Assembly: GCA_907163375.1 (NCBI GenBank)
Contig: CAJQUW010014405.1
Location: 1-64,000, forward strand
Direction: 5' to 3'
DNA: 64,000 bases
Source: Prostheceraeus crozeri
Taxonomy: Eukaryota; Platyhelminthes; Polycladida; Euryleptidae
The notes below the pieces were generated by a model that saw only the letters and a list, made by a program, of their open reading frames with translations, made no database searches and was not told the DNA's origin. Both the position numbers and the translations under genes were made by a program. Shown here one piece after another: positions 1 to 64,000 of this stretch; within the stretch, counting starts at the first letter, position 1; each line of letters opens with the position of its first letter.

Positions 1-3000
1 GGTGAAAGGGTGAAAACGGAGTCGCAATAAGGCTTTGTCGTCTGAAGCTCATGCTTCTTTGGGTTCTACCTTGTCGGAAAGGTTTATTGTCGGCGGTTTG
101 TGACCGTGCTCCGGCTAACTAGCAGGCTCTGGAATATTATTTTTATTTTACTGTCATTGAATTTATTTATGTTTGATTAATTTCTCATTCTTTTTCTCCA
201 CGTTTGTTTATTTTAAATGTGTGGTAGGCTTCGGCCGTCCCAATTAACACCACCCCCTGGTTTGCGAGATATGAACAGTCATCAGATGTTTCATGTTGTT
301 GAATCAAGTTTTTGGGCATGGCACTTACTTGGCTCATTTGTGATCGAACTTCCTTCCACTGCTCTCTTTTGCACTTCCCCATTTGTTGCAGGTTAAGGTG
401 TGACAGATCCAACGTATTCACGGCATACGGGCGTCAGGTAGTTCGAGGGTCCCGAACCCACTGGTAATGCTTTGGGAGGCAGGCCCGGTCAACTGCTCGA
501 AAAAAGGCGGTACAGTTCCACTGCCACGGACATGTGTGGGTAGCTTTACTGAGGGGTTTAGCCCGTGTAGCTGTATCCGGTTCCTCTGTGGCCTACCTGA
601 CTTGTACCCATTGTTACGGCAAAGGGGTTCTCATTTGGGTTTCTTCAAGCTTTTGCGACATGAACTGTGCCTATAAGTGTCTTTTTTGCGTATTATTTGT
701 TGCAGCTTTGTTGCTATTATTTACGTTTTTTCTGATGCCTTCCAAAGTTTCTTGTATCACTTTGTTGTACAGTATAATTTTCGTTTATTTGATTGATATT
801 CTATGAGAAATTATGAAAATGAGAAAGACACACAAGAAACGTAGTCAAGCCATCAAGCTCAAAACCCCTCTCAGGATCAGCTTCAGCAACGTAAGAGGAC
901 TGAGGTCCAATTACGACGACATCAACATCTTCCTGCAAGGTAAGTCACCAGATCTTCTAGCCCTATCGGAAACCAGGTTAGATCCCAGTGTGTCGTCAAG
1001 CGACGTTATTCCTGATGGATACATATTTCACCGGATGGATAAAGCACCTTGTCATGGTCTTGGAGTCTATGCCAAGACAAGCCTTCCCTTGAGAAGGCTT
1101 CGCAGCTCAGAGGATCCAAGGCATGAGTATCTTGCCTTCATTGCGCCGCTGCAGAAGACCACACTTCTTCTATTTTTCCTATACCGCTCTCCATCAACTA
1201 ATGCGGATATTTTCAATGTTCTTTCTGACAAGATCGATTCTCTTCTACAAGAGTATCCCAGCGCTGAAGTTGCCGTTTTTGGTGACTTCAACGTGCACAA
1301 TGTTGACTGGCTTGTGCACTCACGCACCACCGATCTCTCCGGTCAGGCAGCCCAGGATTTCGCTGTCTCTCACAACCTTAGTCAAATTGTCACTTGTCCT
1401 ACCAGAGTGCCTGACCGAGCTGGGGATACTGGATATCTCCTTGACCTGTTTCTCACCTCAAATCCAACTTGTTTTTCACACAAGGTTACTTCTCCCTCGG
1501 CACGTCTGATCACTGTGTTATCACAGTTTCTGGCAAACAAATTTGCTCCACACCGTCTGCACCCTTCCATAGAACAGTTTATCAATTCTCCAAAGCAGAC
1601 TGGGTGTGGCTTCCGCACTTTTCTTAGTCAAGTTCAAGCTGAGAATTTGATTCTGAGCGAGAACGTCCACAAGTCGGCGCAAGAACTGACAGAGTGGCTT
1701 CAGATAGGGATGTTGGCCTACATTCCTCACCGTACTTTCCAAATGAAGCCCCACTCACAACCTTGGTTTACACCAGAATGTGCAGCTGCAACTTGCCAGC
1801 GTGACCACTTTTTCCATAAGTATAAGCGTGACAGTAGCGCTGGCAATCTTGAATTGTACAAAACCGCACGTAGATATTGCAAGGAAACCATACATCAGGC
1901 CAAAAGCCGTTACGCTTTGTATGTACGGAAATCCATTGCTACCCAAAAGCTTGGCTCTAAGGACTTCTGGAGGATTTACAACAGTGTCACCAATAGGAAC
2001 AAATCCTCCATCCCAGCACTCCGTCATGCCGAAGTCAGTACTTCTATGGCGACAACCTCAGCAGACAAAGCCGAGCTTCTTTGCAAAGAGTTTGCGAAGA
2101 ATTCGTCATTAGACGATGGAGGTAGAATTCCACCTCCAATTCCCACGCGCACTGATGAGACAGTTAGTCCTCCTTCAGTCACAGTCCGAAACGTCAAAAA
2201 GATCATCGCCGGTCTCGATAGCTCTAAGTCTAGTGGACCAGATGGCATCCCGGTTTCGGTCTTCAAGCATCTCTCACCTGAGCTTTCTCCACTTTTATCT
2301 AAACTGTTCAGTACATGTGTATCCACCGGTGAGTTTCCCTCTTGTTGGAAAGTAGCTTCCGTGGTTCCAGTTCCATAGAAAGGTTCTGACTCATCTCTTC
2401 CATCTAGTTACCGTCCTATCAGCCTGCTTCCAATTGCTGGCAAGAGTTTTGAAGCAGTGATTAACCAACACATTGTTAACTTCCTTGAAACTCAGAACCT
2501 TCTATCAGAAGAACAGTATGGCTTCAGGCACTCTCGATCAACTCCAGATCTTCTTTCATATGTCACTGAACATGTCAGTCGTGTCCTTGACAGACAAGGT
2601 GAGACGAGATCAGTTGCCTTGGATATTTCCAAGGCATTCGATAAAGTCTGGCATCAGGGACTCCTTATGAAGCTCAAGTCCTATGGAGTTGCTAATCAAC
2701 TCCACAAACTTCTTGCTTCTTTTCTTAGTGACCGGCAGATATCTGTCGTCTTAGATGGCCAAAAGTCTTCCACCAAGTTTGTCAATGCAGGAGTTCCTCA
2801 AGGGTCAATTTTGGGACCCACTCTTTTTCTGCTGTACATCAACGACCTCCCAGACTGCCTAGTGAGTAAATTGGTGATGTATGCAGATGACACAACACTC
2901 TTCAATTCCAATGAGTGACTCGCTAAGAACACTCAGCAACGTCAGCAGCTATGCGACGTTCTTAATGAAGACTTACGCAGGGTCTCAGAATGGGGCGCCA

Positions 3001-4119
3001 ATTGACTTGTTTCCTTCAATCCTTCAAAAACTCAGAGTATTTTGCACTCACGACTTAAAGGAGATGATGATCATAGCATTAAGATGTCAGATAATAGGAT
3101 CAGAGAACAAGATTCCATCTCCTTCCTTGGATTGGCGGTTACGAAGGACTTGTCATGGAAACCGTACATCCAATCCATTAGCAAGCAGGCAGCTCAACGC
3201 ATTGGTAGTCTCTATCGTGCCAGCAGCTATCTTCCACCACAGACTGTCTGCTATCTTTACAAGTCCACTATTCGTCCTCTGATGGAGTATTGTTGTCATC
3301 TGTGGGCAGGCGCCCCACAAACGCATCTTAACCTCCTTGAACGGGTTGAGAAACGTGTCAAGAATCTCATGGGTGAAAAACTTGCTAGCAAGTTGCAGCC
3401 GCTCTCCGTCAGACGGGATGTTGCTTCACTCAGTCTCTTCTACAGGTACTATTTCGGTAGAAGCAGCTCTGCAGTAAATGAGTGCGTACCCAAACCTAAC
3501 ATCTTCTCCAGAAGCACACGCAGAGCTAATGCACTCACATGCTATCATGTGAGCTTAGAACGCGCACGTACTGTGAGTCGCTCGAAAAGCTTTTTTGTTC
3601 GCACGGCACAGCTTTGGAATCAGCTTCCCCAGACCACTTTCCCTGACCAATACAATCTTGATACTTTCAAGAGGCGTGCGAACATGTTTCTGATGGGGAC
3701 AGTTTAATCAGATTAGAAGATCTGTTTTTTTTTTTTAATTTTATCTATTTAAAATAATACAATTTTTACTTTTCATTGAGTAACCCCTAGCTTCGTTCAT
3801 GGCTCATAGCTGTGCTAGGGGTGAAAATTCAGTAAAAAAAAAAATAAGTGTGCGAAATTCTTAAGGTAAGTCGCTCATAATCCTGTCTCCCATCCTCTCG
3901 TACCTTTTTTCAAGTTCCGCAAACCCCTTGATGATCTAAGACATACCCGTCGACTCTTACCACCTCGTTAAAATCGCCAATATTATTATAACAACACCAT
4001 TGTTCGCTTCTCCTCGCTGATCTGATTATTGTCTTCTCTCTGTGGTTTGAAAATATCTATTTTAACCTAATACCGCTCTGTATCAGGAAATAAAGTTGAT
4101 AATTATTATTATTCTTATT
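1..4119 (+). mobile_element. Degenerate Jockey/CR1-type LINE
   Basis: A non-LTR retrotransposon copy running left to right. The first ~0.8 kb has no conserved coding and is probably 5' untranslated region. A single long reading frame from 813 to 3707 carries an endonuclease and a reverse transcriptase. The 3' region ends in an AATAAA-containing stretch followed by an ATT-rich tail near 4090-4119, as in many CR1/Jockey-like elements. The 5' boundary may lie outside the window. A poly-A stretch at about 3834-3843 could be an alternative 3' end, in which case 3844-4119 would be flanking DNA. No target duplication was identified. Confidence 0.75.
813..3707 (+). pseudogene. LINE endonuclease-reverse transcriptase, inactivated
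   Basis: The frame opens with an APE-type endonuclease (start near FSNVRGLRSNYDD, then LSETRLD and VFGDFNVHNVDW). The reverse transcriptase follows (YRPISLLPIAGK, LDISKAFDKVWH, GVPQGSILGP, MYADDTTLF), then the usual LINE C-terminal region ending about residue 960. Three in-frame stops interrupt it: TAG at 2376-2378, TGA at 2916-2918 and TGA at 3003-3005; the last looks like a former tryptophan codon. Between about 1500 and 1615 the endonuclease reads better in another frame (a TSDHCVIT segment), which indicates two compensating frameshifts. The copy is therefore dead. The Jockey/CR1 assignment comes from motif wording and not from a tree. Confidence 0.8.
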
Positions 4120-4192
4120 GAGTTATGACATGAAAGATATGTCTACGTAATATGAAATGCTTGCCAGAGCCTGGCTATCTGCGGGATTGTCG

Positions 4193-4200
4193 AGTTGAGG
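4193..4200. repeat. 8-bp target site duplication, left (hAT-like)
   Basis: AGTTGAGG here is repeated exactly at 6132-6139, immediately outside an inverted repeat pair. An 8-bp duplication is the hallmark of hAT transposition. Confidence 0.75.
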
Positions 4201-6131
4201 CAGAGTTGGAAGTGGGTCAACGAAACTTGACCCATGACCCACCTGACCGGCGGTCATATGTGACGCCCGACCCACTTGACCCACCAACTTTTCACGAAAA
4301 CATGACCCACTTGACCCACCTGACCCACATGCTGCAAGGGTGAATAATGTGAACGCAATTTTCATTTCTGGTATCCTCTTTAGTTTCATTTTTATTCAAG
4401 ATTCTAGGTTCTCAAAATTGTTGTTGAGATTTGTTATGATTCAAGTGTATCACATCACTTTTCACATGACAAATAGACATGCAACCTCATCAAAATAATC
4501 TTATAATCAAAGTTCATGCACAACAAATGCCTAAGGTTCTAAAAAAATTTACGCGATTCTGTTTCTTGTTTTAATTCTTGACTATCCTTTTTAGTGCTAC
4601 CTATTTAATTCGCAGACAGATGATTAGTTAAGCTGAGGGCCCTACAGACTAAATTTTTTAATGTTACATTTCTTAATCAACTGATGTTAAAAATTAAGAT
4701 TGCAGTAGGCCTAAATCATTTATTCATGCATTTTTTATGTTCGATACTACATGTGTGAAAATTATTCCAGAAAAATCATCAAACAAATATTTTGTTGCCT
4801 CTGATGGCAATCAATTCAAATTTCATTTACTTCCGCTAGTGTTAGATTTAAGTAGAAAGTTGTATATTTGATGTAAGAATGACATTCATTGAAAAGCAAA
4901 TGGAGTAAGCATGAGTAACGCGTGAATAGAAAATTGCTCGAGGACAAGATTATAATTCATGAATTAGCTTACAAAGTAGGCCTACTTATAGATGAAGTGA
5001 TATATTTGAGTGGAGCTACATGTACGAGTACGTTGTGATAACAATCACTATAGTGACATCATGTAAATATTTCTATTTTTATTGATACCAGATCAAATAT
5101 CAAAACGAAACTTTTATTGATACGAAATGTCAAGAAATATCTCCTCACAGAGCTCTGTCGTAGTAAGTCTGTGTGAAAGGGATAAGTCTATATCAATGAC
5201 CGTCGTATGAATTATCGTATTTCAGATTATCATGTATCGAATGAGCAATGAGATGCGTGAAACATGTATGATGCGAAAGTAGATTAAATGGCTAAATACT
5301 TTAGATATGAAGCATGTATATTATCAAGATATTTTGATCAATTACATATTTCGAAAATATTTAGGATCCGATCAATTTTTACCAGAGAATAACCACTCTA
5401 ATCTCTACCAGAGGATATTTTCTACGAAAGACCAACAAAATCAAACGAAACAAACAAAACGAAGATCAGCTGGCATTGCAAGAAAATTTTCAAGATGAAT
5501 AAAACCTCTGAAGAACTGATTTCTTCAGTAGCTGTATCTCTGAAGTCAAGGTCACCTATCATTGGGCATCGTCAGACATAGTGACAGAGAGTCGAGCATA
5601 CACAATTGTACTCAAACAACTTCTCTCCACAAACCAACATCTCTCAGTAGACAGCAGCAACTGTTTTCGAGCCTTTAATTCGTGTGAATTCCGCCCACTA
5701 TGCCACTGTCGAAACTGTATAAGGTGTGCGAAAGCAAGGATGTGGAGTCGGAGTCCCGGAGTCCTATCATTTTTACTGGAGTCGGAGTCCCATCAAAATG
5801 ATAGGACTCCGCATCCCTGTGTGAAAGTCAATAGTGTTGCATATTTTGACTGTGTACATCCATCAACCCCTTTCAGTGACACTGACTCAATCATTTTTCA
5901 TGAATGATAAGAAAACGAATAAATGAAGTTTATATTGTATTTGAGATTGTCAAATCTATCATAGGTCAAACTGGTTGGAAGTGGATCAACGAAGTCTGAC
6001 CCACGCTAAATGTGACCCACGACCCACCTGACCCATCAACTTTTCGGAAAAACATGACACACGACCCACGTGACCCACGCGATTTTGTGACCCATTTGAC
6101 CCACCTGACCCATGACCCACTTCCAACTCTG
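4201..6131. mobile_element. Non-autonomous hAT-like transposon
   Basis: The element starts with CAGAGTTGGAAGTGGGTC (4201-4218) and ends with its exact reverse complement (6114-6131), giving an 18-bp terminal inverted repeat. The 8-bp direct repeat AGTTGAGG lies outside both ends. CAGAG-type termini with an 8-bp duplication fit hAT. Both subterminal regions (to about 4332, and from about 5980) are dense in direct copies of GACCCAC(C/T)TGACCCA, plausibly transposase binding sites. I see no transposase reading frame inside, so it would depend on another copy. A second, smaller element is nested at 5735-5819. Confidence 0.7.
5735..5819. mobile_element. Nested 85-bp hAT-like MITE
   Basis: A short palindromic element begins CAAGGATGTGGAGTC and ends with the complement of CAGGGATGCGGAGTCC. 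It is flanked by TGCGAAAG (5727-5734) and TGTGAAAG (5820-5827), an 8-bp duplication with one mismatch. It sits inside the larger hAT-like element, so it inserted later. Confidence 0.55.
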
Positions 6132-6139
6132 AGTTGAGG
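6132..6139. repeat. 8-bp target site duplication, right (hAT-like)
   Basis: AGTTGAGG, identical to 4193-4200. Confidence 0.75.
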
Positions 6140-8310
6140 ACATCAGCCAAGCCCTTAGTGATTACCGTCTTGGGAAGTTACACCCATGGCCAAAAATCAT
6201 TGACACTTTTATTGACATTAGTTGAAATATTCAATGCATCGTTTCAATATTCACGAATGAAATACTTGCATATTTGCGTTATCTGGCAGGCACAGTAAAA
6301 TTTGAAATATGTTTCATTAACCCAACTTTTTGACCAACTTTACGTTTTGGCCGTAAGTTACCGGACTACTAAGATTTGCACGTTTATTATTTTGATTATC
6401 CGTCCTTTCTAATGTAGGAGCTTAATTGTTTCGTTGCTTACTGTTTTATATTCTGCAAGCACATTACTTTCAATGACTAAAAAAGTAAAAATTCAAATTT
6501 CAAATTTTTAACAGAACAGTGACTTGGCCAAAAGTTTCTCGAATTTAAATTCAAACTTGATGTCACAAATCTGAATCATTTCATTCTTAAAAATTGACTG
6601 AAATGTGCACGTCAATTGATTGTCTAACAAAAGTGATGCCGATACGAAAGCAAGTCTCGCCGAAGAAGATATCCGAGATTGTGACTATATCGATTGGCAG
6701 CTTTTCATATTTCGTCTTGGTCGCTATTGGACACTTCCGGTACTGTGACATCATGTCTCATTTTCTAACATGAAGAAGAAATTTCCATACTTTCTCTTCA
6801 ATATTGGGTACTGATGGATCCAAGAAATAAGTGGCTGTGTCAACATGGATTGGTTCCTTAATAATATTAAAATAATTAAAAGCATGAACTTTCAGCCACG
6901 ACAGCACTATAAGGTCTCGACTTTTTCATGAAGACTTCCATTATGATGCCGTTCATTAGATTTCCTTGATCATCAGCATAATTTCCGCTTAGTTGCGATA
7001 CTTGTTAGCAAATACTCATTCCTTTTGATATCCAACTTGTTTCATATTGCTTACAAAAGGGCGTCATGTCGGTAGGCCTACATATATTTGCAAAATTTAG
7101 CTTTTTCAAAACTGCTCAAATAATTTTTTGGACCGCAGGAACGTAATCTTCGCAAAAAGCTGAATCTTTTCATATAAAATTGTCACTGTATACAGACATT
7201 TTTTTGAGTCGACACTCTACCTACACGTACTTACTCTATGGATCCAACACTCAATAATAAAAAAAGGACTAGAACGGACATACACATTGAAAACAATATT
7301 GGCACCTGAACGTTGACGGTTTCCATTTGCTGACAAAGGGTATGTACTAGTACCTTATCAGTGCACTGTTTTTTTAAAACTATGAACTCATTTATGAAAT
7401 AACTTTCAATGTATCGCTTTTCAGCAAGCATTTGCAACTCTGGCAGGTTTGATTTTCCTTAGGATCTAGGAACTTAGATATTACATAGTCTACATATTAC
7501 ATATATTACATAAGTCTACGTGTAATATTACATATTTCATAAGTCAACATAGCGTTGACTTAGATCGGCTCCTTACAGAGGGATGAAATTACCATCAACA
7601 AGCAGCTGTTGTCATTGAAACTCCACTAACTGAAACAAAGCGCAAAAACCGAATTTCTATCGCTTTCTCCATGTTATTGTTAGGCTTGTTTCCTTACTGT
7701 TCAGCAACAGAGTACAGTTATTAATTTGAATGCAGAGCTTGTTTATTCACATTTATTTCTGAAATGATTTTCAAGCTTTCCTCAGCATTGAGAAAATTAG
7801 ATGAGTAAATAAGTCTCTCATTCCACTGAAGAGGAGGTAAATGTTATGTCTGATGGATTGCTTTTTTCACATCCATTATTGACGTCTCATCGCTATCACA
7901 CACGAGATGGTGGTCTCGACTCTGCAGATGTGTGCAGCTTCATTTGATGCTACTTATAAAAATAAAAGTAGATTTCATCAATTAAAATCATTGTCGACAG
8001 AATCAAAACTGTCGTTCAAAGTGCAAGAATAATCTATGGTTTGCAAAAAAAACACTGATGCAGGTCACTTTTTCGCATTTGTAGGTGACAATGGTAAGGT
8101 AGTGTTACCTATCAGTGTACTTTGGAAGAGATTCTCGATGATTAATAATTCCTTTTTAAATGCATGACTAAATCATTTAGTATGCAAAATAACTACAATA
8201 GTACTACAATAATTTTGCTCGGAAGCAAACAATTTTACAGGAAGCAATTGGCATTTTTTGCGTTATTATTTATCGCACAATTATGTGATTATATGTGGTT
8301 GATTTCAAGG
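6140..8310. other. No gene recognised
   Basis: AT-rich sequence without a convincing coding region on either strand. Around 7470-7550 there are short ATTACATA-type repeats. The stretch at about 7590-7660 resembles 29410-29500 (shared AAGCAGCAGCTGTTGT-like core followed by a CACTAAC segment). It may be a duplicated piece of the transporter locus further right. Confidence 0.4.
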
Positions 8311-8588
8311 TAATTTTGAAAATAAACGTTGTCGCCAAGAAACTTTTATTAATGAGAAACATAACGCAATACATGAGTATATTAATATTATATATAAAAA
8401 TAAGATAAGAATAAAATATTATATTAACATTATTAACGAGAATACATGTCATTTTGTACACACAATCATTCTGTCATTTTACTTAATCATCTCGGCCGTT
8501 GCAGGCATGATTAGAGGCCTCGAAAGCGCTCGCGTTATGTTTCTCACTAATAAAAGTTTCTTGGTGACTACGTTTATTTTCAAAATTA
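8311..8588. repeat. Fold-back repeat (57-bp arms)
   Basis: 8311-8367 and 8532-8588 are inverted copies of each other with a few mismatches. Each arm contains the segments AATTTTGAAAATAAACG and AAGAAACTTTTATTA. The ~164-bp loop is AT-rich and non-coding. It is probably a small non-autonomous DNA transposon; I did not find a clear target duplication. Confidence 0.6.
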
Positions 8589-9327
8589 TCGGAAAGCAGC
8601 ATTGTGTGAATGATTTCAAGTAGCATTTGCGCAAATTTTAAGTGGCACCTTAAGTGATTTCCTTCGTCATAAGTGCTCGGTTGTAATATCATACTTGCAT
8701 ATGCCGTCATAATGAAGCGAATGACTTAGGTGAGTAATCAATATGATCAATAAGTCCATACAAATGGGATATAGTAAAAGTTATGCTAATCCATTAACAA
8801 TGATGAATTACATGTATATTCATCTTTTTCTGTAGTCAAGGCAGAGTGACATTTGGAAGCACAAACGTAATATATCATTAGTCGACCAAAATCTATGTGA
8901 CAATTGCGCAATCTTTGCGGATATTTCAGAATCTGTCTCTACATAAATTCTAAAAAGCCTAACGTGGCATGATGCTTACTGGTAATCGCATTAGATGTCA
9001 CATCTGTGTTGGGCTTGTTACAAAATTCGTATTATGTCGGATGGACATTTTGATACATTAATGCTTTACTGTTAATGAAGTAAAGGCTGTAGGAACCTGT
9101 TAATAATGTGGCGTATAAAGCATGGCTAACACTCTCAAACCATGCAAAAAACATGTAAAGATAATGAGATGATAATGAGATAGAGCCAAATGAAATATTA
9201 TGTCGGTTGGACAAGATAGAATTTTGACTTTTTATTTTTTCTACTTCAAGCCAATTTCTATCTAAACTATTAGTTGTCACTTGCTTTTACCTTATGTTAA
9301 TATTGGTTTTCCAATCCATTTTCATAA

Positions 9328-10976
9328 TTAACAAGTTCTATTTGATCTGCACCGGTAATACCAAATTCTACTTCGTCCTCGATACTCAATTCATTAACAC
9401 CATGTGCATTTGACAAATTCTTTTTCGTCCTCTATGGTGCAGTCAGTCGAATAGCAAATTCATCGACGTCATAACAAATTCTACTTTATTGGTCTTGCAT
9501 GCGGTAGACATAATACCCATACATGGACAAATGAGTATGTCATTAGCATATTTGGATATCATGATCCGCTTTTCATCAGTCCTCAGCTGATCATTGATAC
9601 AAAACTAAGAGATCAAGGCGTAACAGGGTTATGCTGTGGTGATAGCTGACAATGTCCTCCTCGGCGTCAACAACTTCAACGATTTCATTGTCTGAGTCCT
9701 CTACATTTCGTCGTTACAATGGAATTCCACTAATTGATATACTGAGATTAGTACGGGCATACGAGGAAGATCGCGACTACATCTCCTTGGCAGATCACAT
9801 GGATATCAAACGACAAACAGCTAGGTCGATCATACAAAAGTATAGACGTGATGGGACTATCGCATCATCTCCAAAAGGAGGACGGACCTATGCGAAGATG
9901 GACGATGAAATGCGACGGGCAATCATCAGCTACGTCGATGAACAGTCAACGATTACTTTGAAAGAAATAGAGGAACGATTTTCACATGATTATCCTATGA
10001 AACCCCATGTCAGTAGTCAGACCATTGCCAATACATTGGATGGAGCCTTGTACACCATCAAGAAATTAGAGAGTTCTCCAGACATCAAATTATCTCGGAA
10101 ATTATTCATGGAGTGGATGACCGACATTGAGATGCAGCTTCATCTACTGTATCTAGATGAAACCGGATTTAATATCTGGACGGCGCGAACTCGAGGAAGG
10201 TCCCAACGTGGTTTACCAGCTATTCGACAAGTTGAAGGTCAAAGGGTCTGTGTGTCTCACCACAGTATGGTCTGGTAGATTACAATATCATCAATGGAGG
10301 TATGACCACTGAGCTCTTCTCCGACTTCCTAATGGAAATTTCGGCACTGATGGAAGAAGACACTTTCACCGCGCTAATGGACAATCCTCGTTGTCATAGC
10401 GATCCTCCATTCATGTCGAACATTCATGACGTGAAAATGCTGCCGAAGTATAGTCCATTTTTAAACCTGACAGAACTTACTAACTCGTGTTTGAAAGCAG
10501 CTGTGAAACGATCTTTGAGTGAACCCACCATCCAACAACGATTGGCAGACAGGGATGAAGCATTGCGAAAACATGACTCTACAACGTTATCCCACTGTCA
10601 TTCAAGTTATCAAGGACAATATCGACACAATAACTCCGGAAAAGTGTAGTTCGTGGTATCGTCATCTATCTAAATATACTCGACACTGCCTTAATGCGGA
10701 GGACATTTACTGGTGAGATATGTCAGGCGTCCTACGCTTTTCGCAAGAAACCAAGACGATTTGTATTTTTGTACTTGAATTGTTTGTAACATTATATAAT
10801 CTATCGTGTTAAAAAGAATTTGTTAAAACGAAAATGATTTCGCTATTGTGACTGATTGGGTGTCGTGGACGAAATAGAATTGGTTAAATAGCAAGTTTTA
10901 GTAATCGGATGAAGATGGCTTTGTTAAATCGTACGCGGACGAAATTGAATTTGTTACTTATCAAAATGAACTGGAA
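9328..10976. mobile_element. Tc1/mariner-superfamily transposon copy
   Basis: A broken Tc1/mariner transposase gene is flanked by mirror-image regions of about 160 bp. Each region is built from iterated ACAAATTCTATTTCGTCC-like blocks: left at about 9328-9490, right (inverted) at about 10815-10976. The order of blocks is conserved between the sides, including a (C)AGTCAGTC-AATAGC-AAAT segment. These are likely long, internally repetitive terminal inverted repeats. I could not fix the outermost base or a TA duplication. Confidence 0.55.
9652..10716 (+). pseudogene. Tc1/mariner-type DDE transposase, frameshifted
   Basis: The N-terminal half (9652-10278) has a helix-turn-helix region (about residues 45-95, SLADHMDIKRQTARSIIQKY) and the first catalytic aspartate in YLDETGFN near residue 170. 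The reading then moves to another frame at about 10262 (GGMTTELFSDFLMEI, second aspartate in LMDNPRCH, then LPKYSPFLNLTE with the glutamate), and shifts again near 10580 (ending SSWYRHLSKYTRHCLNAED). About 30 residues separate the second D from E, slightly short for a DD34E enzyme. The two frameshifts make it inactive. Confidence 0.7.
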
Positions 10977-11747
10977 AAAAAATAGTAGACTAGTTAGTCT
11001 TGAATCATTGTGATAAGAATATACTTCCCGAAGTGCATTAGTATTGCTGTCCTGCATGACATTTTAAAATGTTTCAATTATGTCGGATGGACAAATGTGA
11101 CTTTTCATACAAGGTTTTCCAAATCAATTGAAATTTATGTGGAAGGTATAACATACTCTAGTGTATCTGACCGTAATAAAAAAGAATGGAATTGCTGGTC
11201 CATCTAATGCAGACTGAATAAACATATATATTGTCCATCCGACATAAATTCATGAAGCTAGCTAGCATATGGAGTTACGGCAGTAAATATATGTTTTATG
11301 CAACAGAAGGTTTTACAATCAAAGATTAGACAGTTAAGTTACAAAAGATGTTGTTTGCTTTGTATTAACAGTTGTTGTTAGCTTTGTAATAGGCCTATCA
11401 ATCAGTTTCCAATATCCCTTTCTGTAAATAGTAGACTAAATCTATTTTTTCTAAAGATCGAAAGTTATTTATGTTTTCTATTGTTTTCCTTTATCATTTA
11501 ACCATTTCTGTCAACTTTTTTGTGAACTTTATGCTGATTCATAGTTTGCATCGTTTAATTTATTGCAATAATGAATAAGCTTATTACTCTGTTAGTCGTA
11601 TTATTTTAAATACTACCTAAGATTTAATTCATTATCACATATTTCGTAACAAACCTTGTTCGATTAAGAAGACGTATTCTACGAAATCATAGCTTTAATC
11701 AATTATAACGAAACAATCAAGAACAAATAAAACGTAACTTTCAAGTC

Positions 11748-13917
11748 TCACAGTTCAAAGCATTCCTCATGGAACCACTGGTCACATAAAGGACAGCAAA
11801 TCCATGGTGAACCTGTTTCATCATTTAAACATGTGGCACATGTTGTGTTCAGATCACAGCTTTCGTCAATATCCAGATGGCCACATGGATCAACTTCATC
11901 TGCTCTTTGATACCAATGCGTGTTAAATGGAACATAGTCAGTTGCTAGTTTGTAGAATTGTAGGCCAAAATATCCTGCCTTGGTAAGAAGTCTTTTCACC
12001 ATGTACTTCAAGAGTGCACATTTTTGGAACATAAGGAACTTGTAAAACAGACTCCGGTTCCATGATTACTTCATTCACTGGCAAATATAAACAATGAATT
12101 CCTCGCAGATTGCTATCCGCATACTTGACGAAATCGCTTGGGGATTGCACGACAACTTTACTTGCCAACACCGCGCGAAAAACAAAACGTTTAACACATC
12201 CCGCGATGCCGTCCATTGGCCCTTTTCCGTGATGCCTTTCACAATAATACCTTGTCACATTGTATGAAGTCGGAAAGTATTCAGTCAGCTTGAAGACGTA
12301 TCGAGACCTGAATTGAGAAGCACAACCGTCACTCCATAGATGAACATGTTTTAACCGGTTGCTGAGATGAGGACGCAGATTTTGCATTTTACGAGTACTT
12401 TCATTATGCACGAAAGCGCTGCGATGCGAGAATGATGACTTGCTTCAGATATGACAACCAAACAATCTTTCTTGAGATGGTCATCTCTTTCTTCTCTGCA
12501 ATAACAACATGCAGTGAATATGCTGAATTGTGTATGTCCAAAATAAGCACTCTGAACCTCATCTTGTTGTTTGTTCTCATAATTTTCTGCGTAATCTACA
12601 TGTAGAATTAATTCGTCATGTCGGAGATTTGATTTTAGATGTTCATATACTTGCTGTTGCTGTGCTTTTGTATAAATATGCTGTTTTGGCTCCTTAATGT
12701 TCGAGGTCAATAGAGAAGCTGCATCGCTAGCACTGACCTGCAGAGCGACCTTTTGCACTTTCGGATCGACAGATTTCCATTGATAGTAAGTAATATCACT
12801 TTCGTGATCTGTATCTTCACTGTCAACTTCGCCCATGCATTTGCGAATGTGAAGAGTGGTTGAAAGAGTTCTCATCCAATGCAATTGCAGGGCACTCTGA
12901 GCACGCGTTGATCATACAGTCTACACTAAAGTGACAACTGAATTATTGCAGACGTCGTTGGGATTATTTGGAAGTTTCTCAGTATTGTCAATGATTCGTC
13001 TATTAATAGCAAACACTAACAATCTCATATTTTCACAAATTTCGCAGACGCATGATTCATGTCGCATGTCCTTGGAACATTTATATTCTTTGTGCTGTTT
13101 CAATATCGAATACAACTGTCTAAAAGCCAATTTTCTTCCAAATTTTCCTCTTGTTGGAATACTTCATGGCAGCCGTTGACGATATCCAACAAGTCACGTA
13201 TTGTCCATGTCAAATGCCTTTTCTGTGAATATTGTCGTTCACCATTCACTTTGCCGACGTAAACGCAGTCTCTACGTCCTGGCGTTTGACGAGAAATGTC
13301 TGATCTATCGAGGAATTCAAGTATCCACCTTTGTTCTTCTTCAGAAACGCTTTCGCATCAAGGTCATCCACGATTGCCTTCTGGTATAATACGCATAAAA
13401 TCCGAAGCCAAAGTTTTGACAATTTCTTCTCTTTTTCTTGGACTTTTAGGGATAGCTTTACATACTGTACCTTAGTGAGACTGCGATACTTTGTTGCTTT
13501 GTGCTTGAATGATGTAGCCGGAATTGATGAGGACTTTGACGGCGATTCGTTAATGGCAGACTCTTTATTTTGAGATTGTACATATATTTCTGATTCAATC
13601 GCTGCTTCCCTTTTCTTTCGAAGTCGGTATTCTTTTTTCTTTAGGGCTTGTATTTTCAAACGAATTTCATTCGATACTGGGTCTCGACTTAACACTGCCC
13701 TTTTATTTCTATTCGCCGTGTTATCTTTCTTACGGTATTCCTTCAAATTTTTCTGACGATAACTTCTGCATCTTTGAGCATTTGTAGTCAGCTCGCTGTT
13801 TAATCTTCGTCTAGCATTCGGAAGGATGATTTGGCATTTGACTTCAGAAATTAAACAGTATACATGAAAGTATTGAACAATTATTTCAAATTTGTTGCCG
13901 TGTGCGCACGGCACCAT
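11748..13917 (-). pseudogene. Broken transposase-like gene with C-terminal PHD-like finger
   Basis: At least five overlapping or adjoining frames on - together read as one protein. They give a basic N-terminal part (13917-13246), a CEICENMR segment (13130-12921), a segment with LHVDYAENYENKQQDEVQSA (12884-12351), a segment with HLWSDGCASQF and HHGKGPMDGIAG (12411-11938), and a C-terminal cysteine/histidine finger (12032-11748, C-x2-C ... WICCPLCDQWFHEEC, PHD-like). I recognise this layout from a repeated but uncharacterised protein family in animal genomes. Acidic residues in DYAEN and SDG could belong to a DDE-type catalytic core, but that is inference. Multiple frameshifts show decay. The 14-bp motifs around it support a transposon role. 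Confidence 0.55.
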
Positions 13918-14592
13918 TGTGGGCTATGCCTCTCCCATCCCTTGTCTGCATTCTCGTGCTCTGTATCTCGCATCGGTGTTTAGCATAGATATCTCATCAA
14001 ATCACCGTAAACAACCGTATTGTATTCTCAGTGCACAACGACCATGAACAAATCATTGGATAACTATGGTGTCGTTGAAATTCATCAGATAAGTAGAGCT
14101 AGCGTATGAAATTGGCAATGGAGACAATCATTAAATTTCAAGAAAACAAAAATTGTTTTACGAAACGCTGCAGTTTAATTTCTACTAACTTGGCGGTTTT
14201 GGTAACTTACAGTATTTTGTGTCGGATGGACATGAAATTTCTTTTCGATCTCATAACGTTGATACGATTTGCGTGATGGGGGAAGGGGACACAATATTTT
14301 TCATTGATAAAGTATTGATAGGTTCAGACATTTTCAAGAGAAGAATCCATTACATGACATGAAGAAATTCATTTCAAGTACTTTGTTTATGTCGGATGGA
14401 CACAATTTTGTCCATCACATTTTAACAATTCCTAATTCTACACTAAAATGTGCAGCAAGCTCTCTATATTATTCTTGAAGTTTCATGAAGACATGATCTG
14501 GCTCACAGAAGATTATCTGTCTGTCATAAAAAAACTAAATCAATAAGTCACATCCCTAAGAAGATGATACAAGGTGTCCATCCGACATAATA

Positions 14593-15425
14593 ATTATTCA
14601 ACATGTAGATTTCAAGTCATCCTTGTGACAAAATGAAATTATCTGGGGTCAAATCAACTTTAATTTCCGACGATATAGGAAATCCACTTATAAAACGTAT
14701 TCTGAATGGATGAAAGCTCAAATATTTTTTTCTTTAGAAATGCGACTATTTTTGTAACAGGCCTTGTTGCATATTTCAGTGATCTGATTCTCACTATGCT
14801 GAACATCACGAGTATGGCAACATCAACGCAGACTTCAAGCAACTCAAATGAAAATCAAAACACAGACTTTCACATGCTAATTCAACTAACTTAAAAGTGA
14901 ACAGTTGAACTTATATGGTTTTCACAATGGACGCTCTCGTTTGCGCCTCCAACGTACTGCTGTTGAGTATCGAAGACAATCTACATCAAATTCCGTGGGT
15001 AGATCAATAATCTGTAATTTTTGCTCGCAAATCCTACTTATGGCTGTTGTTCTCTTCACGATTTCTTGACTATGGTTCCTCTTCGAATCGTAGAGTCGCG
15101 AATATCAAGATTTTCTGTGAAGAGATTTCTGGAAGCGAATTTGAATACTAAAGAAATTTCCATGATATTAGACCTTCAAAGAATGAACGAAGTGGTGTTG
15201 TAAAGCAAAACATGTGTATGAATTTTCATTAGCTTGCAACTAATTCATTAGTTTTCATTAACTTTACAAGTATAGGCCAGCATTCTCAAACAAAGACATT
15301 TATATAAAAACACTTCAAGAAAGTGTGCAAGAAATTGCAAAAGTTTTGAAAACAATTCTAAAAAATACAAACTACTTCTGAAAACAATGCAAATTGCGCC
15401 ATCTACATACTCTCAAGCAACTTAC
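14593..15425. other. Intron or flank, no gene recognised
   Basis: I see no convincing exon or RNA gene. By position it should be the intron following the 15426-15773 transporter exon on -. Confidence 0.35.
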
Positions 15426-15773
15426 CTGTAACACAACTTGCATCCAAGGTATGGTCATGGTAGAATAACTGAGAAAATTGAGCCTCCTGATGCTATCATT
15501 GAATCCATAGACTTTGTCACGAACTTCGAAACGATAAATGATTCCAATTGTTGTAGTGATAAAAGTGGCGCAAACTATTAAAGCAAATATAAAAGCTTGG
15601 CGAGGATTCCGCAAAAAGGACATCAAAGAAATGATAATCAATGGACAGATCATGCATATACCAATTGTGTCAACGCTTTCAATACATTCATGAAATGTAT
15701 TTTGTTCGAAACCAATAGGGCAGTTTGTTTCAATCGATTCAGAGACGTTGACAGCAACACACGGAGTAAAAAG
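15426..15773 (-). CDS. SLC36-like amino-acid transporter, exon (middle membrane segments)
   Basis: A 348-bp exon of 116 codons, phase 0 at both ends. The acceptor is a pyrimidine-rich TTTTCAG just above 15773 and the donor CAG|GTAAG is at 15425. It encodes an extracellular-type loop with cysteines, then a membrane segment ICMICPLIIISLMSF followed by LRNPRQAF and a second hydrophobic helix, ending YSTMTIPWMQVVLQ. The PLIIISLMSFLRN wording matches the ...SFIRN... segment of proton-coupled amino-acid transporters. It should follow the 24993-25301 exon directly (phase 0 to phase 0), which implies a ~9.2 kb intron full of transposable elements. The next exon was not found. Function (amino-acid transport across a membrane) is inferred from family resemblance. 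Confidence 0.5.
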
Positions 15774-16440
15774 CTGAAAATGGATGAAAAAGTCGAAAAT
15801 CAAAGCATGCAGGTGAAGTGAAAATAACAAGAAAATCTGAGAATCAATTCCTATAAATTCAATGTAAGTGCCCCTTAGTCCTGGCAATCTACAGCGAATT
15901 ATACTTCAACCCGACACAAGTTATCATAGCTTTAAGAGTGCGCTCATCTTGTAGAAAAATTCATTCATAAACATGTCAAAAATCTAGGAAAATCAAATTA
16001 GTTGATCACTCTGAACTCTCCTCTTGAATTCATGAGTCATTTCGAAATATAAAAATACGTTTACTCCAATGATGTCGCAGATACAGATCGCAACAGCCAA
16101 TCAACAAAGCCTTTCAGCTTGTTCTCACTCACTGCATTTACCTTCCGCATAGTTCTCACCAACACCAGCTATGTTTTCCATGTTATGTCCAATCCAAGCG
16201 TCAGGATTTCTCAGTCAACAAATCAAAAGCACTTGCAGCTATCTTCAGACGTAAACTGATGCACAGTTCCTCAGTTAGGCCACAAGCATCGAGTTTTACC
16301 ATCGAACAGCGATTACTTTTCAGAACTACCGTCTTGTGAAAACGCATAGGTGTTCAATGAGCGTTTACGTACCCTCACCTTCGAAACTTTCACAACCTCA
16401 CTCTCGAAAAGTTTACCGAAATCTTCTTTCATTGTGCATT
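15774..16440. other. Intron sequence, no gene recognised
   Basis: Within the large transporter intron on -. I see no exon-like segment. A short (CT)n tract follows at about 16455-16476. Confidence 0.4.
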
Positions 16441-16560
16441 TTTCATAGTGCAGGTCTCTCTCTCTCTCTCTCTCCCCCTCATTCTCCCCATTTCAATCCC
16501 TTCTGAATTTGCGGCTAAAGACAACTTTTGGAATTGTGAAGAAAAAGAATTCATTTCAAA

Positions 16561-18763
16561 ATGTTTAAAGGATTTTTTAGGGCTTCATTAGCTAGTCGTT
16601 CGGACAGCTCTACGATCTTGGAGAGCGCTTTTTCGCCTATGAGAATTAATAATGATAATTTTGTCTGTACAGCTCCGTCCTTTAGCGTGACGTCTACTAC
16701 TAGAGAGCTACTCCAACTTTCTAAATTTATTCCAACCCCTGTGAATCGTTGTTGTCATCGATCTGTTTTGTCTGGGGTTGATGACTTTTTACGCAAGTTT
16801 CAGTGGAGGTGCATGAATGTTCAGTTTTCTGAAAACACTTGTCGCTTTCCGTACTCTAGTAAAAAACATCCTCCGGAAGAGTTGATACCTCAGTCTGTTT
16901 TGTCTAAATGTTGTGCCATCCATAATTTTGTGTTGAACGCCTTGAAAAATTGCAAGCATTCTTATTCTAAGGATAATCTGAGCTCTGTTCAGCGTAGTGA
17001 ATTAGCTCGTCTAAGTCACGGTAAGTCTATTGTCATCAGCCCGTTAGATAAAAGAAGTGGTTGGGCTATCCTTCCTAAAGAATTGTACGACGATGAATCC
17101 TTTCGCCAAGTCTGTAGTGAGAATTTTTATCTTCCTTTAGATATGAACATTGACATGCACACTCGCAGTCACCTTGTCAGTCTGTTATCGCATTTGAATT
17201 CCCGCAACTTTTTTGTCACGTCGTGAATTTCGTGCGTTAGAGCCTCAACAACCTGATGGTTTTAGGAGATTCTACCTTCTTCCTTAAGTGCACAAAAGTG
17301 ATTGGCTCTACTCTGGTATGCCTCTGGGTCGCCTCATCGTGTCTGACATTGGAAGTGTAACTCGGACTTGTGCATTATTAATTGATCATTTTTGGCTCCT
17401 TTAGCCCAAAGTGAAAGAGTTTTATACGTGACTCTCTACATGTTATAAGTTTAATTCGGGACTTGCATGTTGATGTGAATTCTTTGTTAGTTACAATTGA
17501 TGTGACTTCATTATACACTAACATACCGACCGAAGCTGGCATCGAAGCTGTTAGCAAAGCTTTTCTTAGGTTTCCTGATGATCGTCGACCAGATCTCTCC
17601 TTGCTAACTATGTTACGGATTGTGCTTACTTCGAACAATATTTGTTTTCGTGACGAACATTTCGTTCAAGTGCAGGGAACAGCGATTTGGGCTGCCCTTT
17701 CGGTCCTTCCTATGCTAGCGTTTTCCTTAATGAATTGGAGTTGGAAGTCCACAAGTTTCCAATCCAACCTGTATCCTGGATTAGGTTCAATGATGATATT
17801 TTCTTTGCTTGGGATTCTTCTGTATAAATAGGCTGCACCAGTTTTTTAAGTATGCTAATAGTCGGTATCCCACCATTTCTATCGAGTTATCTTTCGATCT
17901 GTCGAAGATTCGTTTTTTGGACCTTATTTTATATAAGAAGGGTGACCGTTTATTGTATAGTGTTGACTTTAGGCCATCTGATTCTCATTCTATTTTAAGC
18001 CGGTCCTCCTGTCATCCCAGTAGTGTATGTAAGGCCATTTTATTTGGTCAAGCATTAGGATGGTGCTCCCGCTGTTCTACGAATGATGACTTTAAATCAA
18101 CCAAGTGTCTTGTTCAAAAACGTTGGCGTGAGCATGACTATTCTCGTAGTTCAATTCACAACGCTGTCCGTCGTAACCTTTCACGCACGGGTCAATCACC
18201 ATCAAGTTGGGAAACGGGCTTTTTTTCCGTGCAAATGTACAGTTTGTAGCTATAGAGTTTTTACTTGTAAAGTTTCCAACCGTGTAAATAATAATCCATA
18301 CCTAATTGTACATAGACTTACTTGCCGGTCAAGTAATGTTATATATTTTATCAAATGTACAAAGTGTAACATAGGTTATGTTGGCCAGACCAGCCGCGTT
18401 TTATCCAGACGCATTGCAGAACATTTTAGAAACATTGTACATACCCGGTCTACTTCTGTGTCGAAGCATTTTTCTTCTTCTTGCTCGCTTAGTGATTTCT
18501 TTTTTACAGCGCTGGAGCATTGTCCAGACGACTCGAAGCGTTTTGCTAAAGAGAATTGTTGGATAAAAAGACTTGGCACCTTACATCCCAAGGGGTTAAA
18601 TTTGACTCTCAATCAAAACAGTGACTTGCATCTCGTTTTGCCCTTCTCTAAGTGCAGTACTCAGATTGTCAGACTTTGTAAAGATGCCCTACTTCATTTC
18701 AGTATTTGTCCTTCTTTTAAGTTATCGCGTAATTTGGGGAGTTACTTAACTGCCAACCGCTAA
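16561..18763 (+). pseudogene. Penelope-like element: reverse transcriptase + GIY-YIG endonuclease, broken
   Basis: Several frames on + form one Penelope-type protein. There is an N-terminal region (16561-17226), a reverse transcriptase core with TIDVTSLYTNIPTEAG (17463-17831), a region with DLSKIRFLDLILYKKGDR (17809-18249), and a C-terminal GIY-YIG nuclease (18083-18763; VIYFIKCTKCNIGYVGQTSR, then the RRIAEH arginine and ENCWIKRLGTLHP). The last part also has CxC cysteines (FPCKCTVC) typical of the linker before GIY-YIG in this group. Frameshifts near 17226, 17685 and 18230, and a stop after FFVTS, show it is inactive. It lies in the intron of the - strand transporter, in opposite orientation. 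Confidence 0.8.
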
Positions 18764-19140
18764 AGTGTCCTGTTTTCTAGCATTTCTAAGTTCTCCTTTT
18801 TAGATGCGCTGCATGCTTAAAGTTTTCAATTCATTTCATCTTTGCATGCCTATTTCAACTCCTTGACTGTTTATTGCATGCCTAAATTCAATTACTTCCT
18901 GTGCACGTCATGCCATATTATTCTTAATGTTTGTTCATGTTTTCTTGCATTGACTTAATTTGCGGGATCTTAACACGCTTAATTATGATTTCGTACCACT
19001 ATACTATCAAACATTTCTGTTGTCACTTCAGCGGAATTGAAAAAGTTGATTAAACGAAACCGGTCTTCCGCACAAAAACTTTGGTTTTCCCTTTCGTGGA
19101 TTTTGGGTGGCACGGTTGGCTCGGCGTGAGGATCCAGGGG

Positions 19141-19720
<580 letters not shown>

Positions 19721-19936
19721 AGTTTATTGCCCATCTAGTGGGAACAAACAAGGTACATAGTGAATTACAATAATGATGTCAATGTGCGAAAGATGTGAAA
19801 GTTGACAATGGGTGAAATGGATGAAATGGAAGATAAAAACACACTTGCACCATGATCGCCGTTGTATTTCTTGACTTAACTTGTGATTGAGATGGCTGAA
19901 AGAGTCTGAAGGATATACAATCAAAGTCGTAATTAG

Positions 19937-22426
19937 TTATGAAATATGATGGAATGAAAAAATGACACGAATGTGGCAACCACTGATGATGATGAAGTCT
20001 GAAAAAGTCTGAACACCAATGACGGCAGTGGCATGAGTAAGATGCATAAGTAGATGCAGCTTCTCATATTTTTCAGTCTCATTAAAAATCATTATCTTTG
20101 TTTTATTGTAGTTGATTTTTAGGCTGTTACTTTCACAGTATTGATGAAGAAGCTTAATCTGCGTGATGATGCCAGTTTGCGTTTCACTCATAAGTAAGAT
20201 ATCGTCGGCATATATGAGCGCCGCCAGATTCAAATTGCTTATATTTATCGGATCAAGCTTACTGATACTTCTATCAAGTTCCATTAAAAAGTCATTCATG
20301 TAAATACAAAACAGGGTAGGCGATAAACTATCTCCCTGTGGAACACCATGTTCCACCTGGAATTCGTCACTTTCTATACCATTAAACAGCACTTTATATG
20401 TTTTGTATTTTATAATATGTATCAGTAACAGCAAAAAGTCACCATCAGGCATCATGCATCTTAACTTATTTATCAGTCTACTTTTTTGAACAGAATCAAA
20501 TGCTTTCGAAAGATCAACAAAGCAGGCGTACAGTGGTCTCTTATTATTTTTATATATTTGTATTATTTCTTTTAAGATCCAGATATTGTCAACTGTCGAA
20601 TGCTCTTTCCTAAAACCTGTTTGAGATTCATGTAATATTGCATTTTTGTCGAGCCAAACATTTAATCTTTCATTTAATATTTTGGTCAATAATTTTTCAA
20701 TACACGATGATAAGTTCAAACATCGATAGGAGTGAGCACTATTTTTATTTCCCTTCTTAAAAATGGGGATTATCCAACTGGAATGCCACGGAGTTTGATG
20801 ATCAATCAATATTTCATTGAAAAGAATATGCAGAATCTTACTTTGGTTCTTGTCATTCTTTAACATTTCGTAAACAATTTCGTCTGGGCCACTGGATTTT
20901 GATGTCTTTGACCGCTTTATCGCATTTTCAATTTCTGTCATTGTTATAGTTTGGTTTATACTGTCGTCACTTCTGGCAAGTAGAGTTTTATGTATAGCAG
21001 TTACGCACTTTCGATTATCATTTATATTTTTTATATCATCATCCCTTTTCTGGAGATCATCTTTGAAAGCTTGAGCTGACAATGAAGTTTTGTCTTTAGT
21101 GTTTTTCTTAGACTTATTCTTATTTAGTAGCTCCCAATATCGTTTAACGTCGTTATTAGCTTTTGCTGTTTGCAGTTCATTTAATTTCGCTTGTTTCAAT
21201 GTCTTCTTTTCTTTTTTGATGTTTTTATTAAGTTCTCTTTTTGCATGCAATAACATGTGTAAATTTTGCTCAGATTTATCAGTTTTATATTTCTCAACAA
21301 TCTGTTTATATGTTTTTCTGAGAAATCTTAATTCATTGGAATAAATTATTTGTCTATCAGGATTCGTCATGGTAGATAATGATTTCTTATTGACGTCAAT
21401 CAATTTATCATAAATTTCTGCCTTATTTAAATTCTTATCTGTTATTTCCTTTAAAAGATTCGTGCCTTTACCTGAAGTATTTTGATGAAATTTTTCAATA
21501 TCATAATTAGTAGACCATTTGAAAGGCATGATCCGTGTCTCATGATTCATTTGTGCAAAATTAGCAAATTTTGTATTCTTTGATACAGTATTTAAAGCTA
21601 TTTTTATCTCTATTACCATCGGTCTGTGGTTAGTAAATAGTTGAGGTTCCAATATTTCAAATGTTGCTAAATTTTTTAATAATGATTCTGATAGTATTAA
21701 GTAGTCTATGACTGATTTGTGACATTTTTCATTTTGTAGTCTGCAGAAAGTGTGTTCACCTTTTTCATACCTTCCATTGGCAATAATGAGAGATGTTTCG
21801 TTACAGAAATTAATCAGTTCTCTTCCTTGCTTATTTACAACTAAATCTTCGGAATTTCTTGACGGAAGATCCATACATACGTTATCATTTAAATTACCTA
21901 TTCTACTATTTAAATCTCCCAATATAATTATATGCTTCATTTTGAATTTTTCTATATAGTTTTTTATTTTATCTAGGTATTCTTTATCTGCATACTTGGA
22001 TTCTCTGCTTTCTCTATAACATAAGATCATATGTATTCTTTTTATTTCCTTCCATTGTTTGTTTGACAATTCAATTATTATCATGTCTCCATTTTCAGAT
22101 ACAATTTTTTCTATATTTAAATTGTCCTCTTTGTGATATAGGCTGACTCCTTTAACATGGCGCCCTAGATTATTTTTAGTTTTTCCAGATGTTTCTATGA
22201 TATTGTATTGGTCTATCGTTAAATTGTTGTATTCTGTTAGGTGTGTTTCGGTGAAGCACATTATATCCGCATTACAATTAATCTTATTAATGTCTTCAAT
22301 TTTACTGATATTTAGTCCATTTATATTTGTGTAAAATATTTTTATCAATTGGAGTTGAGTCTCACTTTTATCTGTCTCCTCTCCTCGGTCACTTCCGTTA
22401 AATAAACTGCTGCTGTTGCAAACCAA
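19937..22426 (-). CDS. LINE ORF2: APE endonuclease and reverse transcriptase
   Basis: About 829 codons without a stop. The endonuclease occupies residues ~25-270 (FYTNINGL, CFTETHLTEYN, IILGDLNSRIGN, LFTNHRPMVIEI). The reverse transcriptase lies at ~480-790 (SGPDEIVYEML, WIIPIFKKGNK, GFRKEHSTVDNIW, FVDLSKAFDSVQK, HGVPQGDSLSPTLF, ALIYADDILLM). After NKTKIMIFNETEKYEK the protein runs only ~50 residues of unrelated-looking sequence to a stop, whereas relatives continue for 150-300 residues, so a 3' deletion or rearrangement is likely. The frame overlaps the end of ORF1 by ~28 bp and its first codon is TTG with no nearby ATG. Expression by frameshifting or reinitiation is therefore plausible. Confidence 0.8.
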   Translation of the reverse strand: MVCNSSSLFNGSDRGEETDKSETQLQLIKIFYTNINGLNISKIEDINKINCNADIMCFTETHLTEYNNLTIDQYNIIETSGKTKNNLGRHVKGVSLYHKEDNLNIEKIVSENGDMIIIELSNKQWKEIKRIHMILCYRESRESKYADKEYLDKIKNYIEKFKMKHIIILGDLNSRIGNLNDNVCMDLPSRNSEDLVVNKQGRELINFCNETSLIIANGRYEKGEHTFCRLQNEKCHKSVIDYLILSESLLKNLATFEILEPQLFTNHRPMVIEIKIALNTVSKNTKFANFAQMNHETRIMPFKWSTNYDIEKFHQNTSGKGTNLLKEITDKNLNKAEIYDKLIDVNKKSLSTMTNPDRQIIYSNELRFLRKTYKQIVEKYKTDKSEQNLHMLLHAKRELNKNIKKEKKTLKQAKLNELQTAKANNDVKRYWELLNKNKSKKNTKDKTSLSAQAFKDDLQKRDDDIKNINDNRKCVTAIHKTLLARSDDSINQTITMTEIENAIKRSKTSKSSGPDEIVYEMLKNDKNQSKILHILFNEILIDHQTPWHSSWIIPIFKKGNKNSAHSYRCLNLSSCIEKLLTKILNERLNVWLDKNAILHESQTGFRKEHSTVDNIWILKEIIQIYKNNKRPLYACFVDLSKAFDSVQKSRLINKLRCMMPDGDFLLLLIHIIKYKTYKVLFNGIESDEFQVEHGVPQGDSLSPTLFCIYMNDFLMELDRSISKLDPINISNLNLAALIYADDILLMSETQTGIITQIKLLHQYCESNSLKINYNKTKIMIFNETEKYEKLHLLMHLTHATAVIGVQTFSDFIIISGCHIRVIFSFHHIS

Positions 22427-22832
22427 CTTGATTAAAGTTAGGATAATGTCCTTGAGCCATAGTTGGAGCGATAGGCTGATGGTATCCGATTGGCGGTTGG
22501 AAGTTTTGCTGATTGAATTGCTGCTGTGGTTGGTAACGCCGATTGTAAGGCGGTTGGTACTGCTGGTAGTGTTGATATTGTGGTCTTGAGAAGTTGCTTC
22601 TCGGTGGGTACCATTGTGGTCGATTTGAATAGCAGTTTCTTGCTATATGACCTCTTCGGCCACAAGAATGACAGGTTGGCGGCGGTCGTCGTTGTTGCTG
22701 ATGGTACGGTCTCGAATGATAGGGTCTTGGCTGATACGGTCTCATTGGTGGAGGTTGTTGGTATGTCGACATTGGTGTAGTCTGATGGTACATTGGCCAG
22801 TTTTCTTCTTGCTTGTTCAAACTTTTATGCAT
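22398..22832 (-). CDS. LINE ORF1 fragment with CCHC zinc knuckle
   Basis: A Pro/Gln/Tyr-rich basic protein of 144 residues from the first ATG. It contains one retroviral-type zinc knuckle CHSCGRRGHIARNC (C-x2-C-x4-H-x4-C) at about residues 54-67, which is expected to bind nucleic acid. Upstream of this ATG the frame stays open through HVIDDLKTS into the GA repeat, so the ORF is likely the C-terminal remnant of a longer gag-like protein. ORF2 follows in another frame with a short overlap. Confidence 0.65.
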   Translation of the reverse strand: MHKSLNKQEENWPMYHQTTPMSTYQQPPPMRPYQPRPYHSRPYHQQQRRPPPTCHSCGRRGHIARNCYSNRPQWYPPRSNFSRPQYQHYQQYQPPYNRRYQPQQQFNQQNFQPPIGYHQPIAPTMAQGHYPNFNQVGLQQQQFI

Positions 22833-22858
22833 GCTGGTCTTTAGGTCATCGATGACAT

Positions 22859-24372
<1,514 letters not shown>

Positions 24373-24373
24373 C

Positions 24374-24992
24374 TTGACTTTGTCTTGTTGGAGCACTTGT
24401 GGCTAGCACCCTCTCAAAGACTCGTGCGAAGATCAATTTTGAGCTATCAAAATATCACGTCTAGATAGGGATCACCACGGTCACACTTTCAACTTTCAAA
24501 GTACTCATCGCGCTCACCATAACCAACTCCTGCCCGGCATATTCCCCAACACCATGCTGCAATGCGATCAACTTGCCATCTACGGACTACCACTAGCACC
24601 GCAGCTAGCCTTGCCCAAACTCTGCACGACATCCCGGAATGACAAAGAGGCTTCTTAGCTGATGAACTGCAGAAAGTTCTAGGCCTTATCAATAGGAAGT
24701 ACTGTGACGACGCGTAGTTATGAAAGCGTCGAGTCGTCAAACAAGACAACCGTAAAGCCCTGCACCTTACCCAGCTTGGCATTGCTGTAGCGTCAGTGTG
24801 AGAGGGGATTGATTACCCACACTTTAACCGACCAGAGACCCAAAAAGACAAAGATGACTTAACACTCTAACGGCATATTCCATCATCCGAAAGTCCCTCA
24901 AAAAGTGCAATTTAAGGTTTTCATTACCTGTAGAATGGGTGTCTGTTGGACCTCACCATTGAATCATTTCTCTCAATTGAGATTTCACTTAC
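24374..24992. other. Intron sequence with possible repeat remnant
   Basis: No intact gene. The segment at about 24530-24790 is GC-richer than its surroundings and is broken by stops in all frames, which suggests an old repeat remnant of unknown type. Confidence 0.3.
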
Positions 24993-25301
24993 CCTTGCAA
25001 TACCTCGGCTAACTGCAGCAATTTGAAATATAATTATTCCACACTGAGTGAATATAATTGCAAATTCAACAAGAATTCGACCGAATCTTCCAAACGCAAA
25101 TTCTGCCAAATCCGTTGTTAGAAGATTGCGATGCAGACGAGCATTTAACCTTTCTTGAGTGGCTTCACTAATTGCGTAGCGATTTTTAACACTTGACATC
25201 ATTCTTGTCACAGTATTGATCAATACGTGTTTTGTTCGAATCAGGAGGAATGCGCAGTGAATATTGATCAATACGACAAAAATAACAGCTCCAAAAATAA
25301 G
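24993..25301 (-). CDS. SLC36-like amino-acid transporter, exon (early membrane segments)
   Basis: A 309-bp, 103-codon exon, phase 0 at both ends. The acceptor TTCTCTTTTCAG precedes 25301 and the donor AGG|GTAAGTG follows 24993. It starts with a hydrophobic helix (LIFGAVIFVVLINIHCAFLL), then RTKHVL, a cytosolic loop, and LLTTDLAEFAFGRFGRILVE leading into a second helix (FAIIFTQCGIIIFQI). The I-HC-LL pattern and the E-x-FG-x-x-GR-x-x-VE ... TQ-G pattern are characteristic of SLC36-type proton-coupled amino-acid transporters. It follows the 27975-28080 exon in phase 0. Assignment to this family rests on motif memory, not a database search. Confidence 0.6.
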
Positions 25302-25476
25302 CTGAAAAGAGAAGTCAGCGAGATTAAACATGGAATGTCTAGAATTGGTTGTAGCACATGTGATTTCATTTATACCTTACATTTTTTGAAGAATATTATT
25401 GAAATTGCAAATTTCCCTACATTGGTATTGAGCCGCGTAGCGTGTCTCCAGGCTTTCGCTACACAGTGGACTCCTA

Positions 25477-26373
25477 ACACACCCGGCGAGAAGCCGTTTA
25501 AGAAGTGAAAAAAAGTGCAGCCAAAAGTATTGGTATGTTTCGATAATGATTGTCTAGTGGTGTTTGAAAATGCATATCTTGAAAATCTTCTCTGCCCTTC
25601 TTGCCAGAAAATCACAGATATCGAATTTTCATACGAAGTATTCTATTTTTCTCCCGATATCAATATCTGATTGGTTTGTGTGGGCAGTGTAAAAAAGTGC
25701 AGTCATAAGTAACAATAAATATCCCTGCTCAGAGGTGTTTAAAGATGCATATCTCAAGATGCTTCTATGCCCTTCTTGCCAGATAAACATAGACATCGAA
25801 ATTTCATAATATGCATTTTATTTTTCTCCAATAAATCAACATTTGATTGGATTGTGTGGGCATAGGAAATAACATATATTGTCTATGCCTACTCAGAGGA
25901 ATCTGAAAATGTATATTCCTAAAATCCTCTATGCCCTCCTGTCTAGAAAATCATAGATATCGAACTTTCATACTTAGTAGGCCTATTCTGTGTGGCTATA
26001 TAAATGAACATTTGAATGAATATTGTTCGGGCAGCGAAAATGTCGATTCTCGAAAAAATTTCGATGCCTGTGTTTGGCAAGAAGGCCATAGAAGCCTATT
26101 GAGATATGCATTTTCAATTACCTCTGAGCAGGCATAGTTCAAATTTATTTTTACCTAGATATTTAGATGGGCAGCGAAAATGCGCAGACAAAGGTAATGA
26201 TATATTTCACACATGATATATCATATATCGTGTTCCAAAAATTTTAAAATATTTTTTTTTGAAAATTTTAGAGATGTGCATTTTCAAACACCACTAGACA
26301 ATCAGCATCGAAACATACCAATACTTTTTGCTGCACTTTTTTCACTTCTTAAACGGCTTCCCGCCGGGTGTGC
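25477..26373. mobile_element. Non-autonomous DNA transposon with ~120-bp inverted ends
   Basis: The left end begins ACACACCCGGCGAGAAGCCG and the right end (inverted) begins GCACACCCGGCGGGAAGCCG. Similarity continues for about 120 bp through a GTGCAGC segment and a TATTGGTATGTTTCGAT segment. TA lies outside both ends (25475-25476, 26374-26375). The interior has three imperfect direct copies of a ~180-bp unit (around 25545, 25730 and 25900; core TATGCCCTTCTTGCCAGA) and an inverted copy near 26060-26130. No coding capacity. It sits in the transporter intron. Confidence 0.55.
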
Positions 26374-26998
26374 TACTGTAATTATACACCAGAAAACTTG
26401 AATTTTGACATTCTAATGACTACATAGACGCTGATGTCAATTTCAATGAATTTTTGAACTTGAGATATGCATTCATATTCAACATTATGGTAACTACACA
26501 ATGAAGTGAAAGCAGGAGATTTCTAAATGAAAATTGCTTTGAAGTCCATGGACTACCCAAAATGTATTGACTTACAATTATATGCGCATTCATTCACTTT
26601 AAGTTCAATATGACAGATTCATGGCAAAAGCAAAAGCAATCGGACTTTGTTTAAAAGTCGATTCTCTATTGAATTAAAAAGTAATACACTTGAACAGTAT
26701 GCGTTCTTCTGCGTTCCACGCTTTCAACGGTCGATGTAAACGTGGACAGCGAGATGTCATCATGTGAAGCTTTATGTAAAGAATGTAGCACTCCATTGAA
26801 TGAAATCGCATATGTAGGCTGCTTCAAGTGATCATCGCAGTAAAAAAGTTGACGACATTGAGATTATCGGAACTGCTTCAATAAAATGTTTGACTTGTGT
26901 TCTGCCGAGAAATGTTCACGTCAGCTCAATTTCGAGAATTTGCAAACATTTGAAGCTGAAAAAATTATGGACTATCAATTCAACTCCACACAGTTGCC
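26374..26998. other. Intron sequence, nothing recognised
   Basis: AT-rich, no exon or repeat structure that I can support. Confidence 0.35.
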
Positions 26999-27350
26999 AG
27001 ATTTGCGAACAGCATCAAGAGACGCAAGCTGAGGTTCTTTGGTCACGCATGCAGACACTCAGTGCTAGCAGCAGTGGCAGTACAGGGACGCATCAATGCG
27101 AAGCGACGACGTGGACGCCTAAGGATGCAGTGCACCGGCAACATCACCAATTAGACGGAATACGGCTCCCAGAGCGTGTAAGAAGTGCTTAGGAAGTAGA
27201 GTGGCGTCACCTCGTGATGCAAAAAGTCGGCTTTCAACGGGGCAGCCAATCGTCAAACGCGACGCTCTGAGAAGAAGGGAGGACAACTTATTATGTAGCA
27301 TCGTAAAAGTCGTTAAACTAAATGACTTCACTAGTTCAGTACAGAACATG
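26999..27350 (+). pseudogene. LINE C-terminal remnant (RTE-like)
   Basis: Read across frames, this stretch encodes the familiar tail of an RTE-type reverse transcriptase: an SRKLRFFGHACRHS-like segment, then QGRINAKRRRGRPRMQCTGN and ITNWTEYG, followed by stops. The RGRPR basic block and the preceding FGH are conserved in such tails. Only the last ~100 codons are present, so this is a 5'-truncated, dead insertion. Confidence 0.55.
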
Positions 27351-27974
27351 AGATGAAGTTGTGTTTCCTTATGTGCTGCGCACTTGACTGTTCAAATGAT
27401 ATCAATAAAAAGTTTACGCAAATTTAGTAGAATAGGACTCGTAATACTAAGTCTGAATCGATTTGAATACCCCAATCAGCTGAAGACAATGGATTAACGA
27501 TATTCGAAATGAGAAAATTAGAACAAATTAGACAACAAAATTAGAAAGACGAGTGAACCTACAATGAACTAATACTATGCCTACAATTCTCCCTGCAAGT
27601 CTGATGTCAAAGACCTTTCCATGCATCAGTATCTTTCGAAAGGAAATATCTCCCATTTGACAATCAATATCAGATTTTAGGTTATGAAACAGACTGTTCA
27701 TAATCAAAATATTTTCTTATTGCACTGGTGCTTACGACCAGCTACGCTGGATAGTCGTCTGATTACTGAATATTTTGAATACTGAATAATAATAATATTT
27801 TGACTACGAACAGTCTGTTCCCTAACTACGAAACATGTTGACTACGAAACTTTGTAACAAAGTTTGACTTGCGTTGATCATGTTGCTTCAAGTGCAGCTT
27901 TTAATGTGCATCATGATAATATTTTCTTGGTGGTACAGTTTTTGCCGAAGAATATGAATCGCACAAATTCTTAC
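27351..27974. other. Intron sequence, nothing further recognised
   Basis: Apart from the short inverted repeat at 27686-27821, no gene or repeat that I can support. Confidence 0.35.
27686..27821. repeat. Short inverted repeat (MITE-like)
   Basis: 27686-27713 and 27793-27821 are inverted copies of about 28 bp (core ACAGACTGTTC...TCAAAATATT). A ~80-bp loop separates them. Non-coding. Confidence 0.45.
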
Positions 27975-28080
27975 CCATCTTGCGTATCCATAAAAGAACG
28001 GCACGTTGATGTAAAATCCTCCAATAAAGGTCGCCAAAAGATTGATGAAATCGATGAAAACTATTGTGGCCGGAGACATT
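27975..28080 (-). CDS. SLC36-like amino-acid transporter, exon with first membrane segment
   Basis: A 106-bp exon. The acceptor TATTTTCAG lies just above 28080 and the donor AGATGG|GTAAG follows 27975. The single leading base completes a codon from an unseen upstream exon. The rest encodes SPATIVFIDFINLLATFIGG and then FYINVPFFYGYARW. The LL-x-x-x-IG-x6-P pattern matches the first membrane helix of SLC36/AVT transporters, where the IG...LP break lies in the substrate path. It joins in frame with the 24993-25301 exon. The N-terminal exon upstream was not found. Confidence 0.55.
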
Positions 28081-29640
28081 CTGAAAATACAGTTAATTTA
28101 CTATACTCATAGAAATCCAAGTTTACTCTCCGTCTAAGTTGTTGAGACTAGAATGGACAACAGCTGTTTGTTGACAGTCATCTCATTCGATCATTTAGAC
28201 ACATATCTAAGTCAATGTTGCTAGATCGCGCAAATACGCAAACACCCACAACAAACCATGAATGAAGATATCCAACATAGACTGATTGGCATGCCGTGAG
28301 CAGACTTTGCACGATTTCACAAAATGATTTGCCGTCAATGTAAGTTCACGAATTAAAAATTTAAATGCAACTGGACGCATTTTTTCGCTTAGCACTTCTG
28401 AACGGAGCTAATTTTGTATCTTAAGTTCTCATCATTAGGTAAAAACACAGAATTAGATTCATCTGTGCGCGCTTCGGTTTCCTAGATAGGAAGAATTGTA
28501 TGTAACCTTAATTGAAGGCACATCGCAGAATTAGACAACTTGCGCCTTCTCGAATGGAAAATTCGTCTATCACTTGCTATTGGAAATGGCAAACAATAAG
28601 CTGTCAGTCGAGGACACCAGAGCCAGTGAGAGATGCGTGCGTGCTGTAATATCACTTCACCCACACCAAAACACACATCGATGCCTGGTTAACATTCGAT
28701 TGTATGCACTAATCAGTGAGAAATGGTGATGAGAGGATGGTGAAAACATCAAGTGAACTAATTTTCGTACGCCTGCTACTTTTTATAACAATGATCGAAA
28801 GGGCCAACATTATCGAGAAAACTTGTGCGCAATGATCTGAATTCTTTGAATCTGAAGGAATTTTGGCAATCGAAGCACTTTGCTGGAACTCACATTAATC
28901 CGCAAGCGACGCACGACTTTTTTCCTGTCTCTGTAAGGTATTGGGAATTCCTTTTTGCCCACTTGATAGGTCCCTCGATGTGCAGTCAATTTCGCATTAA
29001 TCACACTTCTAGCAAACCGAAGCAGATAAACAAAATATTTAATTCTGTGGGTAGAAATCGTTTAAAGGCCTTTTGAAAATCGTGGATCTATTTCCAATAA
29101 CAAGTGGCAATATCACAGAAATCTGACTCTACGATAATAAAGGAATGGACCGGCCATGGACATTGAAAACAATAGAGCGTCGTGAACATTGTGTTTTCAT
29201 AGCAATAGTGCCTATGCGATGGCTGCTTCCAGTAGGAAAATGCCGACAGCTTTGTAAATATTCACGATTTCTGTTCCTAGTATTTATTTTCGTAAATAAA
29301 GACATTTTGATAAAATATCTTACAATAGATCGCCTTGCGGCACAGTTGTTGCATGCTCCACTAATTTGCTTCTTCTAAAGATCTAGTAATCGGCGCTAAA
29401 CGATCAGCTGAAATGACCATTAGCAAGCAGCAGCAGCTGTTGTCCATTACACTGTCACTAACCTGAACAAATAGTCCAGGAAAACCAAGCTTTAACCCGG
29501 ACAAAATTTGCGGTACCCTGAAAATTGGCAAACATGCAGTTTAGATTCTGCTTATTAACATATCAAAAGTTACCGTAAATACGTCATGTGCTCTCTGAGT
29601 AGCAGCCTCCCAAAGATGACATACTGCATGAGGTTTTCCG
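28081..29640. other. Upstream intron/flank with one candidate exon
   Basis: Mostly featureless. On - at about 29466-29520 a 55-bp segment lies between a TTTTCAG acceptor and a CAG|GTTAGTG donor. One frame reads VPQILSGLKLGFPGLFVQ, membrane-like. It could be an exon of a related transporter, but its phase does not match the 28080 exon. Neighbouring sequence resembles 7590-7660, hinting at tandem duplication. Confidence 0.25.
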
Positions 29641-29643
29641 AGG

Positions 29644-30062
29644 TCTATTTTGATGATATGTTTCCCTATTGGTGCGTGCGTAAATCAGCTGATGCTCTCA
29701 GCCAATGAGCGTGCTGCTTGCAATGAGTGAAAACTTGACTTGCAAAATATTTTCATGATCAAACGTTTTTTGGAGTGTTTATCATAGCCTAAACCTTTCA
29801 ATGTGACATCTAATGGATTGGGTAGCTATCATCAAGATTAGTCGCGGAAATGAAGTAATTGTGACAGTATATTAATCGTCCATCGGTCATTTATCAAGAA
29901 AGCTATTGGTCAACAACGCTTTTTAAAACTATGTTGCATCAGTGTCGCTTCACAACTTCTAGAGCTGTTTTTTCATCGAATGGTCTGTGTGTCTAAGGCA
30001 CTTAATGACCTGAAATCATATTTCCATCATGTGTTAGCTTCTAGCCTTCCGTCTCTTTTTGA
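29644..30062 (+). repeat. Large inverted repeat, left arm
   Basis: About 420 bp that recurs, inverted and with small differences, at 32629-33102. The shared segments run continuously from TGTTTCCCTATTGGTGCGTG at the outer end to the AAAGAGACG-type segment at the inner end. Confidence 0.75.
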
Positions 30063-32628
30063 CGATGTTTCCTTAAGAAAGAGAACTAAAAATAAAGAAA
30101 TATTCATAATTTGATGAATATCCCAAGACATCAATCAGAAGAAATGTCGACGAATCACATATGGAATTGCTCCTGATATAATATTTCGTGAAGACGTCTA
30201 TGTTATTTCACCACAAAGCCAATTCATCGGAAACGCAAAATATAAGACCAGATAGATCGAATATCTAAAGGCAAAGGTTTTGATGGCTGAAATTGCCTAC
30301 ATAGCAATGCAAGCTGAAGACTACAGCCTGATTCCGATCGCGTTATTGTTTATTCTATATTTTAAGGATGTGAGAATCATTTAATAGTTGCGCTTGTAGA
30401 ATACGGTAGTGAGCAACGGCGTCTTCTCCGTACCTGCGAGGCCTTCGGCGCATCCTCAAAATTAATTTTCCAACAATTATAAAAATGAAAAGTGTCATCA
30501 TACATTTAAATTCCATAGCTTCTCGTGACAGCTGTGCACAGCTTTCCGTCTCAAAGTCAACCTCATTGAACAGTTTTGCAGCACGTTCTCGAATCACAGC
30601 TGTTATCTTAGAACAATTAGACACACAAGCTGTTCGTGTGTTCAGACGGAGCATTGATGTTCAGACAGAGCGAAGGAGAGTTGTGTGCGTGTGAGGCAGT
30701 AAGCGCACGCGCCCGCGCCAATATTGGCTTTTCCGATAGACATGATGCTTTGCCTTCTCCAATTTTTGCAATGAAATTCTACGCGATTCTTGATCGAGGC
30801 GCGGTATTTAAATATAGTAAGGGAAGCGCACCCCAATTGTTCCTGGATTCGCTTTATGTCAGAGAGACCAATACGTCAACTGTAGCAGATGGCTGACGGT
30901 CAGACAAGACTGCGATCAGATGATGAGCGTTCTCCAATGAATGCAGAGTAATGCATCTGACTCGAACACCCAGATCCGGTAGAATTCCATGATTTGTTTT
31001 TATGTGATTAATGTGAGACTATATGTTTAGTACTGCAGATGAGATCACAACCACGCCTTTCGTCCGAAGGGAATATACTGAAAAGATGACAGTCGTCAAG
31101 CGAACACCTGATATGAAAATTGAAAGTGCTCACAGAGAAAGAAATAAGAAATACACAAGACATTTTAATGTATCAAAATTTCAAACATGTGTGCGGCTGA
31201 CCGGTCGTGAGAAACTGTTGACCTTGCTTCCTTATTTCTCGAAAAAATGTGGTCTGGACAGAGAGGGATATAGTAATCAGTTCCATGAGTAAGGCGGTTA
31301 AGAGACATGAGCAATCACTTCTCATGTGCACATTCACTTGGCATTAAAAAATGTTCGGGAAATGGTTATTAAAAATTCAACTTTTATGAAAATTAGTGTT
31401 GTAACATAAAAAATGTCTGGTATAGAAATAGTATTCCAATGCCGAGTGAAGGCCTATGGTCTGGGCGCACGCGACGCCACTGGTGCTGAACTATTATAGC
31501 CAACTATTAATTTAGTATCTTTTATATGTACCGGTATGTAATATCTTGCTGCATTCCTAGCAAAAGACGATGTAATATTGCATTGTCTTTGTTCGCAGCT
31601 GGTAATTGATTCACTCATCTTTCTGATGCAAAATGAACTATACTACGATCAGCTATAGGTTGTGCAAGTCTAGAGGCAATTATTAACCGATAAATTCTGG
31701 CTTATATTCCGAGATATTCATCAAATACTATGGTCGCGCTACATCCAAAGCTACTAATCTTAGCTCCTGAAAACGAACTACCCTAGCTTTTAAGCATATA
31801 TGTCTCTTGTTTATTAATTCATGCATCAAATTTTGTAGCGATCGGTTGAGTTCTACGGTTCCTAGAATGGACTTCAGCATTTGTGGCCAAAAATCTTAAG
31901 TCTCGTTAGTCTCTCCGATTGGCATGCCTGCTAAGCTGATGTGAGACATTCATGAAAAATATTTCTTCTTTCAAGGACAGAATGATGATGCATTACGGAA
32001 TGATGAATTTAAAATCAATCGACGTGCACTAGAGTAAATAGACTTCAGTTATGGAATTAAGATGCATATAATTTTAGCAATAGGATAAAATTCCGGCGAT
32101 CAGACCGGTGCAGCTGAAAAAAATATTTTATGATCACCTACTTTTATGCACGTATGCTTCAATCCTCTTCGGCTTCTTTATTAGTATTGAATGTTAGTAT
32201 TTATCCTCAAAGCTTAGAAAGAGAAAGTACATCGTACAATAAATTGTTAAGCCTACTATTACACATCATTCAAAACATTTTCTAGTATGCATTTTTTTGC
32301 TTCAGCTAAGGTGCCTGATCGTTATACATCGCTCTGTGGATGAAGACAGGCATATTTCAATTCCATAATTGAAGGTTATTCAATGCTCAAAGTTATTCGA
32401 TTGACCTTGACTTTATCATCCAGTAATTCAGAAAATAGTTATTTCATTCAAATGATTTTAGATATTCAAAATGTCAAATCACACGCAAATGTTGTATTTT
32501 TCCATTGATTTTCGAGCTGTAATTGGAAATCTGTCGGTATACATCGGCCCATGAGTCCAAGTTCTCGTCGCCGGCCCCATCCATGGCGATGGGCCCTACC
32601 CTTTGGCCCCATCCAACTGGCTAATCTC
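30063..32628. other. Loop between the large inverted repeats
   Basis: About 2.6 kb with no recognisable transposase or other conserved protein. A - frame at 30654-30355 encodes one hydrophobic helix followed by a basic stretch (MTLFIFIIVGKLILRMRRR) but has no family resemblance that I can name. Confidence 0.35.
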
Positions 32629-33102
32629 AAAAAGAGACGAAAGACTAGAAGCTAACTCTTGATAGAAATATGATTTCAGGTCATTAAGTGCCTTAGACAC
32701 AGAGACTATTCGATGAAAATGTAGTTGAGAATTGATTGTGACTATATCATCACATGTTTTTATTAGGCTATTCTGTGCTTAGTTAGAAGTTGTGAAGCGA
32801 CCCTATGCAACATAGTTTTGAAAAGCGTTGTTGACCAATAGCTTTCTTGATAAATGACCGATGGACGATTAATATACTGTCACAATTACTTCATTTCCGC
32901 GACTAATCTTGATGATAGCTACCCAATCCATTAGATGTTACATTGAAAGGTTTAGCCTATGATAAACACTCCAAAAAACGTTTGATCATGAAAATATTTT
33001 GCAAGTCAAGTTTTCACTCATTGCGAGCAGCACGCTCATTGGTTGAGAGCGTCAGCTGATTTACGCACGCACCAATAGGGAAACAGATATCATGAAAATA
33101 GA
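32629..33102 (-). repeat. Large inverted repeat, right arm
   Basis: Inverted counterpart of 29644-30062, slightly longer because of small insertions. Together with the loop this is a ~3.46 kb fold-back structure, most simply a non-autonomous transposon with long terminal inverted repeats. Confidence 0.75.
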
Positions 33103-34440
33103 TTAACTTGATAGGTGAAATCGCCGTTGAAACAGACCTGTGAAATTATCATTGAGATTTGGAAATTATCAAGTCTTCTTATCCTATATAAGTAATAATC
33201 ACGAGAACGGCTATTAACAGTCCGATGTAACGGATGGAACTAATATTCGATAATTCTAGTTTTATCATCATCGTGATATTTATAAGCCCATAAGTAATCC
33301 CAGCTTTTTTTAAACGCACACACTGAAGAGATGTGGAGATTGTCACACATTCACACAGATCGGTAGTGGAAATTCCATTTGCACTTGCTACGATGCGAAA
33401 GTCAAAAATCAAAGTATTAGTGTGAAACATCTTGATGCAAATCACATGTTAAGGCTCAATTCTGGTCTAATTTAAATACTAGGTATTCAGCCACGAATGC
33501 ATCTTCGTTGTGCCAACACGTAATATTGTCATTAATAAAACCTCAAGTGATTCCATAACTTCACCGTCATTAGATGATCGCGAAACGAACATTTTAATGC
33601 AACTGGACACAAGCTTTCGGCTAGCATTTCACAACGGAAGTATTTATTTATATCTTCATTCCCTCTCAATAAGTCGAAATAATGTTGAGCAAGATAATTG
33701 AGCAATGTCCGAGGAAAGTGCTTGATGATTAGGTCATGTGACTGATATGCATTCCTCCCAGCAAGAGATTATCCGTACATTGCCGGCTAGTCATGGTCAT
33801 CCATTTCAGTTCGCAAAAGCCCGTGGAACGCGGGTTTCGTAATGAAGTGAAATGTAAATTCCAAATTTGTGGATAGTGCAGCAACATCATTGAGATATCC
33901 GTTTTCTAAATGACAACGAACGAACTTCGTTTGGATATCAGGCTTATTCCCTGAGAAGATACGGATCTCTCGGGGATAAAAGTCTGTTTTCTGCGGAGAT
34001 ATCCAAACGAAGAAATACATGAGGGTATACATCCTTTCAACTGTGAAGATCCGCGAATATCCGGAGAAAGGATGAAATGCGGATATCGATCGGACATCCG
34101 TTTGCTCGGAGGGTTATTTTGCATAATATCACGGTAGTACTATGCTGTGGAACACACTGACCAAGATTTTCTTCTATTCCAACTTCCAGCTAAGTTAAAG
34201 CTTCAACCTTTGATCTCCAACCAACACCTCATGGCGGGGGCATGTCGACCAAATCGAATAAATTATTCGCACGACCTCTCTAAATCTGAAGAGGTATGGC
34301 GAAGAGGACAATTCAGTGCGAACTAAAGTAGACATTCTAGAACTACAAAACAGCATAAAGATAAAAGTATCCAAACTTGGAGACAAGAAATTTATTTCAC
34401 TGAAAGATTTGATACAGGAAATTAATTCTACTTAAAACCT
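33103..34440. other. No confirmed gene
   Basis: A - frame at 33445-33179 ends with a hydrophobic segment RYIGLLIAVLVIITYIG and a stop. It is preceded by a possible TCTTCAG acceptor, so it might be a terminal transporter exon, but this is weak. At 33921-34016 a CTTCGTTTGGATATC segment and its inverse form a small fold-back. Confidence 0.25.
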
Positions 34441-35250
34441 CTTTTCTTCGACACACTAAATTTGTTGTAAAGGACATGAAAGCTGATGCATTTGAAGAAA
34501 TTTTAGCAAATATGATCAGCAGGGCTGCAAAGATAATCAAATCAATATTAATTTGCATATTGCTTTCAGGACAGATGCAAAACTGGGAAATTCAGCTCGT
34601 GAACCTGCAGCGCAAGTTAATATTTGGTAGCAATAGAGATGCATGGGATACACCTGACCATCGTTCATAAATGACTGTCGCATAGAACAAGGTGAATATA
34701 TTAACATTTTAGGGTGTATGCTTTTCTCATACGATCTTTCATGGACTAGACAAGTGTCTGAGCTGTATAAAAAGTGTTGCAAATTTATCTTTTGTCAAAA
34801 GACTTAAGGATAACAGAAACCCAGATTGCATTGTTTGGAAAAGTTATCAAAGTTTAGTGTTTTGTAATATATCTCACTGCTATCCTGCGATGTGTGACAT
34901 CAGCCAGCACTTATTCAACAAACTCGACCGCATTGATCGTATTTCCTTAAGATGGACTGAACAAAGTCATATGAAAAACCATGTCTTCAATTACATCTTG
35001 ACAAACTGTGTATTAGACTCACCAGCAAATTTGCTCGAAACAAGAACTCACATCTCTTGTCTACCTTTTTCTCATTGAGAGAAGCTCGGAGTGACATTAG
35101 ACACTCAAGAATCCATCTCTCATCGCCTTTGAAATCCACTCTATATCGCAAATCTGTTGTTAAATATTCATCATTCTCGTGATCATGTTATGTGCAGACG
35201 TTTTCATATTATGCACCGCTTTTGTAATCAAGAATTATCATTATTATTAT
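34440..35250 (+). pseudogene. LINE C-terminal remnant
   Basis: Heavily decayed reverse-transcriptase tail read across frames, including segments such as LGCMLFSYDLSWTRQV, LDRIDRISLRWTEQSH and a SLREARSDIRHSRIH-like end. Many stops and shifts. It resembles the remnant at 57.7-58.8 kb in style, but I could not align them. Confidence 0.4.
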
Positions 35251-35679
35251 TGAAGAGTACAATGGATCTGGAGGCGATTCCGCCTACTCATTCACTTCTA
35301 CTGCATCGCATCTAGTTACTTTTTGTCACGATTGAAGCAGGTGGCACTCGCTCATCCCTGCTATAAATGGCAATTCGAAATTTAAAATCAACTATTTTGC
35401 AGATTTTCAAAAGTCCTGTAATTTTACCGAAGTTATATTGTGTATATGCGTTACCAAAGTGTCTAAATGCACAGAAAAACAGCTCATGAATGCGAACATT
35501 GATTAATAAGATTGATTAGGAAGATTTGCCTTCAAAAGTAGCCATTCCGATCTGTAAAATGGCTTTCTGTGCAGTCCTAAGCAATTAAAATGTGGCTATA
35601 AAGAAGATGACTTGCAGATACCTCCCGGAAAACGACTACTTAGATAAGCCATCGTTGCTTTCTAACAAGAGTTAAATAA

Positions 35680-35685
35680 GTAATA
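35680..35685. repeat. Polinton target site duplication, left
   Basis: GTAATA, repeated exactly at 55925-55930 immediately outside the inverted repeats. Six bp is the known duplication length for Polintons. Confidence 0.92.
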
Positions 35686-36075
35686 AGTAGTGAAAACTGT
35701 GCCCTACTTGCCACGGATAGGTACATGGATAGGTACATGTAAAGTTTAGTGTTATCAATAGGTACATGGATAGGTACATGTAAAGTTTAGTGTTGTCAAT
35801 AGGAACATGGATAGGTACATGGATAGGTACATGGATAGGTACATGTATACTTTAGTTATCGATAGGCACATGGATAGGTACATGTATAATTCAGTGTTAT
35901 CAATAGGAACTTGTATGAGATCTGTTTTACTGGATAGGTACATGTGTTTGGTACACTGTGTTTCGGAACGTCTATGATCGAACTTATGTGGTTTCGTTCT
36001 GAGCACTTGGGTACGTACCGATAGACGTCCGTTGTTTGATTTTGAATGGGTTTGCTCAATTGCGACTATTGTGAC
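35686..36075 (+). repeat. Polinton left terminal inverted repeat
   Basis: 390 bp matching 55533-55924 inverted with minor differences. The outer half (about 35717-35950) is made of iterated GGATAGGTACATGTA/GGATAGGTACAT units separated by AAGTTTAGTGTTATCAAT-like spacers. Frames across it (repeated TYPCTYL or MYLSMYLS) are artefacts of the iteration. Confidence 0.93.
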
Positions 36076-36136
36076 TATTGCAACCATTGTAATCAAGATG
36101 ACACATTGATTTTCCTTTTACGTAGACAAACTATGC

Positions 36137-36144
36137 TATAAATA
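36137..36144 (+). promoter_or_regulatory. TATA box before UBA-RING gene
   Basis: TATAAATA lies 15-37 bp before the first in-frame ATGs of the 36159 gene. With transcription starting ~30 bp downstream, the used start codon may be one of the ATGs at 36171/36174. Confidence 0.4.
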
Positions 36145-36158
36145 TGAGATAGTTTTTG

Positions 36159-36668
36159 ATGACATACATAATGATGACTAGTATCCCAACGTCGTGGGTT
36201 GTCGCAAGAGACCTTGGATATTCGTTCAAAGCCATAGAAACTGTAACAAATCTCAGTGAAAATATCAACGCTGGTGATTTAGTTGATCGACTAATGGATC
36301 TAGATGAGCATGCTATGAATCACAATTTGGATCGTAGGTGGATAGAGGATTTCTCCATGCTACACTGCAATGATAGTGAAATTAGGAGGATCAAATTGGA
36401 ACGATATGGAAAGAAGGAGACATCTGACAGTGTTTTAATAAAAAGTTCTCCCAATAAAAGTGACTTCAGAAGGAAATTAGAACAAGAGACATTTAAATTA
36501 TTATGTGAACGGAACTGCGTTAAATGTTTTAAACAGGAACGATCCCTTCTCTTTTTGCCATGTTCTCATAGCGTTATGTGTTCTACATGTTATGTACCCT
36601 TTGAAACTTCATCTTGTCCCCTTTGCGATGAAGAAATATCTTCAACAGTCACTGTATATCGTGCATGA
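36159..36668 (+). CDS. UBA-RING protein resembling an IAP tail
   Basis: About 169 residues. The N-terminal ~45 residues (VARDLGYSFKAIETV ... DLVDRLMDLDEH) look like the UBA domain found just before the RING in inhibitor-of-apoptosis proteins (GFS/GYS start, LV-x-x-L end). The C-terminus is a RING-HC finger at ~118-160: CVKC, then LFLPCSHSVMCSTC and CPLC, followed by SSTVTVYRA as in IAPs. There is no BIR domain. A role as an E3 ubiquitin ligase, perhaps blocking host cell death or degrading host factors, is inference. It lies just inside the left terminal repeat, the usual place for captured cargo genes. The first in-frame ATG is 36159. Confidence 0.65.
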   Translation: MTYIMMTSIPTSWVVARDLGYSFKAIETVTNLSENINAGDLVDRLMDLDEHAMNHNLDRRWIEDFSMLHCNDSEIRRIKLERYGKKETSDSVLIKSSPNKSDFRRKLEQETFKLLCERNCVKCFKQERSLLFLPCSHSVMCSTCYVPFETSSCPLCDEEISSTVTVYRA

Positions 36669-36723
36669 TGAGTCATCATGCAGGTCTGTGATTGGTCACT
36701 ATTGTGTCTTTGTGTGACTTTTC

Positions 36724-36745
36724 TATATAAGGAGGACATTGTACC
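36724..36745 (+). promoter_or_regulatory. TATA box plus downstream GGAGGACATTGTACC
   Basis: TATATAA at 36724-36730 followed at once by GGAGGACATTGTACC. A near copy (TATATAAA, GGATGACATTGTTCC) lies at 55041-55063 before another gene. The ATG of the downstream gene is 34 bp further on. Confidence 0.55.
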
Positions 36746-36778
36746 GTTCTATTTCAAGCATAATTTGAGGCTAATACA

Positions 36779-37402
36779 ATGTCAATCAGCATGTCGTTCA
36801 CTACCAACATTCCCATTTCAATAATTTACCGAAGTCAACTCTTCACGGGCAATATATTTTATTCTGCCGTGAATATAACTGGCTATAAAGCGGATTTGGT
36901 GGATCTGATGGAGGAAATAGTGAAGTATTTCCGCTGCGGAGAGGACGTTGTGGTGCAGAGAATGTTGATGAGAGTCGTGAACAACGCTCTTACACGAGTT
37001 GCAAGATTCTGGCTCAACGAAGTATTTCGCCCACTATCTCAAACGGAGATTGTACCGGAATACTCTCGCTGTTGGTGCAGCAGTATCCAACGGAAACTCA
37101 ACACATGTCTCCATGACATTATCACCTCCAGCTACTATGATGAGAAGGGTGAGAAGTGCAAACTGGACTTGTTCAGTGGACCGCCATCAGTAAGCATCAA
37201 TGTGGCTGCTCAAGGACATTCTGAGGTGATCAGTTTGCGGGCATACTATGCCAATATTTTAAAGACTTTCCATTTAAAGCCTTGCTGTATGTGTTGTCCT
37301 ATTTCAAAACATCTAATGAAAGACATTGAGCAGCTCATAACTGCTACAAATGAGACTCTAGCCGATGTGAGTGTATATCAGTTTCCCTCTACAACTTGCT
37401 AA
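36779..37402 (+). CDS. Polinton protein of unknown function
   Basis: 207 residues from the ATG at 36779, with a well-placed TATA box upstream. It is cysteine-containing (CWCSS, KPCCMCCPISKH) and probably mostly helical and soluble. I do not recognise the family. Its position next to the UBA-RING gene, outside the conserved morphogenesis block, suggests accessory cargo. It has a stop at 37400-37402 and no obvious damage. Confidence 0.55.
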   Translation: MSISMSFTTNIPISIIYRSQLFTGNIFYSAVNITGYKADLVDLMEEIVKYFRCGEDVVVQRMLMRVVNNALTRVARFWLNEVFRPLSQTEIVPEYSRCWCSSIQRKLNTCLHDIITSSYYDEKGEKCKLDLFSGPPSVSINVAAQGHSEVISLRAYYANILKTFHLKPCCMCCPISKHLMKDIEQLITATNETLADVSVYQFPSTTC

Positions 37403-37464
37403 GTGTTTTATGTAATTTTATACGTACCAGCAACAAACTCTGTGTGAATGCTTGTAAACTTTTG

Positions 37465-37472
37465 TATATAAT
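37465..37472 (+). promoter_or_regulatory. TATA box before 37531 gene
   Basis: TATATAAT 59 bp upstream of the ATG at 37531. Confidence 0.4.
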
Positions 37473-37530
37473 GTTGTAAGTACTAAGCAAAAATTGTAAT
37501 TGTATTATCTATTTCCATATTAGAATAAAA

Positions 37531-37923
37531 ATGTCTGTAAAACGGAAGGCATCTTCTCGTCAATCGAAACGGTCCTTCAAACCTTCAAGTCAGTTTAAAA
37601 AGGCGTTGCGAAAGTTAAACAGGATACATGATAATAAGAAGAAGTGTAAATTGATTCAAAATTCAAGTGATGATTTCATTCGTGATTTAGCTTTTGCAAT
37701 ACACAAATGTCTACCTATTTACAAGCCTCTGTTGAATGCTGGCTCTTTGAATAGCATAAAAAAGTTTTCAAATCCAAGGAGTAGTGATAAGAAAAGGCGA
37801 AACTTAATTCAGCGCGGTGGTGGTGGGTTTCTAAGTATGTTAAATGATATTGGAAACAATATTAATGGTGTAATCAATAGTCCGCTTGGAAGGATTGCAG
37901 CAACTGCTGCAATGTTAATATAA
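37531..37923 (+). CDS. Small basic Polinton protein with GGG-F hydrophobic tail
   Basis: 130 residues. The first ~95 are very rich in Lys/Arg (SVKRKASSRQSKRSFK, later SSDKKRRNLIQR), then comes a GGGGF stretch and a hydrophobic C-terminal helix (LNDIGNNINGVI ... IAATAAMLI). The pattern FIRDLAFAIHKCL plus LIQRGGGGFL recurs in a small protein I recall from many animal Polintons. The layout suggests a virion core or membrane-active peptide released at the GG site by the element's protease, comparable with adenovirus minor core/pVI proteins. The function is inference. Confidence 0.6.
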   Translation: MSVKRKASSRQSKRSFKPSSQFKKALRKLNRIHDNKKKCKLIQNSSDDFIRDLAFAIHKCLPIYKPLLNAGSLNSIKKFSNPRSSDKKRRNLIQRGGGGFLSMLNDIGNNINGVINSPLGRIAATAAMLI

Positions 37924-37981
37924 GGTTAGCGAATCATAAAGTGACACGTCATCACTTTGATTGATGAGTCATATATAGGTG

Positions 37982-37990
37982 TATATAAGG
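37982..37990 (+). promoter_or_regulatory. TATA box before 38075 gene
   Basis: TATATAAGG 85 bp upstream of the ATG at 38075, followed by AAGACGCTTTAAT. This is a looser version of the sequence after the TATA boxes at 36724 and 55041. Confidence 0.45.
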
Positions 37991-38074
37991 AAGACGCTTT
38001 AATGATATTTTACCACTTTCAAGTGACAATTCATTTGCGCTGGTTGAAAGCTCCGAATTAGTACTTGTTGAAAC

Positions 38075-38809
38075 ATGACTCAGAAAATGTATACAATCAG
38101 AGAGGAAGGTGACGCTTTTGAGCAAGATCTCTTGAAGCTTCGTCCGACACGAAAGGTGCAAGGGATTGGAAATACGTTCTACTTTCAAACCTTGAATTAT
38201 GGTGATGATGGCTTTTATCTTCAAGTTCCATTCTTCCACAGTAATGGTATGTCTACATCAGGGTATAGCAATATGAGACAAATGCGAGTGACTTTTCCAA
38301 AATGGCAACAGGTGATTCTTAAAACTATTGACTCTTTCGCGAAAGAATGTGTTGAGCTGCCTGAAAGTGCTCCCACTCATTGGAGAAAGGCATTAGAGGA
38401 AGGAGTTGGTTATAAGGAATTGCCGGAATTCGATACACTGTTTTTAAAACTATCTGATCATTTTCAAGCATTCGATCTCTTTACAAACGCGATGGAATGT
38501 GAGGATCTCAAACGGGGCCGCTATATGGGCTTAGTTCACGTTACAGGACTTTATATTGGCTCACATGGTTCGACTGGTAAAGTCGCATCTTTACAAATGA
38601 AGGTTCTTCAACTAGTCTATGAACCACTACCAATTGATAAATGTTTAATTAACATTGATAAGACTGCTTCAAGTGATGGGAAGGAAGAGAGCAAAAAGCG
38701 AGGTCGGAAATCTAAAGATGGGAATCCTAAATTGAAGTTGAAGCGCCAAGATGCTGACTTGAAAACTTTCTATAATCCTAATTGTGATGAGGAAACACAA
38801 ATGTTTTAA
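38075..38809 (+). CDS. Conserved-looking Polinton protein, function unknown
   Basis: 244 residues, intact. The first ~190 residues look like a mixed alpha/beta fold (GNTFYFQTLNYGDDGFYLQV, YMGLVHVTGLYIGSHGS). The last ~50 form a basic, disordered tail (KKRGRKSKDGNPKLKLKR). A globular domain plus basic tail, next to the packaging ATPase, would suit a DNA-binding (possibly single-strand-binding) role, but I see no diagnostic motif. An AATAAA at about 38866, with GT-rich sequence after it, likely ends this transcript. Confidence 0.55.
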   Translation: MTQKMYTIREEGDAFEQDLLKLRPTRKVQGIGNTFYFQTLNYGDDGFYLQVPFFHSNGMSTSGYSNMRQMRVTFPKWQQVILKTIDSFAKECVELPESAPTHWRKALEEGVGYKELPEFDTLFLKLSDHFQAFDLFTNAMECEDLKRGRYMGLVHVTGLYIGSHGSTGKVASLQMKVLQLVYEPLPIDKCLINIDKTASSDGKEESKKRGRKSKDGNPKLKLKRQDADLKTFYNPNCDEETQMF

Positions 38810-38950
38810 TTTGTAAATGTTTTAATTTGTAAATGTAACTTGAAAGTTTCTATTCTGAATGTAAATAAACTTGATCTGGAACATGTGTCTGTTTTGTTGT
38901 TCTAAGCAAAATTAGCGGGATGATGAGTTTAATGTTAATGGAATTATAAG

Positions 38951-39586
38951 ATGACAGATTTTCGTCTATTCACTGATCGCACAATGTGTGTCGCTGGACC
39001 AAGTCAGTCCGGTAAAACTACATTTGTAACTGAATTGCTACAATATAGAAATGAAATGTTTAACAAGGAAATTAAGAGAGTCAAATGGTATTATGGAATA
39101 TTTCAACCACAACTACATTCTGCACTTCGCCAGAAAGGTTATGAGGTGAAGCAAGGGTTGCCATCAACTGAGGATATCAAAGCAGGTGACTTACTAGTAT
39201 TAGATGATCTATTACGAGAAAGCAAATCTTCAAAGGATGTAACTGAAATGTTCATTCAAACTGCACATCATAGGGAAGCTTTTATTATCTACATCACCCA
39301 AAACATCTTCGATGGAGGGAAAGAGCAAAGAACTAGAAGTTTGAATACACATTATTTGGCAATATTTAAAAATCCAAGAGATAGCAGTCAGATACATCAT
39401 CTCAGTAGACAGATATTACCTCAACAACCTAAAGTACTTTCAAAAATATATGAAGATGTAACAAAGAAACCACATGGTTATCTATTTATTGATCTAACCC
39501 AGGAATGTCCGGAACGACTTCGATTTCGAACAAATATCATACCTAATTCCGCTGAACCAATGACAGTTTTCTCGGTTCACAGTTAG
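38951..39586 (+). CDS. Genome-packaging ATPase (A32/FtsK-HerA type)
   Basis: 211 residues, the usual length for Polinton packaging ATPases. Walker A is GPSQSGKT at residues ~15-22, Walker B is LLVLDDLL at ~84-91, and a sensor-like glutamine lies in YITQNIF at ~117-123. In adenovirus-like and Polinton systems this enzyme pumps DNA into preformed capsids using ATP. It is read in the same direction as the integrase and capsid genes, as in other Polintons. No damage is visible. Confidence 0.9.
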   Translation: MTDFRLFTDRTMCVAGPSQSGKTTFVTELLQYRNEMFNKEIKRVKWYYGIFQPQLHSALRQKGYEVKQGLPSTEDIKAGDLLVLDDLLRESKSSKDVTEMFIQTAHHREAFIIYITQNIFDGGKEQRTRSLNTHYLAIFKNPRDSSQIHHLSRQILPQQPKVLSKIYEDVTKKPHGYLFIDLTQECPERLRFRTNIIPNSAEPMTVFSVHS

Positions 39587-39625
39587 TTTTAAGCAATGTA
39601 CTTTGTTGCCTTATTATTTTCAAAC

Positions 39626-40276
39626 ATGTCGTATTCAAAGATGGTAGTCATTCCTCAAGAGGAGTATGTACAATTGACTACATTACAAAGTGCACAGGAA
39701 GTCAAAAATATAGATCAACCTATTACGAATCAACTTAAGGAACTAACACAAAAGGATATGGAAATTCAGAAGATTAAGGATCCCTATCGACGAATGCAGT
39801 TAGCAGCTGAAAACATTGACGAGAGGCGACAGATTCGTGACAAGTTGCGACGATTTATAACCTTGTCAACACCTCGACCATATCGTGTGCGCGCTGAGCG
39901 ATTATTTGACTTCATTGATCCACATGTGAAGTTCAATGAGAGAGGGGAGATAATAGATGAAACAACTGGTGATGTTATTAGAAATAGTCACATAGATGAC
40001 CTTCTACAATATGCTGTCAGAGATGTAAGGCGAAAACTAGGTGCACCACAAGGGTGGACATATTTTCAGAAAATTTTATCTGATCAAAATGTACCTCACA
40101 ATATTATTGGAGGACCGACTGTGAATGAATTGGATAAGGGTCACTTACAAGATGGATCAAAGAGTAAAACACCCACGATGGCGGTCAAGCGAGAGCTTGC
40201 AGATCCCGATGATCTGCAACCAAAAAGAGCTACTAGGCGCTCAATGCGTGTTGCGAAGGAGTATAGTAAATATTAA
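39626..40276 (+). CDS. Polinton protein of unknown function
   Basis: 216 residues from the ATG at 39626 (MSYSKMVVIPQEEY); an upstream in-frame ATG at 39596 would add ten hydrophobic residues. The N-terminal third is a charged helix/coiled-coil-like region. The middle (YRVRAERLFDFIDPHVKFNE ... SHIDDLLQYAVRD ... GWTYFQKILSDQNVP) resembles a protein I recall from many invertebrate Polintons. The C-terminus is basic (QPKRATRRSMRVAKEY). No enzymatic motif. It lies between the ATPase and integrase genes, so a morphogenesis or DNA-binding role is possible. Confidence 0.6.
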   Translation: MSYSKMVVIPQEEYVQLTTLQSAQEVKNIDQPITNQLKELTQKDMEIQKIKDPYRRMQLAAENIDERRQIRDKLRRFITLSTPRPYRVRAERLFDFIDPHVKFNERGEIIDETTGDVIRNSHIDDLLQYAVRDVRRKLGAPQGWTYFQKILSDQNVPHNIIGGPTVNELDKGHLQDGSKSKTPTMAVKRELADPDDLQPKRATRRSMRVAKEYSKY

Positions 40277-40443
40277 GCAAATATGAATTAAGCCTTGCCT
40301 CTCTCATATTATGTCGTTACAAAAATTTTGCTGTTGTTTGAAATCTGCGCTCGAAGGCAAAGGAGAAGAGGGCATAGAGGTTGATATCAATTGTGTTAGC
40401 AGTTGCTGTGCGAGTAATACGCGTGCAAATCAGAACAAAGACG

Positions 40444-41532
40444 ATGAGTACAGCAGTGAAACTCAGAAAGATTTATTACGACTTAAATCATCCCGCAAGT
40501 TTCAGTCGTCCGGAGGTTCTAGCTCGTGCAGCAGGTGTGGGAATAGAGAAAGTCAAGAAGTGGTTGAGGAGTCAACCGACTTACACTCTTCACAAAAATG
40601 CGAGAAAGCGGTTTCCAACAAGAAAATATGTTGTTAACAATATAGATAGTCAATGGCAAGCGGACTTGGCTGACATACAACAGATATCACAGTACAATGA
40701 TGGCTATAAATACATCTTAACCGTAATAGATATTTTATCTCGCTATGCTTGGGCACGTGCGCTGAAATCTAAACGAGGACCAGAAGTTGAAGCGGCTTTT
40801 CAGAGCATTTTCGATGAGGGGCGTGTTCCGCAAAGAATACAGACCGATCAAGGGAAGGAATTCGAAAACTCTCATGTTCGAAGTCTCCTTAAAAGTCATA
40901 ATGTGGAATTGTTTAGTGTCAAAAGTGCTTATAAAGCTGCCATGGTTGAGAGGTTCAATCGCACACTGAAGACAAAAATATGGCGCTATTTCACTGCAAA
41001 AAATACACATGTTTGGGTAGGTGAGCTGCAGAAATTTGTTAAGAATTACAATGAAAGCTACCATCGAATCATTAAGATGAAACCAGTTGATGTTACCCCA
41101 GATAATGCGATGGATGTATGGCTTCGATTGTATGATAAGAAAGCGAAAAACATTTCCAATGAAAAGAAAATTAATGTTGGTGATAGAGTTCGGATTTCAA
41201 AGGTTAAGTCTACATTTGAGAAGGGGTATCTACCTAATTGGACTGAAGAAGAGTTTTTTGTGGATGAAGTAAATACAAAATTTAGACCCACCATGTATAA
41301 ATTAATAGATTACCATGGCAATCCAATTGAAGGAAAATTTTACTCTTATGAATTGCAAGTAGTAGACAGAAGTGAAGAGGTGTATATGATTGATAAAATA
41401 ATTAGGAGGAAAGGTCATGGCAATCAAAGGAAATATCTAGTTAAATGGAAAGGATATCCTGATTCATTCAATAGCTGGATAACGCACCAGGATCTACAAA
41501 ATGTGGAGATGGGAGACACTCGTAACTTTTAA
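40444..41532 (+). CDS. Polinton integrase (RVE/DDE) with C-terminal chromodomain
   Basis: 362 residues from the first ATG at 40444 (MSTAVKLRKIYYDL); the frame is open upstream to 40381 but without an ATG. An N-terminal helix-turn-helix region (HPASFSRPEVLARAAG) is followed by the retroviral-type catalytic core. The first D is in WQADLADIQQ (~79), the second in IQTDQGKEF (~139) and the E in VERFNRTLK (~175). A beta-rich segment follows (VGDRVRISKVKSTFEKG), then a chromodomain at ~311-355 (VYMIDKIIRR ... YLVKWKGYPDSFNSWI). It joins element ends to target DNA. The chromodomain may direct insertion by reading histone methylation. Intact. Confidence 0.93.
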   Translation: MSTAVKLRKIYYDLNHPASFSRPEVLARAAGVGIEKVKKWLRSQPTYTLHKNARKRFPTRKYVVNNIDSQWQADLADIQQISQYNDGYKYILTVIDILSRYAWARALKSKRGPEVEAAFQSIFDEGRVPQRIQTDQGKEFENSHVRSLLKSHNVELFSVKSAYKAAMVERFNRTLKTKIWRYFTAKNTHVWVGELQKFVKNYNESYHRIIKMKPVDVTPDNAMDVWLRLYDKKAKNISNEKKINVGDRVRISKVKSTFEKGYLPNWTEEEFFVDEVNTKFRPTMYKLIDYHGNPIEGKFYSYELQVVDRSEEVYMIDKIIRRKGHGNQRKYLVKWKGYPDSFNSWITHQDLQNVEMGDTRNF

Positions 41533-41572
41533 GCTAATATAGCATGTGACTTCTTCCATATATGACTTTAAC

Positions 41573-42505
41573 ATGTCTACTAACTTCAATATCATTCTTC
41601 CAAGCAATAGCAACCCCAAGATATTCCCAAGTAACAAACCATCTCTATACTCTGTTGAATTCGCTAATCCAATTACTCTGCATGGACCCCATGAAGTTGC
41701 TCTAACTGAAATTACTTATTACAACGATATCAGTTTGCTAAAGAACAACTATTTTGAATTACATAAAGAAGTGCGAGAGAAGGATGATTGCTTTCGCATA
41801 TTTCAAAATAGTCTACATGGTACATGGGCTTTTCATCATCTAACTTTACATCCTTTTTCAACATCTTTACCATCTGTTCAAAACATGATTAAAATTCAAA
41901 AGGCATTTGCAACGTCAACTTTTGATTCTAAGGTTCCCACAATGAGCTTGCAAGATACAGAAAAGGAAATCGGTAGAATGTTTGAACGAATAAATGATCT
42001 CTTCAAGCTGACTTTGAATAAATTCTACAAACCAGCCATAAAGGGGTCAACAAAATTGATGAAGGAAGGGAAGCATGTTCTTCTTGTATTAGGTAAGGAT
42101 TTGAGTCATACTTTTGGGTATTCCAGAGCAACTTTCTCATCAAGGTATTGGTACAATGGACGTGGGTGGAATTCGGAGAGGAAAGTCACTGATTTTAAAT
42201 GTAGAATTGTGCCATTGTATGCATTACAAAAAAGGAGCATCCGAGTAAAAAATAAATTTGAGGTCATTAGAAGTGTTGAAGACTTTGCAAGAAAGTTTCA
42301 AGGATCAGTGCCAGAAACGTTAATGACTTGTGAATATAAGAAAGAGAAAGTAACTTTATTTACTGTTGAAACGGAGGCAGAATTTATTGTTTTTACTAAA
42401 AAGACACCATTGGAAAAGTCTGAGTCCGCTGTTATTGAATTTGGATCTGAAATGATTGGGATGTTTAAGGGCCTTGAAAGCGCACCTTGGTTGACAATTA
42501 AATGA
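41573..42505 (+). CDS. Minor capsid (penton-like) protein, N-terminal part
   Basis: 310 residues from the ATG at 41573 (the frame is open to 41546 but without ATG). It starts with FNIILPSNSNPKIFPSNKPS and PITLHGPHEVALTEITYY, the N-terminal signature I associate with Polinton penton proteins. The typical C-terminal signature is missing and is found instead in the next frame (42522-43148), so one gene has probably been split by a single-base shift near 42495-42510. Alternatively, two related proteins are made. Pentons form the vertices of Polinton-like capsids. Confidence 0.6.
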   Translation: MSTNFNIILPSNSNPKIFPSNKPSLYSVEFANPITLHGPHEVALTEITYYNDISLLKNNYFELHKEVREKDDCFRIFQNSLHGTWAFHHLTLHPFSTSLPSVQNMIKIQKAFATSTFDSKVPTMSLQDTEKEIGRMFERINDLFKLTLNKFYKPAIKGSTKLMKEGKHVLLVLGKDLSHTFGYSRATFSSRYWYNGRGWNSERKVTDFKCRIVPLYALQKRSIRVKNKFEVIRSVEDFARKFQGSVPETLMTCEYKKEKVTLFTVETEAEFIVFTKKTPLEKSESAVIEFGSEMIGMFKGLESAPWLTIK

Positions 42506-42521
42506 TACATTCAAGGTTCAA

Positions 42522-43148
42522 TTGTCCTCTTCTAAACTCAAAGCATCAACAAATGCTTCATGGGATATCCACGTATACAGCGAAGACATATCGGGTGATG
42601 AATTGTCTACTTCCAGTGAACTTGTAAAAAGAGTTAATTTGAACATTGAAAGCTTGAAAACGCCATCTGAATTGTGTACAAAGTTAAATGAGTTTGGTGT
42701 AGATTACCTTGATGCAGATGAATATCACTTTTCTTATGACCCACATAAGAAACGCATGATTCTAAAGGTAGGGAAGAACTCTCTTATCAAGCTGGATAGC
42801 GTGTTAACGACCACATTGGGATTCTCAAAATCAACTATTTATGAAGGTACATCAATAGGCGATACAGCCCCATCACTAGAGCGTGATATAAGTAACTTAT
42901 ACGTCTATTGTAACATCATTGAATATACAAGGGTTGGCGACATTGAGGCCCCACTTCTGCGCACATTTCCTCTCTCATCCGTAAGGAAGCAACTAATCAA
43001 TCGAGAATTTTTTAACACAATGTATCTACCAATCAGCCGAAATTTCATCAATAGAATTGACATATCAATTCATGATGATGCAGGAGAAGTAGTACCGTTC
43101 TGTGGTGGTGTTACTGTTTTGACCCTACATATTAGGTCACGAGAATAA
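42522..43148 (+). pseudogene. Minor capsid (penton-like) protein, C-terminal part
   Basis: The frame opens after a stop at 42492-42494 and has no ATG in a sensible place. The first listed codon is TTG. It contains the penton C-terminal signature: SNLYVYCNIIEYTRVGDIEA, APLLRTFPLSS and RIDISIHDDAGEVVPF, ending TVLTLHIRSRE. Because it lacks its own start and directly continues the preceding frame (+1 relative), I read it as the separated second half of the minor capsid gene. A programmed frameshift is possible but unsupported. Confidence 0.6.
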
Positions 43149-43191
43149 GGCTTTACGCTATTGTGACTTCCATAGTTATTCAATAGTCATA

Positions 43192-43674
43192 ATGACAGGC
43201 ATTTACAGTAGACCATCATATCAGAGCGGTTATCCCGTGTTTGTTGGAGGTAGACGACAAGTTGGAGGAGGCATATTTGGTGCACTAAGACGTATGGTTC
43301 TTCCAACACTCAAAAAGTATGGCGTACCAATCATGAAGCGTGTTGGAAGCAGGGCTTTAGATTTTGGTGCAAATGTTGCAGCTGATGCGCTTCAAGGTGA
43401 GGATATCGGTGAATCTATGAAAATGCGCGCGCAGCAATCTGCCATAGACGCATTAGATGATTTAACAAAGACGAGACGTACAGTTCGGAAGAAGCGTAGG
43501 AAGTCAAGACAAGTTGGATCAGGCCGAGTTACTAAGCAAAGACGCAGGAAAAGTAAAAAGCCGACTAGAGCAGCACGTTCTAAATCTAGACGTCGAGTGA
43601 AAACAAGAAAGCGCAAACGAAATTCCACAGCTACTAGAAACAAGTCAAAACGAAGGAAGACAACATATTTGTAG
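43192..43674 (+). CDS. Basic virion core protein with adenain-type cleavage sites
   Basis: 160 residues. The N-terminal ~40 contain VGGRRQVGGGIFGAL, which offers GG-type sites like those cut by adenovirus-type proteases, followed by an amphipathic helix. Residues 95-160 are almost entirely Lys/Arg/Ser (RRTVRKKRRKSRQVGSG and onward), as in adenovirus core proteins that condense DNA. Its place between penton and major capsid genes agrees with a virion structural role. The cleavage and DNA-condensing functions are inference. Confidence 0.65.
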   Translation: MTGIYSRPSYQSGYPVFVGGRRQVGGGIFGALRRMVLPTLKKYGVPIMKRVGSRALDFGANVAADALQGEDIGESMKMRAQQSAIDALDDLTKTRRTVRKKRRKSRQVGSGRVTKQRRRKSKKPTRAARSKSRRRVKTRKRKRNSTATRNKSKRRKTTYL

Positions 43675-43684
43675 AGCTAATACG

Positions 43685-44968
43685 ATGCAGAGTATCAATT
43701 CGGCTTTGTGTTTCTTCGATTCTCCCCCTCATCAGACAGACATCATCTCCTCAACAATTGTAGACATAGTCCCCACAACAAATATCGATGGTAACCAGCA
43801 GCCTATTCAGTTTGATATACCTGCCAATCCTCAAGATTATATTGACTGTCAATCCATTGATTTAGAGTTGTGTATACAAATTAAGAAGACTGATGGTACA
43901 AATATCGATTCATCCAAGGATAAAGTGGGGTTAGCAAATCTTCCTATTGCCAGTCTGTTCTCAGATGTGTATCTAATATTGAATGACAAACAGATTGAAG
44001 GAGGGGATCGAGCATATCCATATGGAGCATATATACATACAATGACTCAATTTCAAAAGCAAGCTAAACAGTCACACTTGCAAGTTTCTGGGTGGTATGA
44101 TGATCAGCAAGGGAAATTTGATGATGTCTCAAATACAGGGTTGAAAAGACGAATGGATTTAACAGCGGATTCAAAGGAATTATACTTGAAAGGACCCGTC
44201 TATCTTGATTTCCTTCGTCAATCTAGATATCTGCTATCACAGGTTAAAATGCAAATAAAATTTATTCGTGCAAATCCTGAGTTCGCGTTAATGGCTTTTG
44301 GAGCTACAAACTATCAAGTCAACATAAGTAATGCCGTGCTCAATGTAAGGCGAGTAACAATGAACCCGTCAGTCATCAACGAGCATGCGACAGGATTGAG
44401 GAAAAACAATGCAATATATCCAGTTAATCACAGTGTGTTGACAAACTTCACAATTGGTGCGGGATCATCCTCACATGCCTACCCAAATCTTTTTCCCACT
44501 GCAATGCCAAAGGCGGTGTATATCACATTTGTGGAAAATGAGGCATTCATTGGTGCTTTTGAAAAGAATCCATTCAATTTCCAACACTTTAATGTTAGCA
44601 AACTAGCACTCTATCAGGATGGGAAATTTGTATCTTGCAAAGCATATGAGCCTAATTTCAAAGATGGTAAATTCGCACGTGAATATGGTTCTATTTTCAC
44701 CGCCCTCAACATGTTTAATACAGACGATTCAAATGGAATTACAATGGATATGTACAAGAATGGCTACTTCTTCATTATGTACAACCTCACAGCAGATGCA
44801 GATCTAGGTGGTGAAAGCGGAGGAGTTACAAAGCCTGGAAATCTACGACTGGAGGTATCATTTGAGTCACCTTTGAAGAAAATAATTAGTTGTCTCATTT
44901 ATGCTATCTATGATAGCAAAGTTGAGATAACAAGAATGAGAGACGTGACTGTCACCTATCAGAGATGA
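43685..44968 (+). CDS. Major capsid protein (hexon-like, double jelly-roll)
   Basis: 427 residues, intact. It is the largest late-type protein in the element, lies directly after the penton and core genes, and overlaps the protease start by 4 bp (ATGA at 44965-44968). The sequence is beta-rich with features seen in Polinton capsid proteins: QPIQFDIPANPQDYIDCQSI near residue 40, NLPIASLFSDVYLILNDKQI near 88, and a C-terminal LEVSFESPLKKIISCLIYAI. I recall this protein type from animal genomes, where it is often annotated as an uncharacterised repeat protein. The double jelly-roll fold is inferred from family position and would need structure prediction. Confidence 0.75.
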   Translation: MQSINSALCFFDSPPHQTDIISSTIVDIVPTTNIDGNQQPIQFDIPANPQDYIDCQSIDLELCIQIKKTDGTNIDSSKDKVGLANLPIASLFSDVYLILNDKQIEGGDRAYPYGAYIHTMTQFQKQAKQSHLQVSGWYDDQQGKFDDVSNTGLKRRMDLTADSKELYLKGPVYLDFLRQSRYLLSQVKMQIKFIRANPEFALMAFGATNYQVNISNAVLNVRRVTMNPSVINEHATGLRKNNAIYPVNHSVLTNFTIGAGSSSHAYPNLFPTAMPKAVYITFVENEAFIGAFEKNPFNFQHFNVSKLALYQDGKFVSCKAYEPNFKDGKFAREYGSIFTALNMFNTDDSNGITMDMYKNGYFFIMYNLTADADLGGESGGVTKPGNLRLEVSFESPLKKIISCLIYAIYDSKVEITRMRDVTVTYQR

Positions 44969-45429
44969 GTAACTTAAGCAACATAGAAATCTTGAGGAAA
45001 ATGAGGAAAGCTCATCCCTACTCCAAGACAATATTTCTCAATGTCTTTTCTAGAGATAATTTACCTGATTCAATTCCTTTCTATCCTTGTTCGCTTATCA
45101 TCAATACGGATACCAACAATCTTCCCGGAAAACATTGGATTGCTGTATACATCAATCGTTATAAAGTTGCCGAATATTTTGACTCTCTTAATCAACCTCG
45201 TTTACATGATATCGCATTATGGATGAACAGGTTTTCCTGGACTGTTAGGAAAGTGACATCGTTCCCACTTCAAAGTAATACATCTCTAATGTGCGGTGGC
45301 TATGTACTCTATTTTGTCAACGAGAGACCATTGAAAAATAACTGTAAAAGTGCTTTAGAACTATTTTCAAAAAACTGTGATAAAAATGATGTAATTCTTA
45401 CTAAATATGTTGAAACAGTTTTGAAATAA
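44965..45429 (+). CDS. Adenain-like cysteine protease
   Basis: 154 residues. The catalytic set of the adenovirus protease family is visible in order: His in GKHWIAVYI (~55), the acidic partner in AEYFDSLNQP (~71), Gln in FPLQSN (~98) and Cys in SLMCGGYVLYF (~106). It is expected to mature capsid proteins such as the GG-containing core proteins. Its ATG overlaps the stop of the major capsid gene, indicating coupled arrangement. AATAAA overlaps the stop region at 45424-45429 and probably ends the + strand transcripts. Confidence 0.9.
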   Translation: MSNLSNIEILRKMRKAHPYSKTIFLNVFSRDNLPDSIPFYPCSLIINTDTNNLPGKHWIAVYINRYKVAEYFDSLNQPRLHDIALWMNRFSWTVRKVTSFPLQSNTSLMCGGYVLYFVNERPLKNNCKSALELFSKNCDKNDVILTKYVETVLK

Positions 45430-45496
45430 AGTTTTATGTTGTATCATTAACTTGCTCTCTTTTTTCCAAGACAAGGGTTTATAAGGAAAACAAAAA

Positions 45497-45582
45497 CATG
45501 CTCATATTTCATTATCTATTCACATATATACAAAAAACATGTTCACATTTCATTATCTATCCACATATATACAAAATCTACA
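45497..45582. repeat. Tandem duplication of ~43 bp between convergent genes
   Basis: Two adjacent copies of a CAT(G)CTCA-TTTCATTATCTAT-CACATATATACAAAA unit. It sits between the protease gene (+) and the TBP-like gene (-), i.e. in the shared 3' region. Confidence 0.7.
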
Positions 45583-46147
45583 ATTTGGTTTTCATGAAAC
45601 ATTTTTTCAAATCACATATGATGGGAGGCACATCACTTATGTCTTTAATGCCGGTTATCACAATCTTTCCATTATGGAACACATGAACATGATATGGATG
45701 CCAGTTAGTCAATTGAGCTGCTGGAAATAACTCCACTTCATAAGTTAGATTATGTGATGATGTAACTTTACGGAAATCATTGTGATAGTGTAATTCACAT
45801 AACACGGTCATTGTCTTCACTTTCCAATCAGATAATGAATCACCAAGTAAATGTTCCAAAGTTAAGTGTAGATATGAGAGATCACCCTCCATGACCCTTC
45901 CAATACATTGGATTGTTCCATTTGGAAAGAATAGGATAGTGAGAGATCTATCCTTCCTCTGAATCCTCCATGTTAACATTGAGGGTCTTCCAAGATGTAA
46001 GCTCGTTGTCGGCTTCAATTTGCGTTTTATCAGTAACCATTGTTTTCGGTTGGGTATATTCCTCTCGATCTCTTGTAGATTGAGTTTTGACTTTGCTTTT
46101 GTAGTTAACATCCGATTTACAACTTCCAACCGTTTGATGTCCTCCAT
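45578..46147 (-). CDS. TATA-binding-protein-like factor
   Basis: 189 residues, intact. It can be laid along the whole TBP core. VVNRMLTTKAKSKLNLQEIE corresponds to the first strand and helix. MLTWRIQRKDRSLTILFF and PNGTIQCIG correspond to the end of repeat 1 (…IFSSGKMVCTG). TVLCELHYHNDF starts repeat 2. YEVELFPAAQL matches the well-known YEPELFPGL segment, and VHVFHNGKIVITGIKD matches the IFVSGKVVLTGAK segment. The DNA-intercalating phenylalanines are partly replaced. A role as transcription initiation factor for the element is inferred. Its 5' 200 bp overlap the 3' end of the 45948-46508 gene in another frame. Confidence 0.72.
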   Translation of the reverse strand: MEDIKRLEVVNRMLTTKAKSKLNLQEIERNIPNRKQWLLIKRKLKPTTSLHLGRPSMLTWRIQRKDRSLTILFFPNGTIQCIGRVMEGDLSYLHLTLEHLLGDSLSDWKVKTMTVLCELHYHNDFRKVTSSHNLTYEVELFPAAQLTNWHPYHVHVFHNGKIVITGIKDISDVPPIICDLKKCFMKTKL

Positions 46148-46508
46148 CTTTAATGAATGACGTTATCTGTGGTAGTATCTCCCTTGTAAAGGTTTCCCAT
46201 GTGAAGTCACTGAAACGAAAAAATCGATATTCAACATCTTCACGTTTTGGTGAACAGACGTATAGTTTGACTGATGAATCACACTTTATCCATACCTTGT
46301 CATCGAGAGGAATCTTGATCCGAGTCTTATGGTTGTCAATGAGATCCGCAAAGTCTTTCAGTGAAGGCAATGAGTCAATACTAATGCAAACGCCACGATG
46401 TTTTCGATCACTATTTGCTATTGAATGACGAAATGCTATTCTTTTAGAATTTGTTATGTGAACGTTTTGAACGTCACTAAGTTTCCATGTTCTAATGTAA
46501 TGAGGCAT
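45948..46508 (-). CDS. Possible PC4-like DNA-binding/transcription cofactor
   Basis: 186 residues from the ATG at 46508. Residues 1-65 (TWKLSDVQNVHITNSKRIAF ... RGVCISIDSLPSLKDFADLI) and 70-120 (KVWIKCDSSVKLYVCSPKRE ... FTWETFTREILPQI) each show the strand-strand-GI(S)L-helix plan of the PC4/p15 coactivator domain, so it may be a two-domain PC4-like protein. The last ~65 residues are polar and disordered and lie in the region overlapping the TBP-like frame. The assignment is tentative. Its position beside a TBP-like gene is the main supporting context. Confidence 0.4.
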   Translation of the reverse strand: MPHYIRTWKLSDVQNVHITNSKRIAFRHSIANSDRKHRGVCISIDSLPSLKDFADLIDNHKTRIKIPLDDKVWIKCDSSVKLYVCSPKREDVEYRFFRFSDFTWETFTREILPQITSFIKDGGHQTVGSCKSDVNYKSKVKTQSTRDREEYTQPKTMVTDKTQIEADNELTSWKTLNVNMEDSEEG

Positions 46509-46570
46509 GTTCCGAAAGCTATGTCTCAAATTTAAGTTTAATGTTTGCCTAAAGTTTGTTATTTTATTAG

Positions 46571-46740
46571 CTCAACATATCGGAATGATGTTGAGTACAA
46601 ATTCTTCACATATTCATTCACATTAGGACTACCTATTTATTAGTAATCATTTCTACATATCGGAAAGATGTAGAAATTTCAATTTTAGTAAGACTACTTA
46701 TGTATTAGTAAGTGTTGCTACATGTCGGAAGATGCAGCAA
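46571..46740. repeat. Three related stem-loops with TCGGAA loops
   Basis: 46571-46595 (stem CTCAACAT, 8 bp), 46650-46676 (stem TTTCTACAT, 9 bp) and 46715-46740 (stem TTGCTACAT, 9 bp with one mismatch) share an ATCGGAA/GTCGGAA loop. The spacers also repeat (GACTAC-TAT-TATTAGTAA). They lie between the end of the polymerase frame and the start of the PC4-like gene. Confidence 0.7.
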
Positions 46741-46792
46741 TCGCAAGATCTATTACAAGTGGAATATTATATTGTTTTTATTTAGACTTATT

Positions 46793-49700
46793 CTACATCA
46801 CCTGTGACAGGAAGGCATCTCCTTCTCTTCGACGGTGATGACTGTCATAGTTTGAAGAGTCAAACTTTTCACCGAAGTATAGAAGTATATCTTCCAGACG
46901 GACAGATGGTGATGTGTATAAACATAGGAAGAAACTATCGGTATCACCTCCACAAAGTCGCGTTCTATTTATCAGTGGACATCCTTTTAGATCATTGTAA
47001 TATAATTGATACATTTCCAACTTACTATAGTCAAGTACTGCTTGACCAACATATATTAATTTATTTAAAACTATTGAAGGTTTGTACATTTCCATACCAA
47101 CCAGATCTTCATCAAATATTTTGTGTTGAACATAGAGAGGATGATTTGACAATTTCAGTAGTTGTTTCTCATTGTTGACTAGTTTAAATTTTTTCCTTCT
47201 CCTTACATTTTCCATTGTTTTACCATATAAAGAATTATTTTTCAATTTGTAGAATGACTTTTCGAAGTCAGTGTTTGATTGAGCCCTCTTTTGAGAGTTC
47301 ATATCAATGTATGTTTTTAACCAAGGCTTTTGTGTGAATTTTATGCCACTATGAATCTTCTTGATTCTCATGCCCATGCTCAAGTAAAATTTTAAAATTG
47401 AATAGTGGACTACATAATTTTCCCTATCAAATTGATGGAGCAGAAGTTTCTTGATAGAAGAAAAATGTGTATTTGGTCTTACTTTTTCATATAGATTTTT
47501 CATATAGTGTGAAAACATTCTCTTTTCAATCATCTGCATTTCTGGAGCTAATGGGAAATCGGCAGTGTCATCATGAATGGCTGCAGGATACTCTAAATCT
47601 AAATCAAAAATGTAGCCGATTTCACCATCATCATCTATATTTTGAACATTTTCTTCATTTAAAAAATTATCTAATTCACTTTCATTCAACCATTTGAAAT
47701 TTGAGTGGGGTAGATTCCTACTGAGTGAAGAACCGTAAAGGTTATTAACATCTAAGTAGGTCAAATGTCGACTTTCATGTATATTATTTCCTAATTCTTC
47801 AATGCGTGCACGCGCTCGGTGAATGTTGGTGAAAGTCATACCCCCTCTAATTCCTCGTTCAAATAGATTGTACATATTTTCATCTTGTATGTAGTGTGGG
47901 GGATCATTGGAAGAGAAATTTAGTGCTGAGGTAAAGCTAAGATGTGGGAGACTGACAAAATGTACAGGGTCGACTTCATCCTCACGTTGACTCAATGCTC
48001 TAAACACTTCAAATATGTCTGCCAACAATAAAACATCTAACTTCAGATATGCCAGCATGTAATCACCAAATGTGCTACAATTAAATTCAATCCACGCCTT
48101 GTTAGCGTGTTCATATTCACTATCGGAACAGTGCTCACGAGTAAGATCATTATAGAATTCAAATTGTGGTGGTAGACAGTCTTCCGTCAACGTGTTTAAG
48201 TTTTTGAAGTATGAATATGGAAACACTCCCTTCTGATATAAAACATTATCACTTAATTGTGGAAATTCTACCCTTAATGTCTCTACATGCTCATACGTTT
48301 GCAAGCCCTTGGCTAATTCACTCAAGGATGCACTTAGAAATTGATATGAGTCTAAGAATTTTAGTTTAAAGTATACTGTCTTCCCTTTGTATTCATTTAC
48401 AGGGACACTGGCGGATAAAGTTATATATTTTTCAGCAGTTGCTGCTACAACATCTAATTTCCAAGACTTCATTCTTCCAATCGCTTGTATAGCAAACGAT
48501 GTGGCTATCATAATTTTTAAAATTGTGGAAAAATATGGGGAGCTCCCGTCTGTTAAGTCTTAACCGGAGATTGCATTTCCTACATAATGTTTGCCTATAT
48601 CGTCCGGTGATATGATCATGATCACGAACTTTTATGACTTCATCGCTGAATTTTGATTTACATTTGTTGCAACATTCTGCATTCTCGTGGCGTGCTTTTT
48701 CATCCGCTGACAGTGACATTGGCTGCCTAGTTGTTGCACATTGGTTGTCATATAAGTCTTGGGCTACAGTTTCTAAGTGGTGCAAGAAACTAATAATGCA
48801 ATTTTCTCCCTCAAAGAGGTAATACTTGTTTTCAAATTTTGATTGAAGGGCATTATGCCAGACATGATAAGCTCCAATAGCCGCAGGTTTATGTATTTTA
48901 TTATCAATGTAGCACTCTATATCTGCATAAATTACTAAAGGAGGACTTAGTTGATATTCCATGCTACTTGTTAGTACTTTTAGATCTGTCGGCATTTTTT
49001 CTATTTGTGCTTTTCCTCGAATGCAAAACTGGAAATGTCGTTCTAGTGTTGTCTTATATGTGAATGACTGAGTGCATCTTTCGCAGAAGTATTTATGTCT
49101 TTTTAAAGTTCTCCTATACAATCTTGACAGCTTTGGAATTCCACAATAGTGTGCTGCTCCATTGTTTAGAATTAGCAAAATATTAACCGTTTGCCTACCA
49201 GTAAAGTTACTATTGTAACGAACACCTTTGAGTCCATTTTCATAAAAGTGAATGTTAATTTTAATATCATTATTTTTCTCAAATTTTGGAATATCTTTGA
49301 TTGATACTGGTGTGGAAATGCCTTCCATATTTAGCTCAGATGTCCACTCACTATATGATTTTACTTCATTCCTTGAATAAGGTACTTCATTATAATGCAA
49401 TATTGATAAAACTGCATATAGGAAGCAATCATTTGCATTTGAATTAACATTAATGACAGCTTTAGAGTTTTTTAACTTCTTTGGTAGAGGAAATGATTGT
49501 CCACCTGACAGTATTGGACTTGTCATTACATTGAACTCTATATTTTGTACATCATCTATAATCCAATTGCTACCCTTTTTTGTGAAGGCTTCAATATGAT
49601 TTATTAGACTATTTAGATGATCCTGAAACCAAGCATCATAGTCATAAATATAGTTTGAGGATGATGAGGTAAAGTGTGCGAGAAAAGTTTCTTCTTCTTG

Positions 49701-50267
49701 AGGATTAGAACGGACATAACGAATTTGTGCAATCAGACGACCGCGCAATTGATAGCTCCTTAGTAAGTCAGACACTAAATTCCCTAACATGGAACGCATG
49801 CTTTCTAAGAATGATGTTATGTCCACAGTAGGTGTTGTTGGCGTGATATCATACACACGTGCATGGCCATTGAGTGCGCTTTCACTGAGACTAACAGTTC
49901 CATAGTTATAATGCATATTCATCTCACTATTTGTGTTATGTACATTCATATGCTGTCGAAATCTACTTATAGAGTTATACGTTTTGCCACACCGAGAGCA
50001 GTATTGCATAAAGTTTTGTATGTTAGTTGAAGCGCTGGTTGTTGGCTTAGAAGTAGATCTATTTTGATTATTTGAATTTGACTCTGTTATGCTATCATTC
50101 GGTTTATTATTGCATACAAGTCTATGCCTCTTAAGATTATCCATCCTATTCGTCTTATATGGACACTTGCTACATTGATACGTTTTTCCTAACTTACAAA
50201 ATTTTTCATGTCGTTGCAAATTGCCTATGAGAGTGAACACTTTTCCACACTTGGTACAGACAACCAT
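46793..50267 (-). pseudogene. Protein-primed family B DNA polymerase, frameshifted and 3' truncated
   Basis: Two overlapping frames (50267-48432 and 48511-46793) form one ~1,160-residue polymerase. The order is: three C2H2 fingers (~5-50, ~90), an OTU-like region (NDCFLYAVLSILHYNEVPYS ... AHYCGI, ~275-380), a fourth finger, ExoI (VIYADIECYID), an endonuclease-VII-like zinc site (CNKCKSKF ... VRDHDHITGRYR), and ExoII (FHNFKNYDSH), where the frame changes near 48500. ExoIII follows (YLKLDVLLLADIF), then motif A (YLDVNNLYGSSL), motif B (KNNSLYGKTM) and motif C (GGDTDSFF). It stops ~40 residues after motif C, so the thumb/KxY region is absent. It would replicate the element from a terminal protein. 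A TATATAAG box lies at 50299-50306. Confidence 0.88.
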
Positions 50268-50298
50268 GATTATTGATGAGGATTGAAATTAGCAAGCC

Positions 50299-50306
50299 CT
50301 TATATA
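50299..50306 (-). promoter_or_regulatory. TATA box before polymerase
   Basis: TATATAAG on -, 32 bp before the polymerase ATG at 50267. Confidence 0.5.
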
Positions 50307-50444
50307 CATCTACCATCTAATGACGTCAGCGTCATCACCAGCCAATACCATATGTTCCGATCGGTTGTAAAGAGAAAACACATACAATTTTAACAATTAT
50401 TTTTTTTTTCAAAATAGAAGAAAAAAGAAGTAAAAGTAATGAAG

Positions 50445-52530
50445 TTATAGTTTGACGCATTTAACAATGCCACTATGATAAAGTTTTAGGTGACTGCAGC
50501 TGTCACTACAGCCACCCAAATCGTCCATCCTTGTAAGGCGCACTTTTCTGATCACATTTTGGGAACAGTCGAGGTGGACAAGTGTCTCTTTATTGTGCTG
50601 TTGACTGGTGGTTACTTGGGAGGCCAACAGGAGGTTTGATTGAGTAATATTTCTTAGAGACTCAATCAAACCTCTATTGTCCTCCTTCAACTTAGCCTCG
50701 CGGGCCTCAGCCTCCTTTAGGCGCTCTTGGCAACGACGGAGTTGCACCTCAACGTCTTGTACCTCTTCTGCTGTCGCGTCGAGATCCACATTATACTGCC
50801 GGACAGGGAGAGCAGCTGGAGGTGCGGGGGCAGCAGCGTGAGGGGAAGGATCTGCGGCTAGGATCGGAGAGGAAGGATCTGCGGCTGGGATCGGAGAGGA
50901 AGGAGCTGCGGCTGGGATCGGAGAGGAAGGAGCTGCGGCTGGGATCGAAGAGGAAGGACGCAGTGGAGATAACGGAGCCAGTGTCATCATGGGCGATAAA
51001 GGAAGGCGCACACTCCAGCTCGGAGAAGCCCGGATGTGGCTGAACGAGACCTCCTCCTGAGATTCACACATCGCGGAGTCCTGTAATCGAAAGAAACAAT
51101 TGTTTATCATCTATTTAGCATTTTACCATTGATGAGATATAAAAGTGAATTTCTCTTACCTCCGGCTGGATTGTGACCTTCTGATCGGTTCCAACCTCTG
51201 TCTGACGGGGCAACGAGTCATTCTAAAAGATAAATCAATCTATTACAAACAAAAAACATATTTTAATAGAAAATTCTGTACTCATGCAGTTGACCAACTT
51301 TGATACTTACATTTGTAACAGGATCATCATCCTCATCGGAAGAAGATGTCGGGGAAGAAGTCGCTGACGACGTTTCCTCATCAGATGAAGTCGCTGACGA
51401 GGTTTCATCGTCCTCTGATGAAGACTCCCGAATCGAATAGGGCTTTTCTTCATTGTCTTCCACCGATGTACTTGTCGCTGGCGTCAAAAGGACACTGCGA
51501 TGCTTCCTGAGGGACAGCGATCGCACAACCTGCAGAGAAAAATAATATAACATGCTCGCAACTCATTGACGAAGTATGTATGTTTTTAAAAATACTTGAT
51601 GCATTTTCAGTTATTGTTGACTGAGACCTATGTAATGACACTTACGGGACTCGAAGGTAGTCTGCTCCTCGGTGAAGATAAGCGCGGAATTTTCGGGCAG
51701 CCTTGAACACTGGGAAACAGCTGAAAGTAGGAAAAATTCATGTTTAATTTCACATTGAGAACTAATAAATAACTGAAATGCTTACATTTCGCAATTTTTC
51801 GGCCACTACATCCTCATTAGTCTTTGTCGGGTGAGGTAGCTCACTCTGAAATGTTTAAGCAATGTTGATTTACTTTATGTATAGAAATAATTAAATTAGT
51901 CAATAAATACTTACATCTTTAGCGAACAGTTTCTTCTGAACCAACACCTTGGCTCTCTTCGGTGGGGGCATCAGTACATCCTGAAATGTTTTACAACATA
52001 TAATCATTTCATACATAATGAAGTAGTATTTTTTTATTTTTCTGCTGTGAGCCAGTTATCCGTTGAAACTAGCATGTAGAATTGATGGCACTCACCTCAC
52101 AATCACTAAAAGTCTCATCGATGAACTCCCGAGACTTAGGAACTTTCCTCTTAGGAACTCGCGACTTTTGAGGCTTATCCTTTGGAGCAGGTTCATCCAA
52201 CTGGGAAAGCACGCCTTCAGTCGGTCGATCCTTCCCAAAAAGACGCTCCAACTTCTTCTTCTCAACTTTGGAGGTTAAGTTCATCCCCTTTCTCCCATTT
52301 AGTTGAGCACAAGGGGTGTGCTTGGTAATAAATGCTTTCGCGGAGTCACTATTCACCTTTGCATCGCTCCTTTCATACCTCTTACACGTGAGGCAGTAGA
52401 GGTACGTGCAGTCCTCTCGGAAGGAGCATTCCTTATGCCCGCTTTTGTTCGCATGTCGAACGGGCAGTTGGCAAGTCTCACAGAAATGGAAGATGAGACG
52501 TTGCCGTGCAATGCTTTCTTGTCGAACCAT
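50445..52530 (-). CDS. Intron-containing Polinton cargo gene (seven coding exons, ~517 aa)
   Basis: Coding exons on -: 52530-52096, 51980-51915, 51845-51786, 51720-51646, 51529-51311, 51222-51160, 51080-50445. Every intron is GT-AG with GTAAG/GTGAG donors and TTTCAG-like acceptors. All are phase 0 and keep the frame open. The protein starts with a Cys/His zinc-ribbon-like region (FCETCQLPVRHANKSGHKEC ... YCLTCKRYERS), then basic, proline-rich and Ser/Asp/Glu-rich segments. Four SSPIPAAAP-type repeats and a coiled coil follow (VEVQLRRCQERLKEAEAREA). A leader exon is likely upstream (53178 donor, 52531 acceptor, TATA at 53281-53289). The family is unknown. Multiple introns are unusual in a Polinton gene and suggest capture from the host. 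Confidence 0.7.
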
Positions 52531-53177
52531 TTCTGTAGAGGATAAAAAAATTTTATTATAATTTAATCTCTTTTTAAATGAGAAATCATTTATGTACCAT
52601 CTTCAAACCTTTATTAAGTACTAGATTAATGTTTGACAAATCTTAAGAAGAAATAAAATTTGAAGTTGAAATTGAAACCGAAAGTCGAAAATTAGATATT
52701 TATTCGAAAAGGGTTAGCTCATAAGAAGAGTTGAAATTTGGAAACAGCTGATTTACTATTATTTAATTTCGAAATTAATTTAATGAAATGAAAGTGAAAT
52801 TTCGAAAATTTCAACCAATCCTCAATTTGTTTAATTAAACAAGCTTGAATTTTATACATCTGTTAGCAGATGACAGACTGAATATTTAAAATGGATGAAG
52901 GCTTTATTTAGGTATCTTTTTATTTATTTACAAACTGTGAAAATCTTGTTGATTCAAATACACTTACATTTAAACTGATATATTCATGTCTCTCGCTCAG
53001 TGACTTAATATAGGATGAAAAATTAAAATAAAAAAACATGGTTAATAATATAACATAAAGTGTTCCTATCCTAAAAACCCAAGCTTCTATATTTAAAGCT
53101 ATTTGGTTATAAAAACTTAATAATGTTCCTACTCCCGAATATCCTATAAAGTAGCAGAAAATGACAATGAAACTCAC

Positions 53178-53260
53178 TTTAGAATTGTAATAAGAACCGG
53201 AGAACGGAGGAACGAAGAACGACGTCTGTTATGGACACTAAATAATTTGAAAATGAGTGA
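53178..53260 (-). other. Probable untranslated first exon of the spliced gene
   Basis: On -, TATATAAAG at 53289-53281 is followed ~30 bp later by a candidate start region. The exon ends at the consensus donor AAA|GTGAGT at 53178/53177. The matching acceptor CTCTACAG lies at 52532, one base before the ATG. The exact 5' end is unknown. Confidence 0.45.
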
Positions 53261-53280
53261 AAATTCGTTGTGTACAACTT

Positions 53281-53289
53281 CTTTATATA
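53281..53289 (-). promoter_or_regulatory. TATA box of the spliced gene
   Basis: TATATAAAG on -, followed by AAGTTGTACAC, which partly resembles the CATTGTACC sequence after the 36724 TATA box. Confidence 0.45.
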
Positions 53290-53839
53290 TGAAATTGACA
53301 AAGCAACTATGAACAAAGACCTTATGACATCACATCTTGGAATTGGTACGGTTAAACAAAATTGATAACTCAAACAAGAATTGGAACAGCTGGTTTATTT
53401 TTAACCTTAGAAATGGAAGTGCCATCATATGTGTTGAAAGATTTCTACATGTAAACAGTAGAGTGAATTCAAAGTAATATGAACTGATGGACTGATGTAT
53501 TATTTGATATACATGTTATTATTAATAGTCATATAATGATTCATATTTGAAGTTATAAAACGTGTGGTTTGAATAGAACATTAAAATTTGAATTAAGCGC
53601 TAAATTTCGAAAATTCAAATTTCGCGCCAAAATTCGAATAATCAAATTTAAAGATTTTTTCGAAAATTTGAATTTCGCCCCCCCCGCCGTGTATGAAGTG
53701 TATGAAGTGTATGAAGGTCAAAGGTCAAGGTCAGGTCTAAGGTCAAGGTCAAGTGTAGAGGTTTGTATATTATGGTCATTTTTAGTTGTAAAACTTTAAC
53801 TTTGAAAATTTGTAAACTTAGTCATTTTTGTAAAAAAAC

Positions 53840-54185
53840 TTGGAATTTTTCAAGTTGCATACAGATGCATACAACTAGGATTTTTTCATCAAATGGGTAC
53901 ATACAATATATCATTCGAATGCTCTTTTCATGCTGATTCTAATGGTGTATTGTATGACACATGTATGACATATAACTAGAGAGCTACATGTCTTTAAAGA
54001 ATGGGCTAAAAACTTAGTGAATTTAAAAATCTAACATTTGTCTGCTTGCATACAGTTGCATACAACTAGGATTTTCCCATCGAATAGGTACATACCTTAT
54101 ATCATTCTAAAGGTCTTTTCATTCTCATTCTTATGGTGTCGTGTATGACACATGTATGATATCATCCTGGACTGCTACAAGCATT
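53840..54185. repeat. Two direct copies of a ~150-bp unit
   Basis: 53860-54000 and 54050-54185 share GCATACA-TGCATACAACTAGG, a CTTTTCAT-CT-ATTCT-ATGGTGT segment and TGTATGACACATGTATGA. They are non-coding and lie inside the Polinton between the spliced gene and the 54420 gene. A GGTCAAGGTCA-rich patch precedes them at about 53715-53752. Confidence 0.65.
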
Positions 54186-54419
54186 TTAAAATTAACAACA
54201 TAACTGTTTCTTTAAAAGTTATATGTTCCTATTTATTTCAAGTTGAAGTCTTCATACTTGATTTTTTTGTTTCAATTCAGTTATTGAACATCATTAATTG
54301 TAGATAGTTATTCCCCTTTCCCATTCAGACCTTAATTGAAGACCGATTTGTGAAATGATAAAACAAGTCTGTTCATATATACAAATAAATATTAAATAAA
54401 GAGATTAAGAAAAAACACA

Positions 54420-54881
54420 CTAAATGTCATCAAGGTAAGGAAAGGGTACAAGTTTTTTCAAGTCCACTTGCACATGGATCCTGGTCTTCTTGGGCGCACA
54501 GGGACAGCGACGTGGTGTGTCAAGGTCGATGACCGAAAATTCGAGAGCGGTTGTGAGGTTCCGCTCGTTCGGCTCCATCCTCATGAACACCCGTTTGGTG
54601 TGATACTTTTTCGGGGCGTTCTTGACTTTGACCGTGACCCGTCCATAAAGTGGCGTTCGCATGGACTTCTTATTCATGTGACGCATCGTCTCAATTGATA
54701 CGTCACTATCCTCATCACTCGAGTAGTCGGGCGATGCAGGGGCTTGGGTGAACACCACCGGCTCGTTTGGTGTTGTCGATCGCTCCATCGGAGATTGGGG
54801 AGGTGTACTGGTACGTTCCACTGGCGAAGTGGTACGATCAGCAGTAGCGTTCTCAACTGCGGCTTTCTGTTTGCGATCCAT
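54420..54881 (-). CDS. Polinton protein of unknown function
   Basis: 153 residues. The N-terminal ~65 are Ser/Thr/Pro-rich and disordered (TTSPVERTSTPPQSPMERST). The C-terminal ~80 are basic and beta-like (YGRVTVKVKNAPKKYHTKRV ... TRIHVQVDLKKLVPFPY). No family recognised. TATATAAG on - at 54963-54970 lies ~82 bp upstream, so promoter and ORF agree. It is divergently arranged with the 55106 gene. Confidence 0.5.
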   Translation of the reverse strand: MDRKQKAAVENATADRTTSPVERTSTPPQSPMERSTTPNEPVVFTQAPASPDYSSDEDSDVSIETMRHMNKKSMRTPLYGRVTVKVKNAPKKYHTKRVFMRMEPNERNLTTALEFSVIDLDTPRRCPCAPKKTRIHVQVDLKKLVPFPYLDDI

Positions 54882-54962
54882 TATGACTTGTAGATTTAAA
54901 ATAGTTGTAACTTGTAAATGTGAGGATTAGAACCTTTGATAAGAATTGGTACAAACCTCGGA

Positions 54963-54970
54963 CTTATATA
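54963..54970 (-). promoter_or_regulatory. TATA box before 54881 gene
   Basis: TATATAAG on -, ~82 bp before the ATG at 54881. Confidence 0.45.
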
Positions 54971-55040
54971 CTTTTTAAACAAAGGAAATCCTAACAGCCA
55001 ATCAGAGAGGTACCGAACTTCCCTAAAGAATATATATAAC

Positions 55041-55063
55041 TATATAAAGGATGACATTGTTCC
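55041..55063 (+). promoter_or_regulatory. TATA box plus downstream GGATGACATTGTTCC
   Basis: TATATAAA at 55041-55048 followed directly by GGATGACATTGTTCC. This is nearly the arrangement at 36724-36745 near the other end of the element. Confidence 0.55.
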
Positions 55064-55105
55064 AAACTGTTAAGTACTTATCCTCAACGTTCCATAACAA
55101 GAAGC

Positions 55106-55396
55106 ATGTCCTCAAAACCACTATTTTATTTTCAAAATGACAGCCAAGTCATTATGGGAGGTCAGTTGGACATGACCATGCATCTGTCTTGCGGCTGCAA
55201 AGTGGCCCTATGGAAGACCTTGACTGTCTCTGCACTTCAAAGGCGGAATGGACTACCGGTGAAGTGTCCGGTACACGAATGTGACCATGACTTTAGTAAA
55301 AATCCGACATTCCATGAGTGGTGTGATGACTTCTTGAAGATCATGGAGTCGCCTGAGGGACGTGATTTGCACCCGTCATTTATTTTTCACGCTTAA
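55106..55396 (+). CDS. Small Cys/His-containing Polinton protein
   Basis: 96 residues, ATG 43 bp after a TATA/downstream-element promoter. It has the pattern HLSCGCKVAL ... NGLPVKCPVHECDHDF, whose spaced cysteines and histidines could bind zinc in a treble-clef or RING/U-box-like way, though too few ligands are visible to be sure. It lies just inside the right terminal repeat, mirroring the UBA-RING gene at the left end. Function unknown; accessory cargo is likely. Confidence 0.5.
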   Translation: MSSKPLFYFQNDSQVIMGGQLDMTMHLSCGCKVALWKTLTVSALQRRNGLPVKCPVHECDHDFSKNPTFHEWCDDFLKIMESPEGRDLHPSFIFHA

Positions 55397-55532
55397 ATTA
55401 AACTTACATTGTAAATCTCTTGTCTTTTCATTTTAAACATAGTTCTGGAATTGGTTTTCTTATTGGGGAGCAACTAAATCATAACTGCACAGTAAAGTTT
55501 CACATCTAAATAGTGCTACATTAAAAATAATT

Positions 55533-55924
55533 GTCACAATAGTCGCAATTGAGCAAACCCATTCAAAATCAAACAACGGACGTCTATCGGTACGTACCCA
55601 AGTGCTCAGAACCAAACCACACAAGTTCGATCATAGACGTTCCCAAACACAGTGTACTCAACTGAGTGTACCAAACACATGTACCTATCCAGTAAAACAG
55701 ATGTCATACAAGTTCTTATTCATAACACTGAATTATACATGTACCTATCCATGTGCCTATCGATAACTAAAGTATACATGTACCTATCCATGTACCTATC
55801 CATGTTCCTATTGACAACACTAAACTTTACATGTACCTATCCATGTACCTATTGATAACACTAAACTTTACATGTACCTATCCATGTACCTATCCGTGGC
55901 AAGTAGGGCACAGTTTTCACTACT
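55533..55924 (-). repeat. Polinton right terminal inverted repeat
   Basis: 392 bp, inverted match of 35686-36075, with the same ATGTACCTATCC iterations. The outer end is GGGCACAGTTTTCACTACT. Confidence 0.93.
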
Positions 55925-55930
55925 GTAATA
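55925..55930. repeat. Polinton target site duplication, right
   Basis: GTAATA, identical to 35680-35685. Confidence 0.92.
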
Positions 55931-57700
55931 CTTGCAATTCGTTTGGATTCCCAATGATCGATTCAATTTCTATGGTACAGCAGATGATTATGATATGAAC
56001 AATAGATCTGTACGCACCTTCGAAAAGGTCATAAATTTGACCTTCCATTTGCTTGTGACAATTGTAAAAAAATGCACCAAAATCAAAAAAGTCACAGAAG
56101 CAGAAGGCGGCGTGGTTTTAAAAAGAACACAGCAAGAGTGCGATAGGGGTGAATCTTCCCCGTTTGAATATCAGTGTACAGTTGGACTGATATTATTTTA
56201 TTTTGATGATTTCGTTACCATCTTTGCGGCATCCAAACATTCTTCGAACCACCACAGTTGAGCGACATTGCTAAATTCGATGACAATTAGTTTTTCTCGA
56301 ATGCCATGAAACTTTTATTTCAGAATAAATTTCAGACTACACGATTTTTTGTATTTTGAATTTAGCCGCTCATCAAATACTTAAGTATTCTAAAAACTGC
56401 TCTGAATGGATTTATCGCAATATTCATTTCTGAAAAGGTTACAACGTTGTCACCTATAGAAGTAAATTGTCCACATCCATGATTCGGTGACTATACACAT
56501 GGACGGCTAGATATCTATAATTTACTCATTAATATACTCACACTATTTTTTTCACTCCTCATCAATAGAACAACTCATAGTAGAGCTGTCAAAGTTATTT
56601 AGAAGTCCATGCCATGCATGTACGTACATGTACTATACTCAGAGGCTGTCAATCGCCACAAACATAGATGATATCTATATAAATTTCTAATTTACTGTTC
56701 TGTAGCTCACCTTGTAAGTTTCAACTAATCTCCAACAACTTGCTGACGTCCGTTTGTCTTGTATACTTTCAATCTCTTGAAGATAACATTGATAAGACGT
56801 TGGTGCAATTCCATTATAAATATATTCATTGCATGAATATTTATAGCATCAATGTAGCTGAGATGCAAATATTAAGTTTTAATAACATTTCCAATGAATC
56901 ATTATCGCAAATTAACTATATTTAATAATTTTATTTTGAGCTGATTTTATGTTCACTTTCCTTACTTTTACAACTTGATTAGACTATTCTCCGATTCAAA
57001 CTCATGATTCTAAAGCATTTTGAAAATATTATGCGCTAATATATGAATGAATCGAAAGACAATTCACAACAAATATGGAGGCTAAACTAGGACTGCTGCA
57101 TCAAAGATAAGACAAATAAGAAGAGATAACGAATTTTAATAATTGAATTAAATATTTTCATTTTTTTCTCAGTTCTTGTCTTTCAGTCCATGATCCATCC
57201 GCAAGCGTCTGCACTTCCCCAATCACCTCACCACTCCTTATGGATGTCTTTATAGTCCTTGCATGGATTGCATACATTAATTCATAAATCTAAATATCTT
57301 AATACAGCGGGTCTACCATATAAAGGCCTACTGTCTATAAAACATTGTTATCGATTTGTTTGAAATGAGCATAATGATTCTACGTTATTCATGAAATTTC
57401 ATGAAGAAATTTTGTGTAGTCAGAGTACATGTATACTGCAGTAGCTTATCAAATTGCATTGTCCATCATACATATCTAGGCTTAATGATCTATTGAGAGT
57501 GCCGGTCGAAATATCTACGTTTTCTACGACAAGGGCAATTATTCTTTTTGAGCTTCCATCAGACTTACTTGGTTTCCACCACCCATGTCCAATAGTTCTC
57601 CAAGAAGGCCTTCTTTCTTCAGTGTTTTACAATGACCTCATCATTCTCTTATGCCAGCAATATTACACAAGTTTGTAATTCTCGCGTAGTTATGGATCAT
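55931..57700. other. No gene recognised
   Basis: AT-rich flank to the right of the Polinton, with scattered short open frames that lack motifs or splice support. Confidence 0.4.
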
Positions 57701-57702
57701 GA

Positions 57703-58790
57703 ATGAATGGCATTTCATCTCGTGAAATCTTTGGTCATGAATGTGAAATAGCAGAAAAAACATCTAATTATAAAGTCATACTTGAAGATAGAATAGCACG
57801 TCGGAAAGGAGGAACTGCTATTTACATTCGAGATTATTATCATTTCCGAGTGATTAACAGTACGATAAATATCCTTGAAATCGACTGTCTGCTTCTCGAA
57901 GTACTTACCTGTAATACAGTAAGTAATGATATATGTTTGTACATCCCTCCATCCTTGAACGCTGACCTACTCAGAGAGACACATCAGAAAATTGTCGACG
58001 CAGCCAATAATTTGCGCGCTCGAAATCCCTCACTAAGCATAATTTTATCTGTTTATTTATCCGATAATGTGACGTATGACTCCCCGATGTCTACTTGAGA
58101 CCATTTGATGATAACTGCCCATCCTAATACTTATCGCGGAGAAATGACAAGAAATCAATGTACAGAAAGGAAGCACATCGTGTTTGATTCCCGGAGTTCC
58201 CATCTGTCGAAGTTTTGCGGGGAGCTCTCCGCCCAAGACCGTGATGGTCTCCACAATAATGCTGACGATGTCAATAAACGATGGAATATATTTAAGAACA
58301 TCATGAAGGAGAATATCAAGGTATGCATCCCGTAGCATCCCGTCACTTTAAGTAAAAGAGACGAATGCTGGACCACTGACAAATCAACCAACGATGGGAT
58401 GCTTTCATTCAGGAATAAAGACTGGGAAAAGTGCTATCTAAAAATCAAAGTAAAGCATGAAATCTGTAAATCGAAATTGATAACCGCAAATAAAATGACC
58501 ATTCACTTCGACAATAAGACCCGTTCTTGAGTACGCTTCACCTTGCTTCGTGGGTTTTAATGCCACTTTATCGAACATGCTTGAATCTGTTAACAAAAGA
58601 GCTCACAGAAGCATGCTCCCAGACGGAGAGGCAACTTGTCCGTGTACTGGTAACGCCTTAAAGCATCGCCGATGTAATACCAGTTTAAAGGTATTATCAG
58701 ACACTATTCAGCACGTGGATCACATTTTGAATTATCTGAAACCAAGGCAATTATCATGCTCTCATCGACTGGCTACAATCTAATACCGAA
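57703..58790 (+). pseudogene. Decayed LINE (endonuclease and C-terminal pieces)
   Basis: 57703-58098 reads like a LINE endonuclease (RIARRKGGTAIYIRDYYHF ... DICLYIPPSLNADLLRETHQ ... NPSLSIILS) with the GDFN region mutated. After a gap without a reverse transcriptase core, 58520-58783 carries a C-terminal piece (SNMLESVNKRAHRSML). Many stops; an internally deleted, dead copy. Confidence 0.55.
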
Positions 58791-59281
58791 CAGCAAAAAG
58801 ACAGATGTCATTTTTGCCTTTTACCGTACGTCTCTTTAACGAATTAGCATGAAATTTTATCTCTTCACATTTATTTCGAACAATGCTTTATTTCTTTATA
58901 AACGAAAGACAGCACAATTCGTGACAGTGGAGCAGAATCTGCATGTATGTTCTTACCTTTTGATTCCCATTCAAGAAATACAACACTTATCAATCTTCAA
59001 AAGGGGTACATAATTGTATAAAAGCTTCCTTAAGCGTCAATTATTGTCAATAATCTCTATACACAGCATGTAAAAAATATTTGTAGGCCTTACGTCCGTC
59101 GATATAGTCAACCCAATGTCCAAGCTGCCCATTGTGTATTTAACAATACAAGCTTTTCATCGATCAAAAATAATTCATATTTTTGCACTTAACTTAGACA
59201 AGTCTCAGAATTTTTCAATCCCATATCTTTTTATATAGCCATCATTTTGCTCAGTTGCACCTACCTGGTCGCTAACTTTAC

Positions 59282-59441
59282 ACACGCCAACCAGATGTGT
59301 AGTATAGACGATAGCAGCAGCAAAAACTCGAATTTCGAATGTATTTTTTCCCAAATTACCAACTATACGAAGCGCGTGATATGGCAACATCAAGCCAGTG
59401 TCGAATAGTGATTGCTCTTCCTTTTCTTCCTTATAGATCGG
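59282..59441 (-). CDS. Candidate exon of a second transporter-like gene
   Basis: On -, a TTTCAG acceptor above 59441 and a GTAAAG donor below 59282 bound 160 bp. The exon is open in one frame: PIYKEEKEEQSLFDTGLMLP then YHALRIVGN ... VFAAAIVYTTHLVGV. The F-[DE]-x-G-x-x-LP pattern followed by a VY-containing helix is like the segment after membrane helix 6 in SLC36 transporters. It lies upstream of the 28-15 kb exons in gene direction, so it cannot belong to that gene and would imply a paralogue in tandem. Weak evidence. Confidence 0.3.
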
Positions 59442-59750
59442 CTGAAACCTGCATCGCAATATTTGAATGACGGGCGAAGCAGCTTGTTCGTTATATTATA
59501 TTAGACGTGGGCAGCTTAAAAGTATGTTAATTTTACAGTGATTCTTGCTTAGAGCCTTGCCAAGAAAGTTTTTATGATCTACTTTTAGAAATAATTTATG
59601 AATGATACAGGGTAGTCGCTGAAATCGTTAATAGCCTTGTACGGAAGGAAATTCCATTTTGTTGCCATTGAAATTGAAAACTGAAAACACTCCCTTGTAA
59701 TGGCGATGTTTCAAATTTTTAAGATAAATAAAATTACAATCTGTAAACCG

Positions 59751-59782
59751 CCCGACGTTTCGTCCGCCGCGGACTTATTCAT
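59751..59782 (-). ncRNA. Hammerhead-like / Penelope terminal hairpin remnant
   Basis: On - the sequence reads ATGAATAAGTCCG, CGG loop, CGGACGAAACGTCGGG. The 5-bp stem GTCCG/CGGAC followed by GAAAC matches stem II plus the conserved GAAA strand of hammerhead motifs carried by Penelope elements. The CUGAUGA strand is degraded (TGAATAA). It is probably a dead remnant. Confidence 0.3.
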
Positions 59783-59983
59783 GGACAAACTGGCATTGGT
59801 GAGCGATGGTTTAAATATCAAAAATGACTTCTCGTCAATTCGTGTTTCCTATTCATGGATGGACAATGGATCCTGATGTAATTCGCTTCAGCCACCCTAG
59901 TATGAATAGGGTTGCTGAGGCGAGCGATGATATCGACATCAAAGTCGTCTATAGAAAAAGAACGATCAGAATAGTAGTATATA

Positions 59984-60037
59984 GTGTGACATCCGGTGCG
60001 ACGCTTCTCTTCGCTTCGCTTGCGCCGGATGTCACAC
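59984..60037. repeat. Perfect-like 17-bp hairpin
   Basis: GTGTGACATCCGGTGCG and TGCGCCGGATGTCACAC form inverted arms around a ~20-nt CT-rich loop (CGCTTCTCTTCGCTTCGCT). Unexplained. Confidence 0.7.
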
Positions 60038-60189
60038 TTTTGCGGGTTTTTTCAAAAAAAAAATTTCAAAAATTTAGGTAGACTTCAAATTTCACGTGGC
60101 CGAAGGGGCGAAAATTTAGGTAGTGACAAATTTTCAAAAAAATCAAAATTTCAAAAATTTAGCCGGTCTCAAAATATCACGTAATCTCA

Positions 60190-60355
60190 AATTTGTGATT
60201 ATGACATTTTGCTCCCAAAATCATGACCGTTCCAGGACACCGAAAATCATAAAAGTTAAGAATCTCAAATTTGTGAATTACAATTCTTACCTTGAAAATC
60301 ATGACCGTTCCAGGACACCGAAAATCATAAAAGTTGAGAATTTCAAATTCATGAA
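60190..60355. repeat. Tandem duplication, ~85-bp unit
   Basis: Two copies of a unit with AAAATCATGACCGTTCCAGG and ACACCGAAAATCATAAAAGTT, each preceded by CTCAAATTTGTGA-like sequence. A-rich GAAAATTTAGGTAG patches lie just upstream. Confidence 0.75.
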
Positions 60356-60689
60356 TTTTATCCATCTTTCAGGTTTTTAAAATATATCATGTGACTAAAA
60401 ATATTTCTTTAAGAATGTAACACAATCTCTTAGAATGCCTGTTATTGTTACTGCTTTGCACTCTGATGAACCACCCAATTGTAGGGAACAGCTGCTCCCG
60501 CATATATGATATAATTGCTGCTGCTCATCGCATTCCTCAGCCATTGAATTACAGAGTAAGCAGCTGCTACCCGTATTAAAGATTAAGGATCAAAAATGCC
60601 GTGGAATATATTGCAGCATATAGGAAGTAAGACTTCATTTGCAATTCCATTAATCATAACTAGTGACTGTTTTCTTTCTTCATTGCAAA

Positions 60690-60941
60690 ATGCCAAAACG
60701 TACTGCCGCGGAAGCTTTTTCGTTTTACATGCCGATTTTACTAAACTTAATTAAAGAAGAGCACAAGGAAACTGCGAATAAATACTTTGAAGAGTGGAAG
60801 TTAGAAATTCAATCGAGAAAGAAGAACAAATTGGACTCTCAAAAACAAGTGGAGGATATTACAGTAAAAATAGAACAGTATCTGACCACTACTACAATTC
60901 CTCAGTTCAATGTTACAAATAACAACAATGAAATTAGATAA
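60690..60941 (+). CDS. Small hypothetical ORF at the array edge
   Basis: 83 residues from the ATG at 60690 (MPKRTAAEAFSFYMPILLNL): charged and helical, with a stop inside the first array unit (the last ~8 codons come from the repeat). No family recognised. It could be part of a mobile or satellite-associated sequence, or chance. Confidence 0.2.
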   Translation: MPKRTAAEAFSFYMPILLNLIKEEHKETANKYFEEWKLEIQSRKKNKLDSQKQVEDITVKIEQYLTTTTIPQFNVTNNNNEIR

Positions 60942-60971
60942 ACGATAGATCAAATTGCCATGCAAAAGATG

Positions 60972-61045
60972 TGCGGCTGGTAGGATTCGAACCTACGACC
61001 AAGGTTAACTAGACCTGTGCTCTAACCATCTGAGCTACGAGCCAC
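60972..61045 (-). tRNA. tRNA-like gene, unit 1 (anticodon probably AGT, Thr)
   Basis: Read on -, it has a good D arm (GCTC AGATGGTTA GAGC), an anticodon stem AGGT/ACCT with a 7-nt loop CTAGTTA (anticodon AGT), a variable GGTC region and a perfect T arm (GTAGG TTCGAAT CCTAC). The internal promoter A box (TAGCTCAGATGG) and B box (GGTTCGAATCC) are intact. Oddities: the 5' acceptor strand GTGGCTCG has one extra base compared with the 3' strand CAGCCGC, position 37 is T instead of a purine, and the base pair 27-43 is C-T. It may be a functional variant or a tRNA-derived pseudogene/SINE head. Confidence 0.65.
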
Positions 61046-61269
61046 TTACGCGACTCTGTCAGTTGGCTGGATCAAACCCTCACCACCACACATCAGTTGT
61101 CAAGGCAATAATAATCAATGAATAAATAACACGTCACAATTGTGACCGCCGACATTAAGGCAAGTAGCGGGGATCCATTGTCCACCAAAGCATCTTAAAC
61201 CATGTCGTGAATGCAATTAACAACAATGAAATTAGATAAACGATAGATCAAATTGCCATGCAAAAGATG

Positions 61270-61343
61270 TGCGGCTGGTAGGATTCGAACCTACGACCAA
61301 GGTTAACTAGACCTGTGCTCTAACCATCTGAGCTACGAGCCAC
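61270..61343 (-). tRNA. tRNA-like gene, unit 2
   Basis: Reads the same as unit 1, 298 bp later. Confidence 0.63.
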
Positions 61344-61567
61344 TTACGCGACTCTGTCAGTTGGCTGGATCAAACCCTCACCACCACACATCAGTTGTCA
61401 AGGCAATAATAATCAATGAATAAATAACACGTCACAATTGTGACCGCCGACATTAAGGCAAGTAGCGGGGATCCATTGTCCACCAAAGCATCTTAAACCA
61501 TGTCGTGAATGCAATTAACAACAATGAAATTAGATAAACGATAGATCAAATTGCCATGCAAAAGATG

Positions 61568-61641
61568 TGCGGCTGGTAGGATTCGAACCTACGACCAAGG
61601 TTAACTAGACCTGTGCTCTAACCATCTGAGCTACGAGCCAC
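61568..61641 (-). tRNA. tRNA-like gene, unit 3
   Basis: Reads the same as unit 1. Confidence 0.63.
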
Positions 61642-61865
61642 TTACGCGACTCTGTCAGTTGGCTGGATCAAACCCTCACCACCACACATCAGTTGTCAAG
61701 GCAATAATAATCAATGAATAAATAACACGTCACAATTGTGACCGCCGACATTAAGGCAAGTAGCGGGGATCCATTGTCCACCAAAGCATCTTAAACCATG
61801 TCGTGAATGCAATTAACAACAATGAAATTAGATAAACGATAGATCAAATTGCCATGCAAAAGATG

Positions 61866-61939
61866 TGCGGCTGGTAGGATTCGAACCTACGACCAAGGTT
61901 AACTAGACCTGTGCTCTAACCATCTGAGCTACGAGCCAC
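61866..61939 (-). tRNA. tRNA-like gene, unit 4
   Basis: Reads the same as unit 1. Confidence 0.63.
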
Positions 61940-62163
61940 TTACGCGACTCTGTCAGTTGGCTGGATCAAACCCTCACCACCACACATCAGTTGTCAAGGC
62001 AATAATAATCAATGAATAAATAACACGTCACAATTGTGACCGCCGACATTAAGGCAAGTAGCGGGGATCCATTGTCCACCAAAGCATCTTAAACCATGTC
62101 GTGAATGCAATTAACAACAATGAAATTAGATAAACGATAGATCAAATTGCCATGCAAAAGATG

Positions 62164-62237
62164 TGCGGCTGGTAGGATTCGAACCTACGACCAAGGTTAA
62201 CTAGACCTGTGCTCTAACCATCTGAGCTACGAGCCAC
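62164..62237 (-). tRNA. tRNA-like gene, unit 5
   Basis: Reads the same as unit 1. Confidence 0.63.
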
Positions 62238-62461
62238 TTACGCGACTCTGTCAGTTGGCTGGATCAAACCCTCACCACCACACATCAGTTGTCAAGGCAA
62301 TAATAATCAATGAATAAATAACACGTCACAATTGTGACCGCCGACATTAAGGCAAGTAGCGGGGATCCATTGTCCACCAAAGCATCTTAAACCATGTCGT
62401 GAATGCAATTAACAACAATGAAATTAGATAAACGATAGATCAAATTGCCATGCAAAAGATG

Positions 62462-62535
62462 TGCGGCTGGTAGGATTCGAACCTACGACCAAGGTTAACT
62501 AGACCTGTGCTCTAACCATCTGAGCTACGAGCCAC
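62462..62535 (-). tRNA. tRNA-like gene, unit 6
   Basis: Reads the same as unit 1. Confidence 0.63.
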
Positions 62536-62759
62536 TTACGCGACTCTGTCAGTTGGCTGGATCAAACCCTCACCACCACACATCAGTTGTCAAGGCAATA
62601 ATAATCAATGAATAAATAACACGTCACAATTGTGACCGCCGACATTAAGGCAAGTAGCGGGGATCCATTGTCCACCAAAGCATCTTAAACCATGTCGTGA
62701 ATGCAATTAACAACAATGAAATTAGATAAACGATAGATCAAATTGCCATGCAAAAGATG

Positions 62760-62833
62760 TGCGGCTGGTAGGATTCGAACCTACGACCAAGGTTAACTAG
62801 ACCTGTGCTCTAACCATCTGAGCTACGAGCCAC
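62760..62833 (-). tRNA. tRNA-like gene, unit 7
   Basis: Reads the same as unit 1. Confidence 0.63.
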
Positions 62834-63057
62834 TTACGCGACTCTGTCAGTTGGCTGGATCAAACCCTCACCACCACACATCAGTTGTCAAGGCAATAAT
62901 AATCAATGAATAAATAACACGTCACAATTGTGACCGCCGACATTAAGGCAAGTAGCGGGGATCCATTGTCCACCAAAGCATCTTAAACCATGTCGTGAAT
63001 GCAATTAACAACAATGAAATTAGATAAACGATAGATCAAATTGCCATGCAAAAGATG

Positions 63058-63131
63058 TGCGGCTGGTAGGATTCGAACCTACGACCAAGGTTAACTAGAC
63101 CTGTGCTCTAACCATCTGAGCTACGAGCCAC
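63058..63131 (-). tRNA. tRNA-like gene, unit 8
   Basis: Reads the same as unit 1. Confidence 0.63.
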
Positions 63132-63355
63132 TTACGCGACTCTGTCAGTTGGCTGGATCAAACCCTCACCACCACACATCAGTTGTCAAGGCAATAATAA
63201 TCAATGAATAAATAACACGTCACAATTGTGACCGCCGACATTAAGGCAAGTAGCGGGGATCCATTGTCCACCAAAGCATCTTAAACCATGTCGTGAATGC
63301 AATTAACAACAATGAAATTAGATAAACGATAGATCAAATTGCCATGCAAAAGATG

Positions 63356-63429
63356 TGCGGCTGGTAGGATTCGAACCTACGACCAAGGTTAACTAGACCT
63401 GTGCTCTAACCATCTGAGCTACGAGCCAC
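63356..63429 (-). tRNA. tRNA-like gene, unit 9
   Basis: Reads the same as unit 1. Confidence 0.63.
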
Positions 63430-63653
63430 TTACGCGACTCTGTCAGTTGGCTGGATCAAACCCTCACCACCACACATCAGTTGTCAAGGCAATAATAATC
63501 AATGAATAAATAACACGTCACAATTGTGACCGCCGACATTAAGGCAAGTAGCGGGGATCCATTGTCCACCAAAGCATCTTAAACCATGTCGTGAATGCAA
63601 TTAACAACAATGAAATTAGATAAACGATAGATCAAATTGCCATGCAAAAGATG

Positions 63654-63727
63654 TGCGGCTGGTAGGATTCGAACCTACGACCAAGGTTAACTAGACCTGT
63701 GCTCTAACCATCTGAGCTACGAGCCAC
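63654..63727 (-). tRNA. tRNA-like gene, unit 10
   Basis: Reads the same as unit 1. Confidence 0.63.
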
Positions 63728-63951
63728 TTACGCGACTCTGTCAGTTGGCTGGATCAAACCCTCACCACCACACATCAGTTGTCAAGGCAATAATAATCAA
63801 TGAATAAATAACACGTCACAATTGTGACCGCCGACATTAAGGCAAGTAGCGGGGATCCATTGTCCACCAAAGCATCTTAAACCATGTCGTGAATGCAATT
63901 AACAACAATGAAATTAGATAAACGATAGATCAAATTGCCATGCAAAAGATG

Positions 63952-64000
63952 TGCGGCTGGTAGGATTCGAACCTACGACCAAGGTTAACTAGACCTGTGC
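63952..64000 (-). tRNA. tRNA-like gene, unit 11, cut by window end
   Basis: The 3' two thirds of the same gene (T arm, variable region, anticodon loop). The 5' end lies outside the window. Confidence 0.6.

Follow-up and report, generated by a model that had tools for sequence, protein, structure and literature searches.

A Polinton of the polyclad flatworm Prostheceraeus crozeri encodes a 189-residue protein, P0001, for which it is near certain from sequence comparison that it is a two-lobe member of the TATA-binding protein (TBP) family, and which likely acts as an initiation factor. The reading considered probable here is that P0001 is a Polinton-specific TBP-family initiation factor, recruiting host TFIIB and Pol II at the promoters of the element. 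In accounts of the origin of many eukaryotic dsDNA viruses, Polintons often stand close to the root, and little is known of their transcription. The gene lies in a stretch of 64,000 nucleotides, termed the window in the following (contig CAJQUW010014405.1 of assembly GCA_907163375.1, positions 1 to 64,000 of the forward strand).

The element and its genes

The gene is located in an element of 20,239 bp which, as claimed in an earlier sequence-only reading of the window, is a Polinton. TIRs of about 395 bp (96-99% complementary), a perfect 6-bp TSD, PolB and an RVE integrase with chromodomain (Table 1) are shared with Polintons/Mavericks and adintoviruses. The outermost 20 nt are identical at both termini and, as the TIRs are in addition flanked on both sides by GTAATA, the whole is a 20,239-bp Polinton insertion. 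PolB, predicted to be of the protein-primed type, is split over two frames in this copy, and the 3' region of polB is about 375 nt longer in 19 of 19 other fetched copies. Going by the gene order of Polintons, ORF 38951..39586 is taken to encode the packaging ATPase and ORF 43685..44968 the capsid protein; the latter, which in a Polinton would be a double jelly-roll protein, matched no Pfam family, and a 26-member profile of it gave no PDB sequence match. The protease ORF runs convergently with the TBP gene. As a side observation, GATAGGTACATG-type repeats occur inside the terminal repeats (35700-35960, mirrored at the right end).

Table 1 Coordinates of the Polinton, its genes and its upstream motifs in the window
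Feature	Position	Strand	Remarks
Left TSD GTAATA	35680..35685		flanks left TIR
Left TIR	35686..36079		inverted-repeat arms, 96-99% complementary
RING-finger ORF, TTG start	36156..36668	+	zf-C3HC4_3 E=1.6e-10
TATATAA box	36724..36730	+	55 nt before ORF at 36779
TATATAA box	37465..37471	+	66 nt before ORF at 37531
TAAGCAA motif	37484..37490	+	47 nt before ORF at 37531
TATATAA box	37982..37988	+	93 nt before ORF at 38075
TAAGCAA motif	38903..38909	+	48 nt before ATPase ORF
Putative packaging ATPase	38951..39586	+	AAA_14 6.7e-05 (under curated cut-off); phrog_6891 ATPase 9e-4
TAAGCAA motif	39590..39596	+	36 nt before later in-frame Met (39626) of ORF 39596-40276
TAAGCAA motif	40274..40280	+	37 nt before ATG 40311; 107 nt before TTG of integrase ORF
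RVE integrase with chromodomain	40381..41532	+	rve 3.4e-13, Chromo 1.4e-09
GCTAATA motif	43676..43682	+	9 nt before capsid ORF
Putative major capsid protein	43685..44968	+	160 homologs at E<=1e-3, of which 120 listed
Putative maturation cysteine protease	44965..45429	+	PDB S273R E=6.7e-4; Peptidase_C48 0.033, under cut-off
TBP-like gene, 189 aa (P0001)	45578..46147	-	ATG-to-stop ORF; Pfam TBP
ORF U (o193; 186 aa from first ATG)	45948..46508	-	overlaps start of TBP gene by 200 nt, frame +2
PolB C-terminal frame	46793..48511	-	DNA_pol_B_2 2.1e-19; damaged copy
PolB N-terminal frame	48432..50267	-	C2H2 fingers and Endonuclease_7 match (Pfam)
TATATAA box	50300..50306	-	39 nt before PolB start
TATATAA box	54964..54970	-	89 nt before ORF 54420-54881
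TATATAA boxes, two	55033..55047	+	73 and 65 nt before ORF at 55106
Right TIR	55529..55924		inverted-repeat arms
Right TSD GTAATA	55925..55930		flanks right TIR

Homology of P0001 to TBP

A profile search against TBP, which had been proposed together with the sequence-only reading, gave a match of P0001 to the Pfam TBP family PF00352 at E=1.3e-12 and 47.8 bits (cut-off 22.9). Using phmmer, 38 PDB sequences were found with P0001 at E<=10, the top 35 of which are TBP entries (best E=9.2e-05), among them the ECU04_1440 protein, presumably a microsporidian TBP; the final three are unrelated to TBP. The archaeal TBP model of NCBIfam aligned to residues 6-177 with E=6.9e-07, though scoring far below the model's own cut-off, and thus covers both lobes. 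With A2, a profile of 31 family members, 35 PDB sequences were obtained at E<=1e-3, all of them TBP entries (again including the ECU04_1440 protein), the best being an archaeal TBP at 6.8e-24, and the profile aligns to archaeal TBP 2z8u over almost its whole length (positions 9-182 of 184). PF00352 is matched by 31 of 31 A2 members (E<=0.01). Pfam detects a single TBP stretch at this threshold in P0001, whose own N-lobe does not reach it, and two stretches each in the TBPs of two other loci of the genome (L034 and L033). A chance resemblance to TBP is ruled out by the Pfam and A2-profile matches, and a saddle fold is predicted for P0001 via the profile alignment to solved TBPs. The earlier description of a protein tracking the TBP core is borne out by the extent of the archaeal-model and A2 alignments, and the YEVELFP segment is present as described. 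An N/HNGK-I-TG segment had been claimed twice and is found in the second lobe (HNGKIVITG), whereas its counterpart in the first lobe is PNGTIQCIG, in which both Lys and Thr are missing.

Distribution in the host genome and in metagenomes

Searching the 2.05-Gb genome of the host with P0001 resulted in 150 scored matches, 150 of which are full length, 99-100% identical and free of stops; being the best of 10,659 candidates, they constitute a biased sample and a lower bound. At least 150 near-identical (99-100%) copies of the Polinton TBP gene thus reside in the genome, pointing to a recent large expansion. In a genome search with the Pfam TBP family, the best 150 of 10,983 comprise two rows for the canonical host TBP (contig C9306), two for a gene on contig C3829, which is taken to be TBPL1-like, and 146 others. 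The frames of these 146 are often open for 180, 234 or 292 aa, and an internal stop occurs in eight. Ten of the 146, picked for variety and not at random, were fetched with 5 kb around them, and all ten adjoin Polinton genes. At seven loci, protease and capsid homologs come after the TBP gene in convergent orientation, which is also the arrangement of the window; at the remaining three (L033, L037, L040), a PolB homolog is found nearby instead. Assigned by best match, the fetched loci represent three further Polinton families, so that a TBP-family factor is common to at least four Polinton families of this genome. The search for the gene in other Polintons, which had likewise been proposed, therefore found it beside Polinton genes at each locus fetched, with relatives in metagenomes as well. 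As the gene is common to related Polintons, it is suggested that these elements steer how the host transcription machinery reads them.

A metagenome profile search with the TBP family gave 190 proteins at E<=0.01, of which 120 were listed. For nine of the 120 listed capsid-homolog rows, the contig is exactly as long as that of a listed TBP-homolog row, contig identity being deduced here from equal length; a null of random offsets of 1-150 nt gave a mean of 1.1 and a maximum of 6 in 5000 sets. Given nine matches against 1.1, some metagenome contigs seem to carry a TBP and a capsid gene together. One of the nine pairings, P0003/P0158 (3433), is probably due to chance, as sources and identity ranks disagree, and was rejected. 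No TBP relatives were found in IMG/VR, GTDB genomes or phages, and no relatives of the capsid-type protein in IMG/VR, in both cases with a single-sequence confirming step that could miss distant ones.

Residue anatomy and phylogeny of the family

The A2 alignment consists of 31 rows chosen from 121 proteins (P0001-P0121, many of them fragments), for which yeast TBP numbering is used unless otherwise noted. Across the 121 proteins, the N-lobe motif [R/H/Q]P.M occurs in 91 and a YExELFP-type stirrup in 115, and the cellular strings RFAA and FPGL in none. In comparison to cellular TBP (yeast 1YTB, archaeal 2z8u), the family shares the two lobes as well as F116, E186, L189, F190, P191, F207 and G216, kept in 31 of 31 rows, with Glu or Asp at E188 and Thr or Ser at T215 in all 31; both acidic TFIIB-contact residues, E186 and E188, are thereby retained. 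N69 is Asn in 20 of 21 rows (10 gaps) and N159 in 20 of 31, with Thr in P0001. Unlike in cellular TBP, the F99 position is occupied by Pro in 28 of 28 rows that are not gapped there (3 gaps), leaving three of the canonical four DNA-kinking phenylalanines, V122 is replaced by Gln and T124 by Leu, Ile, Val or Phe in 31 of 31, and W149 and H153 (P0001 numbering) are new and uniform in 31 of 31; Q80 is likewise shared by all 31. In the 31 aligned members, the C-lobe thus retains its DNA-kinking phenylalanines, and the DNA face of the N-lobe is altered. The charge of the N-lobe helix is +3 in yeast TBP and -4 in P0001, with a family range of -6 to +5; hence, loss of the basic patch is a property of the window's subfamily rather than of the whole group.

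A retained TFIIB stirrup next to an altered N-lobe DNA face, together with the altered basic helix of the window's subfamily, would also suit an interference factor which titrates host TFIIB or blocks host promoters and so shuts down or redirects host transcription. Such a function is rather improbable, however, since the invariance of F116, F190 and F207, N69 in 20 of 21 rows and Thr or Ser at T215 throughout exceed what a decoy needs.

In a 24-row tree, 20 Polinton-type rows are split from four cellular rows with a support of 100/100. The cellular rows are yeast TBP, a piece of the host TBP, a piece of the host TBPL1-like gene and an archaeal TBP; two of them are partial, branches are long and the tree is unrooted. 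Polinton TBPs accordingly appear as a group separate from cellular TBPs, and the host TBPL1-like gene (partial sequence, long branch) is likewise separate from them and groups with the cellular TBPs. Genes of this kind usually stem from a host, which would suit a recent capture of the host TBP or TBPL1 gene as passive cargo; yet such a capture is scarcely credible in view of this split, of the common Q80, W149, H153 and Pro at F99, and of the presence of the gene in diverged Polinton families, and recent capture of host TBP was rejected on the tree split and the residue signature.

TFIIB and the proposed mode of action

A whole-genome search with the TFIIB domain (PF00382), which more diverged TFIIB-like genes would escape, gave four hits at two loci, read as host TFIIB and a BRF-type gene. 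These two loci stand against the 146 TBP-like rows left once host TBP and the TBPL1-like gene are set aside (among the best 150 of 10,983). A Pfam scan of 24 ORFs of the element gave no TFIIB and no RNA polymerase match. As TFIIB domains occur at only two loci of the genome, the factor probably uses host TFIIB and Pol II; and since the TFIIB-contact residues are kept in addition, the protein is best read as an initiation factor encoded by the element itself. From the proposal in the sequence-only reading that the protein serves as a self-encoded initiation factor acting with TATATAA, the first part is thus retained, whereas binding to TATATAA is not supported in the form proposed, as the boxes stand at only some ORFs, host TBP should bind them in any case and the DNA face of the N-lobe is altered.

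According to the mechanism envisaged, the Polinton TBP would bind promoters of the element in the host nucleus through its TBP saddle, with the combination of a canonical C-lobe and an altered N-lobe leading to a shifted DNA preference. Since F99 and T124 are lost in the N-lobe, TATA binding and bending may be weak. The retained YExELFP stirrup would recruit host TFIIB and thereby host Pol II, as the element itself yielded neither a TFIIB nor a polymerase; we infer that the Polinton factor relies on host TFIIB. Because the basic N-lobe helix is lost in the window's subfamily, TFIIA, NC2 and Mot1, the readers of the basic patch, may not control the Polinton TBP there.

Virus-encoded TBP-like factors are already known. 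Large dsDNA viruses encode TBP-like proteins according to PMC7221094, PMC10132985, PMC11464507 and PMC5825884, and hence resemble the 20-kb Polinton in this respect, from which they differ in size. PMC7221094 reports that the acidic TFIIB signature of viral TBPs is variable (about 40% at one position), and that almost all viruses with a TBP-like sequence have a TFIIB-like one as well; by contrast, the acidic signature is uniform in the 31 Polinton-family members and TFIIB domains occur at two loci of the genome only, with the viral TBPs being compared by description. KSHV ORF24 is, according to PMC12529657, a herpesvirus late-gene TBP mimic with altered DNA face acting at late promoters and not at canonical TATA boxes. 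Being a viral TBP-like factor with altered DNA face, it is similar to the Polinton TBP, but shows the opposite pattern: in ORF24, the two N-lobe phenylalanines are present and the acidic TFIIB-contact residues missing, whereas the Polinton TBP loses one N-lobe Phe and keeps the acidic residues. Animal TBPL1/TRF2, a TBP relative, resembles the Polinton TBP in its changed N-lobe DNA contact (PMC7221094). In the literature searched, with most subscription journals outside its scope and sources partly accessible, no TBP gene has been described for Polintons, Mavericks or adintoviruses; the accessible parts of PMC10675990, PMC10132985, PMC12220804 and PMC11464507 describe no Polinton TBP, and that of an animal virus survey containing adintoviruses (PMC11071296) has no mention of 'tata' or 'tbp'. 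TBPs in mirusvirus-linked elements without Polinton capsid or polymerase genes are reported in a Cymbomonas paper.

With neither a TFIIB nor a polymerase detectable beside it, such a shared and separate TBP group would represent a viral initiation system reduced to a minimum and attached to host Pol II. The family also offers natural TBP variants in which the DNA face of one lobe is changed and the TFIIB face kept, and promoter choice by TBP-bearing elements becomes directly testable.

Promoter motifs

All promoter motifs were chosen after looking and form small classes, with starts taken as ORF starts, not mapped transcripts. Counting both strands, TATATAA occurs nine times in the element, where a first-order Markov simulation gives 5.7 +- 2.5, and is therefore not enriched overall. 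An element-wide enrichment was consequently rejected in favour of positional clustering only: seven of the nine sites are followed by an ORF start at a distance of 39-93 nt. The ATPase, integrase, capsid, protease and TBP ORFs have no TATATAA in the 150 nt that precede them. From the earlier statement that TATATAA promoters stand throughout the element, the position of most boxes before ORFs holds, but neither an overall excess nor boxes near these five ORFs. In 120-nt segments upstream of 17 ORFs, all occurrences of GTATATAA and of TATATAAG are found (4/4 each); two such 8-mers were seen in none of 200 circular shifts, and some 8-mer scoring as well in 15 of 200. GCTAATA is likewise confined to these segments (4/4), with such a 7-mer in 3 of 200 shifts and an equal score in 9 of 200, and GATGAGT (4/5) and TGTGACT (4/6) also cluster there with similar scores.

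The clustering of the TATATAA boxes and of both 8-mers before ORFs would fit a Polinton TBP that binds the TATATAA boxes of the element, where it competes with host TBP or replaces it. This is doubtful, though, since host TBP is expected to serve such boxes unaided, the 31 aligned members carry substitutions on the N-lobe DNA face at F99, V122 and T124, and the five ORFs named above are without a nearby box.

Among the 7-mers located between -50 and -30 of 18 starts, TAAGCAA (seven copies in the element) ranks first with four hits, a number reached in 3 of 1000 shifts. At locus L032, which belongs to another family, both TAAGCAA sites (2/2) sit 38 and 34 nt before ORF starts; L034 has one, 60 nt before a start, and neither of two at L037 precedes a listed start. 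GCTAATA is absent from the 70 nt before the capsid ORF at five loci of other families. The motif classes overlap, with TATATAA and GCTAATA both at ORF 36779 and TATATAA and TAAGCAA both at ORF 37531. Under the initiation-factor reading, the Polinton TBP is probably used at TATA-less promoters (TAAGCAA or GCTAATA) and TATATAAG promoters could use host TBP, this being the weakest step of the mechanism. Extended to a large group of animal Polintons, a two-stage scheme on host Pol II can tentatively be drawn up, in which TATATAAG genes would be expressed via host TBP, and later TAAGCAA/GCTAATA genes via the element's own TBP of an old clade, which would use host TFIIB, escape the host TBP regulators and have a partner encoded in an overlapping frame; as a whole, this scheme is possible rather than likely.

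The overlapping ORF U and selection

At seven of eight loci including the window, frame +2 continues without a stop for 65-112 codons beyond the start of the TBP gene and frame +1 is shut within 15; at L040, the overlap is broken, with frame +2 closing after six codons past the TBP start. Upon codon shuffling with the TBP protein fixed, such openness occurred in 0-0.22% of 5000 trials for the seven loci, which are non-independent (p=0.0022 by chance at the window). The register of the overlap between ORF U and TBP is thus conserved across Polinton families. The overlapped part of U is similar in L032, L033 and L034, where FSF..A...L is followed by an acidic end; U of the window is shorter and without this string. 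U and TBP form one ORF in L035 and L037, and in metagenome protein P0086 a U-like start is joined to the TBP part (BLASTP 2e-4), with a score of 57 against 28 +- 5, which 2 of 2000 shuffles equalled. L034 and L039 have a second U-like ORF, 118 aa long, immediately upstream.

ORF U had no match in Pfam, PHROGs or PDB and one weak unrelated row in NCBIfam, and a PC4-like nature, an idea formed by eye, was dropped on these results. An overlapping partner without known domain, a PolB gene nearby in the window and at three of the ten fetched loci, and the fact that the TBP fold bends DNA would all be compatible with a DNA-bending factor serving replication or packaging rather than transcription; such a role is nevertheless very improbable, as it offers no obvious reason for keeping both TFIIB-contacting acidic residues in 31 of 31 members.

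Regarding selection on the full TBP ORF, dN is lower than dS in seven of seven pairs with computable dS (eight tried), e.g. 0.41 vs 1.70 for L031/L033 and 0.010 vs 0.051 for L034/L038; these loci were chosen by Pfam score and are thus selected, though less so than the first 20 copies. For the latter, a signal of eight variable sites (seven synonymous, one non-synonymous) was discarded, as the copies are the best protein matches. In the C-part alone, L031/L032 show a dN of 0.018 above a dS of 0.014, with few changes. In three L034-type pairs, dS is 0.014-0.028 in the overlap and thereby lower than the 0.12-0.15 of the C-part, as two coding frames would give, albeit from few events; no such reduction is seen for L031/L032 (0.015 vs 0.014) and L033/L040 (0.079 vs 0.052).

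Upstream of ORF U on the minus strand (46565-46760), hairpins with a similar loop (..TTCCGA..) and differing stems are found. Compared with shuffled sequences, two of three stretches are the better folders (z -3.0 and -2.2), and the third has a z of -0.2, its cut not covering its hairpin. Allowing up to three mismatches, the window contains the loop motif CATCNTTCCGANATGT 11 times vs 7.4 expected, which is no enrichment. Outside the Polinton, the window holds inverted repeats of 284 nt (29656-33088; 98% complementary) which are separated by 2.9 kb and may mark another transposon, and on the minus strand at 19937-22426 a LINE-type element ORF with reverse transcriptase and endonuclease.
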